A stretch of DNA of 64,000 nucleotides from Tetmemena sp. SeJ-2015 (Eukaryota; Ciliophora; Spirotrichea; Sporadotrichida; Oxytrichidae), in the NCBI GenBank assembly GCA_027382625.1, contig JAJKFJ010022639.1:32300-96299 (forward strand), read 5' to 3'. Below are positions 1-64,000 of the stretch, piece by piece (the first letter of the stretch is position 1; the number at the start of each line of letters is the position of its first letter). Under the pieces are notes generated by a model. It searched no databases. It was given only the letters and a program-made list of their open reading frames with translations, and was not told the origin of the DNA. The translations under genes and the position numbers were made by a program.

Positions 1-247
1 TAAAGTCCAAAATAGGATAGCTCTGCATGAAGATCACGAGGTAAGAACAGAAAAAGATATCATTAGGTACTTAACACAACTCTGTGATAAGCTGAGGAAA
101 AAGTACAAGCCGCTAGAAGACAAGCGAAAAGTTTGTTTAGCAATTATTCACTAATAGAGTATTGCATTTTTGAGTCAATTTTCAAAGGGGGATAAATTGA
201 TACCCTGTCAACAACACAATTGTTGGAGATAGTAAAGCACTAACTGA
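1..247 (+). CDS. 3' end of an unrecognised protein
   Basis: With TAA/TAG read as Gln, an 81-codon frame runs from base 2 to a TGA at 245-247. The piece is rich in Lys, Arg and Gln and has a helical feel (for example LCDKLRKKYKPLEDKRK). The start lies outside the window or behind an IES. I do not recognise a family. It could be the last exon of the gene to the left, or a macronuclear-destined segment of a scrambled gene. Confidence 0.4.
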
Positions 248-492
248 ATCAACTCACCAGCCTTCACTTTTTCAGAGACAATACTCAGCCTGTAAACATT
301 GATTCCTTCTTTCAGTACTATTTCCATTATATAAGGCTTTGATGTTTATATACTACATGTTTTCACTAAACATTGATGATGAAAATCCAGTAAAGGAGCC
401 ACCAGTTAGCTTGCTTTAGCCTCTGCCCTACTAGAAATCCGGCAAGGGATAGGGTCTTAATCATCTTATCAGAGGTTTTGGGCTGGACAAGA

Positions 493-1000
493 ATGAATAT
501 AACTATCACTTGGTTTAGGTATCTCACCAGCCCAATGGATAAATTGAAAGTAAGTTTGCTCTTTAGTATCTTCATTCCTTTGAATTTAGCTTGTGATGTG
601 TGGGACCACTCTTTACGCTACAAAGTGTACAACTATGTTTCAAATTTGATGTATATCCTAGAGAAAAAAGATGGGTTACTTTTGGAGAGAATGAACCTAT
701 ATTTGCTGCTTGATAACTCGGCACAGCTGTATCTATTTGACTTAGATAAGTGTCTTCTGTAAGAGCCTAAGAGACAGAAATCTGAGAAAGACCAACCTCA
801 CTATATTGAAGGCATGAAACCAGATGTATCTCTATTGCCACCTACATTTATAGATAAGGTAAAAACCATTCATGAACTAAGGGAAAAGCTACAAGAGGGA
901 ATAGCTCAAATACTTGCCTTCAACCAAAAAGGAAAATTTTATAACAGGAATACAAAGATAAAAATTTAGTAAAAACAACAATGTTTACAAAAAAACAAAC
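493..1000 (+). CDS. unrecognised protein segment
   Basis: One frame stays open with Gln-coding TAA/TAG over about 170 codons. It holds a helical stretch around 640-730 (EKKDGLLLERMNLYLLLD) and a charged, helical tail around 850-950 (KVKTIHELREKLQEGIAQIL). After about 960 it dissolves into AT-rich low complexity without a clear TGA, so the 3' end is not defined. No catalytic motif or family is recognised. It may belong with the frame ending at 247, since the space between could hold an IES. Confidence 0.4.
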
Positions 1001-2600
1001 AATAACAAGGGGCCCTTTAAACTTTTCAATTATATATCTGTAAATTTTTATTTGCACATTCTAATCATCTCATTTTTAAGTATAATAGGTTTTAAAATGC
1101 TTTATTTAAACTAATAAAAATGGATCGTTTCAGGGTTTTTATTTCTAAATAAAAAATTCTACTTCTTATTCTTTAGCCTCCTTTTAAAATAGAATTATTT
1201 ATATTTTAATATAAAAATAAATAAAAAATTTGAAAGCTCTTTTAAAAAGAAAAATTAAATCAAAAATATGAAAAAAAACTTTAAAAAAAGAATTTAAATT
1301 TTCTTTGGGAAAACAATAAAATTTTCTATAAAAAAGCTTTAATAAAATTAAATTTTTTAAAAAAATATTTTATTGGAAAAATTATTTGAAGATTTGAATT
1401 TACATAAAAAGCAAGAATAGAGTTTCCTAAAAATCTCTATCTGAGAAAGAGTTAGTTTAAAGGCCTTAAAATTTTAACTAAACAGAAAATCAGAACAATA
1501 AGCTCCCAAAATAAAGACATCCTTAGTTTATCTAGAGTTTTGGAAACTTAAATACAATTCTTGATTAAGATATTAAATGAATTATACTTATGGGTATTTT
1601 TAAGACAGAATATCGAACTAAATGCTTTTGAGCTTCAACTAATCCCCTACTTCTATGCTGCACCACTATCCATCTGAGCAAGCGTTTTCTCCTATGCACA
1701 ATTAATACGCAAGAAGCAGGTTATTGGATAAAGTGTCCTAAATGTCTAAATTTTCAGGGCAAACAGTCAAGATATAAAACTACTTCAGAGAATTAGACAT
1801 ACATCAATTTAACTAGCTACAAATTTTTTGATTGAGAGAAAGATAGCTAGATAAGAAATTAAGTTTCCAACAATAGGTTATTTCTTCATCCGCAAGAAAG
1901 AATAGTCTTGTCAAATCTTTGAGAAGATCATAGCTTTAAATTAATTTAATTGCCATTTTTATTTCCTTTTAAAGCATGATGTTCAAATTTAGGATGACAT
2001 TATATCACAAATGGTTGAATCAGATTAGAAAGATTTAGTAACCAAAAATTATATTTTTATATAGAAAAATGCTTCTAAGGCAGAGTACCAAACTGCCTTG
2101 TCTAATATGATAAACAGTGGCCATTTTAGCTCAGTATCAAACATTCTATTTCAGTCTGACTCAAGAGCTTCTAATAATTTTTCAAGTATAGCTGCATAAG
2201 ACCTACAGAATGGGAGAATTAGAAATTAGAAAAAGATCAAAATATTTAATTATAACTTTCTTCATTTCATTTTTATAAAGTAAATTTAAAATAAGAGGAT
2301 AGAGCGCAATGAGCAGAGAAATTTAAAGAATCCATAATTATGAGAAAGGCATAAAATCATCACTCTTAAAAAATTCTTTGCTTTGATATTTTCTATATTT
2401 TAAATCCATCTGCCATCTTATATAAGTAAGAATTTTGAAATAAGTTAAATTTCTATAAAATAAATCAATGGCTTAAAAATTAGCTTCACTTGCATACTTA
2501 ATTAGATCTAGGAATACACTGGCGGTGTCTTTATCTATAAGACAGTAGCCAAAAGTTTACTTCATGCACACACGAGCAGTACTGGTATATATACTTTGGT
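1001..2600. other. AT-rich non-coding stretch
   Basis: Long A and T runs and no convincing reading frame on either strand. It separates the left coding pieces from the pseudouridine synthase start at 2608, as expected for germline-limited spacer. No repeat, RNA gene or mobile-element end was seen in it. Confidence 0.5.
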
Positions 2601-2607
2601 CTTAATT

Positions 2608-5600
2608 ATGAATTTTAGTTTTCAACTGGCTAAACAAATCCAGAAAATGATATCAATGATGATAAAAATACTTAAAACCCAAAAAGTAGACTTGAATAAG
2701 AAGATAATCAGCAAAATTCAACATCACATAGTTCAAATGAAATAAAGCTGCCTTTCAAATTCTAAGAGCCACCTGCTTTTGAAAATTAGAGCAACGAGTA
2801 ATACGCTAGTTTCAAAAGAACAGCTCACAAATAGGAAAGAGATAATAATTACAAAAGTAAGGAAGGATATAAATTTGAACCTAGAGAATAGAAGTTTAGG
2901 AAAGAGTACACTTAGAAGAATTAGTAGAATACTTTCTATTAAGCAGAAGTGAAAAAGAATGAAGAAGTCGTTCAGGCGATTAGGAAGAGGTAAGAAAGGG
3001 AAAGATTTGAGGAGTTAGAGAAGAAGCTAGCGTCATCTGCACTCCCTGTTGAAAACCCTAAGGAAGAAGAAGAATCAATTAACACTGAAACGAATAGCGA
3101 TAAAGCAAAAAGCACTGGTACTATTTAAGAGGATAAATCAAAGTAGAAAACTCAGAAATTTACTAAAATACCAAACAATATGAAGCTAATCCCAATCGAG
3201 AAACAGCATTTTGGAGAGAGATTCGACAAATTTCTAATGGAAAGGTTAAGACTTACATGGCCCACGAGTTAAAAAATAATAAGAGCAAGAGAAGTGTTTA
3301 TTGTACAAAAGGTTAATGATCTTAAAGCTTTAAACTAAATAAAATTTGATTTTTTAATTTATTTAGGAAAAACAGTTTAGAAAGCTATTATTGCTAATTT
3401 AAATAAAATTTAAAGATAAGAAAAGGATAAATCCATATTTAAAGAATGATTTAAAATATTTATAAAATACCAGTAGATTATAATGCTTTAAATTTTTTTT
3501 GATCAAATTGAATCAAAGTATTTTAATTATTCCTTGAATATTAGAGCAAGGGCTTAGAGAGATCTGAGCATCAAGATGAGGAAATTTACTAGAAGATAGA
3601 TAAGGACACCTCGATTATTATATATTTCATATTTTTCTTCTTCGTACAAAATAAAGAAGGGAGATATGCTCTGTGTTAAATAAAAATATGCTTAAGACGC
3701 AGAAGAGCTAGATAATAATTAATTTTAATTTAAATCGTTTATTTTAGATCTTCCTTAAATAAGAGATTTAGATATAGAGCAGGACTCCTTAAAGAAATTC
3801 AAAGAGATGATCCTCTTTGAGAATGAGTATGTGATAGTTATAAATAAAGACCATGGAATACCCTCGCAAATGGGAACTGGCCTTAGCATTAGAAGGACTT
3901 CTGATATCTCAGTAGATAGAATAATAAATTAGATTATTATTGCATGCTTTTAAAGTTCATATTTAAAAAGAATGGCTAGCTTGTACTGCTCTAAGTAAAG
4001 CAGTGGCTCTAAATAGGAGATCTAGAAATAAGAAAATTAGATTGGAGGTGGATATTTGGTACATAGACTTGATCAAAAGACCAGTGGACTAATGGTAATT
4101 GCTAAGTCTAAAGAAATGGCAAAGTACTTAGGGCTGTTGTTTTAAGATAAGAGTGCTGGCTAAGATGCCCTTTCTGAGGAAGGCTAAGCCAATCTATAGA
4201 AGATTTAAGTAATGAAATCTTATAAATTTGAATTTTAAATTTACTATGCTATTGTTTGCGGGGTTCCCAGATACTCGAGTGGAGTGGTTCATCAATCAAA
4301 AGAATGCAACTACCTTATTTTTTGCATTTTTATTCCAATCAAATTCTCAGAGCGAAGAAGGTTGGAAATAGAACTTACTAAATCAGTCAATAGAGGCATG
4401 ATCAAATCTACATACTTCGATACCCTAACTATTCCACTGAATGACTTAGGTAAGAATTTTAACTAAAATAACTTACAATTTTATAGGCATTACAAAATAT
4501 GAAGTCCTGTCATCTTCACTCTTCCAAGAAGAAACCAAAAATTAAAGATTTTTATAGTGATGCTCATGTTAAATTTAAATTGGAAAGGTTTGACATCAGA
4601 AGATTTGTATTAAGATAAATCTTGTCATATCTTAGATGCACTTACAGACTATTCCCCTAATTTGAACTTTTCGGAGGATCAAAGAAAACTAAACGAGGGC
4701 TACAGTTTAATAAAGTTTGAGCTCAAAACTGGAAAGAAGCACCAAATTAGGCTAGTGTGCTAAAGAGAATTTTTTGGATTTGAAGTCAATATACATTTAT
4801 GTGCAAAATACATGACAAATGCGCGTTCCACTCGTCAGATTGCCCTTGTTGTTTGAGCTTATTTTACCTTGGTCTCATCAAGTTTTTCAAGGATTTCAGC
4901 ATTCTTCAGTAATTCCTTCTCTCATGTTTTGGTCTCCTCGTTCGAATCATTTTTAGATAAGATAGCAGAGCATGTCCAGGAACTAGGCGCTGTATTTCTT
5001 AGCATTCTGGTGTCATGCATTCTTTGTTTCTTTTGAGCATTTGCGAGGTTTGGATGATTTTCACTCTAAAATGTCACCTTGTGCTGAGCTAGGTATAAGT
5101 ATTCGCTCCATTAATACTAGCTGGAATTTTAATGAATTTAGAACTCTTAATTTAATAATAAGTTTAGACCCATTAATTAATTAAGAATAATTAAAAGCTG
5201 ATCTCTTTTAATGCAAACTTTCTTAATGTTCTTAAATCATGATTTCTCCAAAAAGCAATAGTCTTAATTCAATCTTATTTAATCGCACAGCATTCTTAAT
5301 TCCAGTTTGCTTATTCTTAATTAATTAATGGGTCTAAGCTTATTATTAAATTAAGAGTTCTAAATTCATTAAAATTCCAGCTAGTATTAATGGAGCGAAT
5401 ACTTATACCTAGCTCAGCACAAGGTGACATTTTAGAGTGAAAATCATCCAAACCTCGCAAATGCTCAAAAGAAACAAAGAATGCATGACACCAGAATGCT
5501 AAGAAATACAGCGCCTAGTTCCTGGACATGCTCTGCTATCTTATCTAAAAATGATTCGAACGAGGAGACCAAAACATGAGAGAAGGAATTACTGAAGAAT

Positions 5601-6174
5601 GCTGAAATCCTTGAAAAACTTGATGAGACCAAGGTAAAATAAGCTCAAACAACAAGGGCAATCTGACGAGTGGAACGCGCATTTGTCATGTATTTTGCAC
5701 ATAAATGTATATTGACTTCAAATCCAAAAAATTCTCTTTAGCATGTTCTCAAGACTCCTATACTATTAGACTCAAGATATGGGTATGATCCGATTGTTCC
5801 ATTTATTATGGATCAATTTTATTTTTACAGCATTTTTAAAGTTCATAGTGAAAACTTGCAAGAAGAGGAGAAAAATATATTACAGAGAAACAAGCGAGAT
5901 GAAAGAATAGGTATAGTTAAGCTGATTGAAAAGTAAGACAAAATAATTATGCTTCATGCTGGCCACCTCACTATTCCAATTACTCCTTCATTTTATTTAT
6001 TAAATTTTGTTTAGGTTATAAATATATGGTTATGAAGAACTTTTAATTTTTTCAAACGAGAATGGTAAAGAAAACACGATGACGTTTAAAGCCCCTCCTA
6101 AAGCAGAGATGCTCAAATTGTACAGTCATCTCAAATTTAAAACCAACACTGCACCACAAGAGTTTTGGCGCTGA
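2608..6174 (+). CDS. RluA-family RNA pseudouridine synthase (RPUSD-like), interrupted
   Basis: Converts uridine to pseudouridine in RNA. The frame starts at ATG 2608 and runs through a long polar, Gln-rich, charged N-terminal region (about 200 residues). An S4-like RNA-binding segment follows near 3180-3300 (GERFDKFLMERL). The catalytic motif GGYLVHRLDQKTSGLMV lies near 4040-4100 and contains the family's catalytic Asp. The substrate-side motif TGKKHQIRL is at 4727-4755, followed by HVLKTPILLDSRYG from 5742. It ends at TGA 6172-6174 after QEFWR. A 37-nt GT..AG intron lies near 4451-4487; further short introns or IESs are needed near 3310-3550 and 4555-4620. A 980-bp palindromic element (4761-5740) splits the HQIR motif region; removing it with one TA copy gives an open frame reading HQIRLVCQHVLKTP. 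The family is clear; the exact target RNA is not. Confidence 0.88.
4761..5740. mobile_element. TA-bounded foldback element (long-TIR MITE or IES) inside the RluA gene
   Basis: Two 430-bp arms, 4761-5190 and 5311-5740, are reverse complements; I saw one mismatch in the inner part (AGTTTAG versus AGCTTAG). They surround a 120-bp AT-rich spacer. The element begins TAAAGAGAATTTTTTGGA and ends with the reverse complement. A TA lies at each end, and deleting the element with one TA restores the pseudouridine synthase frame exactly. TA target duplication and precise excision are typical of Tc1/mariner-type elements and of many ciliate IESs. No transposase frame is visible inside, so it would be non-autonomous. 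An assembly artefact producing a palindrome is unlikely, because the two flanks are different halves of one gene. Confidence 0.85.
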
Positions 6175-6329
6175 TTTTAAGCAAATCTGCTTTACTTAAT
6201 TAAGGATATTAACACTATTTATTAATCTAAATCCTAGACTGATTACAATTTTTTTTAGCTTCTCTGATAAATGCAGGAAAATAATCTATAATAAAACTTT
6301 TTGATTAGCTGGTAAATAATCAGAGATAA

Positions 6330-6721
6330 TAAAATCAAATAAGTGTTTTGATAAGATGGTTGTAGAAATAAGATCAAGTTCAAAGTCTTAATTAGTGATA
6401 AGTCAGAATGGTTGACATATTAAGATGTCTGATTGGTTAATATTTAATATCTCTAATATAATTGGTTGTTTAATATATTGATTAGACTTAAAATTAATTT
6501 ACTAATGCCTGATTGGATTTCTCTATTAAAGATCTTGATTAACCAATGGGGTGGCTTAATTAATTAAAACGCAAATAATTTTACCACTAATCGTTAAATA
6601 TTATCACCCCCAACTTTTCTTTTAAAGCCAGAAAACATTCTTCTCGAGCAGCTTGTTATCTATAATTTTATTTAGATTCTTATTTCTACAACCATCTTAT
6701 CAAAACACTTATTTGATTTTA
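6330..6721. mobile_element. second TA-bounded inverted-repeat element (MITE-like)
   Basis: Identical 44-bp terminal inverted repeats lie at 6330-6373 and 6678-6721, each starting TAAAATCAAATAAGTG when read inward. The outermost bases are TA at both ends, the same boundary type as the 4761-5740 element. The 300-bp interior is AT-rich with no reading frame. It lies in the spacer between two genes. Confidence 0.75.
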
Positions 6722-7141
6722 GAATTATTAACGGAAATTAATTAACCTCTATTGGAGGCTAAAACTATCACTCTGGTATTATCAGACTGAGCAAATGTTA
6801 TAATTATTGGCTTCTCATTCCTAACTTTTGAATTTTGATGTATAAATTTCGAATATATACTCTTTAACTAACCTCTCTGAGCAAATACTATTACATGATT
6901 AAAATTAAACTTCAATAATTGCACATATATAGTTATAACATAATTTCTATTGATGTGAAAATTTTAATAGACTTATAATCGATATATATATTCTTATTTT
7001 CTCTAAAATCATCTTTAACTTACACAAATCTATTGCATATCCTACTTAATACTGAGCTTAATAAATAGAAATATTCTTCCCTACAATATTTCATCTTTAT
7101 TTGAGATAATTTTAGTTTTTAATTGAGATTATTGGAATAAA

Positions 7142-10100
7142 ATGAACATTTCTCAACACCCCTCAAGCTAAAACGTAAGTTTTTATTTCATTATAGTTGC
7201 TTTATTTAAGCTATTTTCTATTTAGATTGAGTTTGCGCAAATATTTGACTTGACAAACACAGATATCAAGTAGGATCTACTCTCTGAAATCTTCTTATTT
7301 AGCAACTTAATATTTTTTGTGTGTATCAAGGAATCACAATCCAATGAGAACACTTAAGAGTTTTAAAATAGTCTTAAAAGCCAATCAAGAAAGCAAAGCA
7401 AAATTCATTCTTCTGATAATAACCAATAACGCTCTCCTTCTAAATAAAAACTTGTGCAGTTTAAAAACAAAAATGCTTTAGAATTTCCAGTTATTGAAGC
7501 AGCAGAGAAATCTTTTTAAACTGGAACTTAGGGAATCATGAAAAAAGATAATAGTAAGGGGTTTCTCAACAAGGAAAGATTGAGCAAGGAATCTTCTATG
7601 CTGGAGATTATTCCTGAGTCTTTGATTATCGATTAAGAATTCGCTGATTAAAATTATTATTGCTTAAATTGAATAATAAATATTTTCCACTAGAGATGTC
7701 TTACATTAAACTCGATGAGAAGAATAGCTAAAAGCTTCGTAAGCTCGCAGCTCATTTGAATTAACTGTTTTAGGTTTGTTTGACAAGTTGATGGGCAAGC
7801 TTTAGGAAAGCAAGGACATGAAACGGCGATATTTTGAGATGATTCTGTCCTCAACTGTGAATCTGAACGATAGAAAACTACAGTAGGAATATTCATTATG
7901 CATTAATTCATCAATATCATCATCTTACTTGTAGTTAATTGCGGCAGAAGAGATTGAAGTACAACAATGCGGGGATCAGTGAGAGATCTACTTCACTCAC
8001 TTCTACTCAAATACTAGACTTTGAAAAAACTCTGCCAGATCCTATCATTAAGAAGCAGACTCAAGTTAATCCAGTTCATCAAGTTAAATAAGTGCAGATT
8101 GAAGATGTCAAGCTTTTGAAACTCAAGCAAGCGGCAGGCTTTCAAGAAAACTAACAAGATAGGAGTCAGCCTATTCTATAGAATCAGAATGAAATTAATC
8201 ACTACAAAGATAGCTAAAGGCAAGATTATGACATCAAAGTTATTGCAAGCGTTTTTCTTATATTTTTTAAAAAGTTACTCAAGCTGCTTAAAATTCAGAT
8301 AAAAAAGAATTGCCAAAAGTTTAAAATAACATAAATACAAAGCCACCTATGGATCAAATGATAAGAAATAAAAGCTTTCTCATACCTCAATAATCCACAC
8401 AAGATATTTTAGTAGCAGATATAAATGACTCAACTTCCGAGACAAACCTGTTCAAATCCTCATCATTTCAAATTCTAGGTGATTCAAAATAATCCAAGAG
8501 TCAGCAGTAGCTTTTGCTAAGAATATAAACAATCATTTATATACTTAATATAAAAGCATTCGAATTTCTCACAGAATAAATCATCTCCTTTTGTAAATGA
8601 AAGGAAAAAAGATGGTCAAGATGCTTTAAATATTAATTTCATAAGGCAAGATTAGAGTTAAAGCTCAATAAAAATAGACACATAAAATCAAACAAGCAGA
8701 ATACAAAATAATAGATCCCAAGACTAATTTGAAAAATTGCAAACGAATTAAAAATTAATTTAAGTTATAGTTATCTTTTGCAAAATATTTTAATGAATCA
8801 CAAGAAAACGTGGAGAGCTAATTAAAGCTTCTAAATCTAACTTTGAAAAGAGACTAATCAAAAATCTCGCATATTGAACTCACTGGTTCAGAAGCAGTGA
8901 AGGAAAATCTATCTAAATCTCAGAGTTTGATACCGAGTGTATCTACACTATCGAACATCATAAAGAGAGTAAGTTTTTCACCACTTTAATTATATGTAGA
9001 AAGATATCATAAGCAGTATTCGCAGCAAATGTAGAGACCTAGACGACCATCTCTCTTCAACCAGTCGCATAATTTAGGCAGGTAAATAAATCATAACCTA
9101 ATTTAGATGTTTGTAATTATAAACGAGCAAAAGCTATAGCTCATATGAATGGTCTAGACACCTTTAAATCCGACAGTGAAATTCGCTAGCTAAAGTTGAA
9201 GAAACTAAATAGAAAGATAAGACAATACAACTAGAATCAATTTAGAGGCGTATTAACGGGAGCACAATAGACTTCAGAATCTTCTCCAGTAAAAGACCTT
9301 TAAGATATTACAGAAAGAGGATAGCAGATATTGAAGGTACTTCAAAGTGACATTCCTTCTAGAATAGATTCAAATAGCCTGATATAGACTTAACTACAGT
9401 CTTAATTATATCTCTTTCTTCTATTTTTGATGAATTATTAGTCTTATAGATACTCGAACCCTTAGAATGAAAGGAGTTGCTCATTTCTATTTATATCTTT
9501 AAGGATTGGAAACGATTATAGCGATAATGCATATTAAATTAAAGCGCAAGGAGTTCAAAAGTCTGGAAGATTCACTTCTAAGGTAGTCCCGTTCTACATG
9601 AATCCCTATTAACAAAATTAGCAAAATCACCCCTACACTCAAGACAATAGTATGGATGGCCTTAGTATAAGAGGAAACTCACTTTATATTTTATAATTCT
9701 AACTCTAATAGCCAGAAAGATATATCGCTTGAGAACTCTGCAAGGAATAAAAGGGAAAATAATTTTAATTCATACTAGGATAACTCTAACCTTTAAGAAT
9801 TTTATTCTCTTAATCATCATTTTAAATACTTTAAGACTAAATAGAGATTCTCACTAACAGAGGTTAGGAATATAGGTAGTTTATATTAGTTTTATATCAG
9901 CAAGCTGGAGATACTGGAGTTAATCGAGTGCCCTTGCAATAGCGGCAAACCTCGTAAAAAGATTTCACTCAAAAACCCTTCCAATCTAACACTACTTACT
10001 CGATGAGTATTACTTTTAAATTATTGTTTCTCTAATTTAAGCATTTTTGATTTCTATTGTCTTTAAAATTAAAGTTGTGTATAATTTTGTGAATAAGGAT

Positions 10101-11498
10101 CATATGTTTGATGGCACATGCTAAAAATTCGTCAGGAGCTTTATCTCTATAAAATCAATAGCCTCTCTTCTTTCATGAATCTTGGCCCTATAAACTCTAC
10201 ATATCAGCAGCACTAGATTCCAACTAAAGTCACTAATTTCAAGGCTTAAATACATATCACAAACAAGAATAAGGATTAAACAAAATCAAGCAATTTAGCT
10301 TCCGAGAGAGACTAAATTAACACAGAGAAAGGTCAGTCAAAGATAAGAAGCAGTCAAAATTGCGAGTAAAAAGAATCCGAAGTAATCTCATAAACTGCCA
10401 TCGCTAGTACTGTAAAGTAAGGAGACACAATTGATAGTGATCGCAATTAGGAGTAGAAGGCTTTTGATGAAGATGGGGATTTCAATGATTATGAGGGCAT
10501 CTTTACAAGCACAAATTATACTAATGTGTAAAAGTCTATTCAGTTGTCATATTTTTAAATCCTCGCATTTAGATTCAAAATAAGAAAGCGAGTAATAAGA
10601 GTTCAAACAATCTTTTATCTAAGACCAGCTATTTCAATAGAAATAATCACTCACTCGAGCACAACAGATCTTAGAACACTTCAGTCTATAAGCATATTCA
10701 GCAGAAGCAATAAAATTTACTTAGATCCAAGTTAAGAAGAGAATCCATCGTCTTATAATGACTCACGAAACTTAATTATCATTAATGTTTTTAATTATAA
10801 ACATAATTTAGTTTTAGATGAACAACACTTCAATTCTCAACTTGAAATAAGCTAAGAATCACAACAGTGGAAGAGTACAGCCGATCAATCAGCATGTCTA
10901 AATTTTGAAGAATAATGGACTTCTTACAGATTAAATTAAAGATGAAGATCCCTAATCTATAACTGTGACTGGCTAGAGTAATTTCAGATGGAAAAATTAC
11001 ACTCAAATCCAAGGAAATGAATATACGAAAAGTACTATTTATAATGTTTTACGAGAGGGAAAGTACCTAAAAGGGCGATTATATTATATTGATTCGTAAT
11101 TTATTATCCATGAAACCGAGATTGAATAATTGACTTCTTAAAGCTTCATAAAGGCAGAGAAAAGCTTATAGAAGTTAAAATTAAATAACACTGGAACTAT
11201 GACAGCTGGCATTGCGAAAAAGGAAATGCTAGTAAGTGAAAATTTGGAAGAAAGGGAGAGCAAGCTAAGCAAGAAGAACACAATTCAACTTTTGGGTTCA
11301 ATGGGTGGGAACATTCAGGCTTGGGAGAAAGGGGGTAGAAATCATCAACTTCAAAGAGAAAATACTGCTGATAGTGAGATACTCAGAAGCAGCTTCGGAG
11401 GGTAACAAATTGGTGAAAATACTAGATTCGCAATTTAACAACAAATTCAAGTCAACATTAAGAGTAGAAGTTTAAACATATATATAGAAAGATATTGA
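7142..11498 (+). CDS. large Gln/Ser/Asn-rich protein, unrecognised
   Basis: ATG at 7142 begins MNISQHPSSQN, followed by a short intron ending in TTTAG near 7225. Then comes a more ordered segment (FDLTNTDIKQDLLSEIFLFS, about 7234-7310). Most of the rest is low complexity, rich in Gln, Ser, Asn and Lys, broken by several introns or IESs (for example near 8250-8330, 8750-8790, 9080-9105 and 10540). A more structured C-terminal part runs from about 10810 and ends IYIERY, TGA 11496-11498. No known domain is recognised. Exon joins were not all resolved, so this could be one gene or two adjacent ones. Confidence 0.55.
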
Positions 11499-11675
11499 TA
11501 AATTTCATATATTATAAAATTAGAGGAAATCAAAATTATATGAATTTAATTTTAAGTTAAGAAAAGGCAGCAAAGACTAGGTAGCATGTCAAAATTTAGA
11601 ATCTGCAATAATTGTGATTTCATAAATTAGTATTATAAAAATACCTATTCATAAAAAAATCGTAAGACAAATAAA

Positions 11676-13190
11676 TCATAAATTATACTTCTTTTATTAT
11701 GATTCCTTTAAATTGTTTTTATCTGCCATCTTAAAATACTCATTCAAAAGCACTGCCTCTTGTTAATTATTTTCTATTTTCTCGTTCTGAGATATTTCTA
11801 TTAAAGATGACTTATTCTCTTTTTATTCATCAACTCTATCAGTTTGGCTATTTTATAACAAGATGGCTCCTCTTTATGGAGTGAAAAGATGTTTTGGAAT
11901 TAAAAATAAGGATAAATAACTTTATTGGACTTTTTAAACCAGTATGTTAAGTTAATTTCCCCTAGGATTCTATCTTTTTGATGTAATTCTACTTCACATT
12001 GGGACTTTAACCCCTTAAATATTCAGAAAGAGCCTAGTTTAGACCTTCTTAGCAAAGATTTTACTCGCTTCTCTATTTATTAAAACTTCTCTTTGACATA
12101 AAGCTGCTCCTCTGGGGTCAAAATATTTGCAAATAAATAATTTAATGGTTGCATCAAAAGAACTTTCGGAGTTTCAAATTTTTGGTGGTATGGATTGTTG
12201 CCATTGGATTAACTCACTATTTGACTAGCTAAATACTCATCTAAGATAAAACCATTTTAGCTTTAAGAAGTAATAACTTGTGGCATTAATTAACAAAGTA
12301 AAAATAAATGCAGTTATGGGAGAGAAACCACCCTGTCCGTTAGATTTCTACCTTTATGATTTTAGCTTTTGTTTTGAGCGATTCCCTTTTAACTTTGCAC
12401 TCCTAAAAGCTGAGTTAATTTAGCATCGAGTCTCTATTTTCCTTTATTATAGAAATAAGCATTTGGGAATTATAGTCAATTAAATTATTAGCAGCATAAT
12501 TTTGTTCTATATGTTCATTTGCGAGTTGTGATGCAAGATCTTAATTAGAGAGTGATGAATTCCAGTTGTGATTTTGAAATGATGCTAGAGTTCTCTTGCT
12601 AAGATGTAGTTCTTGAATATGCGATCTGTCCTTTGGCTTCTTGAACATCTATTCAGTCAAATGAAATCCTATATTCCACTACTATGAAATGAGTTTATAA
12701 AAATGCTTGGTAGCCTTAATAGCAACATCCAACTCTTTTTATTTCTGGGTTCTAAGTTCAGCCAACTCATCTGTATCACGAGAGGAAACTGCCGACACTG
12801 ATTCTGACTATGTGTCAGTGTGGCCACCCTGACCCTTTCCACTTTTTTGTGAGCTGCCTGTCTCCATCTTTGAAACTGATTTGCTGGGATGAGTTTGCTC
12901 TTTGATCTACGGATTCCTTGGCGCGAATTTACTCACTACTTTAAACTACTGGAGTTCCTAGTCATTAACTGTGCTCACAGACCCATCCACTGTCTTAAGA
13001 TGAAAATACAGGATATTATCAAAAATAATTGAAATGACCTTGAAAACCAAAAGTCATAGCTGAAAAGTTTGAAGGAAGCTTTCCTGGGGAAGAAGATTGC
13101 AATTAGGAGCCCGATATAATGTTGGAGGTGCTAGGAGCTGCTATAGTGTTGCCTAAACCAATTCTTAAAAATTACTGCCTTTTCTCTTTA
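11676..13190 (-). CDS. coiled-coil / Gln-rich protein, unrecognised
   Basis: Reads on the minus strand from about 13190 (ATG candidate at 13057) to a TGA at 11676-11678. A 50-bp GT..AG intron joins MTFGFQ to VDGSVSTVND. Then comes a Ser/Gln-rich section and a long helical region (about 12800-12330) with DTDELAELRTQKQKELDVAI. The C-terminal part includes LTPEEQLYVKEKFQQIEKRV and a charged tail. An in-frame TGA near 12023 is followed by another open stretch, so a short IES or intron probably lies there. No family recognised. Confidence 0.5.
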
Positions 13191-13399
13191 CCACTTGGTC
13201 TTAAATTTAAAATAAAAGGTAGAAAAATTAAAATAAATAATTTAATAAAGGAATTTAATTGCTTTTAAATTAATTAATTAATTGAGAAGTTTTTTTTAGA
13301 GTCTTTAATTAAGTGACAGTAAAATATTGTTTTTAATTTAAAATAATTTTACAGAGCAACTTATAAATATAAGTCTCGAGTTAGACATACAAAAATAAA

Positions 13400-14470
13400 T
13401 CTTACACTTATTAAGACGCAATTTGCTCCTTGGAAAGATTCTTAACATTTTTCTCTATTTCCTCGTGAATGAAGTTCTTGTACTCCTCATTTTGGTTTTC
13501 TAACTCTCTCAAGATATTCATTTCAATTTGTTGAAGCCTGCTCGAGTGAGACTCCTCCTGACTATTAGCTTAATTTACAATGGCTGGGTTGTTTTCAGCA
13601 GAGCTTTGTAAGCTTAAATATAAGTGAAACAAAATATAAATGGAGAGTTAGCTCTGAGGATTAAAAATACTCTTTCTTCCGTTTGGTCTCAAGCTTTTCA
13701 TAGAGCCCCTCTAAACATTAGTAGTACTTTAGTCTAGATTAGTGACATTGATTAATTCCTTGACCGAAATGTGCTTCCCAAGAGAAAGAGGTTAGTTGTT
13801 TATAGTTGTCTCTGACTTTAGAAGTTAATTGCTCTAATTTACTGGAGTCAAAGTGGGCGAGGCTTCAAAGGGATTGCATAGTACTGGGTAAGATTAGCTT
13901 GCAGCAAGAGTTGGAGCTCCTTGCTGATTTGTTATTTATATGACATTTACTAATGATTCAGTGGCCTTTGATATGCCTATATCTTGTTGCTTCGAACTCA
14001 TTTTGATCTTCTATGGCACATAAGTTTAATTTTTAGTTTTATTTTGAATTCTTTTTGGTCTAAACATTGGTGAGGAAATTACCTGAAATATGATGCTTGG
14101 CTTTTAAATCGAGTAGGTAGGGTTTAAGCTCTTGCAAATGCAAGTCCTCATTTTCCTCATCAACATCTTCTAAGTCGAAATCTTCCACATTCTTGCTTAC
14201 AGTGTTTAATCCTCCTTGTCGTTGCTCTTTCTTGGTGGAATTGCTTCTTGGCTTGCCATAGGTAAAAGTCTGACCCTCACCAAAGGGGTTAAACTAAGCT
14301 CCTTATGCTGCTTCCTTGAAAGAGAAAAATGGAGTGGCTTTTTTAGATGAGGTGGACCCTGCTGCTTGGGCGAGCAGGTTTTACTGTGGACTCAACTTCT
14401 GGTTATATTCCCTTAAGGACTCTCTGATTATTATAGTCTTAAAATTAATTAATTGCTTAGTCACAATATA
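13400..14470 (-). CDS. Gln/Ser-rich protein, unrecognised
   Basis: Minus-strand frame from about 14400, with an acidic segment near 14190-14140 (EDFDLEDVDEENEDL). A possible 23-nt GT..AG intron lies at about 14085-14063. Then follows a Ser/Thr/Gln-rich region containing MSSKQQDIGISKATESL (ATG 14001) and a charged helical end around 13540-13410 (IEMNILRELENQNEEYKNF). Start and stop are not resolved: no ATG is visible at the upstream edge and the downstream edge runs into AT-rich sequence. It may belong to a neighbouring minus-strand gene. Confidence 0.42.
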
Positions 14471-14485
14471 TCTTAAAGAAAAATA

Positions 14486-16150
14486 TCAAGTGTATTGAAG
14501 TAAATTCAATTATTTTAGCAAAAATATTTAAATAGTCTTAGTTTTCATCAATTCAATTCTAGGTGATAGAGACTGAGTTTATCTTTGGCTGGAAACAGTC
14601 TCCTTGATGGACATAGCTCCACTTGTCCTTCTTTGTTCTACTAAGTTTTCTAGATCTTCCATCCTCGAAGTGCTCCTCAAGATAACTAAAATGTATATTC
14701 AAGCTGATATTAAAAGCACAATTATTGAAAGATAAGCATTGGCTCTGTTAATATTCTTTTCTAAGGAGATAAATTTGTTTATAAAATAGAATAAATCATC
14801 CGATCTTTAGGAAGAGTCTTGTGATATTGGATTCTATGGCAAGCTAGTAGAGCCTGGATCTTATTGAGTTTTTAATTAACTTTAAAAATGGCACATTTGC
14901 ATTAAAAGAAACAAAGTTATAATTTTGATTAAGCTAATTTATAGATAATTTTAAAATATAAAATTGATGTGAAGAATTGATGTGAGGGGAATCTTTATGA
15001 GATTCGTTATTGATAATTTTTAAAGGTCCTTCTTCCTCATTTGCTCAATAAAATACGTGTTATAAGCACATTTAAAACTTATAAAATATAAAAATATTTT
15101 CTTTAGCTCTCACTACAATGTTTTCAAATTCATTTCCAAAAAATGCTTATTGATTCCCTCTATTTGTAGCAACTCCACTGCTTTAACCATGCCTGCTACC
15201 ACTATCCATTTTATGATTAGGAGTACCTCGCCTACTATATTCTGCTTCCTCTTCTGCTGCTAATCTATTAAATAAATACTTCATATTTTAAATCATTGGA
15301 TTAATTTTGAATGCCCATGACCTTGTTGAACTTTTATTTGAGCATCTCCTCTCTGGAAATAACTTTGAGTTAGTCCCTGACTTCCTTATATTGAGCATAC
15401 TCTCGCACCTTCTTAGTCACATCCTTTATCAAGTAGTTTTTGAATTGCTCCTTTTGCTAAACTATTCACACAAACAAGTGTAATCAAGATCTAAAAGATT
15501 TAATAAAGAATACTTAACTTTTTGCAGCTGATTTATGAGGGCAACTTCTGCATCTATGTACTCACTCTTCTTCCTTAGGTTCTCATTCTTCATTTCTCCT
15601 CCACACCTTCATCAAAACATAAACAAATCATACATTCAATTTTAAAGGTAAAATGATTGTGCAATGGCAACTCTTGCGCCTTGCCTGAAATTGTAGAAAT
15701 TATTTCATGCTCAGAAAGAAGAATTCCTTCTCCTCTGCCTCCAATGAATCCCCTTCACATCCATTTTTCTTTCCTTTCTTAGAATCAAACCCCATTCCTA
15801 TATCACTTGTGTACTTGTTAAATAGTCTGAGTCTAATGTCATTGGCTGCCTCAGAGTCGTAACTTGGCTATTTTACTTTAGCAAATTTCATATTACTTGA
15901 CAGAGGTTTGCTTTCTCTAGAATTATCCTTAAAATTATATCTACCTCATATAAATTATATCCACTTTATTAAGTAGTTGGAGATTATAAGTTGTTTAGGA
16001 AAGAAGAACTCGTGGCAGTTTTTTCATATATATTCTTTATAAATGTGGTCTTTCTCTAGTAGTTTTCATCTTTCTGCTTTATGGGGGAAGGTTAAAATTA
16101 AAATACTTAAACTCCACTATATAACTTCTATGTTTGAAGCTGCTTATTTA
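14486..16150 (-). CDS. coiled-coil protein with a hydrophobic segment near its C-terminus
   Basis: Minus-strand pieces read in order: a Ser/Lys-rich start (about 16080-15950), KFAKVKQPSYDSEAANDIRL (about 15890), and helical charged segments (KVREYAQYKEVRDQLKV, about 15400). An acidic/Gly segment follows near 15250, then an exon with FYFINKFISLEKNINRANAY and a hydrophobic stretch near 14720. It ends at TGA 14486-14488. Several introns lie between. The hydrophobic stretch is cut by an in-frame TGA that disappears if a 24-bp segment with 5-bp repeats is removed (14687-14710). Function unknown. Confidence 0.5.
14687..14710. other. probable 24-bp IES with pointer TAAAA
   Basis: TAAAA occurs at 14687-14691 and again at 14711-14715. 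On the minus strand the intervening bases carry an in-frame TGA in the middle of a hydrophobic segment. Deleting one repeat plus the spacer (24 bp) gives an uninterrupted segment reading LSIIVLLVILRS. There are no GT..AG intron ends at these positions. Confidence 0.55.
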
Positions 16151-16500
16151 ACTTTCACTGAATTAATAATCCCTGGTCTTAAAAGCCCCTTAACTATTAA
16201 TTTAAAGTAGGTTTGTTTGGGTTTGACTGTTGAATTTTGAAAAATTGATGAGTTTTTATTACTATTAGCTACCAAATCTAGAAATTCTTAAGATTTGTGG
16301 TACTCAGTGAGGTGATTCTTCATACTCTTATATTATTCTCTTCAATTTAAAGAGCATTATCATATTTAATAAAAGTGGATAATTAAAAAAGAGGTCCCTT
16401 AGGTATTTGTTATAGTTGATTTATATTTATTTCAAAAATTGTAACACAATTATATCTTGATTGTTGAAAGCTTGATATTACTTTCTGGGAGTGCCTCTTT

Positions 16501-17600
16501 TCAAAGTAGGCTCTACGGAACTTTAACTTCTTTGCTTGTTTTATTTAATTAGTCTAACTCCCAAAGTTCCATAACCAAGTGCATCACCCCCTTTCTATCC
16601 AACACCCATGTAAACTAAATGAATTAGAATTATTTTCCAACTAGCGAATTATGATGATTTTACTTCTTCAGCTCCTCTTCATAGTGAGAGTAGGCAGTTT
16701 CCTTCTCTTCACTGAAATAGCGGAAAGGGAATTGAGGTGCGAAATGAGAGAGAATGGCTTTACTCAAATTAGACCAATCGATTGCCTTCTCTTCAAAAGT
16801 CACGAAAGGCATACCCTCAAAAACTGGACCAACAGATTTTAATCATCATGCCAAAAGTCTTCAATTTATTTGAAGGAGGATAGATTCTTATCTAGCTTCA
16901 CTCGATTTATGTTGTCATTTGTGATCTTCTATATATCGTAACTCATTCTGCCTAGCAAAGGCTCCATTATCTAATTCTGGGTATTGTAAAGTTCGTAGTT
17001 CACATTCTATCCTCCCTTTAGAATACCCTTCTTCGACCCTGGATAACTCAAAACATTTATATTCTTGGATAAGTACCTTTAGAGTCTTTCTAATTCATGG
17101 CTACTGTTGATGAGAAGTCCATTTTGCCTAAGTTAAGCAACCTGTTCTTGAACCTTAACTTTTTCTCGCTGAGTTTGAAAGCTCCTGTCTGCATCTTCTC
17201 AAGCATGCTCCTTGGCTAGAAAGGAAGATTTAATTACTTGCATTAAGATACTGATTACTAGTTATGATGACACTTACTTAGAGTGATAATTTTGATTGGC
17301 AGTCAAATAGCTGCCTGAAGTGCCGCTGCTTTCATTCCTGACATGCGTGGTTTGTCGTGAGCCAATCGAGAGACCCTGCCTTTAGTTTTGCTAAAAAGCT
17401 GGGACTCTATTTCTTTGAATGTTTCCTGCATCGTTAGGGCTGTTGTTGCTTTTGCCCCCGCTGTTGCTTACTGACTGCTTGCCTCCTGCTTTGTTAGATT
17501 TGCCGTCTATTCCGTATAGAGCAGAGGTAGTAATAGTAAACTAGGAAGTTGGGGAGTTAAAACCCAAATAGGGAGTTGACTCTGACAATAATCCACCCAT
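16501..17600 (-). CDS. unrecognised Gly/Ser/Asn-rich protein with a helical middle
   Basis: ATG at 17600 begins MGGLLSESTPYLGFNSP, followed by a Ser/Asn/Gly/Gln-rich N-terminus. After an intron near 17280-17225 comes a basic helical exon (MQTGAFKLSEKKLRFKNRL). A 38-nt GT..AG intron follows (near 17065-17028), then KGILKGGQNVNYELYNTQ. A frame change near 16845 leads to FEGMPFVTFEEKAIDWSN and a charged end. The frame stays open to TGA 16501-16503, though the last 40 codons may be read-through of an intron. The frame change could be a small IES or an indel. Confidence 0.5.
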
Positions 17601-17938
17601 GGCTCCAGATACTTATCTCTATCCCAACTTCGATTCCCCAACACCTTTTAATTATGAGCTTAAACCATGTAAAATATAGATTAAGGAGAGCTTGAACCTC
17701 TTGACATATTTTGATTATATTTTGGCCTCTATTATTTAAAGAGAATAAATTCTCTCGTTTATATTTAACTCCAAATTATCTCTCAGTAATTTTCTCCATT
17801 GATAAAATTTGCGCAAAACCACACAGTAAATAAAATAAATTATTTATAAGAAGTTAGCAAAATTAGCAATGACATTATCTCAATTTATATCTATTTACTT
17901 AATAGAATGAACGGCTCATCTGAAAGTGGAGGGAAGTT

Positions 17939-18908
17939 ATGAATAGCTTACATACTGTAACTGGCGCTTTACCAGGCACTCTCAAAGTTATCGTAAAGGA
18001 GGCAAGACTCAAGCGAGACGTAAACACTTTCGACACCATGGATCCATACGCTGTCCTTAGAAGTTTAAACAAAAGCCTACAAATCAAAGGTGGCAAAAGA
18101 TGCAGGAAAGCATCCCAGATGGAATCAGGAGTTTGAGATTATTCCTTAAATCAATAAGCTAAATAACATATATACTATAAGACAATTAGACAATGGTTGC
18201 ACAGACCCCTCAGAAATTATAGTAGTAAAAGTAATGGAAGATAATTTAGTTTCGGACGAGGATATTGGACGCTGCTAGATCAAACTATCTTAGCTCATGC
18301 ATGGAAATGGAATCACTGAGTGGTTTGTGCTTCTATGGAAAAATAAGAAAGCAGGAGAGATTCTCCTATAGAGCATTTGGAACGGGCCTTCAAGAGTGCA
18401 AGAAGTTCCCAAGTCAGGAGGCATGATGATTCTCAGTGGAAGCTAGCTACCTCCTCAACAAATTCAGCCAGCATAAGTGGTCCCTCAATTATTAAGATAT
18501 TTGATTAAATTTTAAGTTATTCAATAGCAATAACAACAGCAACAGCCAATGATGCAATAACAACAACAAATGATGCAATAAGCGCCTGCATTTGCTCCTC
18601 CTATTCCCCAACCTTAAGGATATGGACCCAATGTTTAGCTTTAACCTCAGCAATCAATTTTTATTCTTAAAGTGGTGATTATATGCAAATGATGCCTCAG
18701 ACCTGGTCACCTTAACAATATTAGATGTATCAATAGAATCCTACACATTATGCTCAATCTTATCCTTAGTACTCTGCAGCTATATTCATTTTAAAATTTA
18801 AAAGCCCAGTATGAGTAATATGCAAGCTACTACGCTAATCAACAAAGATCTGCCTACGCAGCTGGCTACAATTATAATCCCTACAGTGGCGCTGGTTATT
18901 ATCAATGA
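17939..18908 (+). CDS. C2-domain protein with Gln-rich tail
   Basis: Calcium/phospholipid-binding type C2 domain at the N-terminus: LPGTLKVIVKEARLKR, then a DPYAV strand, KVAKDAGKHPRWNQEFE and VVKVMEDNLVSDEDIGR, in the usual C2 order. A single-base shift separates DPYAVL from the following strand (near 18060). Dropping one base of the CTTAG there would give the expected AVLEVQTK sequence. The C-terminal half is Gln-rich with QQQ runs and Pro/Tyr-rich repeats, ending GYYQ, TGA 18906-18908. A short intron lies near 18500. An alternative upstream ATG at 17907 meets a TGA unless spliced. Likely a peripheral membrane-binding protein; specific role unknown. Confidence 0.8.
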
Positions 18909-18979
18909 TAATTGAATACAAGGTGAAGTTTCGGATCTAAATCATCAAGAAATGCATTTATCCAAAATTTTACTTTTTC

Positions 18980-21392
18980 TCAATCTATAACAATAAATGA
19001 AGTGAGTTAAATGTAGATTGTCTAATTAAATTCATGCCAGAAATTGCTAATTATAATCTTTAATGAACGCCCGTTTTTCATTTTGCTTGATTCCTTCAAA
19101 CTCCTCATGATAATCTTAAAGGCTTCTTTACTTTTATTTACAATTTTTTTAAATAAAAATAATTTATACTGGAGCCTGAGAAACTCTTGCTAATCTAGCT
19201 ATTCTTAGAGTTCCTGCATTTTTGTGGATATTTTAGCAGCCAGTTTCTTCCAACTTATAGAGCAAGTTAGGATATAGGTGTATGCTACGCATTAAGCAAT
19301 CATGCCTATAAGCAAACCAAGCCATATTCCCTTTAAGCCCATTCCACAACTAATAGAAAGTATGAAGGAGGCAGGGATGCTGATAAAAATAACAAAATAT
19401 AATAGATGTTAACTTTTAAATAAAGTACATGCAAATCAATATCGCAAGTGAAGCTTAAAACTATAGTCCCAAACCCCTTATCCCACCACCCAGAGTCAGT
19501 TAAATTCCTGTGAACAAAAGTACGATAGACACTAGGTTTAGGATATCATTGATTTAATTATTAACTTAAGAGTAAAATTTTTAAAATTTGTGCTACTAAG
19601 GTCTGACTAGTTGTGAACAAGCTAGCCATTTAGCCTTTGAAAATGCTAATCACAAAAGCAAGAAGTAGATTTATGATGACTGACGCAATTGTCGCTAGTT
19701 TCAAGTAAATCTTCCCCTTTTTAGCGTTTCCCTCTCCCATAGCTTTTCCTACTGCAGCTATTGCTCCTTGCTAAAGTCCAAGAGAAAGCATCATCATCAC
19801 AAAAAATGTGTTCAGCACTATCACTTGAGCCCCACTGGTTTCCAAACTAATCAAGCCTGCGATAATTACTAGCACTTCAAAACCACTCCACTCAAGACAA
19901 AGCATTAAGGCGCTAGGAATGCCTATCACTAAATACTCTTTAATGTCCCAGAAAGATTCTTTTGTGAAAAAGAAGAAACTTAAATATATCTCATTATGGT
20001 TTAAAGTGTTTAAACTAGGCTTGAGAGAGGATGAAGAGAGGCAAAACAAGGTTAGTAGAAGGAAATTAAGGCTGAAAGTGATGAGCATAGCTAAAGATGC
20101 TCCCAGTACATCAAGATGCATTAGAGTAATTAAAATGTAGCACCAGAATACGTGGAGGAGAGAAGTAGTTATCATTGTTGCAGTGACCAAAAGCGTTCTT
20201 TACATTGAGAATCTAAAATCAAAGTAAAATCAGTATTGAATAAATAAAGAGATGAGATACTATCTCGTAGCATCAAACTAAGAGTGCATTAACATTCCTG
20301 GAATTAGTGCTTTTACATATAGACCAGCTTACTAAGCGGCAGAAGCTTCCTAACCTATTAGAAGTAAGACTCTTTCACATACCAGAATGGCATATATAAA
20401 TAATTAAATGATACTAGAAAATATGAATGAGTCCAATCATTGGAAGAAATGAGAAAAGAGCAACCACTCTCCCTCTATTAAGATATATACCGCATAACCT
20501 TAAATTTTGCTATCCAAAAGCTTATGCTACTAGTGTACCAACACCTCCATTTAAGCCTATCAAAATTGACTGACATACAATTAAGAAAGAGTATAATTCA
20601 TTCAATGATTATGTTAATTCTAGTATTTTAAATGTTGATGTACATATTTCCAAGTCCAACTCCTGCGACCTTTGAAGGATCATTTAAGTGCCCGATAAAT
20701 ATCAAGTTCACTATTATAAATAAGCTTTATAAGTCAAAACTATCTCAATGAAAAAAGCGAGTGCCTGACTGAGCATAGCCGGCATCGACACTTTAGCTAA
20801 TTTCAAAATCTTTCTTGCGAAATGAGGTCTTGAATTGGCTCCGTATCTGGCTAAATATTTATCTTTATCGCTTTTAGAGTCTTTACGATTTCTCCTTCCT
20901 GTCGAGATGTCAAACTATTCTTTGTTTTATTCCTAAGGTGATACAGTTGTTTTAATATAGCTTGGAATTTTAATTTTTCCTGCCTTATTGATATCTAACT
21001 TCTAAAGTGGTTGCTAAGCGTGAGTGTCAAAATTAGTCTGATAAAGACTTGTAAATTCTTAAGGAGAGGATTTTTAACCTGTACTATATTCAGTAGGCGC
21101 TATATATTAGAACTTTTAAGGTGTCTTTTGAGGATTCCTGAATGGAGTACTTTAGTATAAAATAATTTTTAATTTAACTGCATTGAGTTTTATTTTAAGA
21201 GTTAGTTTTTGGGCAGAAACTGTCCTCTTCTTTCTAAAGTCTCTTGTATCTTGCTCTGAAATAAGAGTCATCTTCAGAGCAGCTGCTACTTGAAAGTTCA
21301 ATCTTTTGTTTAGTTATTTGATTGCTGGTAGTCAAATTATTAGTTTTATTATTTTTAGGACTTATAGTCCTGTCTTTCTTAAATTCACGCAT
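18980..21392 (-). CDS. MATE-family multidrug/toxin extrusion transporter
   Basis: An integral membrane antiporter exporting organic cations or drugs. ATG at 21392 starts a long polar cytoplasmic N-terminus (about 180 residues). The first helix follows near 20790 (KVSMPAMLSQALAFF). Next come the family motif IFIGHLNDPSKVAGVGLGNM (about 20705-20645), GGVGTLVAQAFGQQN (about 20540), and ASAAQQAGLYVKALIPGM near 20330. A long hydrophobic half runs from 20190 to 19771 (IKEYLVIGIPSALMLCLEW), then AIAAVGKAMGEGNAKKGK and a Gly-rich GGGIRGLG. The last helices include GMGLKGIWLGLLIG near 19320. Several short introns break it. The C-terminal tail continues to TGA 18980-18982. Family assignment is secure; substrate is not. 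Confidence 0.9.
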
Positions 21393-21639
21393 CAGTCAGT
21401 CAGTATAATAAATTTTTAATGTCTAAATATAAGCTAGGCACATGCAGAATTTCATTAACTATTTTAATTACTTTGATTCTTGAATTTGTATATCATTCAT
21501 TCTCTAGTAAATTGGTAGTTAAAAGCTAAAATAATAATCGTAAAATTCACTCAAAAGCGTAAAGAAGCACCAACAAAGCTATTGCAAGATGAGAATAGAG
21601 CATCTAGTATATGGCATTTTTATATTACAATTTTTTAGC

Positions 21640-22922
21640 ATAGTTTTAAAATTAGCATGTGATTTGTCGATATTGAAACGACTTGTTGCCATCACTTGAG
21701 AAATGCAATTGAAAGTCTAATCGCTTTGAATGAAGGGCCAATAAGTCAGGTTAAATAAAGAGTCAGTTGCTAAAGCCCAATTGTCGTATTTTGATCCTCC
21801 CTAACTTCCAGCTCCACAATCATTTTAAGCTGACAATTATAATTCTAAAATAAGCTTGCAGATTATATCTATCTACAGTGGAACAATTCATGTAAGGGAT
21901 ATATAATCAACAAAATAATAAGTGCAGGGAGTATTTCTCTCATCGCATTTACATAAGTGTAAATTTGTGTCTGGCTTGCAAAGGGACACACCCCCATAAA
22001 CTTTGTATTGAGACTAGATTAAAGCGAGCACTCGCAATAGTCAGTAGCAAGTAAGCGATTTGTGTTGTTATTAGCGTAAGTAAAGTAGTATCGGCAAGAT
22101 GAGTTTGTAGCGGTGGAGTTCAGAGAACAATAAAATGGGGCTGACTAGTTAGATTGGTAATTATCAAGATTAGTCAATACGTATGCTTCAATTTAATTAA
22201 GTAATCCTAATATCATTTAAGCTATCTCTACACATTTTGAAGAAGTGCTATTAATTGTATAAGCAACTCCACTCTTGCACATCCTTCCTGAGAATAGCGC
22301 TTAGTCTAGAGATGAAAGAGATGAATTCTTAATGATTCCAAACTCATCCATTAATTCTAGGGAAAACATAGGCTGGCATGTCATCTAAGTAGAGGTCGGG
22401 AGGCGATACCAGCACATATGAGTCGGCTAGCATTCATAATCTGAGTAGCAGACTTGCCCAGTTTATCTCAAAATTTAGCAAGTCGTTAAAAATGGAAAGC
22501 TGCTGCTAGGTATGCATCCCATTCCTATGTCACAGTCTGAATGTTAAGAGCAGCTCTCTTTCTCGGCTTTACCCACACAGCGCAACTCGTCTTCTGGACA
22601 ATTCTTACTTATGCACTAGGTATGAAGCTCGCATCTTCTACCGTTTTAGAATAACTAAAGACCTCCCTCTATATCCTCACACTATTTCTTTGTGTACTTC
22701 CCATAAACCTATGAATTAGACAAGAGAGTTCTGTTCACTGTTGCATTGTTTTGTCTAAAAGCTTAAGTCCAGGCATAGCGGCCATCCACTAAGTTGCAAA
22801 CCTAGCTACTAGAGTTGCATCCAAAAGTTCTGATAGAGGTTACAGGAGAGTCACCTGAGTGCTAAAAACATACAGGATGGTCTTAGTCATTTATAAAAAG
22901 AAAATACAAAAGAGTCTGGTGA
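21640..22922 (+). CDS. unrecognised protein with Cys/His-rich segment
   Basis: Open plus-strand pieces separated by short introns. A Cys/His-rich stretch near 21930-22010 reads NLCLACKGTHPHKLC and could bind zinc (B-box-like spacing, weak). A later exon after a 30-nt GT..AG intron near 22620-22650 reads ELDKRVLFTVALFCLKAQ, which faintly resembles a cyclin-fold helix. It ends at TGA 22920-22922, only 55 bp before the next gene's candidate ATG. The start is not resolved. I would not assign a function. Confidence 0.4.
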
Positions 22923-22977
22923 AGTAATCGCAGAATCGCAAGTTAAAGCTGGACAAATCTATTAGCCATGAATCTTG

Positions 22978-25900
22978 AGCAAGATAAAAGATAGAGCTAG
23001 TATCCCGAATAAATTGACTTTGAAGGAAATACTCATGTGCATATTTGAATTGTTTATTTTATTATTCTCTTATCTGATTGATCTGAATTCATTATTTGGA
23101 TAGCATAAAGTGGAACTCAATTTGAAGAATTTTATATTTGCATTTTGATTATAATATTTTGTAAAGTTCTTAATGTCTTAATTTTCGCAAGAGCTGCAGT
23201 TCAGCCATCAGCAAGTAATTCTCTTTTCCTTATTTCTCTACACTAATAATTTCCATTTCAATATTTGGCTGCTCTCATAAGAATTTCTTTGTTTTAGAAT
23301 AACTCTTTGGGCAATAATAAAGCTTAAGAGGAGGCTTCTTACCAAGATGAAATGTCTGGAATAATTGGGACAAGTCCAAAGACAAAGCAGAAATACCAGC
23401 AGCTTGCTCAATAACTGCAAGTGAGGGTGGAGGAAATTGAGCATCCTCCCTTCGAGATAGTGGATAACACAGATGATATAGAGCCAAAGCCTGCTAACAT
23501 TCACATATCTGTTCTAATTATAACTAAATAAGCGATGTTATTGTTGATTATCATTAAGAATGAAGTAACAACTATTCACAACTAGATATTTATCCAGAGT
23601 CCTAACCAGACTATAGACCCTCATCAAATGCCTATGTAAGAAATTCATCAACTCTTTAAGAACTTTCCTTCCAGCAATATATTATAAGGACAATAAATTA
23701 CCAAAATCTATAGGATAAAGGGATCATTTAACTAAACGCCCCAGCAACAATCAAATCAGCAACTGGTGTTTAGTGGAAAAACAGTCAAATCCAAGGTATC
23801 TAATAATGTTCAACCTAAGGTGACTCTTCATTCAACTCCGTAGATGCAGCAGCAAACTTTCTAATCCTAAAGTAAAAAGGACCCTAATTCTCTAACGCAA
23901 TCTACTATAAACCCAAATGCTCCCTCCAATCCTAATACGTTTTATTAAGCGAGTAATTTTATTTAAAGTTTTTACCACGGATTGAGGGCTAATAAAACCC
24001 CCATAGTTACTAGAGCAGCGGACTTGGAATGGCGAATCAAAATCAGCAGATGAATCTGTAGAATGGATATATTTCAGATTATTACAAACAGAACAAGCTT
24101 CTTTTTAAATATTTTATCTTTATTTAAGCAAATAAACATCAAGAGAGCTCTCAGAGAAGGCCAAAGTAATGGAAAGAATCATTAGTCTGATAAAAGTAGC
24201 AGTATTTAATATATCTCAGACTAAAGTGATAGGAAGTCATTGATAGGATAAAACCATAAGATATAGTTATAGTTTTATATTCATAAGAATAGCAACAACC
24301 GATAGTAGGATATGTCATATTAATTTCATTTCGTGAGTTAAATTTGGGGGTGCATGTTTTTGTTTTTTTTTAAGTTAATTATGTGAAGCTTAAATTTTTT
24401 ATGGCATCCCCTTCAAATTTTATGATACTGAGATAAATCAGGATCACTAGGTGTAACCGAAAATAGCAGATAAAAAATTCTTCAGATCAAAGATTGACTT
24501 TATGGCTCCTATTAAATCCATGCAGAACAAATCAAACATCGACCCGACCTTATCAGATGATAGCTACTATGAGCCTCCATTCGCATAAGGAGGCTAACTA
24601 TAGGCTCTATTGTTATTTCAAATCAAAATTTATTGCTCGAAACTTTTAGTAGAGGGAGAAAGAAGCACCTTAAAAGTAAAATATGACTCCAACAGATATC
24701 TAAATGCAAAGGACTTCATTTTATTTAAGATTTATCTTTTGCTAAAACTTCGAGCGTTTCTAAAAAATCGATTAATAACGAATACCACTCTCAGATTGTA
24801 AATAAGTATGCGAATCTAACTTAAATCTAAGAAGAAACTTTTCATTCCTCTAGAGGTGGTGGTGGCTTTGGAGGTAAGTAGCAGCTACCTAGTCCCTTGG
24901 TAATGGAAGCTCATGCAAATTAGACTGGAAGTTCAATCAGGTAGAATAATTAATCAAACTATGTTGAGTTCTCTTTTGCATCTTTAAATCTTAATGTATA
25001 TAACTATGGATTGGTATCCCTGAAAAGAAATAATCTGAATTAAAGAAAAGGAGCTGGAAGTTAGGCACTCAGAACTAATAACTAAAATGGTCCCTCAAAT
25101 TCTAGTTTCATTCAAAATACTAACAAGATTATGAATGCAGGATTAGGGCCAAACTCTGGAAATTTAATTAGCAACAATAAAAAGGGTAACGCCTCAATCA
25201 AAACCCCATAATATGATAAGAAAGTGAAAATAAGTTGTGTATAATTAATTTCTTATAATACTTATAATCATGCGATCAAAAACGCGAATACTCAGAAAAA
25301 CACATGATCCATCCCGTATTCTCGTTTCAGTACTTCAAAGTGATGGATGATAGTCACCCTTATCCATCAGGTAAAATAGCCAGTTCCTCAAATCAACTCC
25401 ATCGCAAAAATGTTGGGAGTCCCAGCGCGCACTATACTCTCGCATTTGAAAGTTGCTTTGCAGATGAGGAAGTTAGGATTGCAGCTGTTCCTCATCGCAC
25501 TCTAAGTTTCAAGATGTGCACATCCAATTATTCGATTGATCCTCAAACTCTTCGCCACTAGCGCACTTCAGTTTGAGTAGCGCGCGAAAGATCTTTCATA
25601 GATAGTTTCCTTATCTCAAAAGAGCTCTCCGTAGACTGTAGCAAACATCTATACGTTGAAATGGCATAACGTACAAACTGTGAATCGAGTGAGGCGCGTT
25701 ATAGACTTCACTAGCCATTTTATATATTCTGAAATATATTTACGACTAGCTGCTCAGGTGTGAGAGGATAGCGTGAAGTTTGTATGTGCTGACGAAGCTG
25801 TGTTCACACACAACACCTTCATGAAGAAGAGGTGGTACAAGAAGCACGATAACATAGAAGTTTACGAGTAGAAAGTAAATATAACTACAAGTGCGTTACA

Positions 25901-28900
25901 TGCAGGAATCAGCGAAGACTCAGGCTTAGAAGCTTATGTCCTTCATCCTCGCTCTATCAAGCGAGAGCAGTATGTTGCGTTCCTTAAGAAGCTCAGAGAG
26001 AAGATCACAGACGGTGAGATCGTTCTACTCGTTGACAACCTCAGCGTACACAAGACAAAGAAGCGAATAAGGCATACGCTGAGTTGAACATCACTCCTGT
26101 TTTTTAATGTTCCATACTCGCCAGAGTTTCAACGGCATTGAGTTTTACTTGGAACTTAGTTAAGGACACTATAAGAAGCTGCTGCTCTATTACTTGATGC
26201 ATGATTAAGCTATCGATAAGAGGATTTAATAGTGAGTAGTTGTAGAGAGTGGAAGAAGAGAAGACAAAGTTTATGTGCGAGATAAGGTAGAGTGAATATT
26301 TAGAAAAGTATTTAAGCTTAAATTAATGACTTAAGTCACTTTGCTATCTGGGAAGAAGGGATTTCTTAAGAGTTCTTTCTCTCTTCTGTTGGCCAGATGG
26401 ACCTAGCTTCTCCTCATTTTCGAACCTGCTCCCGCATCTATGTGCATCTCTTCGTCCTTAAGTTTGTATAGTGATTAGACGCTTGCTCACCCCGATGCTT
26501 GTATTTTGCTTCCGTGCTCTGAATACCTTTGCTGCTTCTCCTCATTAAGTAGATGCCAGTGCCAGGTTTTCTCTACACATTAAACTCTAAAACTTACTGA
26601 GAGAAGTAGGGTACTCGTGGAAGTGCTCAAACCATTCGTTGCTGATAACTAGTCCTTGCTTCTTTGGGTCGTTCGTCCTCTACTTAGAATCTCTTCCTTT
26701 GTGCATCTTCAATGATCTCTTTGAGGTACTCTGCACGTACAGTAGCAAGGACGCCAAAAGAAGAACCTTCGTTCTGGCAACTTGTTTGAGAGTTGTTCCT
26801 TGTTAGTAAGGAATAGAGCAACCTCCGGATCTCCCATCGCATCGTCATACATATAGTGACTGAGATCTCAGGATAGTTTGGGATCTCCATCATGTTGATA
26901 TCGATTGTTTTAAGAGCTTTCTTCTCATCAGCAAGAATTGCTCTGAGGAACGAGATCTTTGTTCCATACATTGTCGGAAGGAACAAACCAACTAAGATAG
27001 TGTTACTCCATATGAGAGCTTCTTACCTTGCTAAGTGAGGTACCTGTAGAGGTCTTCCTTGCTTCGGAACCTGTTGCTCAACTCTTGCGCTTCCACTCTT
27101 AATCGCTTAACATTCAAGTTTTCCACCATCTTGCTCGAGTAACTTTCTAATTTATTATTTTTAAAATCTATTCAGTTAATATTTATCCTTCTTACTTATT
27201 TTAGAGCTTTTTATAAATTTATATTTATGATACTCATCGGATAACACTACGATTAATGATTAATTTTGCCTATATCAGAATATTGTTGTATAAAATAAAT
27301 TTTTGTGAGTTATGTCTTTTAATATCGTATTTAATTCATTATAAATATTATAGTTGATAATTTAAATGAATGATTGGTAAAATAAATAATTGAAAGCTGC
27401 AACTTTGTGGCAGTTAAAACTTTTCTTCTCCCACTCCTCATCACTAAAACTTGTTCCAACGGAATTAGTAGCACTACTAACTGCGTTTTGAACTTTAATT
27501 TCGTAGCAAAATCAAGCAGAATAAAAAATAAGTATGGAGCATCTAATTAAATAAATAAGAAAGATGAAAGACATCAAAACTGAGACCATCTTTTGCACTC
27601 TGATGTTCTCGTGAGTGCTCTGCACCTAGGCATCAGCATTTACATAATAATAAATGTGGCGGGCTTTTCATAATTTAAATTTGAATTTTAAGAATGGCAA
27701 CCAACCTAGCGTAAGAGACAAGTTACAACCTTTAAGCAAACAACAAGCTTAACTAATGTTCGAACAGCAACCAAAACAAGATGCTGTGTAGCACTAAGTG
27801 CAAAGGAGAGCTCTCTGAAGTTGAGCTCGAGCAAGAGATCTCTGTGCTTTAAATTGTCAAGCCAAGAGTTGAGAAGTCGTGGCGTATTAAACTATTCGCA
27901 CCTGATGCTCTCTTGTTGCTGTCCAGAGATCAATGAGAGAGAAGAAACCTTATTTGAATGGCGAGTAATGTCAACGGGGCAGTTCGAATATCCTCAGAGC
28001 CTCAAGCGGCACATTAAGGAAGTCCACTCAGAAAAACCTAAGATCTATATGAAGCATTAGAAAGTGGACGGGCGCTTCTGTCAACTTGTTGAGAGACATT
28101 CTCTCACTCTGCGTTCCTCAAGAAACACATGGAAAGAAGCACATGGGTGAGTTCGTAATTGAGGATAAAGGTTAAAGATGGTGCCAGCTAGAGGCAAGCA
28201 CGAACCTTGACAAGGTCAACTAAAGAGGATCATGAGTAAGAAGAAAGGAAGAGATTGAGTTCATGATCAGAAGCCTTAGTGTATGTTGTCAGTAAAGTTT
28301 CAGCAGCTCAAATCAAGACTCGATGCTTGAGAGTTGTAACTTTGGCAGAGTGTGGTCAAAATTACCTCCACCTTGCTGATGCGAGCGAAGAGACACCATC
28401 ATACAAGAAAAGTATGCTTACAAGATCTTCCCTTACGATTACCTTGTAAAGAAGGAAGAGGAGGGGTGTTGAGTTCGCGAACGAACTGACAGTGTTGAGA
28501 GAAGCGAGGGCAAAAACTTGAAGTACGTTCTTTCATCTTGCTGGTGTTCTTTATCGATCATGATTACATCGCCATTCGCCTTCTTAAATGGGAGATCACA
28601 CTAAGAGAATTTCTCAGCACCAGGCGCAACAAGTACTAGCTACTCTATTTTCACTGACCTCGCGTAGAGAGTGATGAGTTGCAATGAGTTGGGATTTCGT
28701 GACAGAGATCTCAAGCCAGAAAGAACATCATGATAAACTTTTTGAACCAGTCAGACAACTGTCATAACTTCAACAGAGTTGTAAGAAGAGAAAACATTGA
28801 GGGAAGCATCTGGCAATGAACTGCAGGTACTTCCCATAGAGACAATTGGCTCAACGGATATATAGCAGTGGGACATTTGGTCTAAGAGGAATCATACCTG

Positions 28901-31287
28901 AATGCGATATGAAACCAGAGGGATACTCTAGTGTGAAGTGAAGATGATGCAATATAATTCGCAACAAGACATTGTAAAATAGAACAAGTTATCAGAACCT
29001 TTGAAAAAGTTAGTAAACAAAGTAATAAGCAACCTATGAAACCTAACACGCAGTTATCTGAGATAGAGGAAGCACTTAAAGGTATAAAATTCAGAGAATA
29101 TGAGACAGACGTCAAGGTCACCTTCCTAGAAGACTTTAGATTGCCTGTTTAGGTTACAAATTTAGCATGATTATAAGTATTAATAAAGAAATTAATTATA
29201 CACAACTTATTTTCACTTTCTTATCATATTATGGGGTTTTGGGGTTTTGAATGGATCAAGGATACATAAATCAGTTATCTCAAAATGATGGGGGTTATAA
29301 TCAGCAATATCAAAGAAACAACTTTCCAATAAAATAATCCCCTGTAAGGCTTCCAAACTTAAGAATGGCATATGTAAGTTTAATATATCCCATATTAATC
29401 CATTTTTAGAAAAAGGATAACACTTTACTCACACATGCGGCCCATGGGGGACATGGAGCTGGAGGTAGACTTTGTGCTGTTTGCGCTAAAAAGCACAATC
29501 CAAACTAGCCTCATATAGTGTAGAGTATCCCTGCAAGCAAATAAAAGCTACTGTAGAGAGGACCCCTGTCTTTAAATAAATCTTAATCAAGGGGCGGTGG
29601 TATCGGTGGTTTAACAAGCAACAGATCTCAACGCTCTATTAGTACAAGTCGGAATAGAGCCGGCTCTCAGAATGGAAGACAACTTTTGGGGAATCTATCT
29701 TAAAGAAGTTTATAAAGCAGTCGAAGTAGAGGAGGAGGTCTTGGTTAAAATGAGTATAACCAGATAGATCGATTGAGATCTGTAAATAGGCTAGTAACTA
29801 TTCCTAGAAAACCTAGTGCTGCGGACTTTAGTAGAAATTATAAATCTCTCAGCCCTAGAGTGCAAATGGTGAGTAGAGGAAGACTATAAAATTCTAATGG
29901 AGTTGCTCAGCAACAGTAAAATTTGAGATAAGGCCCAATTATCAACAACACCTAGAAATTCAATACTAGCAACAGAGGAGGAAATTTCAATGCTTACAAT
30001 AATCCAAATCCTTAAGGATACAACCCTAATACTTCTCTGACCAGATTTTAAGGGTAGGGTATAAATCATAGTTCATTAACTCCAAAGCAAACTGTTGGGA
30101 AAGCTTCATTTTCAAATCCTTCTCAGAGCTAGTACAATTAATTGCCATATTCTTAACAGAATGCAACTCCTCAATCTAATTAGAACTTAGTGATGGGAGT
30201 GGCGGTCACTGATGAGCCTGAGTTAGTTTGTCGAGAAAAAGAGTTAGACCCCGCAGTTGAAGATGATATCAAAGATGGTTTTTTCGAGCTAAAATAAAAG
30301 TTCAAGGACTAATAGAATGGTGAGTCCTCAATTTATGTGTCACACGTAGTTCTGCATGCAAATTATTTTATCAGTGCTATGATTTTACTGAAATGCTAAG
30401 CATCCTATATTTTGCAAATTGGAGATCGACACTTTAAAGAACCTCCTTACTGAGAGTTCTATAATTTATCTTGCTAAGGATCAAGTCATTTATAAATCTG
30501 GTAGTCAAGATAACTTTGTCTATTTTGTCCTCTTTGGAAGACTGAATTAAAATTTTTGTTGTATACTTGCTATTCCTTATTACAGCAAGAATTTATTGGT
30601 ACCTCCTGTACCAGGCTTGCATGAAGATTTAAATGATATGAGACAAGCAAACATAAATATTACACATATTCATATTAAGTTTGAAATAGTCCTCCTGCAC
30701 CTCAAAAATAAAATTCCTAGCCAAGCAATTAGAAGTAACTTGGTATGGGCAGCACTCACACTAGTTTGCTGACCAACGTAGGTATCTCTGGGAAAGGCAA
30801 ATATTGGGTGGACTTTAGGAGAAGAAGTCTTATATGATAAGAATATGCAAATCAGATAAGAGTCATGTATAGCACTGATTGAGAGCTGCCTTCTAGGCAT
30901 TTAAAAAAGTAAGCTAGCAATTAAACTTGGATTTAAAATAAAGAAAGTAAAGTTTTCTTTTAAGATAAGTTTATGCAAAAAGGCTTTGCTCGACAAGGGC
31001 AATTAGAAAGACTATTTTGTATTAGAAAGTGTATTAAAGGGTAACTACCTAATAAAGTAAAACTGGAGGAAGGACATGCATGAATATTACTCATTCGTTA
31101 TATAGATTATTCTTCTTCATTTTACTCAAACTCAGTCAAAAGTAGATCCACACCTGGCCAATCATAGTTGGGAAATGACGATATGATTTCTAACTTAAAT
31201 GCTGATCAAATCTAGATTCCTAACTATAACCGTATATAATAGCAACTACAGTATTCAGGCAAGGAATCATCAACATTCTTAACTTGA
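22978..31287 (+). CDS. Gln/Asn-rich protein with cyclic-nucleotide-binding domain, split by a TBE transposon
   Basis: Candidate start ATG 22978 (MNLEQDKRQSQYPEQ). Long Gln/Asn/Ser-rich regions follow (23260-24350 and 24390-25195), with Gly-rich RGGGGFGG. The transposon at 25199-29249 comes next. The same frame resumes at 29253 (MDQGYINQLSQNDGGYNQQY) when one AAT is kept. After an intron comes CAVCAKKHN, more Gln/Asn/Arg/Gly-rich sequence, and a C-terminal cNMP-binding fold. Its parts are IIYLAKDQVIYKSGSQDNF then YFVLFGRLN (about 30450-30545) and, after introns, GWTLGEEVLYDKNMQIR (about 30805-30860). It ends at TGA 31285-31287. The fold is like PKA-regulatory or channel cNMP domains. The prion-like flanks are unusual. 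Exon joins are partly inferred. Confidence 0.72.
25199..25277 (+). repeat. TBE left terminal inverted repeat
   Basis: Matches the reverse complement of 29171-29249 apart from one fewer CAAAACC unit at the tip and a small indel near the inner end. Carries the C4A4 telomere-like tip. Confidence 0.9.
25304..26235 (+). pseudogene. TBE DDE transposase (42-kDa type), frame-broken
   Basis: Tc1/mariner/IS630-superfamily transposase. Starts at ATG 25304. The first catalytic Asp is in KFVCADEAVFTHNTF (about 25770-25810), the second in EIVLLVDNLSVHKTKKR (about 26020-26060), and the Glu in YSPEF..GIEFYLEL (about 26115-26160). At least three frame changes or TGAs interrupt it: near 25575, before 25770, and between 26065 and 26140. 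The three catalytic positions survive in different frames. Either an old copy decaying or indels in the assembly. It converges with the small minus-strand ORF at 26340-27129. Confidence 0.8.
26340..27129 (-). pseudogene. TBE small ORF (22-kDa type), frame-broken
   Basis: Candidate start ATG 27129 (MVENLNVKRLRVEAQELSN). The frame shifts near 27000 into TKISFLRAILADEKKALK and again near 26850. The later part reads through AEYLKEIIEDAQRKR to a basic end near 26400. The same protein is encoded at 61146-61700, where the segment near 26850 keeps its frame as NMYDDAMGDPEGCS, so the two copies carry different indels. Biochemical role of this TBE protein is not known to me. Confidence 0.65.
27694..29170 (+). 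pseudogene. TBE zinc-finger/kinase ORF (57-kDa type), frame-broken
   Basis: ATG 27694 starts MATNLAQETSYNLQANN. A region around 27960-28060 carries the His side of a C2H2 finger (FEYPQSLKRHIKEVH), with a second finger-like stretch just after. Near 28700 the kinase catalytic-loop motif RDRDLKPE is visible. The end reads EIEEALKGIKFREYETD and stops at TGA 29168-29170. Several frame shifts separate these parts. Zinc finger plus kinase is the published make-up of the largest TBE ORF. Confidence 0.7.
29171..29249 (-). repeat. TBE right terminal inverted repeat
   Basis: Ends with two telomere-like units (GGGGTTTTGGGGTTTTG on the plus strand) and pairs with the left end of the element. Confidence 0.9.
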
Positions 31288-31476
31288 GAAGGAAGACGAA
31301 AGATAAATATACTAAACATATTTATAAGCTAAAACTTGTATTTGGATTATCGTTATGATTATTAAAAGTATAAATTTTAAACTCATTGATAAAGCTCTAC
31401 AAATAAAAATAAGACTCACTCATTATTTTAAACTCCCCTTTTTCCTTGTATTCTAATTTTCTTGTGCCCTCCTGCC

Positions 31477-32700
31477 TCACTTTGTCCATCCTCTTTAGAT
31501 TTTTCTTCCTGTATAGTCTTTTGCTATGAAGAAGTAATCACCAGTATTTATCTTTTCAATTCCTTAATTTTCAATTCCGCATTCTTCAGTTGTAGATCTT
31601 TATCCTTGAGTCTCACTTCATTAATCTCTTGCTCTTCCCTCTACATAGCTATTTATCTATCAAGTTCAGCAACTCTCTTCTTTCCCTTCTTTTCTCTCTC
31701 TTCTTTAATTTCCTCTAAGGCCTGTACTTATTAAGCTAGTTCTTCCTCAGTCAAGAGATCATCAGGATCAACAGGCTCTTGCTGTTGCTATCCAGCGGGA
31801 GCGGGGCGACGACGTTTTATAAGGATAAGCGCATTTATTTTCCTGTGACGCTCTTCAAGATCATATATAACCTTATGTTCATCCTGCAACTGCTTTTCCA
31901 ATTCCTTACATTATTCCTATAGTTATCGTGTATCTGTCTTAACTTAGCGCATTTAAAGGTTTAGAGCTGACAGTTACTGCTAAAGTTCTTCTTCCTTATT
32001 CAGATCCTCCATCGCTCTTAGCTGATTCGCACCCACTTTCTTGATTTGCTAATTGCCATCTTCAAGTTTAGAGAGAGCCTACTCCTTTGAGCGAATCTCA
32101 TTTTCCAGTTCAGTTATTGCATGCATATCTACATTGGTTTCCAACTTGCGCTTTAGCTTCTAAATCTCTTTCTTAACTGCTTGCGCTCGCTAAGTGGCCT
32201 GCTTTAAATCTCGCTCCTTCTGTAAAAGATCTTCAGGGATGTTCGCCAAGTTAGAATAACCATCTTATTAACTTATTAAAATGCTATATGAAGAATGAAG
32301 GGCATTGACTCCAAATCTTTGTTTATCTTTTTCCTTTCGCTCTTTGAACTTAGTCAAAGCCACTTCCAGTCTCTCTATAAGCTAGAAATTGGAATTAATT
32401 TTATTAGCTAAGTGAGTTCCTCTTTGAGTTTGTGGTTGATTTCACTCATCTACTCGACTGAGACTGGCTCTGCATTTTACTGGTGTTGCTGAAATTGTGT
32501 TTGGTTGTAGGAGGGCTGGGAACTACTTTAGGGTGAAAGTTGTTTAGCCTTGATAGGGCCTGATTTCTGATTTTGTCTTTGGGCATTCAACTACACCTAC
32601 TGCTACTCGAAAGTGGCAGTGGTGTTCAAATGCTTAGATCCATTTATTGGCTGGTTTTTAACTTCAATCTAATGTAAATTAGGTTTACCTATAATGTATT
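31477..32700 (-). CDS. long coiled-coil protein
   Basis: Minus-strand frame from about 32700 to TGA 31477-31479. The N-terminal 90 residues are Gln/Ser/Asn-rich. After an intron near 32410-32385, a nearly continuous charged heptad-type coiled coil covers about 300 residues (for example RDLKQATQRAQAVKKEIQKL; EEIKEEREKKGKKRVAELDR). A Pro/Gln break (RRRPAPAGQQQQEPVDPDD) lies at about 31820-31760. Likely structural or cytoskeletal; no specific family can be claimed. Start codon not identified; it may be behind an intron near 32700. Confidence 0.65.
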
Positions 32701-33180
32701 TATTTCACTTGCTTAACGAGGAAATTCGTAATCACATTCAATTACTCATGCAATAAAGAAATCATAACAGTCACAGAATTAAAAACACTTACTATCAAAC
32801 AAAGAAATATCTTTAAAAATGACTTATTTAAATACAATTATCACTTAGGCATTAAATAATTCAATATTAATTTAATTATTTTGATAAAAAGACTGCTCTT
32901 TTTAACTCTGAAGAAGAGATAATTCATTTTAAGGAGATCTCAATAAAACACTAAGCAATTCAAATATTTTTGATATCATGAATGAATAACCCACTATTTG
33001 TAGTTACTATTACTTTAGGCTTAAAAACATTTTATTTTTTATAATTGGATAAAAAAGGAAGGAAAATAAACTTTTCTTAATCGCCCGCCTTATTAATTAA
33101 CTAAGAATTTTTATTTAACATGCCAACAATTTGCAAATTATATCTGCTATATTCTAATTAAATTTATTCTTTTTTCCATT
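32701..33180. other. AT-rich spacer
   Basis: No supported gene; AT-rich and free of recognisable repeats or RNA genes. Separates two minus-strand genes. Confidence 0.45.
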
Positions 33181-33183
33181 TTA

Positions 33184-33543
33184 AGAATATTAGATTCAGA
33201 ATAGAAATTTCCCTCTTCATCTTCATCATAGTCAGAGTTGTTGTGACCGTATTCGTTATTATTTCTCTATATATTTGTAAATTATTCGAAAAGTTATAAA
33301 GCCTTTGCAAGTTCTCTATTTTTAGTGATTGCAAAAATAGAATCTCACATAAATTGATAACTGACTGTGCATTACCTTTTAATTAGAGGTATTTTGCTGG
33401 TTTTGAAGTTTGTTAGCGCTTTTGTTATTTGACTTGGCAAGACTTGCACTTGGTTGATAGTCTGCCATATGATCCTAGTCGTTATCATAGTCTTCTTCTT
33501 CCTCCTAGTAATTATAGTTTTGAGGGGGGAGTTACTTATTCAT
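33184..33543 (-). CDS. small acidic Asn/Gln-rich protein
   Basis: ATG at 33543 starts MNKQLPPQNYNYQEEEEDYD, then Asp/Glu-rich and Asn/Lys/Gln-rich sequence. An intron or IES near 33380-33315 follows. The second coding part reads ELAKALQLFEQF, then a strongly acidic SDYDEDEEGNFYSESN near 33230-33190. The true stop is uncertain because the frame runs on into AT-rich sequence. No family recognised. Confidence 0.5.
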
Positions 33544-33632
33544 TTTTATAATTCCAAATACTTATTTACTTTTTCAATTCCTACTATTTTAAGAGTCATA
33601 AAAAGAACATGAGATCTACTAATTATTTAGAA

Positions 33633-33642
33633 GCCACTCACT
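33633..33642 (+). other. scrambled pointer, 3' copy (GCCACTCACT)
   Basis: Ten bases identical to 44769-44778. They mark the start of the 3' segment of APC8; the sequence to its left is non-coding for this gene. Confidence 0.88.
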
Positions 33643-34158
33643 ACTATGTCAACGCAGCTATGGCTAAGTAAGAATATTAAGAATCATTCTTATGTTAAAT
33701 CTCCTTATAGGCCAAAGGACTCTCGTATGTGGGTGGCAATCGCAGGTTGCTATGACAAAATAGATAGGAAGGACGAAGCAGCAAAATGCCTAGAGAAGGG
33801 AGAGCAGTAAACTGATAAAGAAGGAATTGCTCTTCACAAGCTGGCTAAATTGTACATCACCATAGGTGAATACAAAAAAGCAGCTGATTGCTACGCTACG
33901 AACTTAGAGAGAAAAGAAAAGCAGGAATTCGATTCTCAAGAGACGACAGATGCACTACTCTATTTAGCCAAGTACAACAAACTTCTCGGTAACTACAGAG
34001 AGGCAATCGATTATGCTTAGAGACTGCACGATTATAGCGGTACGGAAAGGGACTTAGCTGTGGCACTCCTAAGAGAAATTAATAACTCCGCTTAGTACTA
34101 GTAACACCCTTAGCCAGGAGGAATCCTTCAATAAAGTTAGTAGTAGTAGAATAATTGA
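33633..34158 (+). CDS. CDC23: APC8/CDC23, 3' macronuclear-destined segment (scrambled gene)
   Basis: C-terminal TPR part of the anaphase-promoting complex subunit APC8 (CDC23), a scaffold of the ubiquitin ligase that drives mitotic exit. It begins at a 10-bp pointer, GCCACTCACT (33633-33642), shared with the end of the 5' part at 44769-44778. Reading across that pointer gives a seamless TPR: NYATHYYVNAAMAK. A 43-nt GT..AG intron (33668-33710) is followed by PKDSRMWVAIAGCYDK, the family's highly conserved motif, and EGIALHKLAKLYITIGEYKK. It ends with a Gln-rich tail at TGA 34156-34158. The rest of the gene lies 9.3 kb downstream, beyond two minus-strand genes and a Gln-rich gene. Confidence 0.9.
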
Positions 34159-34251
34159 AGATATAGTTTATACATGTCTTAATTGTGCACTCTAATAAAT
34201 ATTTTCTCAAAAAATTAACTCTCTATTAATTCACTAATTCCTTTGCTTTCT

Positions 34252-34575
34252 TCAAAGCTTTGAGGCATCTAACTTTTCTTGAGTTTCCTTCAAAAGCCTT
34301 TATATTGTCTTAGTTCTGTTCCTAATTAAATGCATGTGGGAGATAGTATTTCCAAGTATCTTTCGGCCCTTAATGAATAATAATTGTAAAGATATTTTTT
34401 TTGGATAATACCCTGCACTAATATATTTTGCTGAAGTAATAGCTTTAGGTTCAAACTCAGAGTAGGTTTGAGATATTCTCTTGATTGCTTCAAAAAGGCA
34501 TTTTCCATTCTACTTCATTTCATCACCAAGTCTATAAAATTCATGGATAGATTTATAGCTTTAAAATAAATCTTT
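34252..34575 (-). CDS. orphan coding segment, helical, unrecognised
   Basis: A minus-strand frame open for about 100 codons with Gln-coding TAA/TAG reads IHEFYRLGDEMKQNGKCLFE, then further helical sequence, ending at TGA 34252-34254 after QEKLDASKL. It overlaps the end of the Nudix gene in another frame and has no obvious start. It may be the end of the Nudix protein after an unseen intron, or a segment of another scrambled gene. Confidence 0.4.
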
Positions 34576-35454
34576 CAAACTCTTAGTGGATGCCTCTCAC
34601 GAATTAGTAAGCATTCTAAAACATCTTGTATTTGACTCCTTCTTCGTTACTATTCAATTCTTATACTGGCAACCATCTCGCATCAAACACTTCTCTCTTG
34701 TCATGGATATTAATGCCCTCATTCTAATCCTATTCTTCCAGAGTCTCTCCTTTCAGTTTCATCAAGCATACTATGTAAAAGTCTGCACATCCATATTTGA
34801 ACTCCAGAAGCTCTCTTATTCCCAAAACTCCAACGAAGTCAAAAATCTTTTGCTAATTTTCAAAAATAGACATTATAAGTCACAAAGTACTCCAGTCTCT
34901 TCATAAATTTCTCTCTCACATGCTTGCTTTATGCTTTCACCAGGATCCATAAAACCCCCTGGAAGTTTCCAAGGTCTTGGATGAGGTGATCTGCATTCTT
35001 AGATCATCAAAATCTCATTCCTTGAATTAAGTAGCACTCCACCTACCCCTGCATAGTGATGAGCGTAGTCTGGAATCTTAGAAGGCGTAGATTCATCAAG
35101 CCATAAGCACATGAGAACATAGCCACTGCTGCTTGTATCGTTTGAATCTGCTAATTTAGGTTTGATTTAGTTTGCATGGTGAAAGTAAAAGCCATGTCTT
35201 GCAGCAACATTCATGAGCTGGCATTTGGGAGGCTTGAATTAAATCTGCACCGATCTGATATTCTCTGACTTCCAGTGTTCAAGGTTGTATATCAATTACT
35301 ATTCAAAATCTTCCTCAGAGTAGCAGAGCGAGTCTAAGTTAGTTACTTCCATTCCTCTAAAGCGATCAACCTTGCCTGTAATTAGTGTCTAGGGAGTTGG
35401 TGGTTCGTTAAGGATTGGCTAAGATGATGCAGGATCAGTTGAAGATTTTTCCAT
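34541..35454 (-). CDS. Nudix hydrolase (NUDT6-like)
   Basis: Hydrolyses a nucleoside diphosphate linked to another moiety. ATG at 35454 (MEKSSTDPASSQPILNEPP). An N-terminal domain with ARHGFYFHHAN, as in NUDT6-type proteins, precedes HYAGVGGVLLNSRNEILMIQ. A complete Nudix box follows: GGFMDPGESIKQACEREIYE followed by ETG, fitting GX5EX7REUXEEXGU. An intron of about 38 bp directly after EETG (GTACTTTG..AAATTAG) removes an in-frame TGA and restores FDFVGVLGIREL. The C-terminal half (YIVCLMKLKG; DARWLPVQEL) is typical. The stop at TGA 34541-34543 follows ILKLQIYP; an alternative splice could extend it into the 34252-34575 frame. Lies between the two halves of the scrambled APC8 gene. Confidence 0.88.
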
Positions 35455-35934
35455 TCTTTTTATTTTTAATCAAATTAATGCAGATACAATTCCATCATTA
35501 AACTTATCATCATCTACTAACCATTAAGATTTACATAATAAAGACTTACTCTACTATGAACTAAACAGCTCGCTTATATTATAGCTTAAATTTTATAAGA
35601 TAATTAAAGCTGGACGCATTTCAAATTAAGAAAGGATAAATTGATGAAAGTAATTATAAGAAATTTATTTAAGTAATTTCTCACCAATTGATAAAGGAGC
35701 ATATTTTTAAAATTCTTTAAACTTTGCATTGATTTGGGAGTGTTCAGCAAAAATAGTAAGTCCAAAGCAATTTTAGAATGGCATGAATGATCTCATTTTA
35801 CACTCAGAAATTAACTGATATCATGGTACAAATTCTGTACAATTTATTCACCAACTCTCGATTTAAATATAAATTTAAAACATACTAAAAACTATATGTA
35901 AAAGAAAATGAATCATAAAAAGACTGATATTTCA

Positions 35935-38900
35935 TCATATATATTTTTTAAATGTCTCACTAAATAATTTAGAAATTGATTATAAAATAGACAGAATAAC
36001 TGCTAGTTGTGTCTTTGACTATCCATCTGCATTTTAGTTTTTGAATTCATCCTATGAAGTAGACTTAGGAGTGAGTTCACTTTCTTTCCTTCCATAGCCT
36101 TAATTGCCTATGAAGGTCATCGCATTCTTCTTTAGATTGTAGCCTGACCTTGCTCCTCTGCCACTTTCTCTATGCTAAGTTTGTGATTAAGGCATTCCTA
36201 GAAATTTCTCCTTCGGTTCATTTTAATTTCCTCTTGCTGATTTGGAGGCTGTGGCATTTGTTATGTTTGTTTGGTTATTTATATTTAAATAAATAAATAA
36301 TTATTTTATTGGTTGAGTTGGCTTTAGTTCAAGTTGAGAGAGGAAGAGTCAGAGATGTTGTTTCTGCTCTAGCCAAGTTTGTGACTCGAAGTTCCTATTG
36401 GTGAGGGTTGGTTCGGACTCAGGTCTCCTCCACTTTTATTAGAGAGAGGCCTCTTCCCTCCACTAAAGCTAATGCCTTTATCTAAGTGGTTAGCTCTAGA
36501 GTCCTAAGCAATCCTCCCTCTGGATTTCTAATTGCCACCTCCTCCCGATGTATGATACCTACGATCATCAACATCATCTATTTTAAAGAATTAGAAAAAT
36601 CATTTAAAGTTTAATTTTAAAAAATTTAATATAATTTTATGTTTATGTATCATCAGCTGTGTAGTAATCTTTGATTGAGTTTGAGTCGTCCTCTTCATCT
36701 TCCTCCTTGTCCTCTTCTATTCTCTGAGTAGACAACTACAATTTAAATATGCTCTGTCTGTCTCTTCCCTGGGCTGTGACGCCCTAAGATGAACCAAAGG
36801 AACCAGAACCTCCCCCTCCACTACTAGCCATAGACCCACCCAGGAATTTATTGACCTAAGTGGTGCTTTATGAGCTTTATTTACCTAACAAGGTGTTTCT
36901 ATGCTATATTACGCTATGGAGAGACCCAGTGCTACTTGATTAATCTTGCAAAGCTTTGCTTGGAGAGTTTTATAATTATCTTGATAAGTAAAGAGGATAT
37001 TTCTTCAAGTAGATAAATAGAGAATTAAGAAATGAGAAGTAGATAAGAATCTTGTCTTTGAACCTAAATTAGTGTCCTCTTTGTTGCAGTAGCTTATGCT
37101 GAAGCTGCTTTAGATTCAACTGTGTCAAATAAATAATGAATTTGTCTCTAAGTTCTTATCAGGGGAAGTTTAAGAAATGTCTCCTCCATCTCCTAAAAAG
37201 TCAAAAGCACCAATGTTGCTCTTTCTAAACTTGTCATGAGGATATAACTTTAAGGTAAACAATAAATAGCTAATTGGATTGTTTGAGCCATATGCCTATC
37301 GCTTGAAAGTGTTCTTGCTTGATCTATTCCTTCCAGGACTTCCAGACGATGAGAGATCGAACAGTCCTATATCATCGGGATTTGCAGCTGCCGCAAATGG
37401 ATCCTCCATATCCTCAAAGATGTTTATAATGTTTCTCTTCACGATTTCTATCATGTCATTTCTGGAACACTCTGCTAAAATGCATTGACAGTAAGCAATC
37501 ATATCCTCAGCTATTAGTCGAGCACTCTAACCGTTTGTAGTGAATAAGTCCAAACGAAAATCTGAAGCCTTTAAGGATTGACTTGAGCTCCTATTTAAAA
37601 AGCTTAGCCTCAGGACATCACATGACCCCATAAAAAATATAATGTAGAAGAAATGAAAAAAAATTCATAACATATAGCAATTCATCATAGGAGATTCTCT
37701 ACAGAATTTTGTCCCTTTTTGAGTTATCATAAAAGCTCAGACCATTAAAATTTACCACACAGAGGATGTCATGGTTCATATGATTTTAAAGGAAAGACTC
37801 TCTATTACCAGCTCCTAATTTAATGCTCTGGCCACCATGGGTTGGACTTAGACTGTCATCGTCATCATCCATATCATATTGCTTAAAGACTAAGCCATTC
37901 GTGCCTCCAGGACCGGTTCTACTAGCTAAAATAAAAATTACGATTTAATTGAGCAATCAAGCTATTTGATTATTGAGAAGCTGCTCAATCATATTTCCAT
38001 CTCTTTAAGACTAAGACTGTGCTCTTATGACATAGTATGTAGAGAAAGCAAGATGATAGTGAGCGTACTAGTTTAAGAACTTTTCTTGAGCCTCTTCAAT
38101 AGATAATTCTCTCAGATTGTGACGATCAAAGTCCCTTTATATCTTTTGCACCCAATAATCTTAGGACTTTTCTCTCATGAAGGAGCTTGGAAGGGCATAT
38201 TCAATCTAAAATCTTAATTAAAGCATTTGATCTTACATTCTTAACGATTAGCTCTTTCGTCAATGAGTTATCCTTAGACCTTAAGATCTTGCCCCAATAT
38301 TTAACTTTGAGGATAAGTGCAGCAAATAGACTGACATCTTCATAGTTGCATAATCTTCTGAGGATATTCTTCTCTATATAATCCATCCTCACTTAATGAT
38401 ACAGAAAATTGAGAGGCTTCTTTGCTAAAGTTTTTGTGTTTTTGTCTAAGTGAAGAGCTGTGAAAAGTCTCTTCCTCATTAGAAGTATTGTACTTTGATA
38501 CTCATTATCTTAGAGGGCATCAACTGAAGTGAACAGTGTCTTCTTTCGGAGAAACTTGGTAGACTTCTTCTTGATAAAGGAATACCGCCGCTCAGGAGAT
38601 TAGCTACTACTCATACTATCATCTAAACCATTAGGGTCCACTCCATCTTTGTAGATTGATCTACGCTAGAGAAGTCCTTAAGTCTTTTCATTTTTATACA
38701 GTAGTTTCAGGATTCTCTTATCCTTACTTAGAGGTTAATCAAATTAGTCTCCTCTTTCCACGTGCTGATAAAGCCAATAGAATTCTGAATCTGGTTCTTT
38801 CAAGAAAAATTTCTCTTTCCAGATATGTTATGTTAGAAGGGATTCCACAGTGGTTAATTCATCTACTGTATATTAATATACATCTCCGACTGGAGTGTTT

Positions 38901-41900
38901 AAATAACTTTAATTACAGAGAGTGTATACTTGAATCATAATTGGTTCTCCTGTTATCACCTGCTCAATCTCTGAGAATCCAGGTGCCCAATAGCAGTATG
39001 GCTTTGTTGTTTACGCACCACTTCCTGAGATAAAAAATTAATTAAACAGCATTGAGTCTAATCTTTTTACGATGGTGAAATTATGGAGAACAGCCTGAAT
39101 CAATCTATAAAATTCCCCTCCACTTTTATCTTTCAATTGATTCAGCCAGCTCTCTAACCCTTCAACTATATATAATCACAGTACTTGATAATTCAACTAG
39201 ATCCTTTGAGGGAGTAGTGTATCTTGAATAAAGAACAAGTATAAAAAGGGCATTAGCAATTGCCTTTGCACTCTTTTCACTTTGTTGCATGTTTTTTCGA
39301 TTTATTTGCCTGAAAATCTGCATGTAAAATTCATCAGTTAGCTCCTCGTTAATAATTTTGTTTGCTTTAACTACAAACTCTTCAAATAGCTCCTAGATCT
39401 TTGCGTATAAAGTGCTTTTGTTAAGATCATCACCCTCACAAATAGCAAATAAACACCTATTGAATCCAACTGCAGCTGGAGCCTTATTTTTGTCAATCTT
39501 TGTTATAGGATGAGTTAGTTTCGTGCCATTAAATTCTAGATAGTCTTTGGATAGTAAGTGCTTGTAATTCACTAGGAACGAGCTTCCAGCATTATTTGGA
39601 GATCTTAAACTACTAGTCTGCTCTTAAGTAATTTAAGCTGGTAGTAATAAAAATCATCATATGCTTTTAAATATATTGAATAATGTCTATCTACGCCTGG
39701 TCTAGTCAGTTGTTGTCCCTCCACTTTCAGTTCTATAAACTGCTTGCATGGGGTAAGGCTCTAGTTTTTAAGGAAACAAGTTATCCAAACCATTTCTATA
39801 TCTGAAGATGATTCTCGACAGTTTTAAATTAGAATCATTCTTAGCTAAGTTGTAAGCTTTTGAGCTTAGAGATGAAGTCCATAAAGCATTTTGAGCCCCT
39901 TGTAATCCAACTGAAGGAGAACCAGTTTACCAGGTTCCTGCAGAGGAGTCATAAAGAAGGAAATGGCATCTGTCAAATATGTTTCTATAGGCATACGATT
40001 CTTCATCTCGTAAAAATTTCTAAGCTTCTTTGAGGTTCTTCTTCACATAGTGCAAATTCAAGTTTGAAATCTTCAGATAGTCGGCACTGAATGGATGTAA
40101 CCCCAAATTAACTTCGACTTCTGATGTGAGGCCGAGCTCCTCAGGACTCATTTCAAGATATTGCTCATACTTTTCATCATAAACATTCAGAGTTTTATCT
40201 TCATCTCCATAAAGCTCGAGATGATTATTATCTCCATCTCCCTATGGCTGAGATTCATCATCTGAATTCTAAGACTTATTTTACATTTCTGTCAGGAAGT
40301 TATTTCTCAACATCTTCAAAGTAATGGCTACATCTACGATCTCTCCTCTCATCCCGATTCGCCTTGCTTCATTAAGTGCATTATCAAGCATCGCATTAAG
40401 TTCGTTATCATCTAACAGATCCATGTTGATCACCTTCAAGATATCCCTTCCTACTCCTTATGCTACAATAGATAACTCTTGATACTTTTCCTCGGCCTTT
40501 ATATTCCGGGCGTTCATAAATCTAAGGCAATCTAGAAGAATCTCAAGGCAGTAAATATTTTCGCATTCCATGCTTTAGAACAGCTTTTCATTAACTACTT
40601 CGAACAAAGGCTCAAGTTTATGCCTAGGAAATTCAAAAATGAGTTAAGAAATTTCTTGCAGTAAATCCCGAATATCCTCTATGTAAATGTTATGACGGTC
40701 ATGGACCATCCTCTCTAAGCGAGCGAATATTCCATGGAGCTTATCTCTATCTACTTTAGAAACGGGAAGTCCTTTCAAGAAAACTCCTCCGTAATTAGGT
40801 TTGCGGACTATTCTCATCTCGAGCTTATCCTTCCCATTTATAGTCTTCAAGACCTTTTGCTATTAAGGTTTATCACCGCCACTAAAAAACGTAAATTAAT
40901 GAATGAAAGTAAGAGAAAGTGTTAAAACTAGTGTTTTGGCCTCCTAATATTTGATTAGGATTTATAGGTTTGAGTTCGTAGGTAATATTGAATGCATGTT
41001 TCAGAGTAGCCTCAGTTAAAGGCATAGGCCCGCACTTGAATATTTGCGTAATTCATATAAACTAATTCAAATGAATTGTAAGGAAGATTTATTGACACAT
41101 AGAGAGTACCCTTTGAGAAGTGTCCGCTTTCCGAAAGATGTGAACTGATTATTTTCTAGATTAAAGAGTTGCAGCTTGCAATCCTCATTCGCAAAAATGA
41201 ACTTAATTAAAAACCGTAGAAAGAAATATACTGAATAAATTTATTAATTATTGGTGCAAGACTTTCATCAGTAAACTAGTTATCACTCAAGTCCACACTT
41301 TGAGGGTTATCTAACTCAGTTAGTAGATGAGTGAAAAATATTTCTAAAGCCTACTATTAAGCTCCTCCTGATCCTAGTAAGTTATTACAAATTTAATATT
41401 GGAAAGATTAATTTCACAAATTATTGCTCAGGTTAACTTTCTATATAAGAGGACAGTTAGAGAATACTATTCCCAGAGCCTCCAGAGTTGCGTTTTACAA
41501 GCCATTTTGTATTTTAATCAACATTCATTTTACTACTTGAATTAAGCCATTATTTGATAACTCTAAATGAATGAGACGCTCATACTGTGAGATTGATGAT
41601 ACTAAAGATTTTAAAACTTGGTCGACAAGAAAGTTCCCTCGAAATATTATCGTAGAGACACTTTCGCGAGAGAAGGTTGAAAGAACCTACTAAATTGTAC
41701 TCATCCAGTGCTATTCGTTTCTATATAAACATAAATGCCATTGAAAAACATTTCCTGCAAAGACGATAGTATCTCCAGGAAAGACGAGAGATTTTATAGA
41801 ATCATTTTCTCTACCAAAGGACAACAGATAAGGAAAGTTTTAGGGATCAAAGCATTCCTCTTTGAATTCCATGCACCCCATATGAGAGTTATAGCCCTGA

Positions 41901-42608
41901 ACCCAATTAGTTATGAAGATAGGTCCACTAGTCTTTTTGGCCTGGTTTGAAATTTAGCTTGAATTAGGATTACTCCCAGAGCCCTGATTGGCGTTTTAGG
42001 AACCATCTCCGTTTTAAGGATTCTCTCTATATTACTGGCTGAGATCATCTTGAGTGAATAGCAATTCATAGTTGAGGTACGAATAGACCAAGTTCAATAG
42101 ATTGACATACTCATCTGCTTGACCAGCATTTTCACAAGCCAAAATACGTCTTTTCTAAGTCTTCTTATTGTGCATTTCTATAAGATGTGTGAAAGGCTAC
42201 TTAAAGGGAGGTAGCTGCTTTAGGTATGAAGGTGAAGGTGGAGGGGGTGAACCCGAAGAAATGTGATTGAAGTGGGAAGTTTCCTCATCTTAAAGCACTC
42301 TATTAGATCTAAACTGTGTCATTTCAAGTTTATCTATAATTCATAATAAACATGGCACAGTAAGTCCTACCATATTCATCTCCAAGCAGATCGCCTTTCT
42401 CTTGGAATAGGTAAAACGCTCTCTCTGTCAAAATAGCATCCTTAATCCACCACCTTGGTTAGTTATTATCTACATAAGAGATACTCCTTGATTTATTCAA
42501 ATGGATATAATAAATTAAAATTGAAGCAAAAATGAAAGGGAAATAAGACTTACGCATTTCAAGAGTAGCAATTGCACTGTTCTTGAGCATGGATTCACAA
42601 GCAAACAT
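35935..42608 (-). CDS. large LRR / MyTH4 / FERM cytoskeletal-type protein
   Basis: One long minus-strand gene with many short introns. ATG 42608 (MFACESMLKNSAIATLEM). After an intron comes a PH-like segment (PRWWIKDAILTERAFYLFQE, about 42470-42400). Leucine-rich repeats follow at about 41660-41000 (LIHLELSNNGLIQVV). An intermediate domain lies at 40870-40300 (LHGIFARLERMVHDRHNIYI). A MyTH4-type segment is at about 39440-39180 (INEELTDEFYMQIFRQIN). FERM lobes are at about 38640-38060 (YEDVSLFAALILKVKYWGK; LSIEEAQEKFL) and 37770-37620 (ILCVVNFNGLSFYDNSKR). A Gly/Ser/Asn-rich tail ends near TGA 35935-35937. MyTH4-FERM modules link membrane or cargo to microtubules and actin; no myosin or kinesin motor is visible. 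It could be two adjacent genes joined at about 40900. Confidence 0.68.
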
Positions 42609-42807
42609 TTTCTTTTAACTTTTAATTTATTAAGAAAGATAAAGCAAATTTATTTCAATTAGTACTATTTATTTTCATTTGGATTTAATACAGCTAAGAA
42701 AAGTAGCCAACCTATGCATAGAAGATTACTTATTTTTGTAATTTCAAAATTTTAAATTATAATTTACTGATCCTAAACTAGATAACAATTCAACTTTGAA
42801 GAAGAAA

Positions 42808-43400
42808 ATGTGGAACAACAACTAAAATAGTGATATGATTCAGCAGCTCTAATAACTTCATCAATAGCACAATAGACTCGTCCCTAATCATTTACAATAG
42901 CAAACAAACTCGCAGCATCCAGGTTTCTAGCAGCAATAACATTAATCACTGCTTCAACCTGCGAACTAACCTCAGCAGATATTCTAGCAATCTCCTAATC
43001 AAAATGGAGGCATACATTTACAAGAGCTTGCTGATCTCATCAGAGATAGTAAAATAGTTTTTATTTAAACAAATTTAAGATACTAGCTTTGCATTCCAAT
43101 TCCCAGATCGATCTTCTTTAGCTCGAGAGATCAGGTTTGCCATGGCTTATTATTAGCATAACAGACTTTCACAAACCTCAAAATGGTAAGAGCTTATTAC
43201 ATATATCCATAGATTCGAAGATTATTAACTCTACTTCTAATTTAAATTAATTTTAGGCTTGGAGAATTATTGGTATCTATATCCACAAATCAGAATGCTT
43301 AAGTCTAAGGCACAGTATTTATAAATAGCGGATAGAATCATTAATCTCATGGACATCATTTCAATGAATCTAGCTTATAATTATAAAGGCAACATTTCTT
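42808..43400 (+). CDS. Gln-rich protein, unrecognised
   Basis: ATG 42808 begins MWNNNQNSDMIQQLQQLHQQ and continues Gln/Asn/His/Pro-rich for about 90 residues. After an intron near 43054-43083 comes a short, less biased part, and then a second intron at about 43188. The 3' end is not resolved. The bias resembles other prion-like ciliate proteins. It stands between the start of the LRR/MyTH4/FERM gene (opposite strand) and APC8 part 1. Confidence 0.5.
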
Positions 43401-43467
43401 AATTTTTTAAATGAAACTTTTTTAAGAATTTTGATTCGAAAATATTTTTAGCTCTTAAGACATCTAG

Positions 43468-44778
43468 ATGAACAGTAATTCACTTGGCGGGAGTCCATCT
43501 GGTCCTGATGGAAATTCCGTTCCACTGGGAACGAGCGGAATATATTTTTCTGAAGAGTTAGACATTCCTCTGGAGCATGGTTACCAGCCCAATTAGATCT
43601 TCAATAAAGTTTACTTTGAGCACTAGTGTGAAGCCACAGATACTCTCAACTAACATTAACACTTTCTCTTTTTTTGATTAATTTTGATAACTTAGCTCGC
43701 ACCTTATTTGACTTGAGAGAGTACAGAAAGTGCGCTCATCTACTCAAGCCCTTAGTAGCAAGCCACAACTAGTCGGCTATTTTCCTGCACTACCACGCCT
43801 TGTTTTTGGTTTCTGAATTGGCTAAGGAGGAAGAGATGCATCAAAGTGGCGACAAAGTCATAAGTTCACAAGTTCAAAACAAGGAACTAGCTACGATAGA
43901 AACTGAGCTTGAATAGCTTAACAGAAATGACACGTTTAATGGAATTAATCTCTATCTCTACGGAGTTATTCTCAAAGAAAGAAACAAGAAGAAGGAGGCC
44001 ATTGAAAAATTCATCAAAGCACTCAACAAACAACCCATGCTAATTTTATAGTCAGAAAGTATTTTAGGTATTTTAATAAGCTATGGTCAGCTTGGCTTGA
44101 GTTATAAGGTCTTATTTAAAGCTCAGAGAGCAGAGAGTTATTCAGATAATTCAAACATCACTGGATGCTTAACTTCTTCATATCAAATTGGAAGTTAGAA
44201 AATCAAGAAGAAATGGAGTTAAAAATTTTATCATTATATTTGATATTCTTTCTATGAGTGTCTGAATTATACTATGCAGCTGCTGAGAATGTTTCCAACT
44301 AGTGTTTTTCTTCTAAACTAGACAGCCCACATCGCTTACAACTGCTAGAATTATGACTACGCCTTGGACCTCTTCACTAAGCTTTTCTCTGTTGATCCTT
44401 GCAGATATGAGAACATAGACCTATATTCGAATATTCTATATATCAAGGAAAGCTTTGGAGAACTAGCTCAGCTTGCATACAAAGTATTTCACAATGATAA
44501 GTATAGACCAGAGTGTTGCTGTGTTATAGGCAACTACTACTCGCTTCGAGGCGATCATTAAAAGGCTGTGGTTTACTTCAAGCGCGCAATAAAGCTGGAC
44601 AGTAAGTTCCTTTCAGCATGGACGCTCATGGGTCATGAATACCTTGAAATGAAGAATACTAACGCAGCCATTGAGAGTTACAGAACTGCTGTAGACATCG
44701 ATCCTAAGGATTTCAGGGCGTGGTATGGCTTAGGCTAAACTTACGAAATTAATCAGATGTATAACTACGCCACTCACT
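43468..44778 (+). CDS. CDC23: APC8/CDC23, 5' macronuclear-destined segments (scrambled gene)
   Basis: N-terminal and middle TPR region of anaphase-promoting complex subunit APC8. ATG 43468 ([20 protein letters not shown]). Three IESs with pointers AACT, GCTA and AA must be removed; each deletion restores a conserved sequence: [31 protein letters not shown] and [14 protein letters not shown]. Conserved family motifs follow: [50 protein letters not shown] and RAWYGLGQTYEI. Coding ends at pointer GCCACTCACT (44769-44778) in mid-TPR, and the next bases are unrelated. The gene continues at 33633. Identification is very strong. Confidence 0.93.
43648..43688. other. IES 1 of APC8 (41 bp, pointer AACT)
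   Basis: AACT at 43648-43651 and 43689-43692. The spacer is AT-rich and lacks GT..AG ends. Its removal fuses DTLN to [11 protein letters not shown], as expected for the APC8 family. Confidence 0.82.
44039..44079. other. IES 2 of APC8 (41 bp, pointer GCTA)
   Basis: GCTA at 44039-44042 and 44080-44083. Removal gives [16 protein letters not shown]; retained, it disrupts the frame of a highly conserved region. Confidence 0.82.
44222..44264. other. IES 3 of APC8 (43 bp, pointer AA)
   Basis: The shared bases AA at 44222-44223 and 44265-44266 allow an in-frame join [15 protein letters not shown]. The spacer is AT-rich. The short pointer makes the exact boundary less sure than for the other two. 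Confidence 0.7.
44769..44778 (+). other. scrambled pointer, 5' copy (GCCACTCACT)
   Basis: Identical to 33633-33642. It marks the end of the 5' segment of APC8; homology to APC8 stops here and resumes after the other copy. Confidence 0.88.
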
Positions 44779-44824
44779 CACTTGCACTCAAAATAATCAT
44801 TAAGAAAATATTAAGGTCTTATTT

Positions 44825-45010
44825 ATTTATAGATGATGATAACTTGAGATCGGGAAAGTAAACGGCAAGTAGATACCCTCCTAAAGGCACTAATTTGATG
44901 AGAAGTAATGGGGCTGAGGATATCAATCGTATCTCTCCTCACAGAAGTGAAGGATACTTAATCAATAGCAGAGTCTTAATCACAGCAGAACAAAGGAGAG
45001 ACAATTATAA
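44825..45010 (+). CDS. orphan coding-like segment
   Basis: About 60 codons open with Gln-coding stops, of balanced composition: NLRSGKQTASRYPPKGTNLM, then SEGYLINSRVLITAEQRRD. It sits just after the APC8 5' segment, behind 45 bp of AT-rich DNA, but does not match the APC8 tail. No start or stop. Possibly a segment of another scrambled gene. Confidence 0.35.
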
Positions 45011-45473
45011 TTACATTTTAAGTTTTAAAAAAATTATTAATAATAAAACCACCATATATTTTGTTTGTTGATTATTGTGAATGGTGTTGGGGCAAAAAGT
45101 GAATTATGATGAGATGAATAAAGATCAAAAGAAAGAAAATTTGAATAACATACTTTCAGCTGCTTTTAATTTCATGCCTCCTCCACCACTTTGATAAACA
45201 ATCATAAGCGCACTTTTGAAATAATCATTTTTCTTTTTATCTTGAAAAATACTTGAAGAATTTAATGTTGATCTCTAACATTTTTACTAGCTCTTTTGAA
45301 ATGAGAAAAGCTAATTTGAATTATATCCTCATCTACAATCATATTAAAAAGAAGCCCTTCTGATTAGTAATAGAATGCTTAATTAATTTATAACAAGATA
45401 TACAGAAATGAATATCGCACAGTCTATGATTAATTATAATTTAACATATTATAATATTGCATCCCTTCCTTTA
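45011..45473. other. AT-rich spacer
   Basis: No reading frame of note, no repeat and no RNA gene recognised. Confidence 0.45.
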
Positions 45474-48428
45474 ATGAATTAAGACATATCACATGATTCC
45501 TCTCCCTCTCAGCCACGCAGCACCATCAATTCTAAATGATCTCAGATCTCCTCTAATCATATTTTAGGAACAAAACAGCCAGGATTTTAATATAGAAAAC
45601 TCACTGATAACTAAATTAAGGAACAGCAAAATCTTTCCTCTAATAAAAATCAATAACAATAGACACAGCAGCCTCAGCAAAAGATTTTCGGATTCAATCT
45701 CTTTGGCAATTGACAAACCCGCAAATCCTCACAGCAACTCTCTAGAACTTCTGACTAGGATTATCTTAACTCGAAGGAATCTTCCTCCTCTATGGTTAGC
45801 CATGCTAGGGATGACTATTCTGCTATGGAGGATAGTAATTATGGCTACGGTGCTGCTTCTAAGAACTAATGAGACTACAATCACTTTTACAAAAGCTAGA
45901 AGGGTGGTGCTAGTGGTAAATATATCCTCTAAGATGAGGGAATGGCAAATTCTGATTCTGATAACTTGCTTTTGAATTAGAATAAAGACTTGGTCGATTT
46001 CCTTGCTGAAGAGAAGCAGTACACGAGAAGATAAATTTTGAGGCGAAAACGCTGCTGGCAAACTCTGATATTCATTCTCACCTTCATAATTAACTTCCTA
46101 ATCAGCTTCAGAGATTACTTTATTCAAGATATTTTGAAAGAGGAGCCAGACAGCTCTCTTGACGTTTGCAGTGAACTTATGCAAAGGAATTGGATTTATT
46201 ATAATTGGGAATATGTACGATAATGTGGCCACTCCTAAGAGACTGACTTTCGTTTTATTGTTCATGCTTTCAATTTTCACTGCCCTAGTAAGTCTTAATT
46301 AGTATTTTGTGCGTTAAATATTTTGATTTGTTGAAAATAATATAACCATTATTACCTATAGCATGGTACTATGAGCCCAGATACCATAAACTATCAGCAG
46401 TTTATGCACATTTCCAAACACAATGACTCACTTACTTCTGCTTTGCTGCTTAATCAAAACCCAATAAGTCAAATTCAAGTGCAAATCAATAAATATAGGA
46501 GAGAATAAAGTGAAGAGATGGCAAATGGATTATAAACTTCCTTAAGCCAATTTGATTTAAAAGATCAGCTAGGTTAACAAAATATTGTATATAATGCATA
46601 ACTAATTAATAAATTTTAAAAACAAGATTCGATAAGCAAATACACATATATCAAGTTATGCTAATGGGCTAAAAAGCTGAGCCGAAGTTAAGGAACATCA
46701 AACAATTAAAAGTAAAAAAGAAATCTAGATCTAGGTAGAGTTCAAGATGATATTTTGAGATACTTCTCAACCAACAAGCAAGAATCTTAAAAATTAAATT
46801 CGATAATTGATCAAACAGTAAAAAGAAATCGAAGTCGGTCCGAATACGATGAAAATTCCATTAAAAGCATAATTAAGTTATTGCTCCCAAGAACTTCCGG
46901 AAGACTGACTGAATAGGATAATTAGGAGGATAGTAATGACGATAACCCTTTTTCGGATATCTATGGATTTTCTTATGAATAATCTACAAACATTATCTTC
47001 GAGATGGCAAGTGTGAGGGCTTTTGAAAGTGGAGTAAGCTTATTTAAACTTATTAGACGCTCTAACATTTTTAATAGGTCTTGATTGCTTGCATGGTAAT
47101 ATTGTATAACTGGTTCCCAGCAAGCTAAACTGTATTTGTAATTGAAAAGTGCATATTCAAATATTTAAAGTTTATCGCTATTTCATAGTAGGTATTTGGG
47201 CATCTTCTTACATGTTCTGCCCCATAGTTTATGACTTCCTAGATATATCTGTGCAATAGTATTATGTAAGCAAGTCATTGACCGCTTTAACTTTGATATA
47301 GTCGGTAGAGTGTTTTATATTGGCAGGTCTTTACCTGATCATGTCAGTAGTCTGCTTTAAATACTTTTATCATAATCCACTCCACATTGGAATAATTATA
47401 GAGCCCAACGCAAGACAAAGTGGCTTTTTCTATGATGACTTCTCATCCTAAGTTGGACTCGCAAAGCCTTCTAATGCAACAGCTTAAATAAGACAATTCC
47501 ACAAGAGACATAGAATATCCATTATAGATGCTTTTCAGTATAAATCGTAAGGCAGTTTTCAGTTGTTCATTCTCATTATAGAGTGAACTTGTTTATTATA
47601 TCTTTCATTTTGAAGAAGCTTCACGAGTATGCTAAATCATATTTTTGTAATTGATCTATTAAATTAAAATTAAGGATCTTACTTGGAGGTAGACCTCACT
47701 CTAAAAAGATTATTACTACTTTGAGCTTTAGCAAACTGTAACCTAATTTGCTTTTATATTATGCTTTAGACGTATTACTCATTCGGTTAGATAATGTCCA
47801 TCCTGACAGTGTCTTTTATGGCAGATGGCTTCTTGAGGAACAAGCTATATTTGACTCTAGCCTTCATATCTTTCTTTTAAATACTGTATGTGCTGTTCGG
47901 CTACTTTTTGGATGACTGGATAAATCAAGATGAGTCTGTGCAAGTGGTGATGGCAATTATAGTAGGAGCTATCCTCGGCTCGTCTACATTTCTGTACCAG
48001 TGCTTGATTCCATTAAAGCTAGCGAGGGCTATTACTGACAGAAATATGCGCAAACAGCTCAACTCTAGCGCCATTGAACTCAGAGTTAGTTAAACTAAAA
48101 TCATTTGCTTTTACTATAATAGGTATAAGCATATGTCAATTAAATAATTGTAATAGTTTATGTGGGAACAATTATAGGCGCTATCCTAGGCACAACTTAT
48201 CTAATAAACACTCTCGTATTTACAAATCTCACATCAATGATAGACTTCTCAGTCTCAAATTAGGGCGTTGCTTTAAGTTTACTAATCCTTCTGCTGATAA
48301 TATCAAATTTAGTGCTGTTTAGAGGCACAAAAAGAGAGCTACTTTAAATATCCTGCATCAAACGTTGCTTCCCTAATAAACTTAAAAGCAGAAAGATCTA
48401 TGTGGAAACTGAAGAAGGCTCAATATGA
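45474..48428 (+). CDS. multi-pass membrane protein, unrecognised
   Basis: ATG 45474 (MNQDISHDSSPSQPRST). A polar, Gln/Ser-rich N-terminus of about 180 codons in one frame holds three TGAs (45537, 45711, 45870). Hydrophobic segments follow: TLIFILTFIINFLISF (about 46060), TFVLLFMLSIFTALV (about 46250), VLIACMVILYNWF (about 47080), CFILAGLYLIMSVVCF (about 47310), LYLTLAFISFFQILYVLFG (about 47850), VVMAIIVGAILGSSTFLY (about 47950), VGTIIGAILGTTYLINTLVF (about 48165) and SLLILLLIISNLVLF (about 48275). A hydrophilic section between about 46380 and 46990 would be a loop. It ends at TGA 48426-48428 after YVETEEGSI. Several short introns or IESs lie between. Channel, transporter or receptor: undecided. 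Confidence 0.6.
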
Positions 48429-48717
48429 AACTATCACAATCTTAAATATACAACGACAAAAATAATTGAAACTATTCTAAACATCTCTTATCAACTTAAT
48501 TTCATTTCATTTTACAATCATTCTCTCTCGAATAATAATACAGTGGGATTTATAGCATCAAATTCTAAGAATATGAATTTGAATGCATTTTTCATAAGGT
48601 ATTGATATTTGAAAAGCTGAGATTTCAGAAGTGAAAAGCTGATTGATATTTTGAAGAGATGAAGCAATAGGACAAAGAGGGTATAAAGAATTAGAAGTTT
48701 TGAAGGAGGGTAACGTT

Positions 48718-48789
48718 GCCAGCTTAGCTTAGTGGTAGAGCAGTCGCTTCGTAAGCGAAAGGTCGGGAGTTCAATCCTCCCAGTTGGCT
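48718..48789 (+). tRNA. tRNA-Thr (anticodon CGU)
   Basis: A full cloverleaf can be drawn by hand. Acceptor stem GCCAGCT pairs with AGTTGGC (one G-T). D stem GCTT/GAGC closes loop AGTGGTA. The anticodon loop TTCGTAA sits on a four-pair stem with a G-A mismatch at its top. T arm GGGAG-TTCAATC-CTCCC is perfect. Anticodon CGT reads ACG (Thr). There is no intron. A TTTT tract at 48794-48797 is a suitable RNA polymerase III terminator, and A-box (TTAGCTTAGTGG) and B-box (AGTTCAATCCT) are present. Confidence 0.92.
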
Positions 48790-49087
48790 TACCCTTTTAT
48801 CTAATTGGAGTATTGTATCTCTATTCTTAGTAAAAAGTATTCAAATGAAGGGCCGTAATCTATTTCTTTTAGGGAATACTTTGTTATCACTTGCATTTTA
48901 ATTGCATTCGCAAGAAATTTGACTTTGAAATTTTAGGTGGAATCACCTTTCACTTGATATTTGACAATATGTGAAGCGGACAATGAGAGAGAAGGAAATG
49001 AGTTACAGATTTATGATATTTAAATTTAAATTTGAAGAGTAGTTATAAATCACTTCTAATCTAATCTAAAAAAAGCTAACTAACTAA

Positions 49088-52080
49088 TCAAAGCTGTTAT
49101 TTCTTCAAGTTATTTTGGGATACATTAGACTTCAATTTTCTAAGAGCATCAATCGCTTTTGCATTTAATTATTTTTTCAAACATATAGCAATAATATTAA
49201 TATGAATTGTATTGTCTTGCTCTCTTTGCAAAACTAATTTGTAGTACCTCTCTGCTCTTTAAAATAATATTAATTTAATGGAAATAGATTTAATAAATAT
49301 TGAAGTACTAATTTATCGTATTTTAATTCATTTTATATTCTATATTAATTTTTAATGATGCTCTATCTGGTTGCCCTAAAGACTCGCAAACTCCACCCAA
49401 GCACATGAGTGCATCTGTATTTTAGTCGTCTAATTCCAAAGCTCTTTTGTAGTGGACCATCGCTCCTTAGTAATTCTTCAGATCGTTATAAGCACTTGCC
49501 AAGTTAAAATGGCACTCTGCAGATGCCTCATTTAAATCCAAGGCTTTTAAGTATACTCTAACCGCCTCATGGAATTAATTTAGCATGTAGTATGCATTTC
49601 CTAAATTGTAAAGGGCTGGAGCATTTTTAGGATCTAACTCCAAAGCCTGTAGGTATGCTTGTACTGCATTTGGATATTCATTTTTGACGCACAGAGCGTT
49701 TCCAAGATTGTAAAAGCTCTCAGGCTTCTTAGGGTTTAGACTAATTGCACTTTTGTAATGAATAACTGCATCATCTATATTCTCAACTAGATAGAGAGCG
49801 TTTCCAAGATTATAATGAACATCACTCAATTATGAGTCAATTACAAGTGCTCTCTTGTAGAAACTGATAGCTTCTTTGGGCTGAGAGGAATCATAGTAGG
49901 CATTTCCTAAGCCGATTAAAGCTTAAAGCTCTTTTTCGTTAATTATTAAAGCTTGCTTATGATACTTTATAGCCTCATCAGCATGACCAGTTTCAAATAG
50001 AAGATTTCCCATTGATACGAGAGCTAGAGGGAAATACCTATTCACACTATAAACATAATTATTCATCACAAATATATAATACAAATTTATTATATCTTGA
50101 ATAAGTGCCTTTTTAAGGCACTCTGCACTTTTCTCATATTCTTCTCTGTCAAGGTGTAGGATACCTAATTGAGTGTAAGCTTTAAAATGCGTGGGGTCTC
50201 TCTTCACAACTGCCTAGAAATGTTCTATTGGAGCATCCTTATTATCCGAAAACTACTGAAATAATAATTGTAAAAGCTTTTTATTGAAGTGTTTTAGCAA
50301 GCCCAAATCTTGCATTTACATTCTCTGGATCAATTCTTAGAGCATGCTTGAAGTACTTTGCTGCTCTTTGTCCTTCTCCTAAATTTAATTTTATAATGAA
50401 GTTTTAATTAATTAATTTGCAAGCAAGTTAGCTAGATGAATGCAAGATCCGAAATGCTTATTATCAAGTGTTAGGCATTTTTTGTAGTTCAGAATGCATT
50501 TCTTAAATTCTTTGGCCTTCTCATAGGAATCACCTAACAAGAAGAATAGATTTGGGAATGGAGGTTGCACTGGATTCAATTCAGCGAATAATCTAATAGA
50601 AGCGTTAAAGCAGTCAATAGGAATAAAATAAAGCTTTAATTTCTTAACTTAAATAGCTTTGGTATGCTCATTCTTCTTATCATAAATCTTCCCTAATTGA
50701 AGTTGGGCTTCAGCGTTCTTAGGCTGCAGTTTTATCACATTTTCAAGAAGTGTGGCTGACTCTTCTGTTTCATTTCTCTCTTTAAAAAGGGCTCCAGCTA
50801 ACTTGCTCTTTAAAATTTAATTAATTTTGACTCATAATATCTGCGTTATTAGGAATAAGATCTGCAGCTTCTCTTAAGCAAGCTATTCCTTTGGCAATAT
50901 CTTTTCTGCTTCGTATGTAGGCCCAACCAAGTCTGAAGTTCATATTTCCTAATAGAGCTGGCTCTACCTATTCTTCAATGTTTAAATGAAGTTCAGAATC
51001 TACACCAGAATTTAGACCCTTGTAAAGTTCTACAGTCTTTAAGTATTCTTAAATACACATGTCCCATTGCTTTAATCTGTCGAAGCACTTTGCAATAAGA
51101 GTTTTAATTTAATTTGGAGTAAATTATTGACAATTTATTGAATGAACATGGAAATAAGATAATCTTTCTTAGGGGCTATGATGGTTTCTGCTTTTCTAAA
51201 GTATTGAATAGCTTGTTCACTTTTCTCCAACTTATAGTACGCTTCTCCTATTTTCATGAACAAATGGCTTTCGAGGGACTTTACAGAAAAGTCAAAGCCA
51301 CCTTCTTATCCATGTATATTACTCTAGCCAATTTTATGTTGTACTTATTTAACCTCCTCAACTACAGTCAAAAAATAAATCTATGTAAATTAAACTTAAA
51401 GGAATCTTTTTAAGCTACTTTCATATTCTTTTGAAGCCATTTCAATAACTCCAAGTCTAAAAAGCGCCTAAACTTTAAATTTAATAAATAAGCCAAAAAT
51501 ATCTTCTCTTTAATTTAAGTTAGCTCTAGAGAGGACTTGATATTTTTATCTTAATGATGCTAAAGTATTTCTAGACACTTTTTCTTTGACCAGAAAAGGA
51601 AGTTGTCATTTGCGACAGAGGTTGGAGTTTACTCTATATTATTTTGAGAAACATCTTTACTTTCTTCAGCATTTGCATCTTTAAAAAGAGAATAGAGTTA
51701 TATATAAAATTAAGTTGATCTCTTATTTGTGACAAGACTTCTTCGATGTTTTTATTTTGGCTTTCTCTACTCACGAATGATTGCTTACCACTTCTTGGCT
51801 GCTAGTTATTGATTTTATCAAGAACAAATAAAACTAATTTTAGCATCATAAAATAATTTAATGTTAGGACTTTAATTGTAAACCTTATTTTGATTAATAT
51901 TATTTGGCAATAATGACGCTCTGATGAGAGGCACGACTCTTTGCTGATTCTGGTCTACTATTTAAGATCACTCTCCTAGAGTCGTTGAGAACGTCATGCT
52001 CATCTCTCTCTCCAATCTTAAAATCTGGCGAGTCCACCATAGCACCTTCATTTTGATTAAACACATTTTAAATTATACAA
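49088..52080 (-). CDS. tetratricopeptide-repeat (TPR) protein, many repeats
   Basis: Reads on the minus strand. The N-terminal region (52060-51700) is Ser/Arg-rich (SRRVILNSRPESAKSR) and then charged. At least ten TPR units follow from about 51450 to 49350. Clear examples are HFKAYTQLGILHLDREEYEK, SDVHYNLGNALYLVENIDDA and APALYNLGNAYYMLNQFHEA. The repeat rhythm resembles the superhelical arrays of O-GlcNAc transferase or intraflagellar TPR proteins, but no catalytic domain is seen. Introns of about 30-60 nt separate repeats. After an intron near 49330-49260 the end reads LVLQREQDNTIHINIIAICL, closing at TGA 49088-49090. Start not resolved; the Gln-rich frame at 52450-53640 could be its N-terminus. 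TPR assignment certain, role unknown. Confidence 0.8.
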
Positions 52081-52449
52081 AGAGAAAATAGAGTTGATCG
52101 TTGTAAGGAGAGCTCAAATTATCTTTATTCTCTTCTTCAAACATCACTTTAGATTCTGAATTGTTCTAATTGGCATCATAACGAAATGCTTAATTAAAAA
52201 TCAAAATGCTCCTTTGGAGGCTAATTCGAAAGGAGGTTATTGAAAATTATAATTAAAGTTATGATAATCCATTTGACTAGTCATTTCTGAGCACTTTATT
52301 TGGAAGAGATGATGTCTCATTTACTATGGGCTAATATATATTTTAATATGAATTAAGCTAGCTTTGCTAAATGGACCCAAGGTTTATATCTTTTGGTAAG
52401 AAGGTGTCTAACCCTTCAGTCAATTTCTAATGATCCAAGAGATCAATAG

Positions 52450-53640
52450 CTCTCTACTTATTTAGCTATGAAGAGATTATATGATTGAATATATTATATT
52501 GTAAGAGTTTTGCTGCTCAACTGTATAGCTACCTATTATGATTTATAAATTACTATTATATTTATTCTACCCTAAAAAATCTGTGAATCGTTCTTTTTAA
52601 TTGCTGCTTTTGCAGTACTTCCTCTACTTTAGGCCATTGACCTTGAGAGTGAATGATTCTGAGAAGTTTCTTATTTTAAGAACTAAGGGGGATGATTTTA
52701 TAAGATGATTTGTTTAGAATTACTGAACGACTGATTGACTTGAGATACTGAATCTCCTTCTCTCAGTTGACTATTTTTTGTAACTTCCTTTGAAGGTATA
52801 TCATTCCTCCTAAATATCTATTATAAAAATTTTTTGTTTTGAAAATTTTTTTCCCCTCGTTTCCTTTTTAAAAGACTGATTGGCTCTTCTTTAAAATCTC
52901 GATTGAGAATTTTCTGAGGGTTTTAAGCCTTCTACTCGTTTACAAACTCCGAGAGTACCTTAGCCTGGACTGTTGGCTAGCTAGAAACATCGTCATCTCT
53001 ATAGTTAATCATGTTATCAGGGTTTTCCTCAACGATATGCCTAGTGGTATACACATATTCAATTAAACTCAAGGATAAAGCGTTATTTTTAAGTATCTAG
53101 AAGTTGAGATTGAGTGTGATTGTCTTTCGGAAGCTTATTCTCCACTATAGGAAACTGATCATGATTTTAAAGTTTGGAAGGAGATGAAGTGAAAGCTTTT
53201 AAAATTTTGAATTATAAATTAAATCATTTTAAGCTTTCTCATTAATTTTTTGATGAGATTGAAGTTCATTTTAAGTGGTAAGTTATTCCCTTATTTAAGA
53301 AGCTGCTGATTTTTAATTAGGATAATTTTTCTATTAAAGAGGAGGTTAGTTATCAAGACTGATAGATGATTGATTTCTAGTGCGTTCATTTTCGATGGTC
53401 TACTGTGATTTGCTATAAATATACAAAATTAGAGTTGCTCATTTCTTCAAGCTATTGAGGAGTATTAATTTCTTAATTATGTGCTTCTACTTAAATGAGG
53501 GATGCTTAATCAGTTATTTGTGAGTGGTTCTCATTCTAAGTATGAGAAAGTTGAAGCAGCTGATGCAGTTTTTAAGCTATCTTCTGATTTTAAGGGTCTA
53601 ACTGCAAGGCTGCCCCAAGACAGTTAGCTGCATCTTGGTA
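52450..53640 (-). CDS. Gln/Asn/Ser-rich protein or N-terminus of the TPR gene
   Basis: The minus strand stays open with Gln-coding stops from about 53600 to about 52620, with one intron or IES near 53400. Composition is low complexity: QKIAQKLHQLLQLSHTQNEN near 53570, then SSISLDNQPPLQQKNYPNQK near 53350. A more ordered patch reads LIEYVYTTRHIVEENPDNMI near 53060-53000. No start or family recognised. The downstream neighbour on the same strand is the TPR gene, so it may be the same transcript. Confidence 0.42.
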
Positions 53641-54080
53641 CCGATTCTACCGCTCGGGATTAAACTTTAACACACAAATTTCTAAAAAATAAAGCCATAA
53701 AATGTCATATTTTTATATTCTATCCAGTTAGAATTTTTTAGAGAAGTTCATCTTTGCGAATTCTTTTTTTCTCATTGTATCTTTTTTCTAAAATTAAAAG
53801 TATAAATTATAAATGACCTCCTCTTTATTGTGTTTTGCAAGATCTAGAGCCTTTTAGATCTAAATTTATCCTTGGACAGAATTTTATTATTTAATTTTGA
53901 AATTTAATTTAATTTTTCTCTTTTTAAAATTGAAAAGACTCATCTAAATGGTTATAAAAAAATATTTAATTTAATAAATTTTTTTTAATTTCTTAAATTT
54001 CTCAAAATAAGAAAAAAGGAAAAAATTTTTAAACCAAAAAAATAAAAGGGTTTTACATACTCTTTTAAAATTTTTAAGAT
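53641..54080. other. AT-rich spacer with a small hairpin at its edge
   Basis: 53690-54060 is poly-A/T-rich with no gene. At its left edge, 53598-53627 can fold: CTAACTG pairs with CAGTTAG around a GC-rich loop. No known RNA family could be matched by eye. Confidence 0.35.
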
Positions 54081-54084
54081 CACC

Positions 54085-55579
54085 CAAAAATTTGAGTCTG
54101 GGAAGTTGGCCAGAGATTGCATGAGCCATTTCTCATAGAACGAATACTCTGTCTGCCAACAATTGAAGAGGAGGGCTTACTTTACAGACCCATGCTCGGT
54201 GGTGAGGGAGAGCAAAGGCTCCTTTAGGAACCCGCTACAGATGATGAGACCCATCGAGTAAGTGTCCAGTGATGGCTTAGCTTCCAATAGCTCTGCAACC
54301 TCTCGATGCCTGATCCATGGGATTGGGGGGAGACCTTAGTCTAGACTTATTTAGCCAGAGATAGAAGCGAACTCAAAGTTTCCCAAGAAGACCTTTGGAG
54401 GGCTGGGACCTTTTATCTTGAAGTACGATGGGCTTAAACATCGATGGATTACTCCCTGGCTATGGATACCCTTAACAATAGAGAGCATAGTTTCAAGCAC
54501 CTCTAGCAGCATGTAACCCGAAGCAGGACCCTTAGTAAACTATGCAAAAGTGTAGTCGAACTCATGATAAACCATCAGAACTCCCTCTCTCCAGACGTGG
54601 ATTTTCTAAAGTGAGTCAATACCCTAGACGCCTTTGCTCTATAAGTACTAAATGACTTTGAACTCGTGAAAGGCTCTCATAAATGTCGAGGCGTCCTTCG
54701 TGAGGTCATCCTTACTGAAGTACTCATGATGTCCTCTGTATTCATAGGGGGAGTCAGGTGGAGCAAAGAAAAGCTAGCCTCTAGCCGCCATGTGTTCAAT
54801 TATAAGCAAGAGCTCCCACCGAATCGTGAACGTGACCTCCAAGTCGTCAAGCACTAACTCGAGTTGGCTTTGAGATATTGAATTTGCATGTGGGAGTTTC
54901 AATTGAGAGCACTCAAACTCTATAGAATTTTAGCAGTTCTTGAGCTCCTCTTCTATAGAATGCTAACAATCCGAGAAGTGTTATTGCTACTCCTCCAGCT
55001 GCAACTCTTTCTTATTTGAATCACACAGTGATGACTGAGGATGGTTAAGAGTTGCCACAGTGATTCCATTACTGTTTTCATTCAGAGTCTCGCTGGGATC
55101 TTATATCTAAAATTGCTTGAGCGACTGCAAGAGGACACGTGAGTATCCATTTTAGAGAAGAAGCTTCTACTGGATGCTTGGCTAGGTGCTCTTTAAGCTG
55201 GCTGGAATTCCGAAAGGCAGGAATATTTTCAGAGCATATGATGCATTCATACTTGCCTCTGATTTTCAACTGCTAATAGCAGCCTTGGACTCTTTTGTGA
55301 ATCTTGATATGTCTTTTGAGTTCCTTTGGCTTATAGATTTTTCCGCATTGCTGGCAGTTCATTAATTGTCTAGGCTTCTAGCCCTGTCTCTTTTGGCGGC
55401 CTAGTCTTTGTTACTACCATAGCTGGAGCCACAAGTCGTATTGCTCCTCTCCTCGTTTTCTTTGCAGAGAGGCTATGGATAGCTGGTTGGAGCTCTCCTT
55501 GATTTAGATCTATGCTGCTGTTTGGGTTTTGCTTCTATTGGCTGTGAGTCCAGCTTGCTATTGGGGTGTGGCTTCCATA
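54085..55579 (-). CDS. C2H2 zinc-finger plus pseudokinase protein
   Basis: ATG 55579 (MEATPQQQAGLTANRSKTQ). A Gln/Arg-rich region precedes finger 1, CQQCGKIYKPKELKRHIKIH (about 55355-55295). Finger 2 is CIICSENIPAFRNSSQLKEH plus LAKH (about 55240-55170). A one-base frame change near 55085 leads into an acidic linker and then a kinase-like fold: ADG-like strands, GVLMVYHEFDYTFAQF, and a catalytic loop reading GVIHRCLSPSYFKIK in place of HRDLKPxN. GNFEFAS stands where DFG is expected, followed by SLDTYSMGLIICSGFL. After an intron near 54185-54150, YEKWLMQSLANFPDS ends the domain. The missing Asp residues suggest no phosphotransfer. The zinc-finger/kinase order matches the largest TBE ORF, so it may be domesticated from, or derived from, a TBE relative. 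Confidence 0.68.
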
Positions 55580-55859
55580 TTAAATAGAAAATAATTCCTA
55601 TTAAATAATAAAACACATAAAACTTAAAGTTACCCTTTTAACCATAAAGCAAGGGCTCGGCCCAACTATGCAGGGGCCTCTGTTTCTATAGGAGCTTCTC
55701 AGGACTTGATTGCTCATCAATGAGTCATAATTGAGTAATTTAGGCCTGAGTAGGACGGTCGCGATCTTATTGATATAATCACGTGCGCATCCTGAGGGAA
55801 GGATCGGAGATTTATAAAGTAATGCCACTCACTACTACATGTTGCTTTCTGATTTTCAC
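55580..55859. other. spacer before the decayed repeat array
   Basis: No supported gene. The transition to a more GC-rich, repeat-like sequence occurs near 55850. Confidence 0.35.
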
Positions 55860-58800
55860 TCGTCCCGGAAATCGCGCATTGACCGGGGTAGAGTTCGCGC
55901 AGGAGTTAATAACTAAAATCTCTCATAAGTAGAAATAGACAGGTTCATGATCATTACTATACTCTATTTTGTCGGAACTTTTCGCGGTTAACGCTCCAAA
56001 AACAGGAGCTTCAACTCAATAATACCATAACCATATTGTACTACATAATTGCTGATGTAAGAGAAATTATGAGGCTTTGAACAGTCTGAGCCGAAACTCA
56101 TTATGTGGACCTATTTGAGGATATCGCACCCGGAAATATTGTAGGTGATTCAGTCAGTTAAAAGGTGCTCCGAAAGCGTTCTTCGAATTACAGCGCCCTC
56201 CGGTACTCGAATGGGAGGGAGCGTAAGACAAACAATAAAATTTACATATAGAGAAAAAAAGAAACATAGCTATAAGAGTGGTTCTTCTATTAGGATACGG
56301 GGAGAGCTTCGATTAACTATCTGTAAGGGGTTCTTGTCAAAAGTAGAAATTAACTAATAGCGTGTGAACAATGCTCGCCAATCAAGGGATGCGGCTATCA
56401 AACTGCATATATAAATTATCAGTGTGAGATGTGATAAGATGATATTGGTCTAGAGCTGAAAGTCGCAAAAATTCTGGAGTGTTGTTGGATACTGTAAACT
56501 CAAGTAACTTAGAGAGCGAGGGAATCTAACTAAGAGCAATTTTATATCAATAGTTGCTCAGATAGTTCTTTTATCGAATTAATGTGTCTAGCGACACCGA
56601 TCAGGAATGGACGGTGGTGAGAGGTTGCCTGTGAGAGGAATTGATTAGGAAGACTCATAATCAATAGAAAGCGGCTCAACTACTTGTCTAACACTATGTC
56701 GGAAGACCAGATCAGAGGTCATACAAGGAGCCTCAAAAATGATCATAACTAGACACAAACATATATATTCGAGTAAACAGACAGACTATGTGCTGTCATG
56801 AAGCACAATCGCGCAAAATCTCACAGAATCTTCTATGAAACCATAAGTGAGACATCTATAAGAGGGATCGCATCTAAAAAGTGCTCCAGTGTTACGACTT
56901 CAGTGAGCTTTTAGGATTGGAAACCGGGGTAGACAGGTTTCAGGGAGTTTTAACTCAAATTTATAGGGGTTCTATGTCTACTATCTCGGAACATGCTCAC
57001 AAGGGCGCCTCAATGATCATAAAATAAAGAGCTATTTTTGGCCTGAAGATCGCCAAAACTCATTTTGACATAACTCACGAACGAGGGATCGCATTAAATA
57101 AGTGCTCCAGTGCTTCGATAGACTGGATTAGAGGGGATTATTGAGGAGATAGTTATTACTTCTAGTAAGAATAGGTTTCATCTGAGTCATCTATGATGTG
57201 CAATAGTAGGTTATCTTGATCCGAATCAAAAGCTCCATCTTCCTAGCTAGAAAAAGACCAGCTTGCAATTTCTCAGAGACGTCTTGTCAGGACAGAAGCT
57301 ACTGATCAAGACAGGGGATCATGAAATAGTACAGTCGACGAGATAGCTACTTGCCGAGACTGTCGTTAAAGTCTCCTGGTGCAGACGACAGCAATCTTTT
57401 TGTAGATGAATACATAGTCAGGGGACAGGAGGGTACGAGCATTAACAAGAGTGTCAGTGTTCGTTCAGCGCCTCGGATCTAATATGCTACTAACGAGCGC
57501 AGAGATACACTAATAGGTATCGTCACCGGATGAGTTTAGAGATATCATAGACTCTCAAGAAGTATACATGTCAATGTCTTTTGTCGACTACTACGGGCAC
57601 GGCTACATCAGAGGAAGTAGTCTTCTCTTCAGAGGGTCTGATATATAGAATTCATTGCCGACCTAGAATTTTGAGGAGGGTATTATCAGAAAATTTGGCT
57701 TCGCAAGATAGAAAGTACTTCGAGTATCCGAATTGCAGATTCAGCTCATGCACGAGCATGGAGCAGCATTAAAAGTGCTCAGTGTGACTTGTGCGAATAT
57801 AGAGACGAGATCCGGTATGCACCTTGGTGTGGTAAAGTAAGTTGTTCGTTGAGGAGAGGTATATTTATGATACTTATTGTCAATAGAATGAAAATCTAGA
57901 GAAGAGGCTTGTAGCTTCTGTTATACAAACACGTCACAAATTGTTAGCGCTAGCCGAATGAATGACAAGGACAGCGTAGCTACGAAACAGGTGAGGGTCA
58001 AAGTATAGATTTTATATAAGAAGTTGAGTATGTCTTCGGCTCTGTAGAGGGTTCGGAGTATCTATATAGTATTACGACATGGGACGAGGTTTGATGGCTC
58101 TAATTAAGTGGCTTCGCACAGCGCTCGCCGGTATCGATTATGTACGGAACTCGAGCATGGTTGACGGAGTCGGATCAGTACTTTGGGCGAAGATTATATG
58201 TCAATGCATTAGAGTGTAGGTGGGGTGGGTCTCAGATGTCATATTAACATGTGTCAGATAGAACAATTATACGCTTACCTTAAAAAAAGTAACGTATGAC
58301 TTAAAAACATCATCATCTTAAAAATTCAAAATTGGAGTAGAGATTTCTGGCCTTGAAACGACTCGCAAATCCATTTTGACCATAAACTCAGACACCTCGA
58401 GGGATGCATGTAATATCGCACAGTGCTCATCTCTCACGTGCTTTGATTACGGCGCTCGGATTGCCGGGGCGTAGAAGTTTCGCGGACGCGTCTTATTAAC
58501 TGGTGATTAATTCGATACACAGAGAGGGTTTCTACTGTATAACACTATGTGTCTGGAACTTGACTACCAAGGAGCCGACATAGAATTGATGCGCAATAAT
58601 GATGTCAAGACAAGAATATTGTAGGCTATAATTTGGCTGGATAGTGTGCGTTACACTCAACCTCATCTATTAATGACGTACATAATCCTCGAGCCGAGGA
58701 TCCGAGATGTCATATAAAAAAGTGCTCCAGTGCCTTCGAATCACGCCCACTCGGATTGACGCGGGTAGAAGGTTTTCGGGGATTTGTAAACTCAAATTAG

Positions 58801-59100
58801 GGGGCTTCTAATGTCTTATGATATTAGTTCGGAACATGGCCGACCCATAGTGAGCTCCTACTACACATTGGAGAAGTATCAAAATCAAAAATAAAATTGA
58901 GTAAATTTGGCTGAAGTCGCCAACTCATCGCGATTATTGGAGTCTCACAAAGGCCAGACACGCACGAATACGGGAAGGCGGGTATCTGGACATTATAGAA
59001 ATAAAGTGAGCCTCCTCAAGATCGACTTCACGACGACAACACCTGCGGAGTGAGAGCCTCAGGCAGGAGCTAAGAGACGTAGATGTTGCGAGTGGGCTTT
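55860..59100. repeat. decayed satellite-like tandem array
   Basis: A block with visibly higher GC and no durable reading frames. The same words recur in order with many differences. AGTGCTCCAGTG is followed by CTTCGA, then GG.TTGACCGGGGTAGA, TTTTAACTCAAAT, GGAACATG, GCCTCAAATGATCATAA, GCCTGAAGTCGCCAA, and back to AAGTGCTCCAG. The clearest unit spans 56881 to 57101 (221 bp); other starts are near 56165, 57775, 58423 and 58722. It may be a germline-limited satellite. The high divergence between units could be real decay or uncorrected long-read noise. Confidence 0.6.
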
Positions 59101-59910
59101 GACAGCGTACATAATATATTTGAAAAGGAGGAAGTGTATGTTAATGGTTTCTAATCTTCTGTGTGGTAGAGATAGTGCTCCGCTCAGTTCGAGCCTCATG
59201 GAAGCACTCTGCCTCAATTAGTTGGCGATGATTTCGATGGTGATTGACATCTCTCGCAGTGCGAACAACTCCAAGCCAGAGTGTGAGCTTATCATAACCA
59301 GAGCAGCCATGGTGTCTAGCTTTATCCCTTCCTTGAGTAGTACTTGGTTCTGGTATGGCTTCGCCCAAGACCTGATGGTGGCGTGGTAGGGTTTAAAGAT
59401 AGTCTCGTCAAGGTATACGATGTAAGCCCTCTCGCCTTCACAAGCCAGAACTCGCCTATAAACTCTCACTTATGTCCTAAGAATCTCTTCGCGCTTATGA
59501 CTACTCAGGCTGTAGTCGCTTCTAGTCACTTTGAACTTGACGCCATGCGTGTGATAGATTCTTCCCAGAGTGCCCTTGCACAGTTTGACTTCCGGGTATT
59601 GACGATGGAACATTAGGCATCACTGTGAGAGGGAGTGGTGCTTCCATGTTGCCAAGGTGTGATCGCTCAGAAGGTAGCATAGGTGTTCAAAAGTCAGCTG
59701 CGCTCTTGACTATGAGCTTTAGTGTCGCTCGAAAGAAGGATTGAGGGCATCTCGGCAAACTTTCTGAATAGAGTACAAGCCAGCTCCAATGGCAGCCTAT
59801 ATTTCAGAGTAGGTACAATAGACCAAGCTTTCAGAAGTTGGTTTTAAAGATCTGTATCTCAGCAGGATTATAAGCTGGGTGAGTTCTGAGGAAAGTCCCT
59901 TCCTCTGCAT
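59100..59910 (-). pseudogene. truncated Tc1/mariner-superfamily transposase
   Basis: Minus-strand frame from ATG 59910 (MQRKGLSSELTQLIILLRYR). An HTH-like segment follows (YSEIQAAIGAGLYSIQKVC). The DNA-binding linker region FHRQYPEVKLCKGTLGRIYH comes next, then the first catalytic Asp in AYIVYLDETIFKPYHATIR, then SWAKPY..NQVLLKEGIKLDTM. One in-frame TGA (about 59622) interrupts it, as from a CGA-to-TGA change. Homology ends near 59130, before the second catalytic Asp, at the border of the decayed repeat array, so the 3' half is missing. Clearly different from the TBE transposase at 25304. Not a functional enzyme as it stands. Confidence 0.75.
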
Positions 59911-59929
59911 TGCGATGTGTAATAAAAAT

Positions 59930-60720
59930 TTCAAATTGATTATTCTTTCTTTACCCTTTATCTTCTCAAATCCTTCTTGAATATTATTATTGCAAAGTTT
60001 TTAATTTTATTTATGGAAAATTATAATCATAAAAATTTTAATTGATAAAAAAAATTATTCGTATTAATATTTTTACAAAGGTTTTTAATTTTATTTTAGT
60101 TATCATCTATAGTCTACCATGACAGAGACGTATCTTTCCTAAATGCCAATATTACATGAAATACGAGATTAATGTTTTTTTTTTTATTACTAAAAAATTA
60201 TTATTATTCAACACCATAAATGCATAAAAATTAAAAGTGAAATCAAACTAAATGAGCTCTTACTGAAAATTATATCGAATTTAAAAATAATTTAAATTGT
60301 TCTAGGGATTCTCTAAAGAACTATTGCTATTATTTTTCTCAAATATTTTTTTAATCTTTATATCCATCCCATTTAATTCTTCGATTTAAACATAAATACA
60401 TATTAGGGATCCTTTATCTTATTAAAATCATTTAAAATGCATAAAATTTACTAATTCAAATTAAAATTATTTAATTTACTAATTTTTAGTGCAAGACTTA
60501 ATCTATAGGGTCTCAAGTATATATAAATTTATAACAAAAAATATTAATTGAATATTAAAATTCATTAATTTGAATTATTTAACGAAGAATAATGTTTTTT
60601 AAATTTATTTTTTTCTCATAAATTTGAATTATAGAATGATTTCTTTTTTAGATTCATTGTTCATAATGATAAAATTAATAATAGTTGTAATAAGAAATAG
60701 TCAACCTGAGCGTGGCTGAC
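59930..60720. other. AT-rich spacer
   Basis: Low-complexity AT sequence with no gene, inverted repeat or RNA recognised. Confidence 0.5.
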
Positions 60721-60840
60721 ATATCTCTCTCAATTATTGAAAGCTCCGAAAAGCTATTAATACAAGTCCCCTCTTGAAGCTAGATATAATAATAATATAT
60801 CTTTATTTGTATAAATTTTAGGCCTGAAAAAGCGCAAACA

Positions 60841-61045
60841 TCAACCTCTTAGAACTCTCTTGCCGCTTTAGTTTGGATGTGCTGATTTCACATGGCCACC
60901 GAGAGCCTGGGGCTAGGTGAAAGTCCTATTGCAGAAAAGGCACTTGTATACCTTTTCCCTCCTTTCGATGGCTTTTGTGACTTTGAAGATAGGACGAGCT
61001 TTAACTTTGTGAGTTTAGACTCTTGCAATCTGCTGCTGGGCTAAA
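60841..61045 (-). CDS. single C2H2 zinc finger with QALGGH motif
   Basis: Minus-strand frame with a basic lead-in (HKVKARPIFKVTKAIERREK) and one finger: YKCLFCNRTFTQPQALGGH followed by VKSAH. It ends at TGA 60841-60843 after GKRVLRG. QALGGH at the helix start is the hallmark of plant-type C2H2 regulators and is unexpected here. The start is not visible; an intron end (CATCTTTAG) near 61042 suggests an upstream exon. It lies beside a TBE fragment and may belong to a mobile element. Binding target unknown. Confidence 0.6.
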
Positions 61046-61145
61046 GATGAAGCAATAAAGATCAAAAATCTAAAATATTATATAAAAGGAAGAATACTTT
61101 TCAAAATAAATATTTATTTATTCAAACTTTATTGCTTTGAAATCA

Positions 61146-61700
61146 TAAACTATCCTGAGATCTCAGTCACTAATATGTATGACGATGCGATGGGAGATCC
61201 GGAAGGTTGCTCAATTTCCTTCCAACAAGGAACAACTCTCAAACAAGTATGCCAGAACGAAGTTTCTTCTTTGGCGTCCCTTGCCTACTGTTAGTACGTG
61301 CAGAGTACCTAAAAGAGATCATTGAAGATGCACAAAGGAAGAGATCCTAAGTAGAGGAGAACGACCCAAGAAGCAAGGAATAGTTATCAGCGAACGAATG
61401 GTTTGATCAGCTTCAGAAGTATCCCTACTTCTCTAAGTAAGTTTTAGAGTTAAAACTGTGTAGAGAAACCTGGCACTGGCATCTACTTAAAGAAGGAGAG
61501 AGAGCAAAGGTATTCAGAGCACGGAAAGCAAAATACAAGCATCGAGGTGAGCAAGCGTCTATCACTATACAAACTAGGGACGACGAGATGCACATAGATG
61601 CGGGAGCAGGTTCGAAGATGAGGAAGCTAGGTCCGTCTGGCCCAACAGAAGAGAGAAAGGAACCTCTTAAACCCCTTCTTCCCAGATAAGCAAAAGTGAC
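61146..61700 (+). pseudogene. TBE 22-kDa-type ORF, partial
   Basis: Begins abruptly at NYPEISVTNMYDDAMGDPE and continues to AKVFRARKAKYKHRGEQAS and DAGAGSKMRKLGPSGP, with frame shifts between. Corresponds to the 26.35-26.9 kb minus-strand ORF of the intact TBE, and keeps the frame better at its start. Confidence 0.65.
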
Positions 61701-61799
61701 TTAAGTCAGTTTTAAAAGTTAAGCTTAAATATTTTTCCCTTAAATATTCACCCCTACCTTATCTCGCACAAAAATTTTCTTCTCTTCTTCCACTCTCTT

Positions 61800-62700
61800 A
61801 CAACCCCCCTCACTATTAAATCCTCTGTATCGATAGCTTAATCATGCATCAAGGGGTAGAGCAGCAGCTTCTTATAGTGTCCCTTAAAAAAAAGTTCCAG
61901 TAAAAAATCAATGCCGGGTTTAACTCTGGGGGAGTATGGAACCCTTTTAAAAAAAGGAGTGATGTTCAAAATCAGCGTATGCCTTCTTCGCTTCCTTTGT
62001 CTTTTTTCCCTGAGGTTGTCAACGAGTAGAACGATCTCCCCGTCTGTGATCTTCTCTTGAGCTTCTTTAAAGGAAAGCAACATACTGCCCCTCGCTTGAA
62101 AAGAGCGAGGATGAAAGGGTATAAGCTTTAAGCCGAGTCTTTGCTGATTCCTGCAAATTTAAACCCCTTTAGTTATATTTACTTTTTTTACTCGTAAATT
62201 TTATTTTTATCGTGCTTCTTTTACCAACCCCTTCTTCATGAAGGTGTTTTGTGTGAACACAGCTTCGTCAGCACATACAAAAAAATTTTACGCTATTCCC
62301 CCTTTACACCTGGCAGTGTAAATATATTTTAGTTATTAAAAAAAAATGGTTAGTGAAGTCTATAACGCGCTTCACTCGATTCACAGTTTTGTACTTTATG
62401 CCTTTTTAAACCCATAGATGTTTGCTACAGTCTCCCGGAAGAGATCTTGAGATAAGGAAACTATCTTTTTGGAAGATCTTCGCGCGTTTAAAAATCCAAA
62501 CTGAAGTGCGCTTAGTGGCGAAGATTTGAGGACAATCAAAAAATTTTGATGTGCCCCGAAACTTAGAAGTGGATGGGGAAACAGCTGCAACTCCAAACTT
62601 TCTCATCTGCAAAAGCAACTTTCAAATGCGAAAGTATAGTGCGCGCTGGCACTCTCAACATTTTTGTGATGGAGTTGATGTTGAGAACTGGCTATTATAG
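61800..62700 (-). pseudogene. TBE transposase copy, badly frame-broken
   Basis: The minus strand reads AQEKITDGEIVLLVDNLR (second catalytic Asp region) near 62060-61990, with FKGHYKKLLLYPLMHD near the 3' side. Upstream pieces correspond to the transposase N-terminus up to about 62700. Extra bases in homopolymers disrupt the frame repeatedly, and the region around the catalytic Glu is altered. Confidence 0.7.
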
Positions 62701-62899
62701 AAAAGGGTTTAATACATCCATACCTTAGATTCAAAATGAAACTGAGATAGGATTATGTAGTTATTTTTGAGTAATTTCACTTTTGACTCCCTTTTTATAT
62801 AATCATAATCGATTTTTACTATTATCTTATAATTCTTTAGTTTTTAATGGCGGTATCCGACTCTTGGGAATCTTCATTGTCGCCGCTTTCTTGTCCTAT

Positions 62900-64000
62900 C
62901 TGGCGAACTAGAGTTTGCTGATGTTAGTTGGGGGGGGGGCCCCTTTCCCCCCTTTTAAAATTTAAATTATTTAGTTGCTTTTATTAATTATTACGGTTGA
63001 AAGGCTCTTAGGGGTTTTTAAAAAACCCTTTTTTTTTTGGAGATGAATTTTTGGGGTGAAACTTGGAGGTCAAAGTTTCTGAATTTTTGAAAACTGGCTG
63101 AAACTGATCTTTGGAAAAAAGAAAAATTTTTTTAAGGGTTTTCATAAAAAATTTTAAATTGGAAAAGGGGAAAATTATAATTTTTTAATTTTTAAATTTA
63201 AAGAAAAAAAGAAAAATAAACCCTTAATGGTAAAAAAAAGAAAAGTTTTTCTTAAAAAATATTAAAAATTATATATAATATATATATTTTATAATAAATA
63301 CCCGATTTAGATTAAAACAAAAATTTCTTTTGGAGAGTTCAAACTTTTTTACTTTTTTAAATTTAAAATTTTTAGAAAGTGCCCCCTAAAAAGACTTTTC
63401 GAGACATATTTAACAATTAAAAAGAAAAATATGTTTAAATCTATTAAAAAATTTTAAAATAGAAAATTTATGTAAACCTTTTTTTAATTATGCCTCAAAA
63501 TTGATTCTCTCTTTCACCCTTAATAAATAATTTTTTGAGGGAAATTATTACTTCAAAAACTTTAAAAACTTAAGAAAAAATAAAACTTTAAATTTGGCCC
63601 TTTTTAATTTTATTAATAAAAAAATAGGATATCACACAGAAGAAATAAAAGCATAATTTTGTAGAGCATTAACAAGTAATGGCATAAAAAATATATATTT
63701 CAATTTTTAAAAGAATATATTTTCCATATCAAATTTTTTTTTAATTTTAAAATATGAATTTTTAAAAAAATTAAATTTATAAACTTAAAGGAATAAAGTT
63801 ATTAGAATGCGGGGGGTTACAGAAGTGCACACCTCCCCCTACGTTTTATGAGCAAAATTTAAAAAAAAAAGAAAAGCAAAAATCTAAAAAAAATTAAAGA
63901 AAATTTTTGCTTTTCCAAAATTTCATGAAAGGGTTTTCATATATGAAATTCAAAAATTTTTTAAAAAAGACCTTAAAATTATTTCCGGCCCCTATTTTTT
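62900..64000. other. low-complexity AT-rich end with long homopolymers
   Basis: Runs such as GGGGGGGGGCCCC at 62931-62944 and many A7-A9/T7-T9 tracts; no gene. The texture suggests low-coverage or uncorrected sequence at a contig edge. Confidence 0.45.

Follow-up and report, generated by a model that had tools for sequence, protein, structure and literature searches.

The APC8/CDC23 gene in the window (by which we mean the whole 64,000-nucleotide stretch of DNA analysed here) is almost certainly, at a probability of about 0.94, scrambled, or permuted, in the germline of a hypotrich-type ciliate: its last macronuclear-destined segment (MDS), MDS7, lies upstream of MDS1-6 in the same orientation, and a complete foreign gene separates them. 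We divided the gene into seven segments, which follow one another in the germline as 7-(Nudix gene, second minus-strand region)-1-2-3-4-5-6 (Table 1). In agreement with the sequence-only reading, the APC8 homology breaks off at 44778 and is taken up again, without a change of strand, at 33633, and the 10-bp GCCACTCACT is found at both ends. When the pointers were placed, by hand and with the homology in view, this repeat ended MDS6 and started MDS7, and repeats of 4-5 bp were found at the five ordinary joins. The displacement of MDS7 upstream of MDS1-6 is seen from homology to the Stylonychia lemnae and human proteins, and the IESs, a TBE-like element and the 96-kb contig bearing the window indicate a germline source. 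A 2-1 order of scrambling with a 10-bp pointer, as had been proposed from the sequence, is the best reading of this layout, because no in-order copy was found in the assembly, a second haplotype shares the left side, the gene also contains five ordinary IESs, and two more permuted genes are present in the same assembly.

Table 1. Features of the APC8 locus and of the genes lying between its two parts (window coordinates).
Feature	Position	Strand	Remarks
MDS7, 526 bp	33633..34158	+	APC8 3' end, TPR repeats to stop TGA
Scrambled pointer GCCACTCACT, MDS7 start copy	33633..33642	+	identical in C1010 allele
Intron in MDS7, 43 bp, GTAAG..TATAG	33668-33710	+	within APC8 3' part
Nudix hydrolase gene, complete, 372 aa	34252..35454	-	read start to stop
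Nudix gene second IES, pointer ATCCA	34549-34591	-	placed by frame and repeat alone
Nudix gene IES, pointer TGACTT	34842-34882	-	within Nudix gene
Second minus-strand coding region	36000..42610	-	limits approximate; weak MyTH4 match, below Pfam cut-off
MDS1	42808..43043	+	start codon of APC8; N-terminus rich in Gln
IES a, 34 bp, pointer AGATA	43044..43077	+	repeat-flanked
MDS2	43078..43370	+	71-bp GTAAG..TTTAG intron at 43186-43256
IES b, 78 bp, pointer TAGCT	43371..43448	+	repeat-flanked
MDS3	43449..43647	+	joined APC8 model
IES c, 41 bp, pointer AACT	43648..43688	+	repeat-flanked
MDS4	43689..44038	+	ANAPC8 Pfam domain
IES d, 41 bp, pointer GCTA	44039..44079	+	repeat-flanked
MDS5	44080..44215	+	joined APC8 model
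IES e, 40 bp, pointer GAGT	44216..44255	+	repeat-flanked
MDS6	44256..44778	+	APC8 TPR core; terminates at scrambled pointer
Scrambled pointer GCCACTCACT, MDS6 end copy	44769..44778	+	exact repeat

Joining the segments on their pointers gives a protein of 712 aa. Its alignment with S. lemnae APC8 covers 618 residues at 65%, that with the human CDC23 chain runs as one stretch (72-549, 350 bits), and both are ungapped at the scrambled junction; an ANAPC8 domain and a TPR array aligned with known APC8 identify the protein as APC8/CDC23. Human CDC23 is matched by the open frame at 44244-45071 as far as chain residue 412, and the match restarts at 422 in the 3' part. At the join the model reads MYNYATHYY, nearly the same as the MYNYAAHYY of S. 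lemnae. Beyond the pointer, MDS6 runs on in frame through a further 97 codons to a stop that ends near 45071, so that a product lacking MDS7 would be compatible with the frame; neither the human CDC23 comparison nor the S. lemnae APC8 query revealed APC8 homology in this stretch.

The five IESs within the gene are 34-78 bp long and 80-88% A+T; none has GT-AG ends, and each lies between exact repeats of 4-5 bp. During the development of a new macronucleus, excision at the pointers would remove these short AT-rich elements from among MDS1-6, and fusion at GCCACTCACT, with a single copy retained, would link the end of MDS6 to the start of MDS7. That MDS6 and MDS7 are joined at the DNA level in development we infer from related species, by analogy with which template RNAs and transposase activity may guide the joining.

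The limits that had been proposed for the gene were right at the 3' side, but the 5' limit of 43468 is too late. The stretch that had been taken for a separate Gln-rich gene in the gap corresponds to the first ~79 codons of APC8 itself, and the gene therefore starts at 42808, where the model begins with MWNNNQN as compared by eye with MWNNYQN in S. lemnae; model residues 8-77 are unaligned, and the homology reaches back at least to residue 78. In the code of Oxytricha trifallax and Tetmemena, TAA and TAG specify glutamine, as they do in the APC8 locus. With the Gln-rich stretch assigned to APC8, the gap contains the Nudix gene and one further minus-strand coding region. For the latter, a Pfam profile search did not confirm the LRR and FERM domains that had been named along with the Nudix gene, and the MyTH4 domain is represented by the weak match given in Table 1, whereas the Nudix gene itself was borne out. 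Similarly, the distance of 11 kb given for the displacement holds for the spacing of the two pointer copies, but the end of MDS7 and the start of MDS1 are 8.65 kb apart.

We searched the whole assembly (146.2 Mb in 5213 contigs, the window being on contig C3275) at both the DNA and the protein level. At the DNA level, 43450-45010 was found once, and the APC8 3' part in two places, at this locus and on contig C1010. The S. lemnae APC8 query gave 11 matches, six of which are the APC8 gene (five on C3275 and one on C1010), the remaining five being weak TPR matches of 24-28% identity. No APC8 copy with its parts in order was recovered by either type of search. Contig C1010 is a second haplotype, 95.6% identical over window positions 29250-39424, on which MDS7, its pointer and its flanks keep the same place. 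It lacks a polymorphic TBE-like element of ~4 kb at 25199-29249, which matches DDE_3, bears CAAAACCCC as inverted ends and has AAT as its target duplication. C1010 extends no further than window position 39424, and a search of the assembly for another copy of 39425-43440 recovered none, so that the linkage of MDS7 to MDS1-6 depends on a single contig.

This single spanning contig is what favours an assembly error, in which the two APC8 parts would really be adjacent and in order on a chromosome whose contig was misjoined. We consider such an error highly improbable, given that the left junction is repeated on the allelic contig, that no contig carrying the parts in order was found, and that two further genes in the assembly are permuted. 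A misjoin would not, moreover, produce a frame-correct 10-bp repeat at the break in homology: when pairs of window positions were drawn at random, 28 draws of 400000 gave an unbroken match of 10 or more bases along a fixed diagonal inside 41 bp, the 400000 including draws less than 200 bp apart, which were skipped.

Joining at the RNA level instead of DNA rearrangement, with the parts either trans-spliced or cis-spliced from a copy that is circular or in tandem, appears just as improbable. When the four GTs in 44700-44830 were combined with the six AGs in 33600-33670, four of the 24 pairs led in frame into MDS7, all of them with the AG at 33612 and one meeting a stop where the parts join; in the other haplotype this AG is missing, yet two further AGs there keep the frame. 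None of the 24 pairs, however, gives MYNYATHYY, the closest having ISTNYLE in place of MYNY, and splicing would leave unexplained both the shared 10-bp repeat and the five IESs without GT-AG ends. Least likely of all is a degenerate or split pseudogene with the true APC8 elsewhere, for although interruptions do occur in the germline reading frame and some of the genome may be missing from the assembly, the S. lemnae query found no other APC8 in it, every interruption is removed by repeat-delimited excision or as a GT-AG intron, and the two MDS7 alleles differ by 23 synonymous and no nonsynonymous changes (160 of 161 codons compared, one gapped). The detached 526-bp MDS7 is under strong purifying selection on the protein.

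We also looked at the junction flanks for a trace of an origin of the scrambling by duplication and decay. No decayed segment copy was found there, 44779-45020 against MDS7 being equalled in score by 203 of 300 shuffles and 33401-33632 against MDS6 by 231 of 300. A third copy of GCCACTCACT is present in the window at 55824, where shuffles have a mean of 0.07 copies per window. We rejected it as meaningful, as it extends to a 14-mer that occurs four times in the assembly (two of these being the APC8 alleles), close to chance; a Pfam search of 54501-59400 gave no match at E up to 0.001.

The permuted MDSs, IESs, short direct-repeat pointers and germline TBE transposons described for scrambled genes of Oxytricha trifallax and Tetmemena sp., in the portions of PMC9797194 drawn on here, are all paralleled at this locus, which differs from those genes in having only one permuted segment. 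The same portions name genetic code table 6 in a TBE search and describe nested, or 'Russian doll', germline loci in which a pointer bridges other loci (PMC9797194). The APC8 locus resembles these in that its pointer spans another coding region besides the complete Nudix gene, but we saw one layer of nesting and not several, the Nudix gene reading as colinear and non-scrambled. Strombidium cf. sulcatum and Halteria grandinella, as covered in the excerpts of PMC10901763 used here, are likewise spirotrichs whose germlines have IESs, pointers and scrambling; 15.9% and 12.9% of their chromosomes, respectively, are scrambled, their germline assemblies measure 135 and 225 Mb, and their germline G+C is 52.0% and 42.4%, against 34.1% in the window.

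The APC8 and Nudix stops are 93 bp apart and MDS7 continues unbroken into the Nudix gene. It is conceivable, though doubtful, that the macronuclear chromosome carries the two genes tail to tail, in which case the 10-bp pointer would add the APC8 body to a chromosome that could otherwise bear Nudix alone, and two somatic products, with and without APC8, could arise from one germline locus.

The scrambled APC8 is a clear new example of a phenomenon that is itself already known, and it documents a core cell-cycle gene as scrambled in germline DNA; a limited literature search for CDC23 found no publication on it as a scrambled gene in ciliates. The case is a simple one, with one displaced segment, one long pointer and five short ordinary IESs. 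Two families were surveyed for comparison, and their multi-piece loci were mostly colinear (20 of 20 in the actin family and 9 of 11 among the chaperonins), which we counted against the scrambling reading. The two permuted genes are CCT delta, which has the same 2-1 order as APC8 and an 11-bp pointer, and CCT zeta, which is interleaved with pointers of 8, 7, 8 and 11 bp; their joined stretches align to the solved CCT delta and zeta chains. Together with APC8 they provide three worked examples of pointer length and distance in relation to scrambling. Pointers that we took to be scrambled measure 7-11 bp (n=6), longer than the 4-6 bp of those taken to be ordinary (n=7), with an exact one-sided p of 0.0006, in agreement with the trend for longer scrambled pointers given for three species in the portions of PMC9797194 cited above.

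The APC8 (CDC23) cell-division gene is made up of seven macronuclear-destined segments (MDS1-MDS7), and the displaced 3' segment, MDS7, lies upstream of the other six on the same strand. The sequence-only reading of this locus as a scrambled APC8 is correct in substance, and the gene is a clear new instance of scrambling, itself already known. When the reading frame was translated with TAA and TAG as glutamine, the five interruptions within the MDS1-MDS6 span (34, 78, 41, 41 and 40 bp; 80-88% A+T) were found to be flanked, in order, by the exact repeats AGATA, TAGCT, AACT, GCTA and GAGT; none of the five has GT..AG ends, and the frame is kept when each is excised along with one copy of its repeat. 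The 5' part is longer than was claimed, starting at 42808, and the supposed separate Gln-rich gene is in fact MDS1, whose start, MWNNNQN, resembles by eye the MWNNYQN of Stylonychia lemnae APC8; residues 8-77 of the model are unaligned to the latter protein.

Coordinates of the APC8 segments and of other features in the window
Feature	Position	Strand	Remarks
MDS1	42808-43043		
MDS2	43078-43370		holds 71-bp intron
MDS3	43449-43647		
MDS4	43689-44038		
MDS5	44080-44215		
MDS6	44256-44778		
MDS7	33633-34158		holds 43-bp intron
Nudix gene	35454-34252	minus	complete, 372 aa; in gap
Second coding region in gap	about 42.6 to 36 kb	minus	
TBE-like transposon	25199-29249		56-bp perfect inverted repeats, DDE_3 match, AAT target duplication

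The 10-mer GCCACTCACT occurs at both junctions as claimed (33633 and 44769) and once more in the window, at 55824. The reported break in homology was also recovered, the open frame 44244-45071 matching human CDC23 as far as residue 412 of the chain, with the match picked up by the 3' part from residue 422. Joining MDS6 and MDS7 on one copy of GCCACTCACT gives a 712-aa protein. Its alignment to S. lemnae APC8 begins at residue 78, covers 618 residues at 65% and runs through the scrambled junction with no gap; human CDC23 matches it in one stretch (350 bits). The two segments would be joined with a single pointer copy kept. In the assembly (146.2 Mb, 5213 contigs), the S. lemnae query gave 11 matches, of which five on C3275, the contig holding the window (as C3275:32300-96299), and one on C1010, a contig of the second haplotype, are the APC8 gene. 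Query residues 19-66, 137-255, 253-308 and 275-476 are matched in the 5' part on C3275, and residues 467-609 at MDS7 (479-609 on C1010). The other five are weak TPR matches (24-28% identity), and no in-order APC8 copy was found among the best-scoring candidates in the assembly.

C1010 (12371 bp) aligns to 22942-25198 (95.4%) and 29250-39424 (95.6%), and its MDS7 has an identical pointer and lies between the same neighbours. Over the 160 of 161 MDS7 codons that are ungapped (C1010 lacks one codon from the Gln run), the haplotypes show 23 synonymous and no nonsynonymous differences; immediately upstream of the pointer there are substitutions and an 8-bp gap. The displaced MDS7 is, by this comparison, evidently under selection as coding DNA. 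Since C1010 stops at 39424 and a search of the assembly for another copy of 39425-43440 found none, the linkage of MDS7 to MDS1-6 is supported by a single contig. In 29250-33000 the haplotypes are only 1.4% different, against 4.4-11.1% in seven longer regions measured rightward.

Beyond the pointer the MDS6 frame runs on for 97 codons (44779-45071), so that the frame alone is compatible with an APC8 product without MDS7; this stretch may belong to another gene as one of its segments, or may serve as an alternative end. About 44830-45010 within it has a coding look. If RNA splicing led into MDS7 instead, in-frame AGs would be available, in the other haplotype too; among 24 GT-AG pairs four keep the frame, one of these with a stop, and none of the 24 restores MYNYATHYY. 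No trace of a duplication-and-decay origin was found at the junction flanks. As for chance, when pairs of positions were drawn at random, 28 of 400000 draws had an unbroken run of at least 10 identities on a fixed diagonal within 41 bp, a total that includes skipped draws less than 200 bp apart.

Scrambling of APC8 has parallels in the same assembly. The chaperonin profile PF00118 gave 39 matches on 14 loci, 11 of them in two or more pieces; sorted by eye, nine are colinear (one, on C4291, spanning the 5' half only) and at least two are out of order, a lower bound because pieces too short for the profile escape. In CCT delta (C3098:122266-124425) the 3' part lies upstream of the 5' part, the 2-1 order of APC8, with an 11-bp pointer, GTCGTTCACGA, and the joined stretch is ungapped at the join against solved CCT delta chains. 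CCT zeta (C2995:59527-60736) is interleaved, with pointers of 8, 7, 8 and 11 bp; joined, it aligns to CCT zeta chains over 153 residues, and a gap of one residue lies shortly ahead of one join. None of the 20 multi-piece actin loci (PF00022, 65 matches, haplotype duplicates included) is out of order by eye. The scrambled pointers (10, 11, 8, 7, 8 and 11 bp) are longer than the ordinary ones of APC8 (5, 5, 4, 4, 4) and Nudix (6, 5), all of them hand-placed (exact one-sided p=0.0006). For Oxytricha, Tetmemena and Euplotes woodruffi, scrambled pointers are described as the longer ones in general, and 15.6%, 13.6% and 7.3% of genes, respectively, are given as scrambled (PMC9797194).

The gap between MDS7 and MDS1 (8.65 kb) holds one gene fewer than claimed. 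The Nudix gene is there, with two IESs (internal eliminated sequences; pointers TGACTT and ATCCA), as is the minus-strand coding region read as an LRR/MyTH4/FERM gene, in which the only Pfam match is MyTH4 at 20.2 bits, under the cut-off of 27; six-frame scans of 30001-48000, with E values up to 0.01 admitted, turned up neither LRR nor FERM. To the left, 31416-33543 (minus strand) is the region of a coiled-coil gene that matches Lebercilin weakly, under cut-off, with an apparent start codon about 90 bp left of MDS7.

Macronuclear chromosomes of spirotrichs are described as gene-sized (PMC9797194), and a 96-kb contig with linked, IES-bearing genes is therefore germline DNA. The left inverted repeat of the TBE-like element begins CAAAACCCC, and its DDE_3 match scores 38.1 bits (cut-off 28.6). 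AAT lies on either side, and the allelic C1010 has the empty site with a single AAT; the insertion is therefore polymorphic. TBE transposons have an ANT target and C4A4 ends. The element fits those of hypotrichs as described in PMC9797194. Segment joining in Oxytricha is said to be programmed by long noncoding template RNAs (PMC9797194), and TBE transposase has been implicated in rearrangement (PMC12242761); by analogy, the APC8 segments would be joined under the guidance of both.

Around the third GCCACTCACT copy there are no Pfam matches (54501-59400, E up to 0.001). This copy is identical to the MDS7 start over 14 bp (55824-55837), a 14-mer with four occurrences in the assembly, and sits in a G+C-richer stretch at 54-60 kb.
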